DNA from: Imbricaverruca yamaguchii | Taxonomy: Eukaryota > Arthropoda > Thecostraca > Neoverrucidae | Direction of reading: 5' to 3' | DNA length: 64,000 nt | Assembly (NCBI GenBank): GCA_034440575.1 | Contig: JAOTOL010001602.1 | Span: 2,204,501-2,268,500, forward strand | Shown here: in pieces, positions 1 to 64,000 of the stretch | Layout: every line of letters begins with the position of its first letter | How positions within the stretch are numbered: the first letter of the stretch is position 1 | Notes under the pieces: model-generated | Database searches by the model: none | Told to the model about the DNA's origin: nothing | Seen by the model: only the letters and a program-made list of their open reading frames with translations | Translations under genes and position numbers: made by a program

Positions 1-2185
1 TGTACAGTCTCCACCCGAATAGATAGGTGTCCTAGATTTATAATCATACAGTCGGTCAAGAACTTCAAAATGAGGACCACATGACATAAACTAATAGATC
101 ATGGTGCTGGAATTGTGAAAGACAGCTCTTTGGAGTTCAGCAGCCAAGGTGTTGTTCGGATGTGCTCACGCAAGTTAAGCACCAAAGCAGAATGGCCATG
201 GCCACACATTGAACCAATCAGACGAGAGAAATACTTGGATCTTGTCGTCAACATTCAACTCCTGTGTTACCAACTCCCGGTTAAAATAAAAAATAAAAGG
301 CTTAGATGCAGTTACTTAAACATTGCTGGATGTCCTAGAAACATTTTTTATGTTTTGGACAGAACTCGACAAAAAAATCGATCGATTCTCGGACCTCCAT
401 AATTATTTGAGAACGAATTAGTGTTTTTCAATAGCATTCAAATATACTCACATTAACCCATGGAATATATCAAATTGTCAACATCAGCCGGCTCAATTTT
501 CAGCTGCGTCAAAGATCGGGCTGCTCATGTTGTGTGGAGGTAGGACAATGAGATCAAATCAGCATGAACCGATCAGCGACGTCATTTTTTGCAAAAGCTG
601 TTATTTGCTGCTTTCATTCTTTAGTCAGACATGTTAAACATCGATTGAACAAGGTTGAGCTCCGATCTGGTCAAATATTTCTTACATCACATCTAAGTTC
701 GTGTGATGTAAGACACATCACATCACAGTTCCATTGTGCACATCAAAACACCAAAACAAAAATCGGGGCTAGGATGGATAGTAGGCGGAGCACAGGATTG
801 GAAAGCAATTGGAAATAAATATTTAAATTGGTATGTCCATACATTCCATGGAATGCCAATATAACATTAAAAAAACACCGATGATCTGTTCACAGCTTTT
901 TTTATCGGATGGGCTACCGAGTTCATGGAGTTATCATTATGCCGGGTCTGCATCATGCCGAAATCAAAAGTATGCTCGAGAGTAACCTGTAATGAGTTGA
1001 AGTTCTCAGGTATTTAGGTACTTATTTCGCAATTCCTGTGTTTTTCGTCAGCCACATGGTGTGTATTTCACTGACTTTTGGACTGGTTTTAATGTTCAGT
1101 GGAATGCTCAGAGAAAAACAACCGGTCACTTGTGGAGATTTGATGTTTAAGGATGAATGCCAATGTACTACTCATGGGTTCATAACTACCATTCGTACCG
1201 ACCACTAGTGTTCCAGGTAAACATTTTCCTGGTGATAGTGTGCATTTCGATATTTTTTTGGGGGGCACTATTCCATCTACATTTACATTACCTAAATGAT
1301 GTGTTCGGACAGTTTATTTCTTTACTTGGACATACTTCAAGGAGCAGAGATGTAGGTAGAATGGCAACTGGCGTCATCCAAGCAAATGTCACTGCATATC
1401 TAACTGGAAATATTCTTTCTCAGGTCTAAAGACACAAAGCCATGAAAAGGTCCCCACCAGGTTAGAGGTGGGTAGGACACTTAGGTTATGCTACGTTTCT
1501 TTGGATTTTGTATCGGCTGTTACAGGTATATTGGAATTATAGGTTAATTAAGGACATTACTGAGTACATGGTACCATATGATCCGACGTCTCGCATGTCT
1601 GTCATATCAAATCTGTTATCAGTTGTTCTCTTTATTAAAGTTTTTAAGCCGTGTTTTTCTTAAGTTGGATTTACTTTCATTTTAACAGTAAAAGTGCAGT
1701 AAAATCAACACAATGGAAAACCATGCCCGGCCCAGCCCAGGCCCGTTTATCTATCTAACAGGTGTGCTCGGCCCTACCCGTACCCAGGCCTGGTGGCGGC
1801 AGAACTGCAGTTTTACACCGAATACAACCCTGCACCGGCTTATGATGTAATTCGATTACATTCCAATTCAAATAGTCGTCATTCCATTGAGAGAACTTCA
1901 GCAAAAGAAATTGAAAATGAGTTTCCGCTTCGGTGACGAACTGCAAGTAATAAAGCAGTGTACAACTATGTGCAGTTAATAAAGCAGTCACACCATGTGC
2001 AGTTAGCGTTATGGGCTCCCAGATACGCTAAGGCAGTTAAACATATTCGAATGTGTGACTGTGGACTGTGCAAGTATGGTGCTACAGGTGTGGAGCAATG
2101 TAGCTATGCAGCGTCCCGAATAATTCCTTGACACCATCAGATGAAAACTACCAGGTGACGCGTGGCGAGGAGCTTGGATCCAGGC
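1..2185. other. Unassigned AT-leaning sequence
   Basis: I see no convincing gene, RNA or repeat here. Short open frames exist on both strands, but none has a recognisable domain, codon bias or splice context. One at 1157-1429 has a hydrophobic stretch but nothing else to recommend it. Confidence 0.4.
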
Positions 2186-2580
2186 TCGAGGTCCATGGAG
2201 GTGGGGCTCATGGAGATCGGGCTCATGGAGGTCGGGGATCATGCAGGTGGGGCTCATGGAGATCGGGCTCATGGGGATCGGACTCATGGAGGTCGGGCAT
2301 CATGCAGGTGGGGCTCATGGAGATCGGGCTCGTTGTGATCGGGATTATGGAGGAAAGGGCTCATGGAGATTTGACTGATGGAGATCGGGGCTCATGAATA
2401 TCAGGCTCGTTGAGATCGGGCTCATGGAGGTCTGGCTCATGGTGAGGGGAGCTCATAGAGATCGGGCTCGTTGAGATCGTGCTTATGGATGTCGGGTCTC
2501 ATGGGGATTGGGCTCTTGGAGGTCGGGGCCCATGGAGGTCTGGCTGATGGAGATCGGCGCTCATGGAGGTCGGTTCGTAG
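2186..2580. repeat. Minisatellite, GGGCTCATGGAGATC-like unit
   Basis: About 20 imperfect copies of a 15-30-bp unit built on ggctcatggagatcgg run up to the edge of a CpG-rich block. Open frames across it on both strands are products of the repeat. Copies vary between agatc and aggtc. Confidence 0.8.
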
Positions 2581-2599
2581 TCTGTCGGCCGGTTCTGAC

Positions 2600-3080
2600 G
2601 CGCCACAAAAACCGGGCGGCTGAAGTGGCGCAAGAAGCCGCAGCGCATGACAATGCGGGCGGCGGCATCGGCGTCGGCATCGTCCCGGGCCGCGGGCCGG
2701 GCGACGCGCCGGCAAAAACGAGCCGTGCGCGGCGCGCCGCGCCCGCCGCGAATCAGCCACGATGACGGCCGAAAAGATGCGTCACCGCGCCGAGACGCGG
2801 CGCGACAAAAACCCAGCGCGCCGGACGGCCTCGGCGCGCCAGAAAAACGGCGACGTGACGAGGCGTCTCGCGGCCACGTGACGTCGCGCCCTGCAGAGGG
2901 AGCCGGCCCGCGCGGCGCCTGGCCGCCGTGCCAACTCGGCTGGCGCAGCGTCGCCGCCAGAGTCGGCGCAGCGTGCGGGAGGAAGCTGCGACACGCCCAG
3001 TGGTCTGGATCAGTGATCCGTTGTGAACGTGTGAACGGAGTTGTGGATTCGCAGTGCAGTTTCCACACCACAATATGGAC
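2600..3080. promoter_or_regulatory. CpG-rich block with CACGTGACGTC site
   Basis: Very GC- and CpG-rich compared with its flanks. It contains ccacgtgacgtcgcg near 2873-2888, which combines an E-box (CACGTG) and a CRE-like TGACGTC core, plus several GGCGCGCC motifs. All six frames are long and open because GC-rich DNA has few stops, so I do not call a protein. It could be a CpG-island promoter or first exon. No transcript direction is visible. Confidence 0.35.
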
Positions 3081-3089
3081 CCGTTAGCT

Positions 3090-3155
3090 AGTTAGTTATG
3101 GGGATTTACGGGCGCGTTGAACATATTGCGAGCATTCTCTATGCGTCCTACTCAA
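3090..3155 (-). mobile_element. Solo 3' hairpin of the RNase-H LINE family (diverged)
   Basis: On the minus strand, ggacgc and gcgccc stems are followed by a cgtaaatccccataac spacer and an aactaactagctaac tail, the order seen at the LINE 3' ends at 11.15 kb and 22.81 kb. The loop is longer than in other copies. No clear target-site duplication is visible. Confidence 0.45.
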
Positions 3156-3992
3156 TTCTTAAAGTATGCGCAGGCATGATACCATGGAACATTCATTTTA
3201 TTTTGATGTGCAAATGGCCGATAATTTCTGCAAAAAGGCTTAACATGACAATTGAAGCCTGGTTGTCCAGCATGCCCGAATATGTTTGAAACCTAACAGT
3301 AGTCCAGTGTCCAGTGTCATAGCAGTGTTATATGCGTTTCGTAACGTAACTTCTGCACAGGTAAATGTTGTACAATAAATGTTGTTCAAGTTATTGTACA
3401 AGTGGCATATTGTATAAGACATGGCTGTCACACGTAGCAGAAAGCAACAGGTGGCATAGCAGCGGTCAATCTGCAGTCGAATCACCTAATGTCTCCTTGA
3501 CTTACGCTTTGACGATGGCCACTCTCTCACTTTCGGTTTGGGTGTCTTTAGCGTGCTCCTAGGTGGCGCGTTTCACATGTTTTGCCACTTGTGATATGTA
3601 AACAAAAAACACCTACGAAGTAATCGGTTGCCGAAAGAGAGAAGGCAGGCTTTGTGTCTTGTAAACTCACAGCTTGGCCACAGCACCGACCAATCTGCTC
3701 TTGCAGTTCCGACATGGCTTGAAATCAAACATAACTTTCCAGCTTCCCAGCTCCCCTACATGCGGTCAGATGGATAAGAATGTTGCTCAGTAGCCGATGG
3801 CATAGATATAACTTAGTCAATGCTAAAATAATGTTCAAGAGTGTCTCTGAATACAACAAATTATGATTCGTTGCATACCTCAACAAAACACACTGTATAT
3901 GCCCTGGTCAGCTCACATGTACATACACACAGCCCTGGGTCCGTAGAAGAATGCGAACAGCATTCTAATATATGAGTGCACAGTCAACACCC
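3156..3992. other. Unassigned sequence
   Basis: I see no gene, RNA or repeat in this stretch. Confidence 0.4.
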
Positions 3993-4032
<40 letters not shown>

Positions 4033-4033
4033 T

Positions 4034-4090
<57 letters not shown>
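3993..4090. repeat. (GACA)n microsatellite
   Basis: About 24 near-perfect copies of the tetranucleotide gaca/caga, interrupted once by catacaga. It gives poly-(CLSV)-type open frames on the minus strand that are artefacts. Confidence 0.97.
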
Positions 4091-4423
4091 GAGGGAGATA
4101 GATGTGTGAACTGGGGTGTCGCACTCAAGTACTGTTGATGCAGTGACATCAATTTCAGGCCACACCAATTGCCGAGGGAGGTCAGTAGTTATTCTATGAC
4201 ATGCTCCTAACTCTTCTCTGGCTCTCGTCGAAGAGTCTCCAGTTCCGGACCGAGAGCGGAAAACACCGGTCCGTCCATTATCTGTGGAGAGTCCGCGCCG
4301 GACGTAAAAACAGCCCGATAACCGGCTCTGCCTGGACATTGACACAGCTTAAGAGAGGAAAGCAGCCCTGGGTGCTGTCGTCTCAAGGCCAGTAGTGGCA
4401 CGTGAGCCTCAACGGAGTGGTTA

Positions 4424-4476
4424 GTTAGTTATTAGGGTTTTTTTGGCGCATCAACTGCATTGGTTGTACAGCGTCC
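4424..4476 (-). mobile_element. Solo 3' hairpin of the RNase-H LINE family
   Basis: On the minus strand: ggacgctg, a loop with acaaccaatgcag, then gatgcgcc, followed by an A/C-rich spacer and a taactaactaacc tail. The related strings gcctcaacggag before it and cctcagcagggag after it could be a decayed target-site duplication, but I do not rely on that. Confidence 0.55.
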
Positions 4477-4944
4477 ATAGCGATCAACCTCAGCAGGGAG
4501 ACTGGATGCTGACGTTTAAATGCGTCAATGGCAACACGCAGAAAACAAATGTACGGTGCACCATACTCAGAGTACGTTTCCCGCTTTTACTCCAACCACT
4601 GTGTCCCACAAATGCATAATATATCTGCGACTTAATCAGTGAACGACATAGAAGCAGAAGCGTCTTCTGATCAGCACGCAGGAAAATACTGAAACACATT
4701 TGAAAATATTTAACGCTCGAAAGCATGTGTCAAAAAGTATTTTGAAATACGCTTTATAATCCAAGCGAGAGTTAAAATGCACTCCTCGTGCAAAGTTGGA
4801 AAATGGCTGCGTGGGCACCCACTGCCCAGAAAGCCTTAATTCCAGTTCACCACCTGGCTGATTTACACGAAAAAATGCAATGCCACCGTTTTTGCTGTGG
4901 ATAATCTAAAACCACTGAAAGCATATCACTTCTCGAACTTCACT
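4477..4944. other. Unassigned sequence
   Basis: No recognisable gene or repeat. Confidence 0.4.
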
Positions 4945-5166
4945 ACAGCCCTATTGAGGGGGCGGGGACGGCTGAGTGGTTAATGTGTTGGGTTCTGGGT
5001 ACCAAAGGTCTCTGGTTCAACACTCGCGCCGCTCGGGACATTTCCCAATACCGCGGCCCACAGGCGAGACAGTGTAGGCGGCGTCATTAGCCGTAAATAT
5101 GCATAAAGTGCGTCGTGAACCACCCAATAAACAACAAACAACAACAAATAAACAGCCTTGTTGAGG
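4945..5166 (+). mobile_element. tRNA-derived SINE (family A), full-length, with TSDs
   Basis: The head resembles a class II (Leu/Ser-like) tRNA: box A gacggctgagtggttaa, and box B tctggttcaacac. A body follows with cccaataccgcggcccac, then gcggcgtcattagccgtaa and an aacaacaaacaacaac tail. The element (4960-5151) is flanked by acagccctattgagg (4945-4959) and acagccttgttgagg (5152-5166), a 15-bp target-site duplication with two mismatches. Other copies lie at 36,023 (+) and 48,532 (-). Confidence 0.88.
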
Positions 5167-5483
5167 CTGTTGTTTTATGACCGTATTGTGGAATTAGGTC
5201 GTAGTGTGCCTCATAGACTGTGCTATAGGTACATGGTGCTTGAGAGAACAGGCCCCATGGATCTCTGCGTGTTCAATACACCACTGCATGGATCCACATT
5301 ACCGTCTGCAAGTAATGTGGCTACCTTGCTTACTCAAAGCCGAAAACCATGTTTTTTAGTCAGGTTCAAATTAAGTTACACCATTCCGGTTTGGATCAAC
5401 TGCGTCTGATCCCATTCCGGGATGCTGGTGTCCCGGTGTCCATGTGTCCAGGTACACTCCCATCTTCCAATGTGGTACATCGT
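5167..5483. other. Unassigned sequence
   Basis: No recognisable gene or repeat. Confidence 0.4.
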
Positions 5484-5590
5484 TCTCTCTCCCTGTCTCT
5501 CTCTTTCTATCTCTATATCTATATTTATATCTATCTCTATCTCTATCTCTATTTCTATCTCCATCTATATCTCTCTCTCTCTATCTAGAT
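5484..5590. repeat. (CTCTAT)n / (CTATAT)n microsatellite
   Basis: Pyrimidine-rich ctctat and tatatc repeats, with a polypurine complement. Confidence 0.93.
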
Positions 5591-5935
5591 ATCCGGTATC
5601 TGGTGTCCAGGTGTCGTATTTACACGCCCGCCCGGCAGTATGACATACCGTTCCCTCCCTGTGGGGCTGGTGTACTGTTGTCCTGTTGTCCAGGTGTCCA
5701 GGTGTCCAGGTATTTACACACCCGCCCACCAGTATGACACACCGTTCCCTCCCTGTGGGGCTGGTGTACTGTTGTCCTGTTGTCCAGGTGTCCAGGTGTC
5801 CAGGTGTCCAGGTATTTACACACCCGCCCACCAGTATGACACACCGTTCCCTCCCCGTGGGGCTGGTGTACTGTTGTCCAGGTGTCCAGGTGTCCAGGTA
5901 TTTACACGCCCGCCCACCAGTATGACACACCGTTC
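5590..5935. repeat. ~85-118-bp tandem array, three copies
   Basis: Each copy contains ccaggtgtccaggtgtcc, then gtatttacacacccgccc, then ccagtatgacacaccgttcc and a ccctgtggggctggtgtact block. Copies differ mainly in the number of ccaggtgt subunits, so a short repeat is nested in a longer one. Confidence 0.9.
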
Positions 5936-6111
5936 CAACTCTGCGGGGCTCAGACAGACGCCGAACGCATGCCAGTATGGCATACATTCCGGTCCCCGGT
6001 CCTGTCGACCAGCGCACCGGAGCGCTCGTCTGGTCGTGACCGTGCACACCCCAGGCCGATCCCGACCACCCAGACTCGAGAGGCATCCCCAGCGTGACGA
6101 GGTCACTCGTC

Positions 6112-7085
6112 ACGGCTCCCGCCATAGCGGCAGCGTGGTCGCCACACCACAGCGGCAGCGGCACTCTTCCCGGCACCGTTCCCGCCACGGCCATAGCGTG
6201 GTCACCTCCCCGGCACCACTCCCGCCACAGCCACAGCGTGGTCACTCTCCCCGGCACCGCTCCCGCCACAGCCACAGCGTGGTCACTCTCCCCGGCACCG
6301 CTCCCGCCACAGCCACAGCGTGGTCACCTCCCCGGCACCGCTCCCGCCACAGCGTGGTCACCTCCCCGGCGCCGCTCCCGCCACAGCCACAGCGTGGTCA
6401 CCTCCCCGGCACCGCTCCCGCCACAGCCACAGCGTGGTCACCTCCCCGACACCGCTCCCGCCACAGCCACAGCGTGGTCACCTCCCCGGCACCGCTCCCG
6501 CCACAGCCACAGCGTGGTCACCTCCCCGGCGCCGCTCCCGCCACAGCCACAGCATGGTCACCTCCCCGGCACCGCTCCCGCCACAGCGTGGTCACCTCCC
6601 CGGCACCGCTCCCACCACAGCCACAGCGTGGTCACTCCCCGGCACCGCTCACGCCACAGCCACAGCGTGGTCACCTCCCCGACACCGCTCCCGCCACAGC
6701 CACAGCGTGGTCACCTCCCCCGGCGCCGCTCCCGCCACAGCCACAGCGTGGTCACTCTCCCCGGCACCGCTCCCGCCACAGCGTGGTCACCTGCCCGGCA
6801 CCGCTCCCGCCACAGCGTGGTCACCTGCCCGGCACCGCTCCTGCCACAGCCACAGCGTGGTCACCTGCCCGGCACCGCTCCCGCCACAGCGTGGTCACCT
6901 GCCCGGCACCGCTCCCGCCACAGCGTGGTCACCTGCCCGGCACCGCTCCTGCCACAGCCACAGCATGGTCACTCTCCCCGGCACCGCTCCAGCCACAGCC
7001 ACAGCGTGGTCACCTGCCCGGCACCGCTCCCGCCACAGCGTGGTCACCTGCCCGGCACCGCTCCCGCCACAGCCACAGCATCGTC
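6112..7085. repeat. 34/40-bp GC-rich minisatellite (~1 kb)
   Basis: More than 20 head-to-tail units of a ~40-bp monomer (ccacagcgtggtcacc, tccccggcaccgctcccg), with a 34-bp variant lacking one ccacag. The array stays open in all three plus frames for hundreds of codons, giving one apparent 508-codon frame (5640-7166). It is low-complexity, repeat-driven and lacks splice or domain evidence, so I annotate it as a repeat. Confidence 0.95.
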
Positions 7086-7137
7086 ACTCTGCCGGCCGAC
7101 CCGCACAGCTCCCGCCACGGCTGCTTCCTCGGCCCGG

Positions 7138-7180
7138 CCTCGCTGACCCTCGCTGACCCTCGCTGACCCTTGCTGACCCG
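7138..7180. repeat. 12-bp tandem repeat (ctcgctgaccct)
   Basis: Three to four copies of ctcgctgaccct directly after the GC-rich array. Confidence 0.85.
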
Positions 7181-7984
7181 GCGGCCTGACGTGAGACACG
7201 GCAGCTGGCCGGGCGCTGCGCTCTGACACCGATGGCTGACGCTTGCGTAACAAGGCTTCATGACCGTCGTAAACACTTTATTGGAGGCTCTGTTGGCCCC
7301 CGGCCGGGCCGGCTTTTAGTTAGCGGAGGCCGTTTTATTTTGATTGGTGGGAGCCAATGCCTGGATTCAGTCCGTTCCGGCCCCAACTGGCACCTAATGC
7401 CGTCCCGCAGGAGGCTGATCTTGAGCGTTTACTCCGGACAGCGCGAGACGAGTGAGGGATACGGAAAAGGAGGGGGAAGAGGGAGATTTTCAGGAGGGCG
7501 AGACAAGATGAATAAGGAATAGGAAGCGGGGGACCTGGATGAGGATGAGGAGCATCCTTACAATTTTCGTAATTTCCCAGGCACACCCATGTGCACTGCA
7601 TCGAAAGCACGTTTCCAAAGACTGATGCTTCCTCGACCACTTTGACACCCCGACTGATGCTCCCCGACGATTTTGGAACCCCGGCTGACGCACCTCAGAC
7701 CACCTTGACACCCTGACTGCGTGTAATCAGAATTGTTGGATCCTTTGTCGGATCCGACAATGTCATTTGCCCCGCGGTGTCAGCACCACAGAGGTGTCAC
7801 TGCAGCAAGAGCCATCACGCCACCTGCGTCAGTGTCCCTACTGATAGCTTCAATGCTAGCAGATTCAGGGGAACGGCACTGGGGGTATGCAGATACCCCG
7901 ATCTGAAAACGGCGCCCAGTTGAGGCGCCTGCACCCTCCCCCTCCGCCCACCCTTCCCACGGTGATAATCTTCTTTTTCAGCAG
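7181..7984. other. Unassigned sequence
   Basis: Moderately GC-rich, with no recognisable gene. A weak local repeat (cgactgatgctcc / cggctgacgcacc) is near 7630-7700. Confidence 0.4.
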
Positions 7985-8575
7985 ATGGTGTCATACAGTC
8001 ATAAAGTGTTCAGACTTGATAAGAGCCACAAGGGCCCGTCCGGGTTAAATCTGTAAAGGGAAGATACCATAGCCTTGGCAAAAAAGGCACTCATCACCCC
8101 ATCAAACACCACATCACTAATTCCAAAGAATCCATCCACCAACATCCAAAACGCTCATCAATGTCTATCCACCTTGCCTTTGCAGCTATATTCACTCTAT
8201 ATCATGTAACACATGTGCCTTGAATGCCATACTAATAATTTACAGACTCCATCCATGCCCGCTTAAAGGAGCCGGTATAGTACACTCCTACTACCTTGCA
8301 TAAATTTCACTCCATCCACCACTACTTAAGCTCAAAATAAGATTTTGCAGTCTAAAAATGTCGTCCACCATATTTTGTAATACATTCAATGAGGGACTCC
8401 ACAGAACATCAGCAGGCAGGCTATTCCACTGATCAACAATCCTTTGACTGAAGACCTGTTGTCGCTTAACTGCCCTACACCTTGATTTGTTTAACCTGAA
8501 TTGTGACCCCTATGGGATAGTCTCAATAAAAGGGCATCATTCAGATTGACATGATCTGGCCCTTGTCACCACGAT
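7985..8575 (-). mobile_element. Decayed CR1-clade LINE, 5'-truncated 3' end
   Basis: On the minus strand the sequence translates in broken frames to the C-terminus of a CR1-type ORF2 protein (…QQVFSQRIVDQWNSLPAD…, then PSLNVLQNMVDD). It ends with gggcccttgtggctctta and tttatgactgtatgac. The intact CR1 at 57.1-61.9 kb has the same terminal gggcccttgtggctc and TTTATG-type octamers. Stops and frameshifts make it a dead fragment. Confidence 0.7.
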
Positions 8576-8709
8576 AGATCCCACCAGGATCCGCCACTCT
8601 TCAGCTGAAGATGTCCCTTAGACAGAAAAAATGTGTCTGTTTGGCAGGTATGACGGCTAGTCGACTTCACAAGCGGGGTCGCTCCGGAGAAAAGGAAATT
8701 CCGGAGGAA

Positions 8710-10372
8710 TGCCACCCAGTGGCGTAGCCAGTATTTTCACCTTCGCCAGACCGGGAGGGGGTGAGGGGTGCTCTTGATAGCTCATCAACCTTCCAATCTG
8801 CGTACGCTTGGATTAAATGGAAAACACCATTTGGGCGCTCTAGTCATGGAGAGCCGTAGCATACCTTATGTTTACATTTTGACTGATGATCATGCCACCA
8901 GAGATGAATATTCGGACCTCGATTTGGATCCCTAGAAACCGTTGAGAAGGCAGAAAATGCTTTTCATCGACATTTTTTTATCGACAATTAGCATAGATTA
9001 GTACTGATGATGGCGAAAAAGGGCCAGGACGGGGTAAACTCAGGTCAATCAGAATCAGGCCTGAAAACCAGCTTCCGAATAATGCATGCTTGAGACAAAT
9101 GTAAAATGCACTTGGCAAACCAATGCAGCCTAAAGCTGATATCACTTCTAATTGCTTCATTTTAGACCATGCAGAGGTTGCTAAAGGTCATAATTTGTCA
9201 GCCAAGCGACGTTACCTTTGCCCTTAGAAAATCTCAACATACAGGTATCTGCTCCTTTCAACGGAAGCACTCAGGCCAACTGTTTGCATTTTATTGGCAT
9301 CCGAAAATTGTAAGGTCATGTCACCTCAAAACATTATGGTCACCTCAAGTAAGTTCAAGCTTACCATCTCCGAAACTTGACTTATGAAAGTAATTTTGCT
9401 CCAAGAAAATCTGCGATAACGCTAGCACATCCTCGTAAACTGTACAGTTTCTGACCTCGTGAATTGAATTCAGGTCACGCTGAGACAATGGTCAAATTAC
9501 TAAACCAATTCATACAACCATCATCTAAGTGTGCTGCCTGTAAGGTAATTTCCAAGGAAAAGTCAACTCAGGTCAAATAAAGTCAGAACACATGAGATCA
9601 GATCATCTCAGATCATTCACTAGCCATCTAATGTCATGTTGCACGGCTTAGACAGAGCTGAAACCGAATTCAAATATTACTTGGCGAGGAACAGTGACAT
9701 TGTGTACAAATGGCATTTTGTAGGATGTATCTGATAAGTGGTCTGATCCGATGTCATTAACCTTCGACACATAATTTAACCAGAATGATCATTGTATAGT
9801 CGTTATGATTTTTGACTTGAAAAGTACCCTAATTTGAAGTTTTCCCACATAATGTAATACAAACACAAAATTTACCTGACATGAGGTCGGTAACCTTGAC
9901 CTTAACTAAAATTTCAGATGAGGTTCGTCTTGATGAAAGGGGAGCAAGCTCTGAGTTTGGTGCTTATCTGTTCCAACTACTCGAAATGGCGGCACTTCGA
10001 ATATTCTCGAAAATCACCCACTTTGACCCGTCCCAGGTCAATGGCCTTTGATAACCTGGACGTGACAATTTTACACGATGTGCAAAATAGATGTAAAGAA
10101 GCTATTGAAAGCTGTAGTATCTCTGCTCCTATTCATTCGGTCGCCATCACGGACAAGCCTGAGGATGGGGTTCTCGAGAGTTCTCCGGCCGACGAAGGTT
10201 AAGTGACCAGTCCCCCCAAAATATTATTACACCGCGAAAGCTCGCGCCTCACGGAGTGCACCGAAAATGTCTCGTTTGATTAGGATTAAAACCCAAAATG
10301 TAACGATCATCTAGTGCATTTATTTTTGTTCAAGAGACTCTATCCTCCGTCCCTTGGCTACGCCTCTGATAC
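8710..10372. mobile_element. Possible DNA transposon or MITE with CAGTGGCGTAGCC-type ends
   Basis: The left end reads cagtggcgtagccag (about 8715) and the right end, reverse-complemented, reads cagaggcgtagccaa (about 10,355-10,371), forming an imperfect terminal inverted repeat. I see no transposase between them. An unassigned open frame (9918-10202, +) has no recognisable domain. The two ends could belong to separate insertions. Confidence 0.35.
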
Positions 10373-11134
10373 CAATCCCCTCCCCCGATACAAAGGTATG
10401 GGTTTCCCATAGCTGTCAGTGCCAGTGCCGTCTGAGAACAGCACACGCAAGACATGCTCTAGAGTCTAACAAAAGGAAACAATCAACTCTATATACGCGC
10501 TGTATCTGACCAATTGTCACTCTTAAGTCCTCCAAGTGAGTTTCGTCCATATCATTATTTAATTTGCTTTAAAATATATTTTCTTGAAAACGATGGTTAC
10601 TTTTACATGCTAGGACATTTTCTAGATAAGTTGGCTTTAAATAGGCCAACATATAGCAGGTCATTAGTGCAAGAACAGGGATGGGGGAGGACAGGAAGAT
10701 CATGTTCCCCGCTTTTCTCGGCTTGGTTAACCTTATTTTTCGTGGACCGACATGAAATGTTCATGTCCCATCGCGACTTTCAGTGTCCGGCCTGATTGGA
10801 TGGGCCCCTACACGAGTTATCGGGCCACGCTGTACTTACTTGGGACCACGACTTGAACTTAGTGGACCCAATCTGGTTCTCTCCTGCGGAGTTGACTGGA
10901 AAGGATGGCCTAAATGTGCCTACTGTCACTCGACGCATTGTGGATTGATTCGTACCATGATACTTCCCTGTCGCCATCTTCCTCCTAGCATGTGCTGGGT
11001 TTGACAGCACAAAAATAAACCGAACACGCACTATCAAAGAACTAAATCTGAATGGCTGTCTCTACAAACTCTAGCCAAAAACGCCATGGGGGACAATAGG
11101 TGAGCGAGGACAAGATATCACTATAGAGAAGTGC
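10373..11134. other. Unassigned sequence
   Basis: Short open frames occur on both strands near 10,780-11,040 but none is recognisable. The string acttgggaccacgactt resembles the degenerate satellite family seen at 12.7, 15.0 and 54.8 kb. Confidence 0.35.
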
Positions 11135-11174
11135 AGGAGTGTATACGTGGTGGTGGTGGTGGATTGGAGTTTAA

Positions 11175-11207
11175 GGGCGCGTCGACATCTAGGGTCATTT
11201 TGCGCCC
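11175..11207 (-). other. LINE 3'-terminal hairpin
   Basis: Minus strand: GGGCGC, a ~21-nt loop, then GCGCCC, followed by ttaaactccaat and a (CCA)n tail. It lies at the exact 3' end of a TSD-bounded LINE, as expected for a reverse-transcriptase recognition stem-loop. Confidence 0.75.
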
Positions 11208-11483
11208 ATAACTGAATTGTAATCAATTTACGGTATTGCTATCATAGCTTGCTATCCATCTTCACCGGTGGGGGTATATTACGTCAAGGCGAGCTTGGCG
11301 AATGAGCATAAAAATATTCCAAGAAGCCACAACCTCAGAGTCGTTCCCTATTAGGATACGTAAAGAAGAGTCGGTGTTCAATCGTCATAGAATCTAGCGT
11401 CGTAGAGGATCGAGCAGTGTACAGCCAACTAAAACAAGGTACACGGTAAGCGGGTTAGAACAGCGCGGACATAGGGGACGGTC

Positions 11484-11567
11484 ATCACCAGTAAGCATTG
11501 GGCGCTAAATGACCTTGTAGTCGGCGCGCCCTTAAGCCCAAATAATCAATCAATCACCAGTAAGCAT
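11484..11567 (+). mobile_element. Solo hairpin retroposon, 54 bp, nested in the LINE, with 15-bp TSD
   Basis: The insert 11,499-11,552 begins tgggcgc, has a gcgccc closing stem, then ttaagcccaaat and an aatcaatca tail. It is flanked by exact 15-bp copies of atcaccagtaagcat at 11,484-11,498 and 11,553-11,567. It interrupts the ORF2 remnant of the host LINE in the opposite orientation. Confidence 0.92.
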
Positions 11568-12339
11568 ATAACCGTCTGTTCCGAACGTATGGCCTATTCT
11601 CAATCGGCAGAGTATTACTTCTTCCCGGCGTTTGGTTCGGTGAGAGGACAGCCACTTTCCTAGTGTCGGTTTTAAAACCCTGAGCCTACTACACTTGGAA
11701 TTCCAGATTCGTTGCCATTCTGACCGTTTGCTTGATATACATATAGTAGGATATATATATCTTGGAGGGAGCCGTACATTGACCACACGGCCATTGCTAA
11801 TGGCATGTTTGGCGGTTATGTCAACAGCTTCGTTTCCCGCGAGTCCAACATGACTAGAAATCCAGCAGAACACGATATTTCTTCCGATGTCATGCAAGTA
11901 TTTTACTACTTTCATAATCCTCCGAACAAGTCTGTTATCCTGTTTAAAGATGTCCAGTGCCTGGAGACTGCTCAGAGAGTCTGTGAAAACCACATGCCTT
12001 GTGGACCGGTATTTCTGTATAAAATAGAGGGCCTGCAGAATGGCATACAGTTCGGTAGTAAAAATCGAGGTTTGCGTCGAACTCCTTGTCTACTTACGTA
12101 AGCACACCCGACACCAGAGATCGACTTTGAGCCGTCTGTGTAAATGCGCGAAAAGTCGTGATATTCGTGTATTTTCTCCAATGCTAACGTGCGGAGTTCC
12201 TCCGGGTTTACCTGCCCTTTCTTTGAGCAGGTTAGAGTCATGTCAGTTTTCACTGGGACAGCATGCCAAGGGGGAGTGCTAGGCGTGATTACACGTGCTA
12301 TGGAACGCGGCCGGATATTACATTCTCGAGGAGTGTATA

Positions 12340-12690
12340 AGTACACGGTAGTACAGTGAGTACAGTAAGCACTGCATACTAGTTACTATATAGAACTACG
12401 GCACAAATTTCCTCCATTTCGTTTTGAAAGCTACCTGGCGCCAGGATACTTCTCCGTCGTTCAACATTGACCCGTATCACGAGTCTCGCTTCAGCTGGCC
12501 TCCTGGCTGCAGTGCATTGCACGCAGAATCGGGCGCCATTCTGTCATCGAGTGCAGCCGTCCACCCGTGGCAGCTCGTGGTGACAAATGTCCTACGCAGG
12601 TGATGCGCAGCGTTGCACGGCGTGGCTCGCATCGCCACGAAACCCTGTCTTGGGACACAAGTTAGTGGCGGAAGTTCCGGCACAACACAT
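12340..12690. other. Unassigned sequence
   Basis: No recognisable gene or repeat. Confidence 0.4.
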
Positions 12691-13550
12691 CAGAAGCGCA
12701 ATCAGGGGAGCTAATGGCCTATAGTCCCCTCCCCCTCAGTCGTATCAGAGGCACCACATTTTGGCGCACAAAGAGCGCCAAAAAATAGCTGTCTTTGTGC
12801 ACTGGTGACCACTGACAATTTGCGATTCCCGAAGATGTGGTGGGCCACAAACAATTGCATTGGTGTCCGGAAAAAATACAACGGGCACGAAAAATACTCC
12901 CACTTTTTATGTCGGGGCCCAGCATAATTGACGTTTAGAGCCCAAAATAAACAGCAGGCCACGAAAACTCGCACCGACGCCCAATAATCGCGTCAGGCCC
13001 AAACAACATCGAGAGATGACTCCATAAATTCCTTCGTGACCCTACCAAAATTGCGTCGCGGACGAAAAATACACAAAACGGCGACACAAATTCCAGCATG
13101 GACCAGACAAAATCGCATGGTGCCTCACCCCCCTCCCTTCCCCCAAAAACAGGACAATAAAAAGATCAAAGACAAATCAAGCAAGGACCACGTAAAACGA
13201 ATCCGGGACCGGAAAATCGCTCCGAAGCACCATAAGCCACCAAAACGACAAGGGGCCGCAAAAAACGCGCCGGGTCCCACAAAAATCACACCGGGCCCAA
13301 ACATTCCCGTCTGGCCTACCCCGCCCCTCCCCCAAAAAACGGAGCCGGAGTTCCGAATAAAGAGGTTTGGGGAACATTCGGAAAACAGGAGGGGAGAAGG
13401 GATTGAAATCAGATCTGGAAATAATGGTGGTGCGTTCGACCCCCTTCAAAGGCAAATTAAGCTGCCGCTAATTATTTCAATAAAAAAATGGACGCTCCGA
13501 GAAAGTTGTGGCCGAAATCAGATTTTTAATTAGGGACAGGTAGGTGGCCC
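12690..13550 (-). repeat. Degenerate ~28-30-bp satellite array (array 1)
   Basis: On the minus strand the consensus is roughly gcgatttttgtgggccc repeated about 25 times with heavy divergence (plus-strand examples: gggaccggaaaatcgctccg, gggtcccacaaaaatcacac). The same family recurs on the plus strand at 15.0-16.2 kb and 54.8-56.3 kb. The open frame at 13,036-13,533 is repeat-derived. Confidence 0.7.
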
Positions 13551-13747
13551 CCCTCAAAATCAGCTCGCTTCCCGTGGCGCGGATCCCAGGTACTCCATTG
13601 GTCGAGCTTCGCCTCTGTTCGTTATTACTTGGGTGCGTTAAGGCTGTCCTCGAGTACCACTGAAGCTCAGCGATGGCAACGGCCAAGCCGTGAGCGGGAG
13701 CATCTCTCGATAGCGTGGGCAGAGGTGGCTGCACGGCTGAGCGGCCA

Positions 13748-14276
13748 CGGTGGCGGGGGGATGACCGCTGGGCTGGTGGAGGCAGCGCGCTTTCCATCGT
13801 TGTCAACGTAGCGGGGAGGATGACCTCTGTGCTGGTGGAGGCAGCGCGCCTTCCATCGTTGTCAACGTGGCGGGGAGGATGACCGCTGGGCTGGTGGAGG
13901 CAGCGCGCCTTCCATCGTTGTCAACGTGGCGGGGGGATGACCCTGTGCTGGTGGAGGCAGCGCGCCTTCCATCGTTGTCAACGTGGCGGGGAGGATGACC
14001 GCTGGGCTGGTGGAGGCAGCGCGCCTTCCATCGTTGTCAACGTGGCGGGGAGGATGACCGCTGGGCTGATGTAGGCAGCGCGCCTTCCATCGTTGTCGAC
14101 GTGGCGGGGACGATGACCTCTGTGCTGGTGGAGACAGCGCGCTTTCCATCGTTGTCGACGTGGCGGGGGGATGACCGCTGGGCTGGTGGAAGCAGCGCGC
14201 CTTCCATCGTTGTCGACGTGGCGGGGGGATGACCGCTGGGCTGGTGGAAGCAGCGCGCCTTCCGTCGTTGTCGACG
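13748..14276. repeat. ~59-60-bp minisatellite, eight to nine copies
   Basis: The unit is ggggatgaccgctgggctgg, then tggaggcagcgcgccttcc and atcgttgtcaacgtggcg. Copies are highly similar, with ctgtgctgg versus gctgggctgg variants, suggesting recent expansion. Minus-strand frames encode MEGALPPPAQRSS-type repeats that I regard as non-genic. Confidence 0.95.
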
Positions 14277-14990
14277 TCACTGGTACCATCTCGACGTCAG
14301 CCCACTTGCAACAAGCCCACCTCGCAGACCCATTCAACACTCCAAAACCTACGCAACGGCCGGCCACCTGCAGCGCGGCTGTGTTGCAACAATTGGCTCG
14401 GACATTATGCGGCCCAGCTGCGATTAGAGATCTCGCCCGGCACAGCGCCAATGCAAAGTACGGCCACGGCATCTGCATCGTGCATACAGACGCCCGGCCT
14501 GGCGCTGCTCTCCGGCCGGGTAAGGTGGCCATCGATATACGATACATTTCCAGGGAGGCCGGTGAGCTGACCGACAGCCGGAATCGGGCACGAGTCGGCC
14601 AAACGACTGGCACGCTCGGCTTTACGGCTGGCTGAGTCACGGCACCGCCGCCATGACTGACATCGAGAGCGTGCAGCCTGGCTGTGTGGGTGCGTATTTG
14701 TGTACGCTAGCGGATCTGGCTCACCGGCTTGGTGACCGGGTGGGGGCAACAATCTGTGCCGCCGTCGCTGTGTGTTATTGCGTTTTTGTCATTTCTGCGA
14801 TTTTGTGGGGCGTCTTCACAATTGTCCTGCACCATGTTTGGATCCAATGCCATGCAATGGTTCGCATGTGTGTTCGGTGGGAAAATTCGATGAATTGAAA
14901 TGGATATTTTTCTTTTTACATTTCCTGTCGACAAATAATTTGGACGCCCCTCTGAAGTCATGTAACTCATCGTTCTGTTTCGATATGCTC
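14277..14990. other. Unassigned sequence after the 60-bp array
   Basis: GC-rich and open in several frames (14,171-14,640), with no recognisable domain. No splice pair gives a credible exon. Confidence 0.35.
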
Positions 14991-16230
14991 CCATATTGGC
15001 TACCGAACCGAGACGCGAGCTGGTTACGTGTTCTTTTCTGGGCCCGTGGCGTTTTTCTTCGTCCTGGATGTGTTATACCGCATCATCTTATTTTTTAGTC
15101 CCCCGACATATTTATGTCATCCCGACATATTTATTTACTTAGATATTTTACGGATTCCGTGCTTTAAGGACATCCGTGGGTCACGAAGGCCCGATGTGCG
15201 CAGCTACTGCATCGGCACGCTTCTTCATGATCACGTCTCTTTTTGTGGGCCCGACCTGTTTTTGAGGCCCTCGTAGTACTCGGGGTCACGGTGTGCTTTG
15301 AGGTTCCCTATGGATTTTGAAGGTCTTCAGTGTGTTTAGTTACCCCAGTGTTTTCGCGCGTTTGGCGGCCCTACGCAAGTTGTGGTCCGGACTCGAGTTT
15401 TCCGGCCTCGACGCGATTTGATTTCGAGAGCTCTTCTGAATCTTTCAGACACCCAGTAGGCCTCAACGAGACTTTTGGGTCCCCGATGCGACTTATTTTG
15501 AGGTCCTGAACTTGTTCTTTCGAAGCCCTACACAATCCTTGGAGGTCTCTGCTGCGCTCGTTGGGCTCCGGATCGATTTGCCGGGACCAGACTGATTTCC
15601 CTGCTTATTTTTTTTTGGGAGCCCAACATTTTTTTTCGCATCTCGTCGCGATTTTCTGGGGTCTCGATGTATTTATTTGGCACACAGACGGAAACTTTGG
15701 GTTCCGATGAAGATTTGTGGTGCTCCAACGAGGTTTTGAGGGGCTTCGGTGCGATTTTTGGGAGCCCAGACGCGAGTCTTCGGGTGCTCCACGCGAATTT
15801 GTTGAGGCTGGCCCAATGTTTTTTCGGAACCCGTTTTGATTTTTTTCGGAGTTCGGGTCGCTTTTTTTAAAGTCCAGGTGCGAGATGTTGAGATGCGAGA
15901 CTCCCTGTTGAGTTCTTCCGGCTGACGGCGCCATATTTTTGGGCCACGGGTAGATTTCCTAGGACCCGGGGCGATTTTTCGAGGCCTCTTTCGATTCCTT
16001 TTTCAGAACTCGTCGCCACTTTGAGCCCTTCTAACGCGATCTTTGGGACCCCAGCGTGATTTCTGGAGTCCAGATTGATCGCATTGCCCCTGCTGAATTT
16101 TGCGTGGCCACGGTTTTTTTATCGGGTTCCGGCTCGAGTTTGAGGAACCAGCGTCACTTTTGCGAGTTCAGGTTAAATCTTCCCAGCCCCTGCGCGATTC
16201 TTTGAGATCCACCACCTCTCATGGTCGGGA
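14990..16230 (+). repeat. Degenerate ~28-30-bp satellite array (array 2)
   Basis: About 35-40 diverged units of the type ggcgatttttgggagccc (for example gatttttcgaggcctctt, gcgatctttgggacccc). Same family as 12.7-13.5 kb (opposite strand) and 54.8-56.3 kb. It looks old and no protein is likely. Confidence 0.7.
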
Positions 16231-17038
16231 AATTTCTCCTATTTTTCTTAATCTAAAGATCGTCAAAACCAAAATTTTGATTTCGGCCAATTCATTTTGC
16301 GATCCCGCTACTATTCATCGTCTTATGGGTAATTTTTGTCCACCCTTAGAAGGCTCACAAATGTGAGCCTTCCTCTCTCTGAAAGGAAACGCTCACATTT
16401 GTTCCAGTTTACGCTGGGCTCCAGCAAAAAAGAAAGTGAGCCGGTGGCTGTAATCATTTCAGTGGGAGGAACAGTAGAAGTGAACTTTCCTATCCAGCTG
16501 TAAGGATTCAGACCATCGCTGATTATAATCCCGAGCCTTCAATTATCTGGGCTTTTTAATATGGGGCACTATGAGGAGTTCCAGTTTGATTTTATCAGCC
16601 TCACAATCCATCCATACACTGCACCACTCCCTCCAGCTTTCTACATACCTCCCCACGTAGAAGAAACTTAAATGTCATATTTAATGTGAGCGAGGCGAAG
16701 GTCGAGCGAGGTATGAATACCAATATCGGAACTATCAGCCTCGGGACAGCGGCGAACCCACGAATTTCTGTGGGGACACACGTGAGGATGGGGGCCACTT
16801 CTGAAGTACTTGGAGGGGCCCGGCGCCTTTGCCTTCCAAGGGGCGCCTTTGGTTGAAAAAAAAAATCATCAAATTCCTTGAAAAAGTCCTCATCAGAATG
16901 GACGTTTCCCCTCCGATGAAACGTCCTATGGCCCCGAGGGGCGTCTGGCGTAAAAATTCGACGGGGTGCCCTCTAGCCCTCCCAGAGTGGCGCCACTTTC
17001 ATATGGGTGGACGCGCATGCCCTTGCATCCACCCCGGC
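16231..17038. other. Unassigned sequence with a palindrome
   Basis: At 16,349-16,372 there is an inverted repeat, gaaggctcaca and tgtgagccttc around a 2-nt centre, with a partial further copy (gctcacatttg) about 20 bp on. Otherwise I recognise nothing. Confidence 0.4.
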
Positions 17039-17101
17039 CTCAGGAAAGTAGGCGACTTTAGGGCGCATCGACCATGTTGATCACATAGCTCAGGGAAGTA
17101 G
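17039..17101 (-). mobile_element. Solo hairpin retroposon, 37 bp, with TSD
   Basis: The insert 17,052-17,088 (plus strand: gactttagggcgcatcgacc, then atgttgatcacatag) is flanked by ctcaggaaagtag (17,039-17,051) and ctcagggaagtag (17,089-17,101), a 13-bp duplication with one mismatch. It matches the loop and 3' stem side of the LINE terminal hairpin, so it is shorter than the ~55-bp copies. Confidence 0.78.
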
Positions 17102-18690
17102 CCAAGGGGGCGTCGCTCCACCCCTTTGGCTCCTACGGACCCCTGGCGCGGCCCATACGTAATCGTCTATAAGCGACGATGAGCGTCTACGAGAGTCCAT
17201 CGCGAAGGTGCAGAGGGCAACAGCACCTCTCACGGCCGCCGAGGCTGTTAACGAGCCCCTAAGCCTACCGGCTATTGCGAGCATATACGGACCCATACGA
17301 ACGTATGCGGGCCGTTGTTAACCCGCGCCGTCTTTCCGGTCAAATCCTCACACCCCGTTTCGGTGGGAGGGGGGGGGGGGGTTGAAGACCCCCCTCTAAA
17401 ACCCAAACTAAGCATCGCATGAAAACGAAAGAGGTGTCATCGGAAAGCGCTCGACGAGTAGGGTCTGGGTCCACCCCCCCCACAAAAAAAAATCCACAAA
17501 AGTGACGCCACCAGGGGGCTAAATTTTCACGACTTTTCAGGACTTATATTGTTTTGTTTTTTTTTAATCTGGGAGCTCATTTTGGGGATATATGAAAAAC
17601 AAAAATTATTTGGAATGAGAAAAGGACAGCGAAATCGACCAGGGCTACAATTTCCCCCCCCCCCCCCCCGATTTTTTTTTTATTTCAAGTTCGACTTTTC
17701 AAGTTCGACTTTTCAAGTTTTCTTTAATTTTCCTTTTCCAATGGGTAGAGCAGACCGAGAAACGTTGTTGGAAGTCAACTTGCCCTCATAAAAAATGTTT
17801 ACTTTAACCAGAATCCTGTATTGGAACTGCAATATGGCAAATACGCAAAACTTACATGTAGTCAAAAAAGAAAGAAAAATTCAACTCGTACGTTTTGTTG
17901 CATACGTAAACATAAGCAAACGCTGAAAGTTTCATTAAAACATCTGTATCCGTTAAAGCGTGACGACTGATTGAACTTTTTTGGAGGTGACCTCACTTGA
18001 CCTTGACTAACACGTTGACCCTTGATGACTCGACGTGAAAATTTTGAATCAGCATGTCAAATTGATGTGGGAAAAGGCATGCCAAATTTGGGCGCGCTGC
18101 CGCGCGCCGTTCGTCCACTATTCGCGAAAACCTTGAGGGAGCGGTTGAATACCCCCCCTCGAGACTGGACGGATTAATGTCTACAGGGCCATAACGTTGA
18201 AAGGAAGCACTATCGTTCTGAGACGACTCCTCAAACCGCACACCAAGGTCATAACACCTTTTTTCCGTGGCGAGGTATGGGACAACCTACCCCTTACCGA
18301 ATGCTGAATCGACGTCCTTTGCAATACAGCTTTGACATGCCGTGCCTAGTTGCATGTTTACTCGGCTTGCACTCCTTGTGTATAACAGTGCGACATGCTT
18401 ACTTATAACTTGACGAATGGTCAGACGATCCGTACAAAATAACCGCTGTCCCCTCCCCGACTTGGGGAGGGGGGAGCAGTTTCTATGCCGTGGTGGAAGG
18501 CGACCAGGCAAGAAACTTGGTCAGGAAAACGGAATGCAAATGGATGGAAGCAAAGGAAGTGCGCTTTTGCCACGGAATATGAGGGAGACAAACTCACATT
18601 CCTGAAACATTATGGAGGCGCCTTGTGGCCTTGTCAAAAGAACACAACACCAATCGCGTTTCTTCGCCATTCCGACATGCTCGTTCCCTG
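17102..18690. other. Unassigned sequence with homopolymer runs
   Basis: It contains G-runs at 17,369-17,380 and C-runs at 17,475 and 17,656-17,669. Near 17,985-18,025 are TGACCT/TGACCTTGAC half-sites like those of nuclear-receptor elements. No gene is recognisable. Confidence 0.35.
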
Positions 18691-19560
18691 GTGCCATGGC
18701 ACGTACGGCGCGGGGTCAGCCTCCAGTGCCACTGCACACCTGAGGGCCGGCGACACGGGGCGGTCCTCCCGACACCGTCACAAAGGTCGCCGGCGCGCCA
18801 GCCTGGCGACAGTCGAATGTCAGTCCGTCCGGCGGCCGCCCGACTCGCCGGGCCGACTGCCGGGCCGTTTGTTACCGTGAAGTTTAGCACGGCCGGCGCC
18901 TATTTACGGTGGCCGTAAATGTCAGGTGATGGCCACGTGCGGCCGCCATTGGTATGCGCGGCCGGCGGCGGCGCTGTCCCGGCCGCACCGACGTCGGCCG
19001 CGGCCACCGACCCGGCGGCGCACGTGCGCGCCAGCGTGGCCCGGCGCGGCGCACGTGCACGCCGACATGAGCGAGGGCGGCCACGCGCACTGGAACACAC
19101 GGCCAGCCACGCCCGGGCGAGCAGGTGTATGCGCTGTGATGTCACGTGCATACGGCCAGAAGTTACGACTTGGCACAACCGGCGCGGACATGGTGCGCGC
19201 GTCAGGATGCAACCAGGTCGGCGGCGAGATTACACCGAGTGGCTGCTTCCCAGTCAGTGGCGATGCACGTGCACGCGCAGACAAACGAGTGGCCGACCAT
19301 GTCTGGCAGTGGCGCCCGGCGGCAGCGGCGAGCTACAGGCACGCCACCCTGACCTGAGCGTCGCACACTCGGCACAGAGATCAAGGCCACGTGTCGCAAT
19401 CGGGCCGCGGCGGCCGGGGCCAACGGCTGGTATCGACAGCGTTCGTGACGTCACCGACCCGCTGACAACTGACGCAGCCGGTCCAACCCGCTGCGACGAT
19501 GGTGCGGCGACACCGCGCCGGGAATGCCTCCCGCTGGCAGGTTCGTAGAGACCACAGTCG
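18690..19560. promoter_or_regulatory. GC-rich block with six CACGTG sites
   Basis: CACGTG palindromes begin at 18,934, 19,021, 19,052, 19,143, 19,266 and 19,388, inside strongly CpG-rich DNA. Long overlapping open frames (for example 18,919-19,548, +) exist on both strands, but none has a domain or splice support. A bHLH-bound regulatory region or CpG-island promoter is possible. Simple GC bias is the alternative. Confidence 0.4.
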
Positions 19561-19854
19561 TCAGCACAGACGACTGGTGATGCTCTCCGGTCGGACAGGG
19601 TCTCACACCATCGCAACAAATCGCAACAATTCACGTTTTTATACCCAACATATGCTGTAAATGTTTTTTTTAAGGAATACCGCATGTAAACATACCATCA
19701 GTAAAAATGAATTGCATACCGAGGTTTTGGTAACGCAAAGTAATCTGGAGTCTGGATAATCACGACCAGTCAGCGATTGGATCCCTGGCCACACAACTTA
19801 ACGTAGAGGAAACGAACCTTGAAATATACCAGTCCGCTTATCCACAAAAAGGGC

Positions 19855-20060
19855 CCAGCAGTGCGTTCGTTAAGGGTGACAGGCTACACATTGTCTAGTA
19901 GAGAGTGACGGTTCATGCGTGGTTCAATACAAACGGTAACGAGGCATGCATGGTGCAGTACAAGCGATGACAAGCCATACCCGACATAGTACAAATTGTG
20001 ACAGGCCATACCTAGTCTGGTACAAACGGTGACAGGCCATACTTGGTCCCGTACAAACTG
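19855..20060. repeat. ~32-bp tandem repeat
   Basis: Five to six diverged units of gtacaaacggtgacaggcc followed by atacctggtc (variants catgcatggtgcag, atacccgacatag). Confidence 0.8.
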
Positions 20061-22186
20061 CTATCTACTATGCAAAACTAGTTTCCAATGATGCACTATC
20101 TCACGATCCGATCGAATCGTCAAATTTGGCTGTTTTTCACAATGCGTGGAAATTAATATTGGAAAACAACAAATAAAACATGAATGTTGCAACATTAGTA
20201 TGTGTCACAATACCGTCAACCATTCAAACTTCACGCCTAACATGACTAAGTACATATGAGCAAACTCAAGACGTGACCCATCGCATGTCAGAAAAGCAAA
20301 CTAAAGAAATATAGCAAACGGATGCTGTTTCATCATGAAATTCAAACTTCCCACGCCTAACAGAATTGAGCACGCACTGGCCTTTGCCCATTGGGACTAA
20401 ATAAATGCTAGGTGGGCGACAACGCACTTACCGAGGCGGGTTGACGAAACCCGCATCGAAATAATTATTCATTTTCATTCACCCTAGCGTGCAGAAGTTG
20501 GTCCACCAGCCTCGTTACGAACATGGTCGCGCCGATTGCAGCCTATTCAAAACGTCCGGCTGGGCTGCACTTATATTTATGGCACCGTTATAACGAAAGT
20601 CCATAACTAGAATCATGGTTGTTCAACAAACGAGGCAGTAAACACACCTCGTTAAACGTGTCCACATGTAAAATATAAAGCAGGAAGAGATGTCATGCAC
20701 AATGCCATCCACCAGGAAAGACACTGGTGCCATTGCCGCATCACTTTGGACGTCTTCACAACCGCAGCAGCTGACTATCTCCAGGTGAGTACGATGCTAG
20801 ACTAGGGAATAAGCGACGAGTATCGATGTTCCCATGGCGCCATCTGCGACAGCATTCACACCTTGGTTAGCCTTGCGCGCGTCAAGGTGTGCACCGGCCG
20901 ACGCTCGGGAGGGCACGCATCACTCTCCCTCCCGAGAGTGATGAACTCCCGCACGGCCCGAGAACTCCCGAATGAGAACTCGATGAACTCCCGCCCGAGA
21001 ACTCCCGCACGGCCATCTCAGGAACGGCAGCACATACGATCACGTTTGATCGCTGGAACACGCGCCATTCCATATATAGGCTGCCAATGGTCGATATGGC
21101 TCTACAATTCACGTGGCGATAGAGCAATGGTAATCGGTGCCAGACGACGCGTGGCTGCGGCATGTCGAGTAGACAATCCAAAACAGGTTCGACTTCCGAC
21201 AGGCAGTGACCCCACAGTTGGCACCTCATCTCCTATCGATGTAAAAATGCGGAAACCGCTGAACATGGAAGAAGGCTACATTATAATTACGACTACACCG
21301 CGAGTATAACTCCATTGGCAGTCGCAAGAGATCCATACCAGATTAATACCGTTCTATGATAGAAATAAAACACCATTACGAACATATGCAGTTATGCCAG
21401 GCAACGCTCAGTAAACACGTCTCAACAGCCAAACAAATCACGCGTACAAAATACATGAGCATCCAGTGTCTATGCAAAATGTTACCAACCAATTCAAGGA
21501 ACACAACTGGGGAAAAATAATCGTTGAAACATCAACATATCACAATCGATGATATCACTTCGGCGATAGTTTCACAACGGAATTGACATTTGACAAACTT
21601 CTTCAAACATTGCAAACTGTTGAAGCAGCATAGCCAACACTAGCAATCAACCAACACTAGCAGTGACGTTCTGAGGCCCTAAGCACAGCCTCCACAGGAC
21701 TGAATAACCCCTCGCAGTACGCACCATTATCATCTCTGGTCTCGGCGGTAACACATCGATAACAGCTACAGAACGCCCTTGTCGCATACCTTATCATTCG
21801 AACAGTCTGTCTGCTGTCCAATGGTCCAACACCCGTTTAACGCCAACCGACATTACGAGTCGGTCTCAGATCGGGGGAATGTACAGGTGCTCATGTCAGG
21901 CGGCAAACGCGCCACCACTGACACAAAGAAGATAAGTGCTTCTGAGTCAGCATGTCTGAGCTTCTCTAGGTGATCCTCTGGACTGGGAACGAGGACATCT
22001 GATGAGAGCTACACGTTACCGACCCCTCCGGATATCTGCTGCCCAGTTGCGTCGGAACTGGATGCAGACCTAGTTATGCATTGTCCACCAGTTGTGCCGT
22101 TTTTCAGCCCGAGCTAGCCTGACGACTCTCGCCCCAACAAAGCATCAACCCAATCTCGGCCCCAATCAGCATGACTGCGCTGGAAC
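20061..22186. other. Unassigned sequence 3' of the DENND1-like gene
   Basis: Short gaactcccg repeats lie at 20,930-21,012. A GCGGGTT/AACCCGC hairpin lies near 20,437-20,455. I see no polyadenylation signal that clearly belongs to the upstream minus-strand gene. Confidence 0.35.
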
Positions 22187-22405
22187 TTATGACTTGGAGT
22201 TTGCCGCCAGTGCCACCGAGTCGGTCGGCCCACACTCCGAGTCTGGCAGACTCGCCGTCTGACCGGTGGCGTCACACGGCACCGACTGACCAAGCACGCC
22301 GTTGGTGGCGGGGCCGTTGAAGCGGAGGCCGTACTCGTCCAGCAGCGCCTCGTCGCTGCTGCGGCTCGCCAAGGACGTCGCCGACCCCGTCTGCACGCGC
22401 GACCC
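22187..22405 (-). CDS. DENND1: Candidate DENND1-like terminal exon (exon 12)
   Basis: The acceptor is tctgtcggcag; 219 nt in phase 0 to a TAA stop at 22,187. It encodes [20 protein letters not shown], then [16 protein letters not shown], and ends ALAANSKS. Codon use is gene-like and the phase fits exon 11. The open frame also runs upstream through a hydrophobic stretch ([17 protein letters not shown]) using another acceptor (ccgacccag), so this could be the last exon of a membrane protein instead. Confidence 0.45.
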   Translation of the reverse strand, partial: GSRVQTGSATSLASRSSDEALLDEYGLRFNGPATNGVLGQSVPCDATGQTASLPDSECGPTDSVALAANSKS

Positions 22406-25400
22406 CTGCCGACAGAACCACAGCCTGACGACAACGCCACCGGCCACGACTGGCACCGCCGCTGCTACAGTGGCTGTTCCGCGCCTGGGTCGGGACAGCA
22501 CCGGCAACACGCGGCAGGCGGGAAAATGGTGGTGTTAGAGGGAGAGAGAGCTAGGACGGTTGGGATGGTGCTGGCGACGTGTGCTATGGTTGGGGATGGA
22601 GTTCAGGATGCCACGATACTCCCCGAAGCCGGACGTTATTGCAAGGACGATAATGGTGAGAGCATATCAATTATTGATCCGGAAGGTACATATAATTATA
22701 ATGCATCAGAAAAATTAAACAACTAGCGCAAGCAAAGGAGCCAAAATTTAGCCAGAGCATGAGGGGCTTACCACTTGCCACGATGGTCGATATTATAAAG
22801 CAAGTAGAATTGGTTATTTGGGCTTAGGGACGCTTGAACTGCTTCGGTCATACAGCGCCCGTAACAATGTTAGATTGACAGCTTAGGATGATTGGTGCTA
22901 ACAGTAGTACACGACCATTCAGAATACGGGCAGATATCAGTGAAACAGTGAAAGAGAAGAAGCAAGCGCAAGCAAACATCAGTGGAACAGTGAAACGGGA
23001 GTAACATCAGTGAAATAGTGGAACAGAAAGAGCAAGCGCGAGCAAACATCAGTGGAACAGTGAAACGGAAGTAACATCAGTGAAACGGTAAAACTAAAAG
23101 AGCAAGCGCGACCAAACATCAGTGGAACACTGAAACGGGAGTAGCGTCAGTGAAACGGTGAAACAGCAAGAGCAAGTGCAAGCGAAAATCAGCTGGAGCG
23201 ACATGCCATGGTTCCGAGCGTACAGTGCTATGCGTCAGTGAGGTGTGTAAATCGCTTTGAACATCGGATAAAAAGCGAAACATTTGTCCCGAAGTTACCG
23301 CGCGCGAGTGGTCACCAAGGAGGTCACGGAGTGACGGCGACTGTGCGACTCCAAAGAACCGTCTTCGGTCAGCGGCAAGCAGAGGGATCGAGATGAAAAC
23401 GTGACGCACAGACAGTGGTGCGCGACATCGAGGGCAGTTTGGCCTATTCTCTCCACAAAGAAGATGGTGGTGTGTTAGATGAATGTGCCTAAGCCGAAGG
23501 CGGCAGAGCACGACCTCGTCTCGCCTCGTCTTGTGATAGGACGAGGCCCACTGCAAGTCCGTAGTTTGCTGTACAGCAAACTGTTCCAGCTATTCTGCCA
23601 TTTTTCCAAAACAAAAGTCGTGATTGAACGGTGATGTTCCCTCGCAGGGAGCGGCATAGCCCGCCGGTATGTGTCTTGTGCGGCACGTTTCGCGGCAACA
23701 TCAGCTGTCTCATTACCCACAATGCCGACGTGGCTCGGAATCCAACAGAGGGTAATAGCCTTCCCAGCTTGGGCCAGTGGTGTGATACGTCGCAGAACAT
23801 CCTGTACAATAGGGTCAGATGGGTTAAACTGCAGTAGAGCCCCAAGACTGCTGAGCGAATCACTAAAAATGACATGCAAGGTATCACGACATACTTCTAC
23901 AGAACTGAGCGCCTTGATGACAACCAGCTCTGTGTACACCGTCGCATGTGGAGGTAGGAAAAAAGATCTTGACAAAGATCTAGGAACAAATGCACTGCCC
24001 ACACCTGCATCAGACTTAGATCCGTCTGTATATATCGGGACATATCCCTCGAATGAGGCTGTGTTCCAGGGCACGTGGCAGACGGTCTTGTGGCGTAGCA
24101 TCCACCTTCCTGACCGAAGAAAGCGACATGCCAATTTTCGTAGTGGTCACTTGCCATAGTGGCATCTGCGCAAAATTGGACTGCATGATTCCATTCAGTC
24201 GTATCCCACTGTCCTCAAAGATCCTACGCATACTAACGCAAAAGGGTATGGAATGCAGAGTGCGTCCTCGACAGAATGATGCGATTAGGTGACGAGAGAA
24301 AACGTGCGCATATGTAGGATGGCCGGGGAATTGACGCAGCTTGCAAGTGTAACGCATCCCAAGCATTTCACGTCTGAGCGAAAGTGGCGGTTCATGAACT
24401 TCATCCAGAAGGCTTACAGAAGGCGAAGTGCGAAAAGTGCCGGTCACAATACGGAGGGACAAGTGGTGCACAGTGTCCAGTACGCGTTTGCTTGTTGTAC
24501 ACGCACTGTCATACACAAAACATGCATAGTCCAGTTTTGCTTGGACGAGGGAGCGATACAACAGCAGCATGGTTTTTCTGTCTCCTCCATGGGACGTGCG
24601 TGCAACCATCTTCAGTAGGTTTACCGATATGAAACATTTTTCTCCCGAAGTGCTTTGAAATGTTCGCTGTAAGTAAGACGGGTGCCAAAAATTACTCCTA
24701 AAAACCGGACAGCGAGCTGAAAGGGAATGGGTTCCCCATACAGCTGGATAGATGGGTCTGGACAGCTTCGACGACGCCGACAAAAACGTATCCTAACGGT
24801 TTTTGCAACAGCGAACCGAAGCCCGTTCTCTGAGCTCCAGTTTTCCAAGTGGGATACTGCTAGCTGCAACTGCCGGGCCATCGAGGGCGCACTGGATGTG
24901 CAGCACCAAATTGCAACAGCATCCACGAAGTGACCTGCTAATCTGTCGAGGAAGGGACTCGCATATATCATTAATCATGATGGCAAAGAGTGCAACGGTT
25001 GGCATAGTGCCCTGAGGTACTCCTTCCGTCTGTGGATATCTCTCCGACAGGTGGTTTCCAATATGTACGCGGAAAACTCGTCTCGACAAAGTTCTGGACG
25101 AAGAGTCCCATGGAGCCACAGATCCCATACCTGAATGCCTTCTTGAGAATGCCGCAGCGCCAAGCGGTGTCGTATGCTCCTTGAATATCAAAGAGCACTA
25201 CACCAACGTGACGATTCTGGTGGGAGGCTGCTCGTACCACGGTGCAAATAGTTAAAAGATTATCGACAGTACTGCGGTTTTCCTAAAACCACACTGTGCG
25301 TTATTTAAAATGTCATGTTCCAGAGACCATGTCAGACGCACACTAACCATCTCCATCAGTTTGCAGAGTGATGATGCTAAAGATATTGGTCGGTAGCTCG

Positions 25401-28400
25401 CCGGTCTAAGCTATCCTTACCGGGATTGGGGTCATAGTAGCTTCAAGCCATGTTGATGGAAAGTCGCCTTTGACCCAGAGGGATTTCAGTGTCTTCAACA
25501 TAGTAGCAAGTGCACGTGATGGAATGTGTTTCAGCTTGTCGTTATGTATTTGGTCGGGCCTTCAGAAACGCTTCGAAGGGTTCTAATGGCAGAAAGCAAC
25601 TCATCCATAGTGAATGGTTCGTTATAGCACGTCTCACGGGTGGAAAAGTTCAATGGTTTTCTCTCAGTCTGCTTTGCGGCGGGCGAATACATCATTTTCA
25701 TTGTTGCACCGACATCGACTGTATATTGTGCGGGCCATCTCATTGGTCACGTCGACCGGGTGAGTGACGTCACGACCGCCGACCCGTAGTGCTGGCAGAG
25801 GGACAGAGCTGAATTTGCCGGCGATTCGTTTGATCCTGGACCGGACCTGAAAGACGGGCGTGGTGCGATTCAGCGTGCTAACGTAATCCCCCCATGAGGC
25901 ACGCTTTGCCTCTCGAATAGTTCGCCGTGCGAAGACCCTAGCCTGCCGGAAGGCGATGAGGTTGGCCGTGCATAAAGCAAGTAGGAAACCAGCAGCAAAT
26001 TAGTCGGTTATTTGCGCTCTTTACTCCTTTCCATCCAGTAATGTAACATTACAAAATGCCACAAGTTGCACGGGAGATAACCCAAGAAATGCAATAAAGA
26101 TGTGCAACGCATGCAATGTCATTCAAGGCTTCTGAGAACGTCGGCTAGGAGCTGTACAATGTTACGACATGCTAACGATGTTCCGGATAATTGCGACATT
26201 AGTCAACGAGAACAGCATAATTCATAAGGCATGCTCATCAAAAGAACTAAAAGAACTCACAGGAGGTATTTGGACGTCGTTGTCTCACCCAGGATAAAGC
26301 CATCATGGCCGCGGAGACGGTGATGGCGGACACAGGAAGGACGACTGCTGGCACCCATACGTTTCATGCTATATTTCTGCTAACGTGATCAGGTTGACCA
26401 TAACTCCATGTGATACTATGGCTGACATAACCGGGTTCACCATGCCTCCATGTCATAGTTCGGCTGACAACCAGGTTGACCATGCCTCCATGTTATACTT
26501 CGGTTGACAACCGGGTTGGCCATTCATCCATGTCATACTACGGCTGACATAACCGGGTTGACCATGCCTCTATGTCATACTACGGCTGACAACCGGGTTG
26601 GACATGACTCTACTCGTGCCTGAGTTGGCAACTCTAGTTAAACCCGCATGATCTGAACATATTTCAAGCTTGCGTGCCATACGGCCGCCTGCACCGTGAT
26701 CAAGCTTAGAGACATGACGTGAGTCGCCAGCTACCATTAGTGAAGAGTTGGAGAATGGATCACGGGGTTCCCATGCACTACATGTGGAGTGACTGGTTAC
26801 GAGCAGGAGTACCTTCTAAGCGATGCTGTATCGAACACAGAAAGCGATGCCGACATGAGCACTCATAAGACGCGAAGATGCTGGAGCACACATTACAGAC
26901 ATTCTGCACCCACCAACAAAATAGTGAACTGTTGTTAATCTGGTGTGGGCAACCATTCGTATTAAGAGTTAGTCATTTCAGCTTTGGGGACCCACTGAGC
27001 GCCAAATCTCGTCTCCCATCTACACCAAACTGCAGGAAGCCCAAGAACGTTGATTTGACTTTACTGATGATTGTTATCGACGATTCGGCGACCCCTTCAC
27101 CTAGAGATAAGCACAAACACACTTGGTTTGTCTCGCCACCTACTTGTACTGTCAATTGACGCAACAAAAGCAGACTGATGTGAATCAGTCTATGTTCGGT
27201 TGGGCGCCTCCTGGTTCGAAACCCACCGATAGTCATGAGCACACTTTGGCGAGGCGTTCCGGGTCAGTAACCTGGGACGCTGAGGACCACCGAAGCCACG
27301 GTCCAGAATGTCGGACGACCACGTGTGGTCAGGTCAGTGCGGCACGATAGTCAGGTCAGTGTGGTGCGACGGTAAGGTCAGTGTAATAAGCTGGTCAGGT
27401 CAGTGTGGCACGGTGGTGAGGTCAACATGGCACGGTGGTCGGGTCAGTGCGGTACGGTGGTGAGGTCAGTGTGGTACGATGGTCTGGTCAGTGCGGTACG
27501 GTGGTCAGGTCAGTGTGGCACGGTGGTGAGGTCAGTGTGGTACGGTGGTGAGGTCAGTGTGGTACGATGGTCTGGTCAGTGCGGTACGGTGGTCAGGTCA
27601 GTGTGTTACCGCAGTCAAGGCAACGGGGGTATCGTGGTTAGATCAGTGGAGGCACCACTGTGATTATGTTAGTGACCATGGTGAGATAAGGGTGGTGCTG
27701 CTGTCGGGTTAGTGAGGGCATCGTGGTCGGAGCGGCACCGCCATCAGGTCAGTGGGCCACCGCCAGCCACACGGTCAGCGCCAGCGCATGCAGGACACAC
27801 ACGGTCACGCGCGGCGGACTCGGTCTAGCGGCGGCAGCGGAGGGGAATGCAACAGACGGACCGGCACCGCCACACCAGTAGTACAAACACACAGCTGCCC
27901 AGCGTGGCCGTGTCAGCAGTGTCAGCAAGATGCGGCGGCGGCAACACGCTACCTCTGCTGCCCTGCGGCGGCGGCGGGTCGGCGGGACGGGCGGCGATCC
28001 TGGCAGACACGGCGGTGACCGGTGGCCGGGCGGTCGCACGGGCGTAAGCGCCGGCTGGAAATGGTCGACATCAGGACACGCTCTCGTCACCCTGGCACCG
28101 ACTGCGAGGTGTGAGTGTTGGTGTTGGACCTAGGTGTCCAACTTCTTTTGGTGTTGGGCCTAGGTGTGAGCTGGCATCAGATCAGTCGCTAGCGATTACG
28201 TGAAGGGCAAACTATGGACAAAAGCTAAATGTGTCAACGTAGGGTGACAGACGGGGCAGTTATGCGGTTAGCCTCTCCACCAAACAGCACTGATGACGTC
28301 AGTGCAGATGATCCTGTTGATGCTGACGCCGTGGACCGTGGAGTCTGGTGACGCAGCAGAGTCGTGAGAGACACCTCGCAGACCAGCGGAACGTCAGCAC

Positions 28401-30385
28401 AACCTCCTCCAGCGCGGTCACCAACTTTCTCACCTCGTCTCTCCAGTGAGCTCCGCGCTGTCTCATCGCACATTTCCGGCGCATCTGGGCGCCTTCTCAC
28501 CAGTCCGAGGCGCGCCACCGCCCGCGTCTCACCGCCTACTCTGGTGCAGCAGGCCGCAGTCTCACCTCATCTCTCCGGCGCAGCTCGGCGTTGATTTCGT
28601 CTATCAGACTGGACCCGTTGTCAGGCGACCGACCGGCGGAGAAGCCGGCGAGTGGGTCTGTCGACGCGGCCGGCAAGTCCGCCGCGCCACCTAGCGGACT
28701 GTCGCTCGACGTCCTGAGGAGCAGCGCCAACAGCGTCAATCCGGCCAGCCGACATGCTGCAAAACGACATACTTATACTCCAAGCATGGGCGCCACATAA
28801 CGAGTAGCCGTTGATGCGCCCCAAAGCCCAAATAATCAAACATATACTCCAAGCACGAGCTAAATGTCTGATGTGCTCTATACAGGCAACGCGGAATATC
28901 CCGTTAGTTTCTCGGACAGCTCAGCACACCGCGTTGGTCGGCAGAGCAACAATGGCGGCTGCCGCATCACCACCAGCTGCATCCCTCCCAGCTGCGGTCT
29001 CCGGGAACAGTGTCTGCCGTCGTCCACTCACCGGTCGGCGGCCGACGCCGGACCGTCACCGTTCGGTGCAGGGTCGGGCAGCTGCAGCAGCGACGGCGCC
29101 GACGTGCCCAGACAGGCCGGCCGCGGCGTGGCCGGCGACGACGGCACCGACCGGGTGAGCGCCGGCGTATCCACCGACAGGTACGTGCCGGTCGTGTGCT
29201 CGCGCGCCAGCCGGCGGCCGCACAGTACGGCCCAGCGGCGCAGTCGCGGCAGGCCGCCCTTCTCCGGGCGGCGCTGGCAGCAGGCCGCCACCAGTTGGTA
29301 CCCGTCGCCGGTCTCCCGCAGCCGCTCCAGCCGCTCGCCGACAAACTGTCCGCGAGACGGGCATGATGGGACATACCGGTCACAGTTCAACACGATAAAC
29401 TCGCCGACAAACTGTCCGCAAGACGGGCACGAAACATACCGACCACAGTTCCACATGGAAACAACGCCGAATGTTTGTTTGTACTGTAAGGTGGCAAGAA
29501 ACCTTCGCCATTGCCACAATTGCAGCGAACAGGATGTGCTTAGAAAGACCGACGACAAAATGATTGGAACTGAAGGGCCGGCTTAGAGGCTTCAGACAAT
29601 TTTAGAAGTCAATGAAAGGTATCATATTTTCTTGCAAAATATACCCACGCAGTGGAAGGGACCACATTGAACTGTACACCCACCTAGTAAGTTGGGACGC
29701 AGTGTAACCGGACCAAAAACAGCAGTCAGTGCGAACATACCACATGCACAACGCCAGTGCGTCCACACTGCAAACACCAGCTGTCTCACCCGCTCAAACA
29801 TCTGTGTCCGCAACAGAGAGCGCAGGAATGGCCGCCGCCCGGACGGCTGACTGGCCAGGAACGCCTCCTCGTCAAACACCGGCGAGCCGTCCTCAGGTGA
29901 CTGCCTGCAGCACAAACGGCACTCCTTCGAGACGACATTGACACAACAATCACGCGCCACGCAAACAATTGATCCCAGCACGCGCAGGCCATACGCCACA
30001 AATGAAGTTACAACTGATGCGAGACAAAGCCAAAGCTTAGGATGAACAACATAATCGATTCTGGCGTGCGTAGGACGACCTAAACAGGTTCCAGTTTGGC
30101 TGCCAGGCTGGCAAAGCTACGACTCTTCCGTCGGAAAACGCCCGCTAAACACCAGTGCGTCCCACTGCGGAACCCCAAGTCAGGTCGGTCCTTGAAATAT
30201 TAGACTGAGATTTCAGTCATTGGAAACCTTGAAGTTGATAAACCTGTTCTCAACGATGTTCCGTGGTGCCCGATAAAAAGTCTCAGCTGAGCTGCTTTTG
30301 TTCCAGTCAAAATTTAAGGTCGACCCAATTGCCTTAAATTTGATTCACAGCACATGCTCTCCCATACAACCGTGCAAATACATGC

Positions 30386-30425
<40 letters not shown>

Positions 30426-30473
30426 TTTCTCCCATACAACTGTGCAAATTACATTCAACCTTTTTATATTTTT

Positions 30474-30550
<77 letters not shown>

Positions 30551-33500
30551 GGTTGGATGAAATCACGTTTGAGCATGTAGCACATGCAAGTGAGCTGGTC
30601 CATCAAGTTCAACAGAGCAGAGTACGCACCTGATGCCGGCCCGATAGCCCCCGACCAGTTGACAGACGAAGTTGTGGAAGGCGCGGGACACGTCGTCTCC
30701 GCCGGCAGAGTGCTTCAGGCTGCGCCGTAGCGTTGACACCTGTGCCGCACATACATACAGTCACAACCAAACCGTGCCTGACATACATAGAGGTCATACC
30801 CCAACTGTGCCGCACATGCCTGTGGGTCATAACCCAACCGTGACGCACACATCTACAGGTCACAAACCATTTGCGCCGTACATACGTCATACAGGCTAGT
30901 GCAGTGTACGGCATATAGCTACAGGTCATAACCCACATGTGCCGTGCATACGTTATACAGGCTAATGTAGTGTATGGCACATATCTGCAGGTCAAACCCA
31001 CATGTGCCGTACATATGTCATACAGTCTAGTGTATAGTGTACGGCACATGCCTACAGGCCATAGCCCATGTGTCGTACATATGTCACACAGGCTAAAGTA
31101 CAGCATATGGCACACACCCAGGTAGGCCATAGCCAACACGTTCCATGCATGCATACCGGAAAAGTACAGTGCACCGCACATACATGCATATCATAGCCAA
31201 CCTGAGCAGTGTTGGATTTTCACTTTCGGTCTTGGATTCGAGTGTAATTTTTTTGCTTGCCAAAGTATGAAGTGTATAATCATGAGAAGCACTATGTTAT
31301 GGGGTGTATAATATCCCAGTTTGCCAAATTATGGGGTGTATGTTAAGCACCAGTAACGGAGTATATACATTTTATATATAACGAAGTGTATAAATTTTGA
31401 AAAATGCAGTGATGTCTCCTGGAATGAAGAATAAAACCCAGGGGCCTCGGTAGCTTAGATGGTGGAACGTGGAACTCTAATCTGCGGCCGGCGGCATTTG
31501 CAGAGTCCACCCACGACCAATCGGTGTGATATAGGGTGGCGGCGCTATGCCACCTTGCGGTTGCATGTGTCGTAAAATAACCCGATAATTCTTCTTCCTC
31601 AAGAATAAAACGCCTTTAAGTCATTTGTTAGGTTCTTATCATAGTGTCTCACGACAACCAGATGGGGTCCACCACACATCGTCGTCTGAAGTCATCCACG
31701 TTACGTGAATGACTTATAAGGCAACTTCCTGAGCAATGGTAGAGAAAATGATCACAAAAGTATACTTAATCGATGTCAACGAAGTTTATATATCAATACC
31801 CACTCCTGCATAGGTACCAAACACACAACTAATACAAATTCACAACATATCTCGAGAGCAGGACGTTCGTACACCGCTGGGTCTAAAATGGGAGGGCCTA
31901 AAATAGTACTTCGGGATATGGGTTTCGGAATATATAATGGTTCAAGGAAAGTTATACTAAAACAATCCGTCTAAAACTTTTATTCTCTCCACGATGAAAT
32001 TTTCTTTTTCAAATGAGAAAGCTGGGAAAAATATTGAAGTCAATCCTTATTAATATTAAATGTATTTCAATGACTTTTAGTTCATGTCTAGAATGTTTAG
32101 TAGAAGCAAGGAATTCTTGGAAGGATGAAAAGCGACTAGACGGGCGGGAAAATTGCTGCTGTAAAACAGACTATCGTCAAGGACGAGCGGAAATTAGCGT
32201 CTGATTTCGCGCCATGATTGCTATAAAATACTAAAAATGAAAATAAGTTAGAGAAAACTGCCAAGAGAATTACAGGGAACTTTTTTCAATTAATAATAAT
32301 CAGGACTGTGGGAACAAATTAATCATTGGATCGGAATGAGGCTTATAAGAGTGTAGAGGATTAGGTCAACACACGTAAATCTGAATTTGTCCGAGTGGGG
32401 AAACCTCGCGGTCGGAGGGCATGAATACAACTATTCCCGCTTGCTGATGAAATTCGGAAACAATATAAGTCATGAAATCGAAAGAAGGTGAAATTTTGGT
32501 CTATGGGTCTTCATTTGGAGCAAAGTGTTGGCAGGTTTTAGAACGTTTTGGTACCATTCAGGCAATTTTCATGGAGAAAATCCTTCAGATATAGTTTATA
32601 TATATCGCTCTGACTGCTTAATAATATAAATATGAGCGGTTTTATCCATCCCAATTGATGCAAAACATATCATTATCCAAGGAACCAAGAAGAAATGCAT
32701 TATCCATGGCTTTTCGTGGCAATGGTTCAAATAGCTCCGGCCGGAGTGGGAGATGGAGAGCGGTGAACTCATTGAATCCAAGAACGCGGTCGGGGCTGGT
32801 GAAGGTGAATTCTATATTTGGTTACGGAGCGTAGTGGTTTTTTATTCAACGAAGGATTTTCTTTAAAGCTCTTTGCTGCTATCCGGATGGAATTGACTGC
32901 GTGTTTGGCTCGAGGAATGAGAGGTTGTATTATCTGACTATGTAGGTACCTACCTACTTACCTATATCAAATATCTTCGCAGTAATTCGAGTTATTGATT
33001 TGAATAAACCAAAGCTGTAAGCTTGTGTTTGTGACGGATATCTTCAGATAATACAAGGAGCAGGACATGATAATATCAATTGCTGCGATGTTTGTCCCCA
33101 AGCGTAGAAATGAACAAAACTGATTGCTTTGCTTTTGTCTGGAAAATCTTCTTTTAACTTACCACATTTTGAAGCGTGAATGTTTTTCTTTCAAAATGGG
33201 GCTGGGCCTCTTCAGTGCACATTGACTGCAGATATTATAGATATGTATGCATTCAAGCATTATATGTGCATTCATGAAATGTTCAGAATATTAGGTGCAT
33301 CCTGTCCCCATTCTCCATTGAATACCATTATACTTTTAACATTTCTGGTCTGTGACTTTCTGAATGGACAAATTTGCAGTTTAAGGTGATTTGATTTCTT
33401 GAAATTTATTTTTCTGAATGATTATGAATGTGTTCATAATGTAGGTACTTACATGATGTGACCTCACATTTTTTGGCAAGTACAGTTGGGCAGCAAAATA

Positions 33501-36500
33501 ACACCAAAAAGTGGCTCGGGTTTGGTTGGGAAATATGCCATGAAATGTGATGTTAAAAGAAGAAAAGCTGCAGCCTAACTGATGCAAGAAAGCCTTTTTT
33601 AATAAAAATTTTCTAAGCAATTTTTCCTTTAACAAATTAAAAGTAAATGGCCTATTCTAACCAAACAGCCTATGGTAGCCCGGGTGTTTTTAAAATTCAA
33701 AACTTTATTTTATTTTATAACACTGAATGATTCCGAAAGGAATTTGATAAATGGATAACTTATTAAAAAATAATATAGCATAACTTAGCCAAACCTAATA
33801 CCTTTGTATGCTTCATGGAGGCAAAATGTGTGAAGATGTAAAGTAATAGTGCCCATGACAATTCCTATGCTGTAGCAAACATGGCTCATATCCACCGTAT
33901 TTTGGAGATTTGGGGAAGTGCTACACTTTGTGGCTTACCAGTTGTGTGGATGCCACTCTAGTTTGATGTTCATCCATACATTCTTCTGGGCACATCTGGA
34001 CATGTTCTGAGGTTTGTCCACAATGGAGAACATACACATGAATGCATTGGTGGCTGTTTATTAATTCACCTGCACCTCACCAGAAATCGCACATGCACAA
34101 ATGGAATGTTATAGAATGGTATGGAAGTGGAATGTTCAGTTGATTAATATCATATTCGACTGCAGTGATCCATATTTTGTCATCCATTATCATATTTTGT
34201 ATCACTTGTGATACAAATAACTATATTCTTCAATGTATTTTTTGTATCTGCTCTTTAATGGCCTATACCCAATAACAATGTATTATCTATTATACTAAAC
34301 TTTTTCCTAACTAATTTCGTTATACTATTGTATAATGACATTGTGTTTGTGTAGTATGTCTTATCAATGGAGTGTATTTTTCGTGTATATTCTTTGATTA
34401 AAGTTCGCTTTTGTGAACCTGAGTCATACTTACATACAGACTATATCATATCAACATCACACACACATGAAAACTATAATATGCCTGTATCGCACAAACA
34501 TACGAGCCATAAAACTCACGTCATACACATACATACTGGTTATAGCACACATGTACCGAACATACTAGTTGTAGCACACCTGTACCGAACAAACATACTG
34601 GTCGTAGCACCCATGCACTGCACATGCATACCGGCCATAACACACATGGTTGCACATTCACACAGATTCACATATTCGCACTACACCCGCAGTACACATT
34701 GTATAGGTCATGTCATGTCTGCACCTCGCACATGCTCACATGCATATACATTCACACCGGGCAGCGGGGTTGGTGATTATTATTGGAGTTTAGAAGCGCA
34801 TCGACTGGATCGGTCATGTAGCGCCCGGTGGGGTTGGTTCACACCGCCACACGGACGCATCGGGCGGATGATGAGGTGACGACAGTCGGTGAGACGAGAG
34901 TAACGGACAACTGAGCACAGCTGTGTACATCCTCACTGCCCACACCCAGTTAACTCCTTCACCAGGTCAGCAGGTGGCACCCACAGGTCAGTGTGATATC
35001 CTGCTCTCTCCCTCTCTCTCTCCCTGGTTCTCTCACCAGGCGGATCCTGCGAGTTACGGTGCAGTGGTCCCACCTCGCCAGTACGTCTGTAGTGAAACAA
35101 TTAGACATTCCCTCCCGTATGTGTTCGATTGGTGAGTCGAACACATACGGCCCACAGGTCGTGACGTCGTGACATAAACGCTCCTCGGCAGACAGCGTTC
35201 ACAGGCAGCCATGTGGTGACATGCCCTGCTCCGCTGCCATATCAGCAGTGTAGTGACCTGAGTCCTGCCTCACCATGTCAGCGGGCAGCGCCTGCAGGTC
35301 GTGGTGGGGCGTCCTGACACTGCCGGTGTCCGTGGCCACCACCACGCAGCCGTCGGCCAGCTCGGCCGGCGCGAGGCGGGACACGACGGCGGCCGGCGCG
35401 CCCGCCAGGAACGACACGGGCGCCGCCAGACAGCCGCTCAGTGCCGCCGGCACCACCGGCAGGAAGATGCGCTGCCACCACAGCGGGTACAGCAGCGCCT
35501 GGGCAGCCTGCGCCAGGCGCACAGCGTCGTCACAACGGGTATACAGTAGCGCCTGGGCAGCCTTATCAGGCGTACAGTCACAGCGGGTACAGCAGCGCCT
35601 GGGCAGCCTGCGCCAGGCGTACAGCGTCGTCACAACGGGTGTACAGTAGCGCTTGGGCAGCCTTATCAGGCGTATAGTCACAGCAGGTACAGCAGCGCCT
35701 GGGCAGCCTGCGCCAGGCCTATAGCATCACAGTGGGTACAATAGCGCCTGGGGAGCCTTATCAGGTACACAGTCACAGCGGGTTCATCAGCGCCCGGGCA
35801 GCATGTGCCAGGCGTACGACGCCACAGCGGGTACAGAGTCAATAGTCACGGAAGTTACAGGTACAATCACAGTAACTGGAATCGCAACGGGAGCAGCGTT
35901 TTGTGGGCAGTGTGTACCAGTGGTACATAGTTGTAAAAGGTAGTCACCGTAGCCGCCTACAGCTTCGCATCGAATAATCACAAATACAGTCGAAAAAAGC
36001 GCAATGTCATAGAGTTACAGGGAGGGGGTGGCCGAATGGTTGAGGTGTTGCGCTCTTGGCACCAAAGGTCCCGGGTTCAATACCCGTACCAACAGGGACA
36101 TTTCCCAATCCCGCGGCCCACCGGCGTAACAGTCTGGGCGACGCCATTAGCCGTTAATGTGCATAAAGTCTGTCGTGAGGCACCTAACAAACAAACAAAA
36201 CAGTTATAGGGCCAATACCGAGGTGGACTGCCTAGTAGGACATACTCGAGGGTCCACATAGTGGACCCAAATAACCCGACCAGATGGAAGTGAAAAGTTG
36301 TCACGGTCATCCAGAATGGCATGAAGGCCAGATCCATGTCAGCACAACACCACCCAGTGATAAATTATTCGTGAAAAAATGGCGGGATATACCACGTTCT
36401 GAACATCGAAATGACACCCATCCCAACGATGTACCGACATCGTACTTCATCGTGAGTCATTATGAAGTCTCAATATATAATTTCTAACAGTCTCTTGCTG

Positions 36501-39500
36501 ATAAGTATCATGTTGATTCTCACCATTGCAGATTGTGGTGCACAAACATCAGTTAGCATAATTCTAGACAAGAGGACTGCCTATGATGTGGTCTGTTACA
36601 AGCCAGTTGACAAGGATAGGCATTGGTACCGTTATCAACAAAATTAGGTAGTACACCTTATTTAGGTAGTTACCCATAAATTAGGATCTTAAAACAAAGT
36701 GAAAATGTGCACGCATGAGTACGCTATTGCACCAGCATCTTGTTTGAAGATCTTGTAAGCGATGCTAAATTACATCGTTTCCATGGCCAATTTCTACATC
36801 CTACTGCACTCGTTTCGACATTTCACACGTAACGAAATCCCACTACTCTAGCACCCACACCACACGTGTTTATCCGCATCCGTGTGAGCACGGCACACGT
36901 GCCGATCCAGACCTGCCATCGTGAGTGTATTACGGTTCCGTTGGATTTACCTGGACGCAGGAGCTGAGTCTGGACACACGTGATGACGTCATGACAACAT
37001 GGCGCTCGTGCAGTATAGCGGCGAACACTTCAATAATGGCTGTGTTGCCCATCACGCTCCAGTACTCGGTGAGGTTCCTCTGGCGACACGATGTCAGTGA
37101 TGCTGAGCGGTACTGTTATATAGCGCAGCACGCGATAGCATAACGTTATCCAACCTACTTCCGCACAAACGTAAACTATGTAAGGGCAGAGAACTGTTTG
37201 ATCCGGAAATTCGTCGTACTGATTGAGGAGAGCGGGGATTAAAATACAACCACAAAAATGTATATGGATAACAGTAGGGTGAGAGTTGCTTTCAAATACT
37301 GTACTCATGGATCGGGGGCTTAGGGGCGCATCGACTGCAGTGGTCATGCAGCGTACTTCTGGATCAAATGGGTCTAATTTAAAAAACAAACAAACTGCTA
37401 AATGCAACTTGCACTTACAAGTCAGCCACCTTAGACAAATGTAAGGGACAGGCATGGTCCCGATGCCTAATGTGCGGATCTAACAAAACATGAATTATGA
37501 GGATCCCACAAGGTCGGAATTAACAGGATCTCGCGTACTTCTGTAGGAAGCTGTTATTAAACTGCACGCAAAATATCAGTTCGTGTCAGAATACCGTTTA
37601 TCAGCGTTATAACTTCGTGATATAAAATTGTTCAATGTGTAGCTATGGCCCACGACAAACGCAGCACACTTGTTCTCAAGATAATGGTATCATTAAATGC
37701 ACGTCGGTCATTATTATGATCAAGTAATCAACACGTCGCTACTATTTTGATATTGAAACATATCTCCACGTTCATCACACGTCGGACACAGATAATCCAA
37801 CAAAGGCAAGCCAGTGTCAATCGAGAATCTAGGCGGTTGTATTAATACCAACACGTGGTGGGATGGTGAACATTTTATGGAAAGTATGACATGTAATAGA
37901 CATCTCTGGTACATACTTACGTCTTCTAATAGCGCCGGCAGGCTTTGTGGATCCGGAACGACGGAAGAGAATGTCTGTGGGAGGCGAATGTAGTCAAAAC
38001 ATCAGGAACGGACGGCAAACTACACCAGTGAACATTCGTGAAACGATTCCACGCTGGTCTTAGCTGTCCCTGCTACCCATGTGTGAGAGGTCACGGTGCA
38101 CGGTCCGGGTCGGCGCAAGGCGCGTACCTGACCGAGAGCTGCGAGACAGCATCGGCAGGGGCGACACGACCAGACTGGCTGCCGATCGGGCCGTGCGCGG
38201 CCGCTGATTGGCTGCCGATCGGGCCGTGCGCGGCCGCTGATTGGCTGACGATCGCGCCGTGCGCGGCCGCTGATTGGCTGCCGATCGGCCCGTGCGCGGC
38301 CACTGATTGAATGCCGATCGGATCATGCATGGCCGCTGATTGGCTGCTGATCGGATCATACGCCGCCGCTGATCGGATGCTGACCGGATGAACGCCGAAT
38401 GAGAGCTTCCATATTATACAAAATTATCATACATCAATGCAGAAGAATTCGAGATGCTTCGGCGGGGAAAATGTGCACCCTATAGATAGTTTGTTTTCAT
38501 ACACCACTTTCGTTTAGTTAGATGTCGCCCTGTTCCACAGACCACCACCGAGGACATTTTAAACGAAATTTAGGTCCAATCTGCACGAAACGAAAGATTT
38601 CACATATTGGAAATCTTGGTGTAACTTCTAGTGCATGGATTTCTTGTTCTGCTTAGCTAATATGTAAAAGGTTCTGTTAAATAACTACTTGTAATATATA
38701 AATCGAATGTAGGTGGTTTTGACGTGTATTCCTCCATGAATTTATGTACAATTTGACTTTAATATCTGCATCGTTTTACTGCGTAAAATACCAAGGAACT
38801 GATATGGAGTAACAAAAATATATTCATTTCTCATTCATGGTTTTCTGCACCTCGGTGGCGTTCTCTTACACACAGAAGTTAGCTCCGGTGTTATGTGCCT
38901 GTTAGATGTCGAAAGTACATCGCTCCTGTTTATTTTGTATTACTTCACCCAGTTAACCCATTAATGCCCGACCATATTTCTAGCCATTGGAATTGCATAT
39001 ATTTTTGTTCACGGTGCTGATTTGGGCAGATTAAGAAATTCTGAGAAAAAAAATAAACTCTAAATTTCAAAAACTTTTCGAGATACTGCATCGACCAAAA
39101 ATGAACCACTGGGCGCCAGCTGAGTGCGCGCTCCGTCCCACCGTGTCCGCGGTGCCCGGCCCGACTCCGGCCGACAGGCTATCTACTGGCATATACCTAA
39201 TTCAGGATCAGTCTCAACCCGGGTAAAACTGCAGCCTGTCACGTGTCAGCTTTATTGATACGGTCACCGGCGTTTTTTTTACATCAGGACTAAATGTGAC
39301 GACACACTCACACGCGGCATGTAGGTAAATGCATTGGTACATGTGCGTTTCTTCTGAACAACGACGGTGGCACAAAACATCAGGGCACTACACAACACGC
39401 GACTGGCCATCTATCGCCCACTCTCTCCACAGTCCACAGAGCTGTGGACCTGTGCTAGCTCTAGCACAGGAAGATCTACTTCCGCTTGTGGTATGCAGCG

Positions 39501-42500
39501 AAGCACTTGAAGCATATAGCCACGTTGCACTTCGCACACCGCTTCGTTGACCTCAGCTTGCAGCCCTCGAGCTGACAGCGGCGGCGGCCATCTAGCGCTG
39601 CGATTAGATGTCCCACTCCGTCATAGCGCAGGCTGTTCGGGATATGCCCCGGATTCGGCCGAGCACATCCCTTCTGGCTGGCTGCCACTCTCAGATAGGT
39701 GACGGCGATCTCTCGGCGGAAGTTCGGCATCGTCAGCTGGTTTTCACTGGCGACGGAGGTTTTGTGTAAGATATGGCTGGTGACCACAGCCATATCAAGC
39801 ACCCTGGTGATGAGTCACCAGTACCATTTCTTTCCTCTGGTAGACACCGCGTAGGCTCCCAGAAGTTGGTCGTGAAGGTCAACCCCGCCCATGCCGGTTT
39901 TGTATGCCTTCAATACATTGGGCTGTGGTACCGGCAAGCGTTTTTCGGCCGCCCTGTCGTACCGGCTGGCAGATGAGGGTGGATCGGCAGAGTCGTAGTT
40001 GGTCATGATGTTCACAACCTTGTTGTCATGCCACCTGACCATCAGCACCTCCGAGCTTCTGTCGAACCACTGTTCGTACGTGCCTTGCTTTGTTTTGGCC
40101 ATGACTTTGGCTGTGGTCACGGGGCACCTGTCTAGTCTGTTTTCTCTCACCGTTCCGGTGGCGCGGATGCCACGCCCCTTCAGCTCCGTTAGTAGCGCCC
40201 TGGATGTGAAGAGGTTGTCGAAAAACAACTCGTGCCCGCTGGGATCAGATACGACGCTGACCATGTCCAGCACCACTCGGGTCCCCAGCGGCTGGTCGCG
40301 AAGCTCAGGACGCTGTTCCTTGCCGCAGTACAGGTGGAATTTGTGGCAGTAGCCGTCACTGACGCAAATCGCCCACAGTTTGTATCCGAAGCGAATGGGT
40401 TTGCCGCGGATAAACTGTTTCAAGCTGTTGTGACCGTAGTACCGCACGATCATCTCGTCCACGGACAGCTTGTCCTGGAATGTCCCGTACTTCTGGAATG
40501 ACTTGTTCATGATGTCCAGGAGCGGCCGGACCTTGAACCCACGGTCCTTGTTGTCAGGCGTGATCTTAGCATTGTCCTGTACATGTAGGCACGCCTTTAT
40601 CTTCAGGTACTTGGTCCTGGACATAGCGTTGCGCACGATGGGGTGCTTGAGATCGTCATCCTCAGACCAGTACATCCGTTCACTCGGAAGAGGGCTGTAT
40701 CCAGAACACAGAAGTATTCCAAGGAACGCTTTCAGCTCGCTGTCCGACAGGGTGAAGAGGGGGTCGTATTTTACGTCCCTGGCGTACCGAAGCGTTTCCA
40801 CGTGTATGGGGTGGAACACTTCTGGAGTGAACAGTTTTTCGAAGATCTCCACAGCCGTGCTGCTATCCAGTTCTTCGGCGATCCTCTGGCGGTTTTGTTG
40901 CGGCGTTTGAGATTTATCCTGCCACCCGGTGTACTGCGGCTGCATGTGCGCCACGCTGGTGCCGTTTTATCCGTGCGCCGTTTCTTCAAGGGCGCCAGAG
41001 GTACATCATCCACTGTCACGGAACGCTGAAAATGCACCTCAACTTCACCGGGAACGTCATTTACTTCCGTGACACCAGTGTCTGCGTCATCTCCTTCGTC
41101 CTCATCACTTCCGTCTGGAGGAATGTTCACCAGCTCGACGGCACCGTCGGCTGGGTCCATGTCGTTCATCACCATTTCCACTGCTTCCTCCACCGTCAGG
41201 CACCGCACTCTCGGCATGATGCCAACCACACGTCAATTCACAGTTGGGCAGTCCGACTGACATACAGTACATACGCTCACTAAGTCGTGACAACGCACAC
41301 TGGTCATTCCCCCGTAGCGTGGCGCGTCCCCCCGCCTCCGCCCGCCGTGCCGCGGCGGGCCGACCTGGCGCCCAGTGAGTCAAAATTGGTCGATCTAAAT
41401 TTCGCGTTCGCTGTGCGCCGCGTACAACAAGCGAGAAGAAATTCCACCACAGGAAAATAAAATATGTTAGTGTGTATTGCATTTGACATACAGCATCTGC
41501 TAATGCCATAGATGCATGCTCATAATAAATAGCCATGTATGCAGCACTGTCGTGGTGAAGAAAATTCGCCAACTTTGAGGCACTGCCAAATGCACACCGG
41601 GTGGCCCACCTCCACCGTGCCCGGATATTAATCCCCAGTCAACCCTTCCCCCAGATTAGGCGATAAAACCAGCCAACCAGTTTCGCCGGTTGTATCTATA
41701 ACACCGCTTCAAACACACCGTCCATTTTTGACTCACTGGGCGGTAATGGGTTAAGTTCTTTTTCCCTTAATTCTCCGCAGACGATAATAGCTCAAAGGTT
41801 CTGAAATGTGTTTTTCAGTCAGCTGATCAAATTGCGTCACTGGGCATCACACAGTAATAGCACAAAAGGTTTTGTCATGGTCCATGGCAGTCTTAGGCAC
41901 CGCAACAGCTCTCATGGTGGTTTGCAACGTGAATCCAAGGTATTATGCGATATTTCGTACGCATTTAGTGTGGCATTACGATGGATGTTTCTGTACGCAT
42001 TTTAAATCCAGATGTATAGTCCTTATGATGAATTAGACTTTTAGCGCTTGAACACGTGACGTACAAGTATGGTTGACATAAGGCACTTGGTATAAGGATG
42101 CCGAAACGATATCGGAAGCAATGTAAGAAGTTGTGTATGTGTCGGTTTGCACCGAACTGCGCGAATCTAAGAACACTGCCAGGGTCGCATTCGCAATTTT
42201 CAATTCCTGTATGGGGAATATAAAATTATTTGGTAATCTATTCAGGAGAGGATTACTTTCTTCTTGTTGTCATGCCACAGACTTGCCTCCATTGTACTTC
42301 CTAGTGTGCTTCTGGCATGGCAGCTATTACTAAAACATGCCACCAGAACTGTCTAACATGGAAACAGAACCAAAACATGCATTGCGTATCATTCCCTTCT
42401 AATCGCAATGAAGGAATTGTATTGGTGCTGTTAAAGCATGATTAGATCATTTCTGTTCCGCGGTACAAGTTGTAGTAATGCATCTGAAGCAATCATACAT

Positions 42501-45500
42501 TTTCATCATTCACATTGCTGCATGTTTTCTTTGAAAAGACAACAAAAATTGTTATTGTTGGTAACAAACTTGTTGTTAACAAACAAAAATTGTTAACAAA
42601 CGTCCCTTGCCATGATGTTTTCTCGCTTGCTTATTCCAATCGATACACCCAGATACACTCAGGCTTACCGTTGTCACGCGTCCATAATTGCACATCACAC
42701 GTCCCATGTACCTCACAGTTCAAATTTCGCTGAAATCCTGCGTACTTATCCGATTGTTCACTCAGGCGAGACGGTGTTGCATGCATCTCAGCGTCAACTA
42801 TCTGCCAGTCTGGTCGGACAGCCGGGAACCGGAGAGACCGGCGCTCACCGTTCCATCTGGCAGCTGCGCCTGCAGTCGACCGCCCGACGACGGCACTGCA
42901 GTCCGATACAGGGTGTCCAGACAGGCGGTCAGCAGGGCGTCACCGCCTGTCACGGCTACCTGCCGCAGAGTGTCCAGCAGTCTGCCGACACAACACAGCC
43001 GTCACACACACACAGGGGTACAGGGTGTCCAGACAGGCGGTCAGCAGGGCGTCACCGCCGGTCACGGCTACCTGCCGCAGAGTGTCCAGCAGTCTGCCGA
43101 CACAACACAGCCGTCACACACACACACAGGGGTACAGGGTGTCCAGACAGGCGTGATGGCCCACTCATTACTGGGTGTCCGAGCGATCTACAAAACACGG
43201 ACACATGAATACGACAGCTTTTCATTTTATTTTTACATATGATTTTACATATTATCCACAACGAACCCACCAATTACCAGGCGAGGGAAGGGTTGCCCCG
43301 TCCCCAGGGAGTCTCCTAGACAGGCGTAGATATGTAACTAAAACGTGCGGTACCTTTTACATTAAGCATGCACACTGCGACGAAGTGCAAGGGTGCCGGG
43401 TCACCATGGAGCAGCTTTAAATGGCGTCTGTGACGTCGTTTCAGGTTCATAAAAAACGCACACTTCGCTATATACAATTCATACGTGAAAAATTGCAACA
43501 GGTACAATTGTGAAGGAAACAAACAGCTCCGATACCACACGTTTGACAAAATTTCATCATTTGTCACACTTTCAGCCCCGTGCCATTGCATTTCATGCTA
43601 CTAGCATTGTGATCCGGAAGTGCCTCAAGTAGGTGTTGGAATCTGACTGGTGGCATTACATTTTACCCGAAATTAAACATTTGACATGTCCCGAGGTTGC
43701 ACGGCATGGATCTAACGATTGTCGTTTGAGTCGTTCAAATAGACTAGGGAGCGTCTGAGATGTCCAGCGTGGGCGAAAAACGACCAGATGCGCTAGACCT
43801 CCGTCGATGTTGGATCAATCATTTAATACTAGCAACCACGATGCACTGGCATCCGCCGCTGTCCGTACGAATCCTGTCCCAAACGCCGGCCGACAGCCTG
43901 CAATGGGGGTGGCGCCGGGCAGAGTGGCGAGGGCGACCTACTTGTAGAAGGTGTTGTGCCAGGGCAGCGCGCTGAGCAGCACGACGGCAGAGTCTCCGCT
44001 GGCCGAGTGTCTGCAGAAGCCATACAGCCAGTGCAGATCCTGCAGCACCACGAACGAGAAGTGCTCCACGGCAGAACTGGGCGGACACACGCAACACGAC
44101 ATCATTGGCAGCTGGTCTGACAACACCAGCAACCGAAAACATGCATACAACATGGCGAAATGGTACAGTCATTCCTGTCACACACAAACTCTCCAGGGAA
44201 AGCCCCAATCGGTTTCCAATAGGCTGCGAGTTCAGTTGTTGATCGAACACCAATAGTTTGGTCGCGTTGACCAATGATTTGGTCCCTTTAAACCCCTCAC
44301 AGTGGTTTCAATAATGTGCTCTGCAATGACAACTCCATATGCATGCTACCCAATTTATTATATTTGGTGAAAAGGGGGAAGTTTATTTGTTTGAGCATGA
44401 CTAAAATGTGGATGGGTGCATAAATAAACGAGCCATCAGGCAATGCAATTGCTAATGTAATATATCATAAAAGACCGTTGCAGCGATCTACTTGCAAGTT
44501 AGTATACAACAAACCTTTTGGAATCACATGGGTATGTGAATTCTGGCACCACATCCAGGATGCCTTGTTCTTGGTATGACTCTGGAAACTTTTGCACGAT
44601 ATATGGCTTTCCATCGGTACTGGATGCCGCAGATACTTCACAGAAACAGTCAAAGATATGTTGTACATCTGTCCTGCAAAGGAACGCTTCAGCAGATCAA
44701 CCAAGATTGCAATGCAATGTTATTATTTCATTCACGTCATCAAAATGTACACAAAACAATATTTATAGTGCATCCACTACCAAACGTTCAAGATTGAAAA
44801 CTGAACAGCTCTCGTCATACATATTCAAAACATTCGGCTAAATCATGCTTATCGAGAAACTCAATCGTACAGAAAATGATAACATTTAACGACAGAACAA
44901 AATTAAAACAGCTTCACGATAAGAAGTGTCACGTGGTACCTTAAGACTGTTCGCCATTTTACGACAGATACGTTATCCAAATAAGGGCATGCGGCATACA
45001 AGCGACCGACCAAAATGTTGCCATCTCCCATCCCCTCCGACTTTGCCGCAATTGCACACGAATGACTCACGCCGGAGACCTAGACGTTCGCTTGAGGGTG
45101 TTCAGTACCCTCAAGCGAACGTCTATGGCAGCTTTTAGCAACACACTCAATTGGCTGAAGTTCATACAGTCATGTTGACATGTCATGCTTAAGTTCATCA
45201 TGTCATCATGACGCCATTCAGATAATCATAGGTGATGAATTGTGTGATGGATTAGTGCTGTGAAGAGTGCATCGACAATATGGTATATTGGCAACATGTT
45301 TGTTTGCGAAATCTCATGTCATCTGCAAGCATTTGACGAGGAAACCTTGTTCACCCACCAACTCATTAAAAAAAAACAGCAGGAATACATTTTCTGATTC
45401 CACTTCAATGAATGGAGTACAAAATTGAAGCAACACAATGAACACAATGAAATTTAGGGGGCCACGTTTAGTTCGAACATCAAGACGATTTTCACGTTTG

Positions 45501-47014
45501 ACAAGTACTGCTCACTTCAGCTTAGTCATAGTGCGAGAAAAAGTATTTTCTTGGGGTGAATACGCTTTGAGCCTACACAAATAAACCCAAGAAAGTCTAC
45601 TTTTTCAACTCTGGGCTGGAAACACATGTAATTTGTGCTTCCTGAGTTCTCTTTTATTGGTAAAGCAATTGAAAGCTTGCATTTAAAAAGCTTGCCGCTA
45701 ACATGACCGCATCACGTTTGCAAAGAATACCTGATAAATGTAATAGAATAAGGTGGCATTGAGTGTGTTGCATAAGTATGGACAAGGTATGGCTTATTGC
45801 GCTCCCAACCTCCAGGCAATTGACAATACGCCGTGACAAGGAACTTGTTGACTAACACCTGCGCTCTCCTGGCAGCCCACGAAAGCATGCTAATGGGTCA
45901 AAATTTCGTGGAGGTGCTGAAATCTTGGACATAGGAAAAACCTACTTTGACACCTCAGCACAGCACATTCAAGTCTGGGATTCGTGCACCAAGCTCGGCA
46001 CAGGAGCTCAATTGCGAAAATACAGTTACAAATGTTGGCGCATGTGCATCAACAACAAACACAAAATCTGGTTCATCCAAAATTGACCGAGATTTTACTT
46101 AAATCAGGTTAATTTTTACACGTGGTGCATGTATCACAAGCTTCATCGCACTATACCGAATTGTCGAATGGGCGACGTAGCCACTTGCCCAACGGCTGAC
46201 TGGCAAGCCGAGTCGGAGTCGGCTGCACCGACACAGGTGGACCCACCATAAAGCTTTTCTCTCTAAACAAAGAATGATGAGAGCACTTCAAAGAAGTGCT
46301 CAAAATTCAAAATTAAAAGACCAGGTATAATATCGAGTAAATGACTTGAAATGCTGCAACAACAAAGTTATTTTTTACACCACAAAAGCATGGCGATCTG
46401 CCTAGGCTGGTCCTCAGGTAAGCTTTTGTTGCACAAGCATGGCAATAGACTCACTCAGGCTGCTACCCTTCCTCATAACAATAACATATACCAACATTCC
46501 AGACCCTGAAAAACCCAGGAAGCAAGCTATATATTAGCATAAAGTTAATTGCACATAAGACTGTTTTGATAAAACCTTGCACATATATTGAGGCAAACAA
46601 ATAGCCACTGTGCATGTTGTGAAGGCCCCAATGATGCATGGTGATTGTGGTGGTGGTTGGTTTTGCGACACGTCGACTATTCAGCCATGAAGAGTCGCCA
46701 ATCTCTCACGCCGATTGGTCACGGGCGAAGAGTAGCGACAGGCGATACTCGAACCCACAACCTTTCGATTGTGAAACGGTAACTTACCCCCAGGCTACTC
46801 ATCCCCTGTACTTGGTGATGAATGTCAAACAATATCCATAGCACCAACATCGAGCACATTGTCATAGCACATTAGCAGAACACTGACAATGCTACATCAT
46901 TTTCCTTAATGTTGGTATAAACAGGCATCCAATTAAGATGCAAACAAATAGCCAAAGCCTTTGTACTCCATGACTGAAGTACACAAAAAAGAACTCTTAC
47001 CTAAGTTGGGACAT
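22187..47014 (-). CDS. DENND1: DENND1 (connecdenn)-like Rab GEF, 12-exon model
   Basis: DENND1 proteins activate Rab35 on clathrin-coated and endosomal membranes through a tripartite uDENN-cDENN-dDENN domain. Exons run from 47,014 down to 22,187 with GT-AG borders and compatible phases, giving about 596 codons. Residues ~5-140 are uDENN-like ([30 protein letters not shown]). Residues ~141-297 are cDENN-like ([52 protein letters not shown]). Residues ~298-360 are dDENN-like ([27 protein letters not shown]). The Ser/Pro-rich C-terminus diverges. The NLTEY…LHER segment separates DENND1 from DENND2. Introns carry a LINE, a piggyBac, SINEs and minisatellites. The promoter, UTRs and last three exons are uncertain. 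Confidence 0.85.
22828..22860 (-). other. LINE 3'-terminal hairpin (second LINE)
   Basis: Minus strand: GGGCGC, a loop (tgtatgaccgaagcagttca), then GCGTCC. The third pair is G-U rather than G-C, so pairing is kept despite the change. It is followed by ctaagcccaaataacc. Confidence 0.75.
22935..23190. repeat. 70-bp tandem array inside the LINE 3' region
   Basis: Units start at 22,961, 23,031, 23,101 and (partial) 23,171 with agcaagcgcgagcaaacatc, then agtggaacagtgaaacgg. The period is exactly 70 bp. The array runs into the last codons of ORF2 (ending …[11 protein letters not shown]). Confidence 0.92.
23119..25960 (-). pseudogene. LINE ORF2 remnant: RT and RNase H
   Basis: Reverse transcriptase pieces: [15 protein letters not shown] (25,531-25,743), [11 protein letters not shown] (~25,400), motif [14 protein letters not shown] (~25,190) and a motif C region reading FVDAVAIWC where FVDD is expected, so a catalytic Asp is lost. 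The thumb region follows (24,783-24,016). RNase H (24,134-23,475) has [33 protein letters not shown] and NETADVAAK, so its acidic residues are intact. The cysteine tail ([15 protein letters not shown]) is at ~23,400. Several frameshifts and stops make it dead. Confidence 0.9.
25985..26385. other. Intron sequence
   Basis: No repeat family recognised. A 62-nt GC-rich segment near 26,285-26,345 has an AG acceptor and GT donor on the minus strand (gtgccagcag … TCCTGG/gtgagac) and could be a small unplaced exon, but no reading frame is convincing. Confidence 0.3.
26385..26625. repeat. ~42-44-bp tandem repeat
   Basis: Five units of ggttgaccatgcctccatgt followed by catactacggctgacaacc. Confidence 0.88.
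27318..27660. repeat. ~18-bp minisatellite
   Basis: About 18 units of ggtcaggtcagtgtggtacgg-type sequence, with higher-order blocks of about 54 bp (gtacgatggtctggtcagtg recurs). Open frames across it are artefacts. Confidence 0.9.
27953..28054 (-). CDS. DENND1: Candidate DENND1-like exon 11 (Pro-rich)
   Basis: The acceptor is gaccatttccag and the donor is GCAGAG/gtagcg; 102 nt, phase 0 at both ends. It encodes [20 protein letters not shown], then [14 protein letters not shown]. Proline-rich tails suit endocytic adaptors of this family, but low complexity makes this weak. If the donor is skipped, the frame runs on to a stop at 27,749 and this would be a terminal exon. Confidence 0.38.
28055..28429. 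other. Intron sequence
   Basis: A local duplication near 28,108-28,170 (ggtgttggacctaggtgt / ggtgttgggcctaggtgt). Nothing else recognised. Confidence 0.35.
28430..28600. repeat. Tandem copies of the exon 10 donor edge
   Basis: Plus-strand ctcacctcatctctcc (28,561) spans the exon 10 donor. Related blocks at 28,433 (ctcacctcgtctctccag), 28,495 and 28,528 repeat the ctcacc…ctcc pattern, giving extra GTGAG donors and partial copies of the exon end. Confidence 0.6.
28566..28713 (-). CDS. DENND1: DENND1-like exon 10 (disordered tail)
   Basis: The acceptor is ctcctcag and the donor is GATGAG/gtgaga; 148 nt, phase 2 to phase 0, matching exon 9. It encodes [16 protein letters not shown], then [20 protein letters not shown]. 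Splice sites and phase support it. There is no known domain. The donor edge has diverged tandem copies downstream (28,430-28,560). Confidence 0.62.
28774..28855 (+). mobile_element. Solo hairpin retroposon, 56 bp, with 13-bp TSD
   Basis: The insert 28,787-28,842 begins tgggcgcc, closes with gatgcgcccc, then aaagcccaaataatcaaaca. It is flanked by exact copies of tatactccaagca (28,774-28,786 and 28,843-28,855). It lies in the intron between exons 9 and 10, antisense to the gene. Confidence 0.92.
29032..29345 (-). CDS. DENND1: DENND1-like exon 9 (end of dDENN, Pro/Ser-rich tail)
   Basis: The acceptor is cgcggacag and the donor is GACCG/gtgagtgg; 314 nt, phase 0 to phase 2. It begins [16 protein letters not shown], completing dDENN directly after exon 8, then [18 protein letters not shown] and a Ser/Pro-rich segment ([11 protein letters not shown]). 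The part after GDGY is more divergent than usual. Its acceptor and first 12 nt are duplicated upstream (period 66 bp). Confidence 0.8.
29334..29455. repeat. Tandem duplication of the exon 9 acceptor
   Basis: Copies of ctcgccgacaaactgtccgc start at 29,334 and 29,400 (period 66 bp). The first spans the real acceptor and first codons of exon 9. The second makes an upstream look-alike acceptor. Confidence 0.85.
29790..29904 (-). CDS. DENND1: DENND1-like exon 8 (dDENN)
   Basis: The acceptor is gtgctgcag and the donor is GAGCGG/gtgagac; 115 nt, phase 2 to phase 0. It encodes [20 protein letters not shown], then [22 protein letters not shown] and RPFL…TQMF are dDENN hallmarks. Confidence 0.92.
29905..30383. 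other. Intron sequence
   Basis: Nothing recognised. A run near 30,352-30,380 (ctctcccatacaaccgtgc) recurs at 30,429 around the TA repeats. Confidence 0.35.
30384..30548. repeat. Two (TA)n microsatellites with duplicated flank
   Basis: (TA)n at 30,386-30,417 and 30,479-30,548, each preceded by tctcccatacaac-gtgcaaat. Confidence 0.95.
30630..30739 (-). CDS. DENND1: DENND1-like exon 7 (cDENN/dDENN linker)
   Basis: The acceptor is gcggcacag and the donor is ATCAG/gtgcgt; 110 nt, phase 0 to phase 2. It encodes [16 protein letters not shown], then [20 protein letters not shown], matching the family's helix with a conserved GYR. The acceptor borders a long tandem array. Confidence 0.88.
30731..31195. 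repeat. ~40/80-bp tandem array abutting the exon 7 acceptor
   Basis: Units contain ctgtgccgcacatac, then ggtcataacccaac. They start at the exon 7 acceptor itself (30,739-30,752) and recur at about 30,803, 30,837, 30,868, 30,940 and onward, with increasing divergence and a later ~80-bp period (gtcatacaggctagtgcagtg). Confidence 0.82.
31196..31426. other. Intron sequence
   Basis: AT-rich with diverged repeats of atggggtgtata-type strings. No gene. Confidence 0.35.
31427..31611 (+). mobile_element. tRNA-derived SINE (family B) with 11-bp TSD
   Basis: The element 31,438-31,600 is flanked by exact aagaataaaac (31,427-31,437 and 31,601-31,611). The tRNA-like head is ggggcctcggtagcttagat with a decayed box B. 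The body has gaccaatcggtgtgat. The 3' part has gggtggcggc … tgtgtcgtaaaa and a short tail. Body and tail match the minus-strand copy at 46.65-46.81 kb. Confidence 0.82.
31612..34435. other. AT-rich intron sequence
   Basis: No gene found. Segments at 33,480-33,520 (gttgggcagcaaaataacacc) and 33,790-33,835 (cctttgtatgcttcatgg) are diverged copies of sequences at 49,540-49,570 and 50,245-50,290, so an old dispersed repeat spans part of this stretch. Confidence 0.4.
34440..34760. repeat. ~31-bp degenerate tandem repeat
   Basis: Units of the type catactggtcgtagcacac followed by atgtaccgaac (best at 34,520-34,640), decaying on both sides. Confidence 0.7.
34766..34838 (-). mobile_element. Solo hairpin retroposon, 55 bp, with 9-bp TSD
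   Basis: The insert 34,775-34,829 (plus strand: gattattattggagttt, then agaagcgcatcgactgg, then gtcatgtagcgcccggt) is flanked by ggggttggt at 34,766-34,774 and 34,830-34,838. It is in minus orientation, with an (AAT)n-type tail. Confidence 0.87.
35115..35150. other. Perfect 14-bp-stem hairpin
   Basis: ccgtatgtgttcga and its exact reverse complement are separated by 8 nt (ttggtgag). Confidence 0.9.
35274..35507 (-). CDS. DENND1: DENND1-like exon 6 (cDENN core)
   Basis: The acceptor is ctggcgcag and the donor is GACATG/gtgagg; 234 nt, phase 0. It encodes [20 protein letters not shown], then [18 protein letters not shown] and LQALPADM. These are the cDENN LLYP-W-…-P-LP, P-L-G and D-D…LP motifs. 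A second acceptor (gctgcccag) lies 9 nt inside. The exon's 5' edge is copied into a 100-bp tandem array. Confidence 0.92.
35481..35830. repeat. 100-bp tandem array seeded on the exon 6 acceptor
   Basis: cagcgggtacagcagcgcct starts at 35,481, 35,581, 35,681 (one change) and about 35,775. The period is exactly 100 bp, with a related half-unit (gtacagtagcgcctgggcag). The first unit overlaps the first 27 nt of exon 6, so each copy carries a look-alike acceptor plus a partial LLYP-coding segment. Confidence 0.93.
36013..36211 (+). mobile_element. tRNA-derived SINE (family A), full-length, with TSD
   Basis: The element 36,023-36,201 is flanked by agttacaggg (36,013-36,022) and agttataggg (36,202-36,211), one mismatch. 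The class II tRNA-like head is clear: gtggccgaatggttgagg (box A) and cccgggttcaatacccg (box B with T-stem). The body gggacatttcccaatcccg, then gacgccattagccgttaa, ends in an (AAAC)n-type tail. Confidence 0.92.
36212..36950. other. Intron sequence
   Basis: A 61-codon open frame (36,462-36,647, +) begins with a signal-peptide-like hydrophobic run ([18 protein letters not shown]). With no homology or transcript evidence I do not call it a gene. Confidence 0.3.
36951..37079 (-). CDS. DENND1: DENND1-like exon 5 (start of cDENN)
   Basis: The acceptor is tcgccag and the donor is GTCCAG/gtaaat; 129 nt, phase 0 at both ends. It encodes [11 protein letters not shown], then [17 protein letters not shown] and LSSCVQ. 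The NLTEY…LHER…TSS segment is the strongest evidence for DENND1 over other DENN families. Confidence 0.92.
37302..37365 (-). mobile_element. Solo hairpin retroposon, 40 bp, with TSD
   Basis: The insert 37,314-37,353 (plus strand: gggggcttaggggcgcatc, then gactgcagtggtcatgcagcg) is flanked by tactcatggatc (37,302-37,313) and tacttctggatc (37,354-37,365), 12 bp with two mismatches. Confidence 0.75.
37366..38165. other. Intron sequence
   Basis: No gene or repeat recognised. Confidence 0.4.
38166..38395. repeat. 33-bp array with phased CCAAT boxes
   Basis: Seven units of gccgatcgggccgtgcgcgg followed by ccgctgattggct. Inverted CCAAT boxes (attgg) lie at 38,207, 38,240, 38,273 and 38,339. The unit at 38,306 has attga instead. 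Confidence 0.92.
39432..39470. terminator. Two abutting perfect hairpins just 3' of the transposase stop
   Basis: gtccacag/ctgtggac (2-nt loop, 39,432-39,449) is followed at once by cctgtgctag/ctagcacagg (2-nt loop, 39,449-39,470). The transposase stop codon is at 39,476-39,478. A role in 3'-end processing or as a terminal structure is inference. Confidence 0.45.
39476..41217 (-). pseudogene. piggyBac transposase with one frameshift and one in-frame stop
   Basis: DDE-family transposase that would excise and insert at TTAA. From ATG at 41,217 the acidic N-terminal region ([14 protein letters not shown]) leads to a frameshift near 40,950-40,980. The next frame holds the core: [23 protein letters not shown] and [14 protein letters not shown] carry the three catalytic Asp. 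A TGA at 39,815 follows GKKWYW; the same frame resumes [14 protein letters not shown]. The C-terminal zinc-binding tail has [14 protein letters not shown], then CNVAICFKC. Two lesions only, so inactivation looks recent. Confidence 0.93.
41755..42848. other. Intron sequence
   Basis: Short gttaacaaac repeats lie at 42,560-42,602. No gene found. Confidence 0.4.
42849..42959 (-). CDS. DENND1: DENND1-like exon 4 (uDENN/cDENN linker)
   Basis: The acceptor is ctgcggcag and the donor is GGAACG/gtgagc; 111 nt, phase 0. It encodes [19 protein letters not shown], then AVPSSGG and LQAQLPDG. The first 53 nt plus the acceptor are duplicated upstream in a 112/114-bp tandem array (42,907-43,153). Confidence 0.82.
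42907..43153. repeat. 112/114-bp tandem duplication covering the exon 4 acceptor
   Basis: Units start at 42,907, 43,019 and 43,133 (partial) with tacagggtgtccagacaggc. The first includes 53 nt of exon 4 and its acceptor. The second repeats both almost exactly, so an intact-looking upstream acceptor with an open partial exon exists. Confidence 0.95.
43154..43940. other. Intron sequence
   Basis: No gene or repeat recognised. Confidence 0.4.
43941..44076 (-). CDS. DENND1: DENND1-like exon 3 (uDENN core)
   Basis: The acceptor is gtccgcccag and the donor is TACAAG/gtaggt. The 136 nt complete the codon from exon 2 and add 45 residues with [26 protein letters not shown] and HNTFYK. The FSFV…GFCR…LSxLPW…FYK order is the uDENN signature. 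Confidence 0.9.
44515..44673 (-). CDS. DENND1: DENND1-like exon 2 (start of uDENN)
   Basis: The acceptor is tttgcag and the donor is AAAAG/gtttg. The exon has 159 nt, entry phase 2, exit phase 2. It encodes [12 protein letters not shown], then [10 protein letters not shown] and [10 protein letters not shown], the characteristic N-terminal DENND1 sequence in which a Phe-rich strand is followed by the FP-E-Y and VP-F-PC elements. Confidence 0.88.
44674..46638. other. Intron sequence with a perfect hairpin
   Basis: A 19-bp-stem hairpin lies at 45,081-45,125 (separate entry). A possible old hairpin-family copy lies at ~45,262-45,300 (gagtgcatcgacaatatgg). A ~60-bp duplication near 46,380-46,470 repeats gcatggcgatctgcc / gcatggcaatagac. 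Otherwise AT-rich and unassigned. Confidence 0.4.
45081..45125. other. Perfect 19-bp-stem hairpin
   Basis: tagacgttcgcttgagggt and its exact reverse complement are separated by gttcagt. There are no mismatches, unlike the decayed repeats around it. Confidence 0.93.
46639..46819 (-). mobile_element. tRNA-derived SINE (family B), minus strand
   Basis: Minus strand: head ggggatgagtagcctggggg, box B gttgtgggttcgagtat, body gaccaatcggcgtgagag, then a 3' hairpin (ggcgac … gtgtcgc) and a (CCA)n-type tail. Short flanking tggtgat copies (46,639-46,645 and 46,813-46,819) may be the target duplication. The 3' hairpin and (CCA)n tail match the end of the RNase-H LINE. Confidence 0.78.
47001..47014 (-). 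CDS. DENND1: DENND1-like exon 1 (start codon, 14 nt of CDS)
   Basis: Minus strand: ATG TCC CAA CTT AG followed by gtaagag, a consensus donor. It ends in phase 2, as exon 2 requires, and gives MSQLR before [10 protein letters not shown]. That spacing from Met to the first conserved Phe is close to the family's usual length. It is short, so it is the least certain of the N-terminal exons. Confidence 0.5.
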
Positions 47015-47935
47015 CCTCAGAAGCGTCAATGCACCATGCTCAATAAATGTTATGTATCTGTGGATTATAAGAGTATAATGTGACTATGTAGCAATTTGGC
47101 ATAATTCATTCACTTATTAGCAACTGGAAGCTTAGTGATGTAGTTCATTCTTGCAGCTTCATTTGGCATCTGCAAACACAGTTTATCATGGCTGAGGTCA
47201 CAATTCTTGCTTCTATGCTTGCATGTTCTCTTACAATGTAACACATGACAGAACTATGCTGTTCTCTCAATACATGTTTCTATACTCTTTATTCCAATGA
47301 AGATGGTCATTCTTAGCTAGTTGACATACTGAAATATCCCCCCTTCTATTCTTGACATCAATATACAGACATCCTAGCCACACCCAAGTGTGGATTCTGG
47401 TTAGGACATACCAATGGCCACTGATATCACACATGGACATGAGCCAACACTAGGTTCTACAATTGAATACTTTCAGGATAAAAATATTATAAATAAGATT
47501 ATCTACCAATGATGGCTCAATTTCCTAGCATTGGTATGACATATGTATTTATGCATTGGGTAGACCATGAGACCCAGACCACAGTCATGGCTACAAATGG
47601 AAACCAATTGATGGCTGTTGAGTGAGTGGCTCATATTATAAATTCCAAGGAGTTCATACATAACAACCAAAAATGTATCAATTTGTGCTCAACATACCAA
47701 ACATTTATAAAAAATCAAATGGAACATTTATCTTTATGGAGAAATTAAAATGCAATGTGCATGGATAAAGATTGCTAAATATTTGTGATTCCCCCCCCCC
47801 ACACACACACACACCACTGCATAAGGTCTGAAAGAGCAAGAAGAGAACAAAATGTGCAAAGGACCATTACTCATTGCCAGTGCATGAGCAAGAAATCACA
47901 CTGCAAATTACCCACACTTGATCTGCTCTGAAGGT
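47015..47935. other. AT-rich sequence 5' of the DENND1-like start
   Basis: Any 5' UTR or promoter of the gene would lie here or further right. I see no TATA or CpG island. A C-run and short (AC)n are at 47,791-47,814. Confidence 0.35.
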
Positions 47936-47939
47936 TATC

Positions 47940-49125
47940 GATCATTAAAAGTACCAAAGGGTCTTTAATTGTAAAATATAGTATTTAGCAGTATGAGGGG
48001 CCTTCCAGTCATAAGAAATCATTTGGCAGTTTCATGGGTCCTTCAACACTAGCCATGGGCCTTATACCATTTACTGAGTGCCCTTTAATTGTCAAATGGC
48101 CTCAAAAGCAGCACTGCATCCAACACAGGTAGTAGGGCCATTTGTATTTGTTGGTATGTAAACAAGTCCTTCAGCAGCTATAGACCCCTCTCACAGCCAC
48201 AGGCAGCCATCTGCCATTACAGAGTGCCTATGAGAGTCACTAGGGGCCCCGTTGAATGTTCAGTGGGTGATCTGATACCAACAAAAGACCTTTTGAGAGC
48301 CACAGAGGGCCCTTTCATAGCTACATATGGCCATGTGAAAGAAACAATGGCATTTTGCTGGTCAAACTTAACACATAAAATTCCAGAGGACTATCTGGAA
48401 GATACAGAAGGCTCTCCAAAATTTGCATCCAGCATTCTGACAGTGTTGGAGTTTCTTGGACAGTCAGAGGTGACCATTTGATAATTGCATCCTTTGACAT
48501 ATACAGAGAGCCTGATGAAAGCTACAGAGGTTTGTTTGTCTGTTTATTGGTTGGTTCACGACACACTTTATGCACATTCACGGCTAATGGCGCCGCCCAC
48601 ACTGCTTCGCCGGTGGGCTGCGGGATTGGGAAAGCTACAGAGGTAGACATTTTAAATTTACAACAGGTATTGCTGGTAACAAAGAGTCCTGTAACATGCA
48701 CACATGATGCCATTAATATGTAGAGCAAGTGGGACAGAGAGCCATCTGTCAGTGATATTCAAAGGGTCTTTAGCTATCTACAGATGGCTATGATTTGGTT
48801 GAAGCACCCTGAAACTACAATGACTAACTAACAGATGGCTAGCTTACAGATACATAATATTTTTTTATAAGTATGGGGGACAGTTCACTAGCTATAATTA
48901 TATGGTTCTCTGACAGCTAGAGAGTTCCCTACTGGCTAGGAGTGATCCTTTTGTATGTTCTAGAGGGTCATGTGATGGATATAGAAAGCCCCCAGTGAGT
49001 GAAACAAGGCCATTGCCACTGAGGGGCCTTAAAAATGGAGTCTCATTTCATAGTCATGTGGTCCTTTAATAGTTATATTTATACAGGTTCCTATAAATGT
49101 AGATGGTAGATAAGTTTTATGTGAT
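47940..49125. repeat. Highly degenerate ~40-45-bp tandem array
   Basis: Loosely repeated blocks of the type gggccctttcatagctac followed by agatggccatgtgaa recur through the stretch (for example 48,306, 48,500, 48,770, 48,890). It is too diverged for a firm unit. A SINE A fragment is inserted at 48,532. Confidence 0.4.
48517..48644 (-). mobile_element. 5'-truncated SINE family A with 15-bp TSD
   Basis: The insert 48,532-48,629 is the 3' ~98 bp of SINE A in minus orientation (plus strand: ttcacgacacactttatgc, acggctaatggcgccgcc, ctgcgggattggg). It is flanked by exact gaaagctacagaggt at 48,517-48,531 and 48,630-48,644. It lacks the tRNA head, so truncation occurred on insertion. Confidence 0.93.
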
Positions 49126-49600
49126 CCAACATCAGTAAGTCTTAGGTAATCCAACATATTAGGCCTGCATTAGGCTAGCTTAAGTGTTGGATGCATAGTT
49201 TGATTGCTCTTCATCATATATTACGTCCCCACAAAAAAACTCTTGCTGTACACTTTCTCTAAATTCTACTGAGCATGTGAAGATCATACATCTGCATGAT
49301 TGATGTTCATGGTGTTCATTAATGTTGGCTGAATTGGAATTTTCGGGCTCATCAATTATGTCAGTTATGCAACTATGTTTGCTTGCTGAATGATTGGTAC
49401 ATTTGCAGTTCAAGGTACTTCCTGATATCTTGAACTTTTTAGCAAATGAATGTGCCTGTGAATGTGCCAAACATGATGTGATAACATGCTTAATGTAGAA
49501 TGCTTTTGATGACTTCTCCACAAACATACCACAACTTTTCAGTTGGGTAGCAAAATAACACCAAAAAAAGGGGGCTAGAGGGGTACTCTTCAAGTATTGG
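49126..49600. other. Unassigned AT-rich sequence
   Basis: Contains a diverged copy (49,540-49,570) of the dispersed repeat also at 33,480. A 137-codon minus-strand frame (49,180-49,593) is cysteine-containing but unrecognised. Confidence 0.35.
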
Positions 49601-49618
49601 CCCTCACACTTCCTTTAT

Positions 49619-49913
49619 CTCAACAATATATCCACGCCATCATCAGCTGACTTCCAGTTAGCTGTTGGTGATGTCACTCAAATGCACCAAGACACACCCC
49701 TATCTGGATGCACTGAATGGCCCAAGGGCATCACCAGTAACATTTCCAAGGGCTAGGTTTGGTTAGATTAGGTTAGGTTTTCAACACATTAGAAGTATTC
49801 CTGGTGATGCCATGGGGTCATTAATTGCACACAGTTGGATATATCTGTGCATTTCAGTGAATCACCAACAGCTGACTGACAGTCAGCTGGTGATGACACA
49901 GATACATTGTTGA
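49619..49913. repeat. ~125-bp inverted repeat (foldback) with a TTAGG-like loop
   Basis: The left arm (49,619-49,747) and right arm (49,792-49,913) are inverted copies with moderate divergence (catcatcagctgac … gctgttggtgat versus atcaccaacagctgac … gtcagctggtgatga). The short spacer holds ggttagattaggttagg. Confidence 0.78.
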
Positions 49914-50815
49914 TATACAGAAAGCAGGAGGGGTAATACTTGTAGATTGGAGTTGGGTAGTATGGAAAAATTGTAATATAAAATAAAAAGTAATAAAGGT
50001 AATATGAAAAGCAACATTCAAAATATTTATCTAAAAAATGTAACATAACCTAGCCATCAAGGTGAGAAACTAGTTCTTATTCATTACAAATTTCCAAACA
50101 TTTTTTTTTATCTCAGAAATTGTTAAATGAAATTAGAAAAACTGAGCCTAACCTATCCTATCCTGAACTGCTTTTGAAGAAAAAAACTTCTTATTCCCCC
50201 CAAAAAAACGAATTAAACAAACAAAAACAAAAGTATAACCCAACCAAGCCTAGCCCCTTTGTATGTTTATGGAGGTTAAACTATGTGGAAAACTTAGGTT
50301 AGGCTTGTGGTTGGGTGCAAAAAACAGTATTATTGTAGATGAAGGTAAAATTTGATTTTTTTGGAATTAATAGTGTATTTTAGCATGAAAAGATGTGACC
50401 ACTCATTTTCTCTGCAAATAATTATTTTTTTAGTGATTGCTTATTTGGGCTTAAAGGAGTGCAAACTATGAGGTTATTTAGCACCAAAAAGGATTACTTT
50501 CCAGTTGGCAAAGGAATACATGACCATAACCTTCACTCTACAAATATAGTCAATCCTGTATAATTATCTGAACCTGGTGTCAGACATGATAAACAAGATG
50601 TTCAACACTTCATGCACTCAATTCAATGCTCTTAACATAAAAACTTCATATTTCTGGTTGAATTATATTAATTCCCTCAATACATCCCTCATTACATGTG
50701 TCTGTAGCATTCAATCAATCTAGTTAGGTTAGGTTAGGTTATATTATATCATGGTTTAACACCTATATATTATATATTGTTGCATTACCTAAGTCTAAGT
50801 TATGTTAGGTTAGGT
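49753..50815. repeat. Interstitial TTAGG-type telomere-like runs
   Basis: ttagattaggttaggtt (49,763-49,779), cctaacctatcctatcc (50,151, inverted), cttaggttagg (50,294), gttaggttaggttaggtta (50,723-50,741) and gttaggttaggtg (50,803-50,815). Confidence 0.75.
50433..50486 (-). mobile_element. Solo hairpin of the LINE 3'-end family (diverged)
   Basis: Plus strand: tgattgcttatttgggctta, then aaggagtgcaaactatg, then gttatttagcacc. It matches the tail-plus-hairpin order of the family, with a weakened stem. No target duplication is visible. Confidence 0.6.
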
Positions 50816-51950
50816 GATTTCTTCATGATTTATCTTCATATATCATTTTTTAAATTCTTGATTGAATAGTTGACATTTGGTCTGTTCCTGACCAGGGTGG
50901 GAAACTTGCTTTCTGGGTTTGGAGTCAGAGTGCAAACATATTTATTCCGGATTACATTTTCCTGGACATATTATTTTTCATGCATGGAATCTATTTGCTG
51001 GTAACCGACAAGAAAATCATACATACCTAGTCAGTGTCTATGTAATATGCATAAGTAATACAAATCATCATTTTTGGTCGCATCAAAGCATAGAAACAAA
51101 GAAGTGAGCAATGGATGGCACTGCAAGACAGGGAGTTGTGATCAGCTCAGCTTTGTCTCTCATAACTCACAGGAGCAATGCACCTTCCTTTCATGGTTGG
51201 TCTCAGCACAATGCTAGGCAAAATGAAAAACAAAAACGAATAATTCACTCTTCACCCTCAGCTCAGAGTGACACCTACCTACATATGCAGCCAATTCCCT
51301 GCATGATACAGACCCAACACCACTACCTCACAGTCGGAAGCGACAGTGGTGCACAAAGGATCAGTCAAGGTCTTGTGTTTGCAGCCTGGCACTGTTAAGT
51401 GGTCAAAACATGTGTTCAAAGTTGCTAATGGTTGTATCATTTAAAAAAATACCTTGGCTTGATTGGTTGAAAAACAGTTTTTGTAACAGAAAATGCTAAC
51501 TCAGCAAATTCCGATAGGCATCCTCCGGCACTCTGGAAGCGTCTCTTAAAACAGTCAGTTTTTTCCCACTATAGGGTGGCTCGAAAGCAAGTTTCTGGAG
51601 ACGCACAGGCCGAATTTGTAGCAACCAGAGGCCACTATATTCAGTGTGCAGGCACAAAGGTCAGAGTGTTGTCGTCAGCATTTTTGCTGGTTGTGGTTTT
51701 GTGTGGTGTGTGGATGCTGTCTGTGTGCTTGATGGTATGAAAAGTGTATAGTTATTTGGTAACAGTAAGTAGAATAACATGTTTGGTGGATATTTTCTTC
51801 AATCTTGTATTATATTTTTAGTGGTATTTTTGTTCCTTCTGCATGTTTGTGTCGGAGTACATGTGGAGCCCATTCTATCCAGTATGAATCCAGAGTGAAA
51901 AAATGTTTTAAGAGATGGAATCTCTTAAGAAGTGCTCTTAATTCATACCC
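50816..51950. other. Unassigned AT-rich sequence
   Basis: No gene or clear repeat. A partial tctgttcctgacc at ~50,880 resembles the terminal repeat of the MITE at 51,951. Confidence 0.35.
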
Positions 51951-52331
51951 TGTTCCTGACCCTGCTCCAAGCTGCTATCAGCAACTTGGAGTAGTTGCTC
52001 CATGTCCCCATGCATTTTCAGAGCAGAACAGAGTAGCTCCAATCTACTCCAACTTGCTCCAACTTACTCCAGCTGAGACCAGGGGCAGCTTGGGGCAGCT
52101 TGGAGTAGCGCAAATGTGGCACTGATGATACATTCGTGAAGCTCTTTGGGGCATCTGCATCAACAAGCTTTGAACACCTGCTTCATGTATGTAACCATAA
52201 TACAAGCACAGACAGCTGATTTTTACTCCAAGTTGCTCCACACATTCCAGTTCTCACTTTTACTGAGCCTGCTTCAAATTGCTCCAAACTGCTCCAAACT
52301 GCTTACCCTTTTTGGAGCAGGGTCAGGAACA
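51951..52331. mobile_element. 381-bp MITE-like element with 20-bp perfect TIRs
   Basis: tgttcctgaccctgctccaa at 51,951-51,970 is repeated as an exact reverse complement at 52,312-52,331. The interior is packed with direct and inverted tgctccaa / ttggagca octamers near both ends. No coding capacity. No obvious target duplication. Confidence 0.75.
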
Positions 52332-53160
52332 GATTCAAAGACAAAGTACAAACAGACATGCATATCAATGTAAATTCAGCTTCAGTGTACTGTTTGTGCT
52401 CCAGCATCTCACATCATTATTATGCTTTCCATTCAGGATTCCCAGTGAGGATTCCCATAATTATCAACTCCCAGTGAGGTTCAGGATTCCCATCATTATT
52501 AACAACACTTTCATTTGATTCCCAGTGAGGTTATTTGCTCAAATTGTTTCAAGGTCTGCCATAATTTTTTATAAGGAATTCCATAGCCAGGCGATTCCTA
52601 ATTACCTTCTTGAAGTATCAAAGCTTTATAAGCCACAGTCTGAGCACAATGCTGGTAAATGTGCAACATAGTTGCACAAATGGTACATACTGGGAACCTA
52701 CAAAAATACCTTTAACATCATAGCATATTTTATCTGTATTGTGACTATATCAGCAATTATATTGACAGCCACCGACTTGAAAGTACTCATTTGCGGAGAA
52801 AATGAATGGTCGCATCGTCTTAACCACGTCAAAATGAGTCCCAGCAAAAGCACAAAGAATGAAGTTGGGTAAATATTCCTCTCCACATGCAGGATTACAA
52901 TGCACAAATCCAGCCTTGCCTGTACATGATCAAAAAATGTGTCCGAACAAATGTTCACTGGAAAGAACAGGTCAATATAATAGCCTACCTGATCAGCGGG
53001 AGACAAATATATCCCCTGCAGATGAAGCAAAATAAAAGTAACCATTCCGTATGTTCTAAGCAAGGCGACGGATCTGAGAAAAGTAGTCTGCACCCATATC
53101 GATATCATGTTTAAAAAATCCTTCGGATGACGTCATGCAGGCTTGAAGGAAAACTTCGAT
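52332..53160. other. Unassigned AT-rich sequence
   Basis: Short gattcccagtgagg direct repeats lie at 52,436-52,530. Nothing else recognised. Confidence 0.4.
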
Positions 53161-53500
53161 CTACCTTGTAGTAAAGGTATCTTGGCATGATCCAGCACTG
53201 TCGAGGTGTGGTTTGATGGGTTCAGATTGGGAGGACGTTGTCTTGTTCGTGCGTGGGTCAGCGGCGCGGAGAGTGAAGGTCTGGTCTATTTTGCGAGGCG
53301 AGGTCGTGATCTTGGCACGAGCAGAAGTCGACGAGGTCCAAAGGGCTCCCATAGGGTCATCGAAGGGAATAGTTCGGCGCGTTTGCATCAATCGAGGGAG
53401 CATCAGGGGCCAGGTCTGTGTTCTTGCGATGGTCGTTGGGTATGGTCAGAGGAGAAAATTCGGTCTATGTCCGTTGGCGAGCACGGGTAAGTGCCATATT
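53161..53500. other. GC-elevated segment open on both strands, possible exon
   Basis: It is about 300 bp of higher GC than its flanks. The minus-strand frame (about 53,450 down to 53,161) reads LPRLMQTRRTIPFDDPMGAL and ends near a donor-like ACAAG/gtagat. The plus-strand frames end at ACGG/gtaagtg near 53,487. I recognise neither, and codon usage does not decide the strand. Confidence 0.3.
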
Positions 53501-53921
53501 TTTCGCTTTCCCATATCGTGCGGAAAAAGCCCTACCAAGTGTGATTTAAACAAAGACGAAGGACACACAGAAACTCATGGAACAGAAAGTACGGCAAAGA
53601 TGGCAAAAAGCACGTGGGGTGATGGGTATCACTCCACTGCAAACGAAACGCGAAAAGAGCGATGGGTGTCACCCTACGAAAATGAAAAATAATTAGCTGC
53701 AAAATTAGCAGCCAGTTGCATAGGCGTAGGAGCGTCTCAAAAAGTGTGAGGGCCAGTTTCAACAGCAAGGGTGCACCCAGGAACTTCTCAATGTACCACG
53801 GTTGAACACTTTCGGATGGATAACCCGATAATTTCAATAGTGTTTAGAGTGTTTAGAGAGTTCAAATTTCACACGACTTTAACCAGCCGATATCACCACA
53901 CGGTGGCAGGCTGGCAAAATT

Positions 53922-54040
<119 letters not shown>

Positions 54041-54775
54041 GACTTTCACCGCTAAGGGAGATGGGGGTAGGTCCCCTGGGTGCGTCTATGGCTAACAGCA
54101 ACATGCGATACTGAAAAAGAACTATCATCACAATATAAGTACTTTCAAATTCGGACATCTTGCTGGACTTTGAACTCTTTTCTCGACTGATGCATTATTT
54201 TCTAATAATAGGTTTGCCTCTCTGGTGCAAGTGAAACTACTAGGAATACTGTTCAATAAAAAATGTTCCAACTTCCGCTATGTGCGCGTGTGTGTGGGAG
54301 GAGGGGTGCGAGTTCATTATTACAACCTTACTAATGATTTTGCGGCGTGCCCTAGTTCCCATGATTAATACTGTACGGCATAGGTTTAGTAGTGTCTGAA
54401 AAACTGGGTGGGTACCTATTAGTGTTCAGACAAAATTTGTTCAACTTCTGTTTTGTGCTGGGGGGGGGGGGGGAAACTCATTACAGCCTCCATTATGAGT
54501 ATGTGGTGTGCTCTAGTTTCAATGATATAGCACTATACATCTCTAAGATGTCCCCCGTTGTAAATGTCATCGATTTTGTTGAAGAGAAAGAATAAGTAAG
54601 AACGCAGTTTACTTGCTGGCCTATCGCAAAAGAAGTCTCATCATTGATGCTGGAGAGGATGAGAAACAGAAGAGACGGGTCATCGCTTGTTGAGAATTCT
54701 TTGATCTGCTATCTGGGTGACCAAGATTGGCAGTCTGACATGATTATGTAATGTTAGTGAATGATCCTTGTCGGG
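54041..54775. other. Unassigned sequence
   Basis: A G-run lies at 54,461-54,472 and tgtgcgcgtgtgtgtggg near 54,281. No gene. The strings gcataggcgtaggagcg (53,712) and gcgtctatggc (~54,080) could be ends of a small DNA transposon enclosing the (AC)n, but the match is weak. Confidence 0.3.
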
Positions 54776-56300
54776 TTTCGATGCAATTTCGGGTCCACGC
54801 TGTGCTTAGCTGGGACCGCTATCGGCAACTTTTGGGAGCCCCGAGGATAATTTTTGATGCCCTGACCAGAATTTATAGGACCAGTGACAGGAATTTTGGG
54901 TCCAAAGCGCGATTTTTTTTTGGGGTGGGGGGGGGGTTGGCGCTAGTTCCCGAAGCGCATTGTACTTGTCTGGGCCCCAGTGTGAATTTGGTTTTCCCTG
55001 GTGGAAGTCGTCTGGTTCGGTACAAAGCTTTTTGATACCCGTTGTATATTTTATAACCCCTAATTCTGGGGGTCATGATGCGAATTTATGGGGCTCCGGA
55101 ACCATTTTTGGGTACTCCGACGCGATTCTTCGTTCTTGGGAGTCCACCATTTCGGGATGGATGGGTTGGGGGAATTTGTCTCTCTGGCATACCACTGCGG
55201 CTGCTCAACGATTTCTTTTTTTTGCAGCCGATGGCACCCTTAAGAGTAGAAAGGCCCATTGTAGAACTTTATTTCGGGGCCTATTCTGAATTTGTTTTCC
55301 GGTGCTCGGGTCGACTCAATGGAGTCCCTTTTTATTTTCCTGGAGTTGACTTGGGCGATTTTTGGACCATGTCAACATTTGATTGGATACCTATCACGAG
55401 TTTTAACGGCCTGGCTACGTCTTTGGGAGTCCAACACGCTCTGGTTTCTTTTGAATCGACTGGTAGGAGCCCAGAGTGATTTCCTACGTCCATTTTTTTC
55501 GTTTCCCCGGCTTCATTTGTTGGATGTTCCTGATGAAACTTTTGGGGTCCCGTTTGACCTGTGAAGCCCTACCGTGATTTTCATGGGCCCGGGTGCGACG
55601 TTTTGGTACCTTCAGGCTCAGCGTGATTTTCAGTGGCCCCGGTCCAACCTTTTGAGTCCCCGCTGTGATGCCGAAGAACCACGGCACGACTATTTTCGGC
55701 CACCAACGTGATTTTATGGGCCCAGGCGCGAACTTTTGAGCCTCCACCGTGATTTGCAAAGGTCCAGCCCGTCTTTCTGCGGCTTCCATCGTTATTTTCA
55801 AGGACCACAATGCGACTTTTTCTGCTCCCAGCGTGGTTTTAAGGGACCCCGGTCCAACTTTTGGTGCCCCCAGTGCGATTATCAGGGACGCCAGCCCGAC
55901 CCTTTGGGACCCAGCGTGATTTTGAGGGCCCAACCAGTCTTTTTCTGGCTCAGCGTCATTTTCGGGTCCCTGGAGAACCTTTTTGGCCCCCAGAGTGATT
56001 GATAGAGGCTTAATCAAACCTTTTAAGGCCTTTGTGTAATTTCATGGGGCACTGGCGCGACTTATCGCATCAGTGCCCCATGAAGTCGCGTCACGAATGA
56101 AGTCGCGAAAAAGTCGCGCAGTCCCGGCGGGAATTTTTTGAGGCCCAACGGTATTTTCGCGGGCCCGGCCACACATTTTCTAGCTATCATCTTCATTTTT
56201 AGGGTGCCGGGACGACTTTTGAGGTCTTCAGTGCTATTTTCAGAGCCTGACGCTATTTTTTCGAACCCAGGCGCATTATTGGGAGCCCACAACCTGTCAT
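54776..56300 (+). repeat. Degenerate ~28-30-bp satellite array (array 3)
   Basis: About 50 diverged units alternating between cagcgtgattttcagggcc and ccggtccaacttttggtgcc types, giving a ~57-60-bp dimer period in the best part (55,560-56,010). The dimer is near-divisible by three, which keeps a 177-codon minus frame open (56,017-55,484). Same family as 12.7-13.5 and 15.0-16.2 kb. Confidence 0.75.
56041..56084. other. 14-bp perfect inverted repeat in the array
   Basis: ttcatggggcactg and cagtgccccatgaa are exact reverse complements around 16 nt, followed by gaagtcgcg direct repeats. Confidence 0.88.
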
Positions 56301-57129
56301 GGGAGGGGGACTGCTCCAATGCCCCCTCCATTCGCTATGCCACTGCGCATACCACAATGGTTGCATAGCTTAACCATGCCGTCTATGGAGTACATCACAC
56401 AAAATCGCCTCTCCTATGCCAATTTAGCTGCTTGCACCGCGAGTAGCATTAAGAAATATACACGCTGCGATTGGTCTAAATTGATCTCATTATCTTCGGG
56501 GTTCTTAAATCTCAGCCTGGATGTAAACATCACTGGACGATGAAAAGCCTTGATTGCGGTCTCCGTTGTAATTCGATGTTTTGTGCTTTTAATCAAATGT
56601 TTTTATTGATTATATTCTGGAATTAGTGTCTTTGCTAAGCAGATATTGTTACATATATCAAGGCACCACCATCTTACCGAACCATTTCTGTTCAACGACA
56701 TAATTTGAATTCAATATTTACCGTACTGTCAATGCCACTACGCAGTTACCCAGCTGAAGATCTAATCGGGTCGGTTGTCATGCTCGTCTTGTGCCTTCTC
56801 AGGCCGCATGACAAGCATCGCTCGTTATTCGTCACATTATCGCTATTCATATAACTTCTCGAGTGACTTTGTCAGGTCGCACCATCAGCCCCCAATCCTC
56901 TCGGGGATTATGATATTCTGACAGGCGTTCTCGCACTTGAAGTTGATATAATAGGCTGCGGACTTCATTATTGTATCTATTCTGCCATAATAAATGATGG
57001 AAATAAGTATTTTTCCATATCGGATACCATCACGGATAATACCCAGGCATCTCACTGAAAAGTTTGGATATTTGTGTACGGTGCTAAACTGTGAAAATCC
57101 ATTGAAATGTGAGAATTTTAACGTTTTAT
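56301..57129. other. Unassigned sequence
   Basis: A 74-codon plus frame (56,319-56,543) is unrecognised. The rest shows nothing. Confidence 0.35.
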
Positions 57130-57132
57130 TTC

Positions 57133-57165
57133 ATAAAGACATAAAGACATAAAGACATAAAAGAT
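57133..57165. repeat. (ATAAAGAC)n octamer tail of CR1
   Basis: About four copies of ataaagac on the plus strand, marking the LINE 3' terminus. Confidence 0.93.
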
Positions 57166-57242
57166 TAGTGCAACTCTGAGCCACAAGGGCCCTTCTTGGT
57201 TGCACTCTGTACACTGAACCAGTTGCCCACCAAATCTGCCAA

Positions 57243-60200
57243 TCAGCCCTCCCTGTAATACTGAAAAGCAAGCCCTCTATTCTTATAATGATTGTCTATG
57301 CTGTTTTTAAAGATGTTCAATGTGCTGCTATTGACGATGTTTTCTGGCAGCTGGTTCCAGTGTTCCACTACCCTGTTGGTGAAGAAAGTTTGCCTTAACC
57401 TTGTTCTGCTGTGGTTAATTTTAATTTTGAATTTATGACCTCTAATTGCATCATTTCTGTTAAATTCAAACATTTCCCCAAGGTATCCCCTCTCCAGACC
57501 ATTGACAAATTTAAAGACCTCGATGAGATCTCCTCTCAGCCTTCTATATCTAAGTGAAAACATATTCAATTTCTTCAATATTTCCTCATATGCCAGGTTG
57601 CTTATGCCATTAACCATTTTTTTAGCCCTCTTATGTGCTCTCTCTAAAAGCCAACAATCTTTTTCATAGCTAGGAGACCAAGCTTGGATGCAGTATTCCA
57701 AATGTGGCCTGACGTATGCACAGTAAAGCTTCCTGATCACTTCCTCACTTCTGTATGATACATTCCTATTTATTGCCCCGAGCATTCTCAGTGCCCTCTT
57801 CCTGGCTTCCTTGGTCTGTTCTGATGCCCCCAATTTTGTGTTTGGAATAACACCTAAATCCTTCTCCTGTTGAGTCACTGATAGCACTTGGCCACCCATC
57901 AAGTATGGAGCCTTCATATGCTGCTTACCTACATGCATGATTTTGCACTTATCAAAGTTAAATTTCATTTGCCATTCTTCGGACCACTTCACAAGTTCGT
58001 CTAAGTCTTTTTGCAGCGAGATATGCTCATCCTGACCTGTTATTGCCCTAAAGACCTTCAAATCATCTGCAAATTTCAAAACTTTACTGCTTAGGCCACT
58101 TTCAATGTTATTTACAAATATAATGAACAGTAATGGCCCTAGTACTGACCCCTGGGGGACTCCACTAAGAACATTTTGCCATGATGACTTTGTACCATTT
58201 AGCATCACTCTTTGCTGTCTATCTGAAAGCCACAACTCTATCCATTTTAAGATGCTACCTGCAATACCATGGGACTGAAGCTGTATCATTAACCGTTTAT
58301 GGGGTACCTTGTCAAAGGCCTTACTAAAGTCAAGATATGCTACATCAACCTGATTTCCCTGATCAAATTGTTCTGTGGCGAAGTTCAAAAAGTCCAAGAG
58401 GTTTGTGAGACACGATCGTCCTTTTCTAAATCCATGTTGAGTATCTTGAATCAATCTGCTACCTTCCAGATAACTAACTATTCTATCCTTGATAATTGAT
58501 TCGAGTACCTTGCAGACTAGGGATGTGAGACTTATTGGCCTATAGTTTTCAACTTTCCCTCTTTCTCCTTTCTTGAAAATAGGAACTACATTTGCCCTTT
58601 TCCAATCGGTTGGAATTTCATTATGTGAAACTGATCTACAAAATATTATACTAAGTGGAAATGCCAGTTCCTTTTCATTTTCCCGCAACACCCTAGCATA
58701 AATATCATCAGGTCCTGCTGCCTTATTTGGCTTTATTTTCCTGATATGATTGTAAACAACATCACTACCAATGAAATCAACATAATTTGTCAGATCCCAT
58801 GTAACTGAACTATGGTGTACGGTCGGCAGATTGGTCATATCTTCCAATGTAAACACTGATTTGAACTGCTTGCTCAGCTCCTCAACCATCTCACTATCCT
58901 CACCCAATGTAGTCCCGTTTACTTCCAGTGGACCAATTGTGCTAGAAACTTTACTCATCTTGTAGAAACTAAAGAACTTTTTACTGTCCCCATTACAGTT
59001 TCTAGCTAAATCCAGTTCCTTTGCTCGCTTTGCTGCTCTGGTTTTTTGCTTCACAGTGTCTCTAGCTTTTCGATACGCCTTTAGATTAATGACATTTGAG
59101 GCTTCTTTAAAAACTCTAAATGCAGTTTTCTTAGCCCTAATTGCTTTTATCACGTCTGGTGTAAGCCATGCTGGCTTTCCTACCCTTCTTTTGCGTCTTT
59201 GCTTTTGGGGGACATGTCTAATCTGAGTTTCCTTTAAGTAAGATTTGAACTTTTCCCACATTTCACAGGCATTTAAATTGGAGAATTCTTCTTCCCATCT
59301 GATGGCACTTAAAGCCGCTCTCATGCCGTTAAAGTCTGCTCTGTTGAAATTTGGAACCTTTACCAAATTATCCTTGATAATTTCCCCTACATGTGCCTTG
59401 AATCTAACTATGTTATGGTCACTTTTCCCAGAGTTTCGCCTACAGTCAAGCCTTGAACCAAGTCACTTAAATCCGAGAATACAAGGTCCAAGAATGAACC
59501 ATGCCTGGTAGGTTCCGATACAAACTGGTGTAAGAACAGGTCCTCTTCAAGGCATTTCCTGAACATTTTGCATGATGGGGAGCCAACACCAGCATTTTCA
59601 TAACCTTTTAGATTAAAGTCACCGAGAATAAGGCACTTCCTCTTAAAGTTTCTACTGATTTCCTCACAAATCACCTTGTCAAGCTCCAGTTGCTGAGAAT
59701 GTGGCAGGGTTCCTGATCGGTAGAAAGCTCCTATCCTAAGAGTATTGCTGTTGCCTTTTCCCACAGTGACATCAAGCCAAATGGACTCCACAGACACATT
59801 TTTATCCCCACCTGCTACTTTTTGAGAACTGAATAAGCTATTCACATAGAGCATTACACCACCCCCTTTCATTGCTGGACCCCTATTGCACGAACACATA
59901 TTGTATCCCTGGATCTCATAGTCCTGTAAGTTGTCTCCAAAATATCCTTCACTGACCCATGCCTCCGTAATGCAAACAAAATCCGGTTCCTCCTCAGCAA
60001 CATAACACTTGAACTCATCAAATTTGGAACGGATACTCTGAGCATTAAACATCATACACTTAACAAATGCTCCATAACCACCTTTGGCTTTTTCATATTG
60101 AGGAGTTCTTTTATCACTAGATGAACTATAACTCTGTCCCCTTGAGTTGCTGCTGTCCCTATTTGCAGACTTTGAGGTTCTATTGCCTTGGCTGACACTA

Positions 60201-60249
60201 TTGGAATATTCCTGAGTTGGCAATGCAATTTCATCCCTCCCCACCCCAT
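57243..60249 (-). pseudogene. CR1 ORF2: endonuclease and reverse transcriptase, one frameshift
   Basis: The apurinic-type endonuclease (60,150-59,420) shows MFNAQSIRSKFDEF, CITEAW, GAFYRSG, LILGDFNLKG and FLDLVFSDL. The final SDHN box is split by a -1 slip in an A-run (plus-strand tttt at 59,423-59,426), after which the second frame continues to 57,243. The RT shows YRPISLTSL, GFRKGRSC, motif A YLDFSKAFDKVPH, SGVPQGSVLGPLLF and motif C FADDLKVF, so catalytic Asp are intact. It ends RGLAFQYYREG. The start codon is uncertain (ATG at 60,249 or another frame). It nicks target DNA and reverse-transcribes its own RNA. Confidence 0.93.
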
Positions 60250-60257
60250 TTCCTAGT

Positions 60258-61209
60258 TTCCCTGAAGGACATGCTCATATACTTTGCCTAACACATGGAC
60301 CCCCTTCTCAGAAAAGTGCAGGCCATCCCTCTGATAGAGGTCTCACGATGCATAAAACCTGCTCCACTCGTCTACAAATGTAAAACCTAGCTCCTGGCAG
60401 AGCTTTCCTACCCTGGTGTTAGCTGCCAGTGCCCTAGAGCTCCACTCAGGGGAGGCTCTAGCCCTAGGCAAAATTCCTGTTACAAGCACTCTATTGGTGC
60501 CCTTCAGGGTGGCCAGAAGGGCCCTGTACTCCCGCAGAAGCTCCTCGCTCCTAGTATGACCTATGTTATTTACCCCTACATGCACTATGACTGTGTTAAA
60601 CTGGTGATTACTGGTGACCTGTGCCACCGCAGGTACCAGGTCCTTCACCTTGGCACCAGACCTGGTGATGCACCTCCTGTACCTCCTACCTTTACAAAAT
60701 ACCCGCTCTAAATGACGCACACGAGAGTCTCCTATGACCAGCACTGACTCCTTACTACTGCTATCCTGGGGGCAGTCATCCAATGCCTGGAACATATTTG
60801 TTGTTACTATGCCTGCCCGCTGGGCCGGTCGGCTACACTTCCTCCCGCTCCTACCACCTGCCACCTGCCACTCACTGACCCTTTCCTTAGGTTCGCGTCT
60901 CCAAATCCTCCACCCCCTGACCTCATGCCACTTCCCCTCCTGTGACCTACCAGAACTAACCCTCCTCTGTTCACTATTAACACTATTAACACTCCCCTCT
61001 TGAGAGATCCCAGCCACCTCCACAGTAGGGGAAACCTCAGCTACCTGGTGGCCTGCGACCACCTGGGCATATGATGTCCCTGCTACGGATTGACCCCTTG
61101 TTGCTTTATCTTGCCTACCCTGTGCAACAAGGGCAGCCTTGAGGTTGGAAACCTCTGCCTTAAGGGTCCTAATTTCTTCCTCTAGTGCCTGCATCCTGGT
61201 CGAAACCAT
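60258..61209 (-). pseudogene. CR1 ORF1: coiled coil and SGNH/GDSL esterase-like protein
   Basis: Residues ~1-35 form a heptad-like coil (MQALEEEIRTLKAEVSNLKA). A Ser/Gly/Arg-rich linker follows. From ~residue 160 an SGNH-hydrolase-like fold shows VLVIGDSRVRHLER (block I, GDS), VIVHVGVNNIGH (block III) and ILPRA. An in-frame TGA at 60,343 cuts the protein after WSRFYAS. Beyond it the same frame reads DLYQRDGLHFSEKGVHVLG, the DGLHFS block that would hold the catalytic His, then a natural stop near 60,258. CGA to TGA by CpG decay is a likely cause. Esterase-type ORF1 proteins are known in part of the CR1/L2 group. Confidence 0.88.
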
Positions 61210-61264
61210 CCTAAACGCTGCAGCGTATGCCTAGATTTAGATTCAAATTAACTTGCTAAATTAA

Positions 61265-61913
61265 CTTGCTAAACAACCGACAAAAAAGCTAACTATCATT
61301 CACTATAAATCGCTACCTCCTATACTGTCAGTTAAATATCTGAGTGCCTCAAGAAAAGCAGAAACTATTAAACAATTGTTTGTTTTTTTTGTTTTGTTTT
61401 GTTTTTTAAATAAATTAAATAACTAAACAACATGTCTAATCTAATTGTCTTCCACACAAGTAGACAACTATATAAATATCCCTTTGATATCACTTATGGC
61501 TAGACAGAAAAATGAACAGTCACACAGCACTTATGAATACCCCCAACTTACTACTAATTAAACTATCTTAAACTTCAACACCAAACACACTTGCTAAACA
61601 ACCGACAAAAAAGCTAACTATCATTCACTATAAATCGCTACCTCCTATACTGTCAGTTAAATATCTGAGTGCCTCAAGAAAACCAGAAACTATTAAACAA
61701 TTGTTTGTTTTTTGTTTTGTTTTGTTTTTTAAATAAATTAAATAACTAAACAAGATGTCTAATCTAACTGTCTTCCACACAACTAGACAACTATATAAAT
61801 ATCCCTTTGATATCACTTATGGCTAGACAGAAAAATGAACAGTCACACAGCACTCATGAATACCCCCAACTTACTACTAATTAAACTATCTTAAACTTCA
61901 ACACCAAACACAC
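61265..61913. repeat. Two 325-bp direct repeats at the CR1 5' end
   Basis: cttgctaaacaaccgacaaa starts at 61,265 and again at 61,590. Copies are about 98% identical (ctattaaacaattgtttg in both). They lie immediately upstream of ORF1 in the minus-strand LINE, as monomeric promoter units do in some LINEs. Confidence 0.9.
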
Positions 61914-63574
61914 TATGCCCACCAAAACATAAATAAAGTATGTTAGGATAGTATGAATGTTGTCTAATGTACTTATCAAATCTACACACTTGTAATATCT
62001 CCTACTACAGAAATCGAAGAGTCGAGAACACGCCGAAGCCACGAGGCCTCCCTTTGGCGCATACATTTCATACTACATTCACGCAATATAGGCATCGTGG
62101 CAGTAATTTTATGCTTCAATATTGAAAATACGTGCAAATGTTGAAGTGGATGGCGCCTAGGCGCAAGAACATGGATAGTACATCGCTATGTATTATCAAG
62201 GCAAGGAACATGCACTTGCAAATTGTACGCCTTACCTTGATTGTGCTACATTACTGCCAACAGTCTTTACAAATTTCTGCCTTAAGCAATATTAACGAAA
62301 TCGATGTTAAATATGTCAAGAGTAAAAGAGCTACAGTGGAAGTATGAATGTATTTTGCTACTGGCTAGCACATTATCTGCTTTATGTGCATATCCATGCA
62401 TCTGCTGCATTACATCAACTCCTCAATTAGTTGAGTTGTCGTCAGGTCATGTCCACGTATGTATTACTTCAAAAATGAAGTGCAACCGTGTGATATGTGT
62501 ACCTTTTACGTAGTTATGGATTACAGGACGTTTTTCACATATTCAAATGTGTGCATGTTGTCCTTTTGTGACGTTAAATGTCTCAAAAGTGGGAGGACCA
62601 GCCACCATTGTTGGCCCCTCCACTTTTAAAAGTTCGAGGGCCATGGTTCCCTGCCCCCCCCCCCCTGTTCCTACGCCTATGGCCAGTTGAGCCGATCGCC
62701 AGGGCGGAATACAAAGTGAGCTTTGTCAGAGTTGTTTTTCACTGAAATAGCACTGGCACTCCATATGGATCTGCCGTCTAATCCAATAGAAGCTTAACGT
62801 ATAATATGCTCATGAACATTGATTAAAATCAGAATAAATTACGGCTTTTGAGGCAGCATTAATCATCGAAATTAGGGTAAGTTGCCCTCCATCACCGTCA
62901 TCACTTCTAATGTTCCCAGGCGGCCGCGCATTTGGAAGCATTGACGTAGCCATTAAGGGCTAGGAGCTGCAGCACAGCGGGCATCTTAACAGAGTCTCGA
63001 GTGGGCATTGCACGCGATTTGGAAAACCGACAGCGGTCAGCACGGCCTCTCTCAACTCGTCAATGGAGCAACAAGGCAATCAGGCTGCCACACCGGGCTC
63101 TATCATGGGCACCATTTACTGCGCGGGCCATAACAATAACCCTCAGTCATCGGTTTGTGACATTTAAAGGCAGTTGACCACCTCAATCTTCCTGAAGGGC
63201 AATTTTGCGGATAACATCACAGGGGTATGTCTCTCTTAGTAACTGCGCGGGAAGCAGTGCATATTTTTCGAGTTCATGGAAAGAGATGAATGCTTCCAGG
63301 TGCCAATCGCTGGGGTTTACATTATGTTGACCTTGAATGTCCTTTTAAAATAGGGTTTAACCGTGCAATACACGAATGATACAGCCCCAAGGCAGGCCAG
63401 TATGAAGAATAATGAGGCAATATATTTCGAAGACCATGAGGGAATAGCATGCAATCTAGATATCACATGCATGTTTGCATATCTTGATATGAAAAATAGT
63501 CGTTCCCGGCATCTCATTGTCTCCCGTTTAAAAACCGGTTGCCAGTCGTACTGCGGCCGAGTTTGGCCGCCTGG
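61914..63574. other. Unassigned sequence
   Basis: A C-run at 62,655-62,667 is followed by ctgttcctacgcctatgg, a string resembling DNA-transposon ends at 53,712 and 8,715. No gene recognised. Confidence 0.35.
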
Positions 63575-64000
63575 GCCGGCGCTGATGGCCTGCCTGGCCG
63601 CACCAGAGGCCCTTGTTTGGGCCTGGACCGTGACCGCCATCATTGTGACACCTCACGGTCCGGCGATGGCCTGCCTGGCCGCACCAGAGGCCCTTGTTTG
63701 GGCCTGGACCGTGACCGCCATCGTGGTGACACCTCACGGTCCGGTGAGCTCTGCAATTCCATCTCAGGCGAGGAGCCAGAGGCCCTTGTTTGGGCCTGGA
63801 CCGTGACCGCCATCGTGGTGACACCCCACGGTCCGGTGAGCTCTGCCATTCCATCTCAGGCGAGGAGCCAGAGGCCCTTGTTTGGGCTTGGACCGTGACC
63901 GCCATCGTGGTGACACCTCACGGTCCGGCGAGCTCTGCCATTCCATCTCAGGCGAGGAGCCAGATGCCGGTCTGGCGCCTCCATCTCAGCATCACGCGGC
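63575..64000. repeat. ~79-92-bp tandem array running off the window
   Basis: Units contain aggcccttgtttgggcctgg, then accgtgaccgccatcgtgg and cctcacggtccggtgagctc. Five copies start near 63,608, 63,687, 63,779 and 63,869. Open frames on both strands are repeat products. Confidence 0.92.

Follow-up and report, generated by a model that had tools for sequence, protein, structure and literature searches.

Solo insertions of a LINE 3' hairpin and tail in Imbricaverruca yamaguchii, and the clustering of their 5' ends at the hairpin

How little of itself can a LINE insert, and what sets the 5' end of so short a copy? The question is raised in compact form by the window considered here (the whole 64,000-nucleotide stretch that was analysed, with positions counted from its first letter). 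In antisense within a 5'-truncated RNase-H LINE, here LINE1, lies a second insertion (11499-11552, + strand, 69 bits with model R1) that begins at −1, the T preceding the GGGCGC of a hairpin stem, where +1 denotes the first G of that stem. It is flanked by the target-site duplication (TSD) ATCACCAGTAAGCAT at 11484-11498 and 11553-11567 (15/15, p = 0.0003), and this duplicated target is itself LINE1 sequence. The insertion is one of a class of "solos", which are TSD-flanked insertions of the 3' hairpin and tail of RNase-H LINEs alone.

The parental form of the hairpin is seen at the 3' ends of two resident LINEs. LINE1 (11149-12328, − strand, hairpin at 11175-11207) carries an RNase_H domain scoring 26.7 bits against a cut-off of 25.8 in a profile search, and LINE2 (22808-25971, − strand, 3,164 bp, likewise 5'-truncated, hairpin at 22828-22860) carries one at E=3e-8; the RVT_1 pieces lying 5' of RNase H in LINE2 score below cut-off. 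An RNase H domain placed after the reverse transcriptase (RT) marks the I-group, or RNase-H, LINEs, and RNase_H scores above cut-off in LINE1, LINE2 and one LINE of the sampled stretch L019. LINE2 is bounded by a 13/13 TSD, CTACTTGCTTTAT (22795-22807 and 25972-25984). The 13/14 TSD of LINE1 (11135-11148 and 12329-12342) was accepted because protein homology ends at that boundary, with several top tblastn matches ending at 12322-12328 and three weaker ones extending to 12343-12421, 15-93 nt beyond it. Both 3' ends read GGGCGC-loop-GCGYCC, followed by a short C/A-rich tail; the expectation that both would close with GCGCCC is borne out by LINE1, while the 3' arm of LINE2, GCGTCC, differs by one base. 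Apart from a chance 15-mer, blastn over 600 bp finds nothing else in common between their 3' UTRs. At both LINE ends, which serve as negative controls, a TSD immediately beside the hairpin is absent (p = 0.48 and 0.84). A protein search with the RNase-H piece of LINE2 returned 51 matches, 47 of them without a name; LINE1 DNA found no match among phage records, nor did two patterns searched in viral contigs.

Several other features of these sequences deserve mention in their own right. Between its RNase H and its 3' hairpin, LINE2 holds a 70-bp minisatellite of 3.7 copies (22936-23197, −). The window also contains a nearly complete CR1-like LINE (57246-61914, −), with an RT ORF at 57246-59462 whose protein has a 97% identical relative in JGI data, an endonuclease ORF at 59411-60274, an ORF1 at 60346-61230 with a GDSL-esterase match slightly below cut-off, and a two-copy tandem of 323 bp at 61264-61914. 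A piggyBac-type transposase ORF (39818-40966, −) matches DDE_Tnp_1_7 at E=2e-74 over an open frame of 383 aa, and a dDENN-domain piece is also present. Elsewhere in the genome, a 4.9-kb LINE that is possibly full length (L019:4674-9579, −), with a perfect 16-bp TSD, sits inside another RNase-H LINE (RT part at 9552-9998, RNase H at 3892-4680) and beside a third.

The LINE 3' hairpin is a covarying two-helix structure, with an outer helix of 6 bp, an internal loop of 4/2 and an inner helix of 4 bp. On 33 matches its covariation is 0.288, as against 0.194±0.016 in shuffles, a value reached by 0/500 of these, and sliding the pairing partners by 1 to 3 columns lowers it to at most 0.121; the alignment, having been fitted to the model, biases this result towards structure, and an earlier, unfitted alignment of 10 sequences lends weaker support, its covariation score being reached by 67 of 500 shuffles. 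In models R1 and R2 and in pair counts, the conserved stem-loop is common to LINEs and SINEs, as in stringent-type tails. The UnaL2 LINE 3' element has an entry in Rfam. No Rfam model, that of UnaL2 included, matches the whole window at gathering score or positions 11140-11570 at E up to 10. When both strands of 314 kb are searched by structure only, 83 hairpins with the same arrangement of helices and loop are found. Outside arrays and homopolymers, those with a TSD score ≥9 are window 11500, window 28788 and L002:4038, with L016:3748 and L012:2540 doubtful or repetitive. This search adds no separate significance, as its null is inflated by tandem arrays (5.8% of cross-pairs reach 9). The LINE layout recurs with unrelated letters (CCAGCC/GGCTGG, 6 bp, 4/2 loop, 5 bp) in a hairpin at L008:4597-4628 (+), which lies roughly 500 nt beyond the 3' end of a coding match to an RNase-H LINE and is followed by a CA repeat; the resemblance is no more than suggestive and may be chance, as the rate of 83 in 314 kb predicts ~0.2 hairpins of this kind in the part that was searched.

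The original prediction named five TSD-flanked solo hairpins in the window, and all five hold up, with TSDs at or inside the hairpin in 5/5, four of them individually significant and the one at 37314 borderline. Each TSD score was compared with 3,000 cross-paired flanks, naive TSD nulls being inflated by minisatellites; the latter are abundant, with 51 tandem-repeat rows in 64 kb (for example, 6155-7087). Three copies begin near the 5' base of the stem, as predicted, namely that at 11499, that at 28787-28842 (+, start −1; TSD TATACTCCAAGCA, 13 bp, p = 0.0003) and that at 34775-34827 (−, start −1 to −3; TSD ACCAACCCC, 9/9, or 11 bp with one mismatch, p = 0.0047), for the last of which an equal-scoring 9/9 alternative match ends 11 nt 5' of the stem. 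Two begin within the 5' arm: 37314-37353 (−, start +4/+5; TSD GATCCAGAAGTAC/GATCCATGAGTAC, 11/13, p = 0.051) and 17052-17089 (−, start +5/+6; TSD CTACTTCCCTGAG/CTACTTTCCTGAG, 12/13, p = 0.001). Read in sense orientation, all five consist of hairpin plus tail, with no further sequence. The longer blastn matches among solos, and between solos and LINEs, start at the 5' base of the hairpin or within a few bases of it, the exception being the match of 37354 with 4476, which extends ~12 nt 5' of the hairpin. A further solo, outside the earlier list, lies at 48791-48830 (+; TSD ACAGATGGCTA, 11/11) and begins at about +11, by eye the 5' base of the inner helix; it scores 20.5 with a matrix for the 3' half and just 12.3 bits with R1 (E=0.23).

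Three copies that had been proposed less firmly as solos, at 3090, 4424 and 50433, fare differently, none having a TSD near its hairpin (p = 0.84, 0.84 and 0.23, respectively). The first (3089-3148, −, R1 48.2 bits) is the 3' hairpin and tail of an old RNase-H LINE, whose RNase-H coding is found by tblastn at 3399-3980 (−). The second (4422-4476, −, R1 56.4 bits, no TSD) is possibly a decayed solo. It was considered as a LINE 3' end, an assignment dropped when the copy was found to be nested inside the old LINE, between the RNase-H piece of the latter and its RT piece (4550-4675, one weak tblastn match). The third (50434-50486, −, R1 54.5 bits) is a hairpin with a decayed stem, plus tail, and has no near TSD.

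To place these copies in a wider setting, the window was joined with 27 further 10-kb stretches of the same genome, picked by contig number, for a total of 334 kb; the sample is not random, in that contigs are size-ordered and 20 of these stretches were taken from the very start of a contig. Stretches L001-L025 were searched with the hairpin model and the 3'-half matrix, and L026-L027 with the hairpin model alone. At E<=0.01, where E-values scale with the bases searched, R1 gives 36 matches (33 in 314 kb and 3 in 20 kb), comprising 17 TSD-bounded solos, 8 LINE ends with coding upstream, 1 short LINE (start −60), 5 SINE tails and 5 placed in no class (window 4476, window 50486, L018:9403, L024:1038 and L026:7553). 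The 3'-half matrix adds 2 solos, for a total of 19 in 334 kb, a count that includes window 37354 (TSD score 7) though it is borderline, and that omits the weaker matches at window 49331 and L022:1914. The latter (L022:1914-1949, −) is possibly another short copy: it has a shortened hairpin plus tail and, at −60, a TSD-like match of 11/11, and the sequence around it is locally repeated. Tail-only copies are thus the commonest hairpin-bearing class, at 19 versus 8 hairpins with LINE coding upstream. In the 20 kb fetched after the pattern had been seen, two of the three matches with E<=0.01 are new solos, starting at −2 and +7, both in L027. TSD lengths, entered by hand, are 9-16 bp with a median of 13 for the 19 solos and 13-18 bp for five verified LINE copies.

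The 5' ends of the solos are concentrated at the 5' edge of the hairpin and a short way into it. The 19 starts, several of which were placed by eye to within ±1-3 nt where TSD and element share bases, fall at −10, −7, −3, −2 (four), −1 (three), +1, +4/+5 (three), +6, +7, +11 (two) and +22, so that 9/19 lie at −3 to +1 and 14/19 at −3 to +7. Verified longer LINE copies start at −60, −758, −1121, −3111 and −4851, and the distribution of lengths is accordingly bimodal, with one verified LINE-type start between −11 and −700; the far TSD searches span ~6 kb, over which scores up to 12 are possible by chance. A scan of −60 to +25 yields 15 LINE-type matches with a TSD score ≥9, attained by ~2% of cross-pairs (32/1,500). 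Ten of these 15 start within one 9-nt window, a concentration matched by 7 of 200,000 uniform draws, with three starts set by hand: L013:2771 at 10, by the nearest LINE (scan 4), window 34826 at −3 (scan tied at −11) and L025:8784 at 0 (scan 1). In a narrower test, from −15 to +25, 10/14 starts lie at −3 to +5 (p=1e-4). The two outcomes that would have told against the original prediction, an even spread of start points and solos mostly without TSDs, are both absent from the 334-kb sample. Its suggestion that reverse transcription stops at the stem base captures the pile-up there, but 8/19 starts lie at +4 or beyond, and the boundary is therefore wider than a single point. Nor is this boundary simply the edge of conservation: GTTAT or GTTAC lies directly 5' of the stem in 7/8 LINE ends with coding upstream (window 3148 is without it), and eight solos begin within that stretch.

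An instructive contrast is offered by SINEs of the same genome, which end in the same two-helix layout with a different outer stem, CGACGC/GTGTCG. In the window, one such tail hairpin lies at 31540-31595 (+; R2 48.1 bits), with the SINE starting at −102 and an 11/11 TSD, and another at 46652-46697 (−; R2 54.7 bits), with no TSD score ≥9. A SINE family with a head that looks tRNA-like by eye, and with a tail hairpin similar in layout to that of the LINEs, is also present at 4960-5134 (+), 36020-36194 (+) and 48535-48633 (−); the last copy is 5'-truncated, beginning at −34, and is flanked by a perfect 15-bp TSD. In raw scores, 12 of the 18 SINE-tail matches have a TSD score ≥9 (two of them exactly 9) and 5 have none; L011:8211 was left out of the set, its best TSD match falling within the SINE body. 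Ten of the 12 start at −102 to −130, where the head lies (by eye, several of these heads look tRNA-like), and the others at −34 and −47. None of the 12 TSD-scored SINE tails in the sample starts at the hairpin, as opposed to 19/24 verified LINE-type copies (p=5e-6). The solos share a LINE-like tail with SINEs and have no pol III head (tRNA, 7SL or 5S), and they are not themselves SINEs, because the TSD abuts or overlaps the hairpin and leaves no room for a head.

What process, then, would yield such insertions? In having a LINE 3' terminus and tail and variable-length TSDs like those of their parents, the solos resemble ordinary 5'-truncated LINE copies, and they are very probably tail-only products of target-primed insertion. 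More tentatively, we favor a template trimmed from its 5' side down to the protein-bound hairpin, a reading that is plausible while falling short of probable. The LINE protein would bind the hairpin, by analogy with other stringent LINE proteins, nick the target and copy the RNA starting from its tail. The frequent template would be a remnant, trimmed from the 5' side to the protein-protected hairpin by, for example, a 5'-to-3' exonuclease that halts at the stem. Copying would then reach the end of this remnant (starts −3 to −1) or halt a few bases early (+4 to +11), and the short piece would be joined into the target with an ordinary TSD.

The 5' joints, as judged by eye, fit run-off at a template end for the −1/−2 group and a premature stop for part of the in-hairpin group, albeit in few copies. 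Seven copies starting at −1 or −2 have 0-1 nt in common with LINE sequence at the joint, one of them with a non-matching base, and the copy starting at −3 has two bases that do not match the LINE. The in-hairpin start at L006:9888 has 3 nt in common with the TSD end, and L013:2771 and window 48791 would have 3-4 nt in common with it only on the assumption that two bases have been lost. In the I-group LINE Nimb-2_DR, direct joining is reported for 82% of full-length inserts, and joining via microhomology or extra bases for 95% of truncated ones (PMC4245944).

The principal rival to a trimmed template is abortive reverse transcription on intact LINE RNA, where the enzyme grips the hairpin and many complexes drop off before a processive phase; in a variant, newly made cDNA adopts the hairpin fold itself and separates from its template as the 5' arm is completed. 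In either case the short cDNA is integrated. Such abortive synthesis is a serious possibility. It would account for a scatter of starts across the 5' half of the hairpin and up to a few bases outside it, with almost none further out until hundreds of bases away, and also for the 3-nt joint at L006:9888 and the possible 3-4 nt at L013:2771 and 48791, which resemble the truncated inserts described for Nimb-2_DR (PMC4245944). It is harder to reconcile with the hairpin being a block, in that an RNA hairpin should act at its 3' side and not once it has been copied, or with the SINEs, which bear the same two-helix tail and are uncut there. If the hairpin alone halted the enzyme, SINE-tail solos should exist. 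The SINE contrast favors a template shortened before copying, because LINE messengers undergo messenger decay, but it is not decisive, as the SINEs may rely on the RT of another LINE with different behavior; no CGACGC-type tail is found downstream of the LINE coding regions detected. Human L1 RNA is reported to be a target of decapping and XRN1 (PMC11014359; PMC12140422), and loss of XRN1 lowers human L1 retrotransposition (PMC11014359). As the effect is to lower and not to raise it, any tie of the solos to RNA decay is indirect. The 8/19 starts at +4 or beyond also count against a trimmed template, being unpredicted by a simple protected end, and a bound protein has to be assumed, since a stem of 6 bp would probably not halt an exonuclease by itself. 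On balance the trimmed template is ranked slightly above abortive synthesis, and both may act.

The remaining explanations can be weighed against the same start points and against the relationships among copies. By identity over hairpin and tail, the nearest relative of the 15 alignable solos is a LINE end for 5, another solo for 7 and a hairpin placed in no class for 3; 28788 (85%) and 11500 (83%) are nearest to L019:3788, 34773 (81%) and 37308 (83%) to L012:7295, and L013:2771 (88%) to L023:1860. With nine LINE ends compared, these identities indicate that the solos stem from at least three LINE origins, and some may descend from a solo, as the 7/15 would allow. Such descent, together with the commonest starts being −2 (4/19) and −1 (3/19), near one point, is what one would look for in a dedicated tiny hairpin RNA, made from its own promoter or by precise cleavage at the stem base and spreading as a minimal non-autonomous retroposon. 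This origin is nonetheless unlikely: a promoter would hardly fit into 35-60 bp, the window has no tRNA gene according to ARAGORN, 5/15 solos are closest to LINE ends, belonging to three LINEs, and starts lie as much as 30 nt apart. A further possibility is ordinary 5' truncation at random, after which short copies would survive as nearly harmless; in its favor, longer 5'-truncated copies do exist and short ones would be tolerated. We consider this explanation quite improbable, as truncation is not scattered along the element but places 10/15 starts in 9 nt, and survival would be unable to sharpen a boundary to a few bases. Finally, that the pieces are short, hairpin-forming and TSD-flanked might recall MITE-like DNA transposons with hairpin ends, an idea that can be set aside with near certainty. 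A MITE would have inverted repeats at its two termini and a TSD of fixed length, whereas these TSDs vary from 9 to 16 bp, the hairpin is flanked on one side only by a directional tail, and LINEs terminate in the same hairpin and tail.

Should the trimmed-template reading be correct, a protein-bound remnant of ~55-60 nt could plausibly be the commonest insertion template, in preference to the full RNA; it would arise repeatedly in several LINE families and would have planted 35-60 bp hairpins in the genome by the thousand. Extrapolating 19 per 334 kb gives ~8,000-9,000 solos in ~153 Mb (contigs 1-1010, interpolated), from a small and non-random sample. As solos outnumber LINE ends, they may supply new short insertions in large and so far overlooked numbers, and elements this short are easily missed in ordinary repeat annotation. 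They form a natural archive of LINE-enzyme products in which next to nothing was copied, and their sharp, recurrent 5' ends make it testable whether short LINE inserts come from enzyme fall-off or from pre-shortened templates. That a short hairpin of 35-60 bases is frequently inserted alone means that the machinery often leaves little beyond its own recognition tag. Among the titles and abstract openings of the open-access matches listed, no report of a tail-only LINE insertion was found, which is a weak indication with most subscription journals outside that scope.

The solos may be compared with several known systems. Exonuclease-resistant RNAs leave a structured 3' piece where 5'-to-3' decay halts, and the proposed solo template would resemble such fragments, except that the hairpin here is simple and a bound protein would be needed. 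Like LINE-tailed SINEs, also found in the present genome, the solos are non-autonomous and have a LINE-type hairpin end; unlike them, they are the tail alone, without head, body or promoter. With the truncated insertions of Nimb-2_DR they have in common that they appear as target-primed products with TSDs (here 9-16 bp, median 13; for that element, 10-15 bp in 11/16 genomic copies; PMC4245944), and they differ from 5'-truncated LINEs of that kind in that truncation concentrates at the recognition hairpin and not along the element. The closest parallel in architecture is to UnaL2 and zebrafish ZfL2, stringent-type LINEs of the L2 clade in which a 3'-terminal stem-loop is common to LINE and SINEs and, for ZfL2, is bound by the ORF2 protein (PMC4176376). 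The present system departs from these in its RNase-H LINEs, in a hairpin of 6 bp, a 4/2 loop and 4 bp with no Rfam match, and in having tail-only copies as the commonest hairpin-bearing class of the sample.
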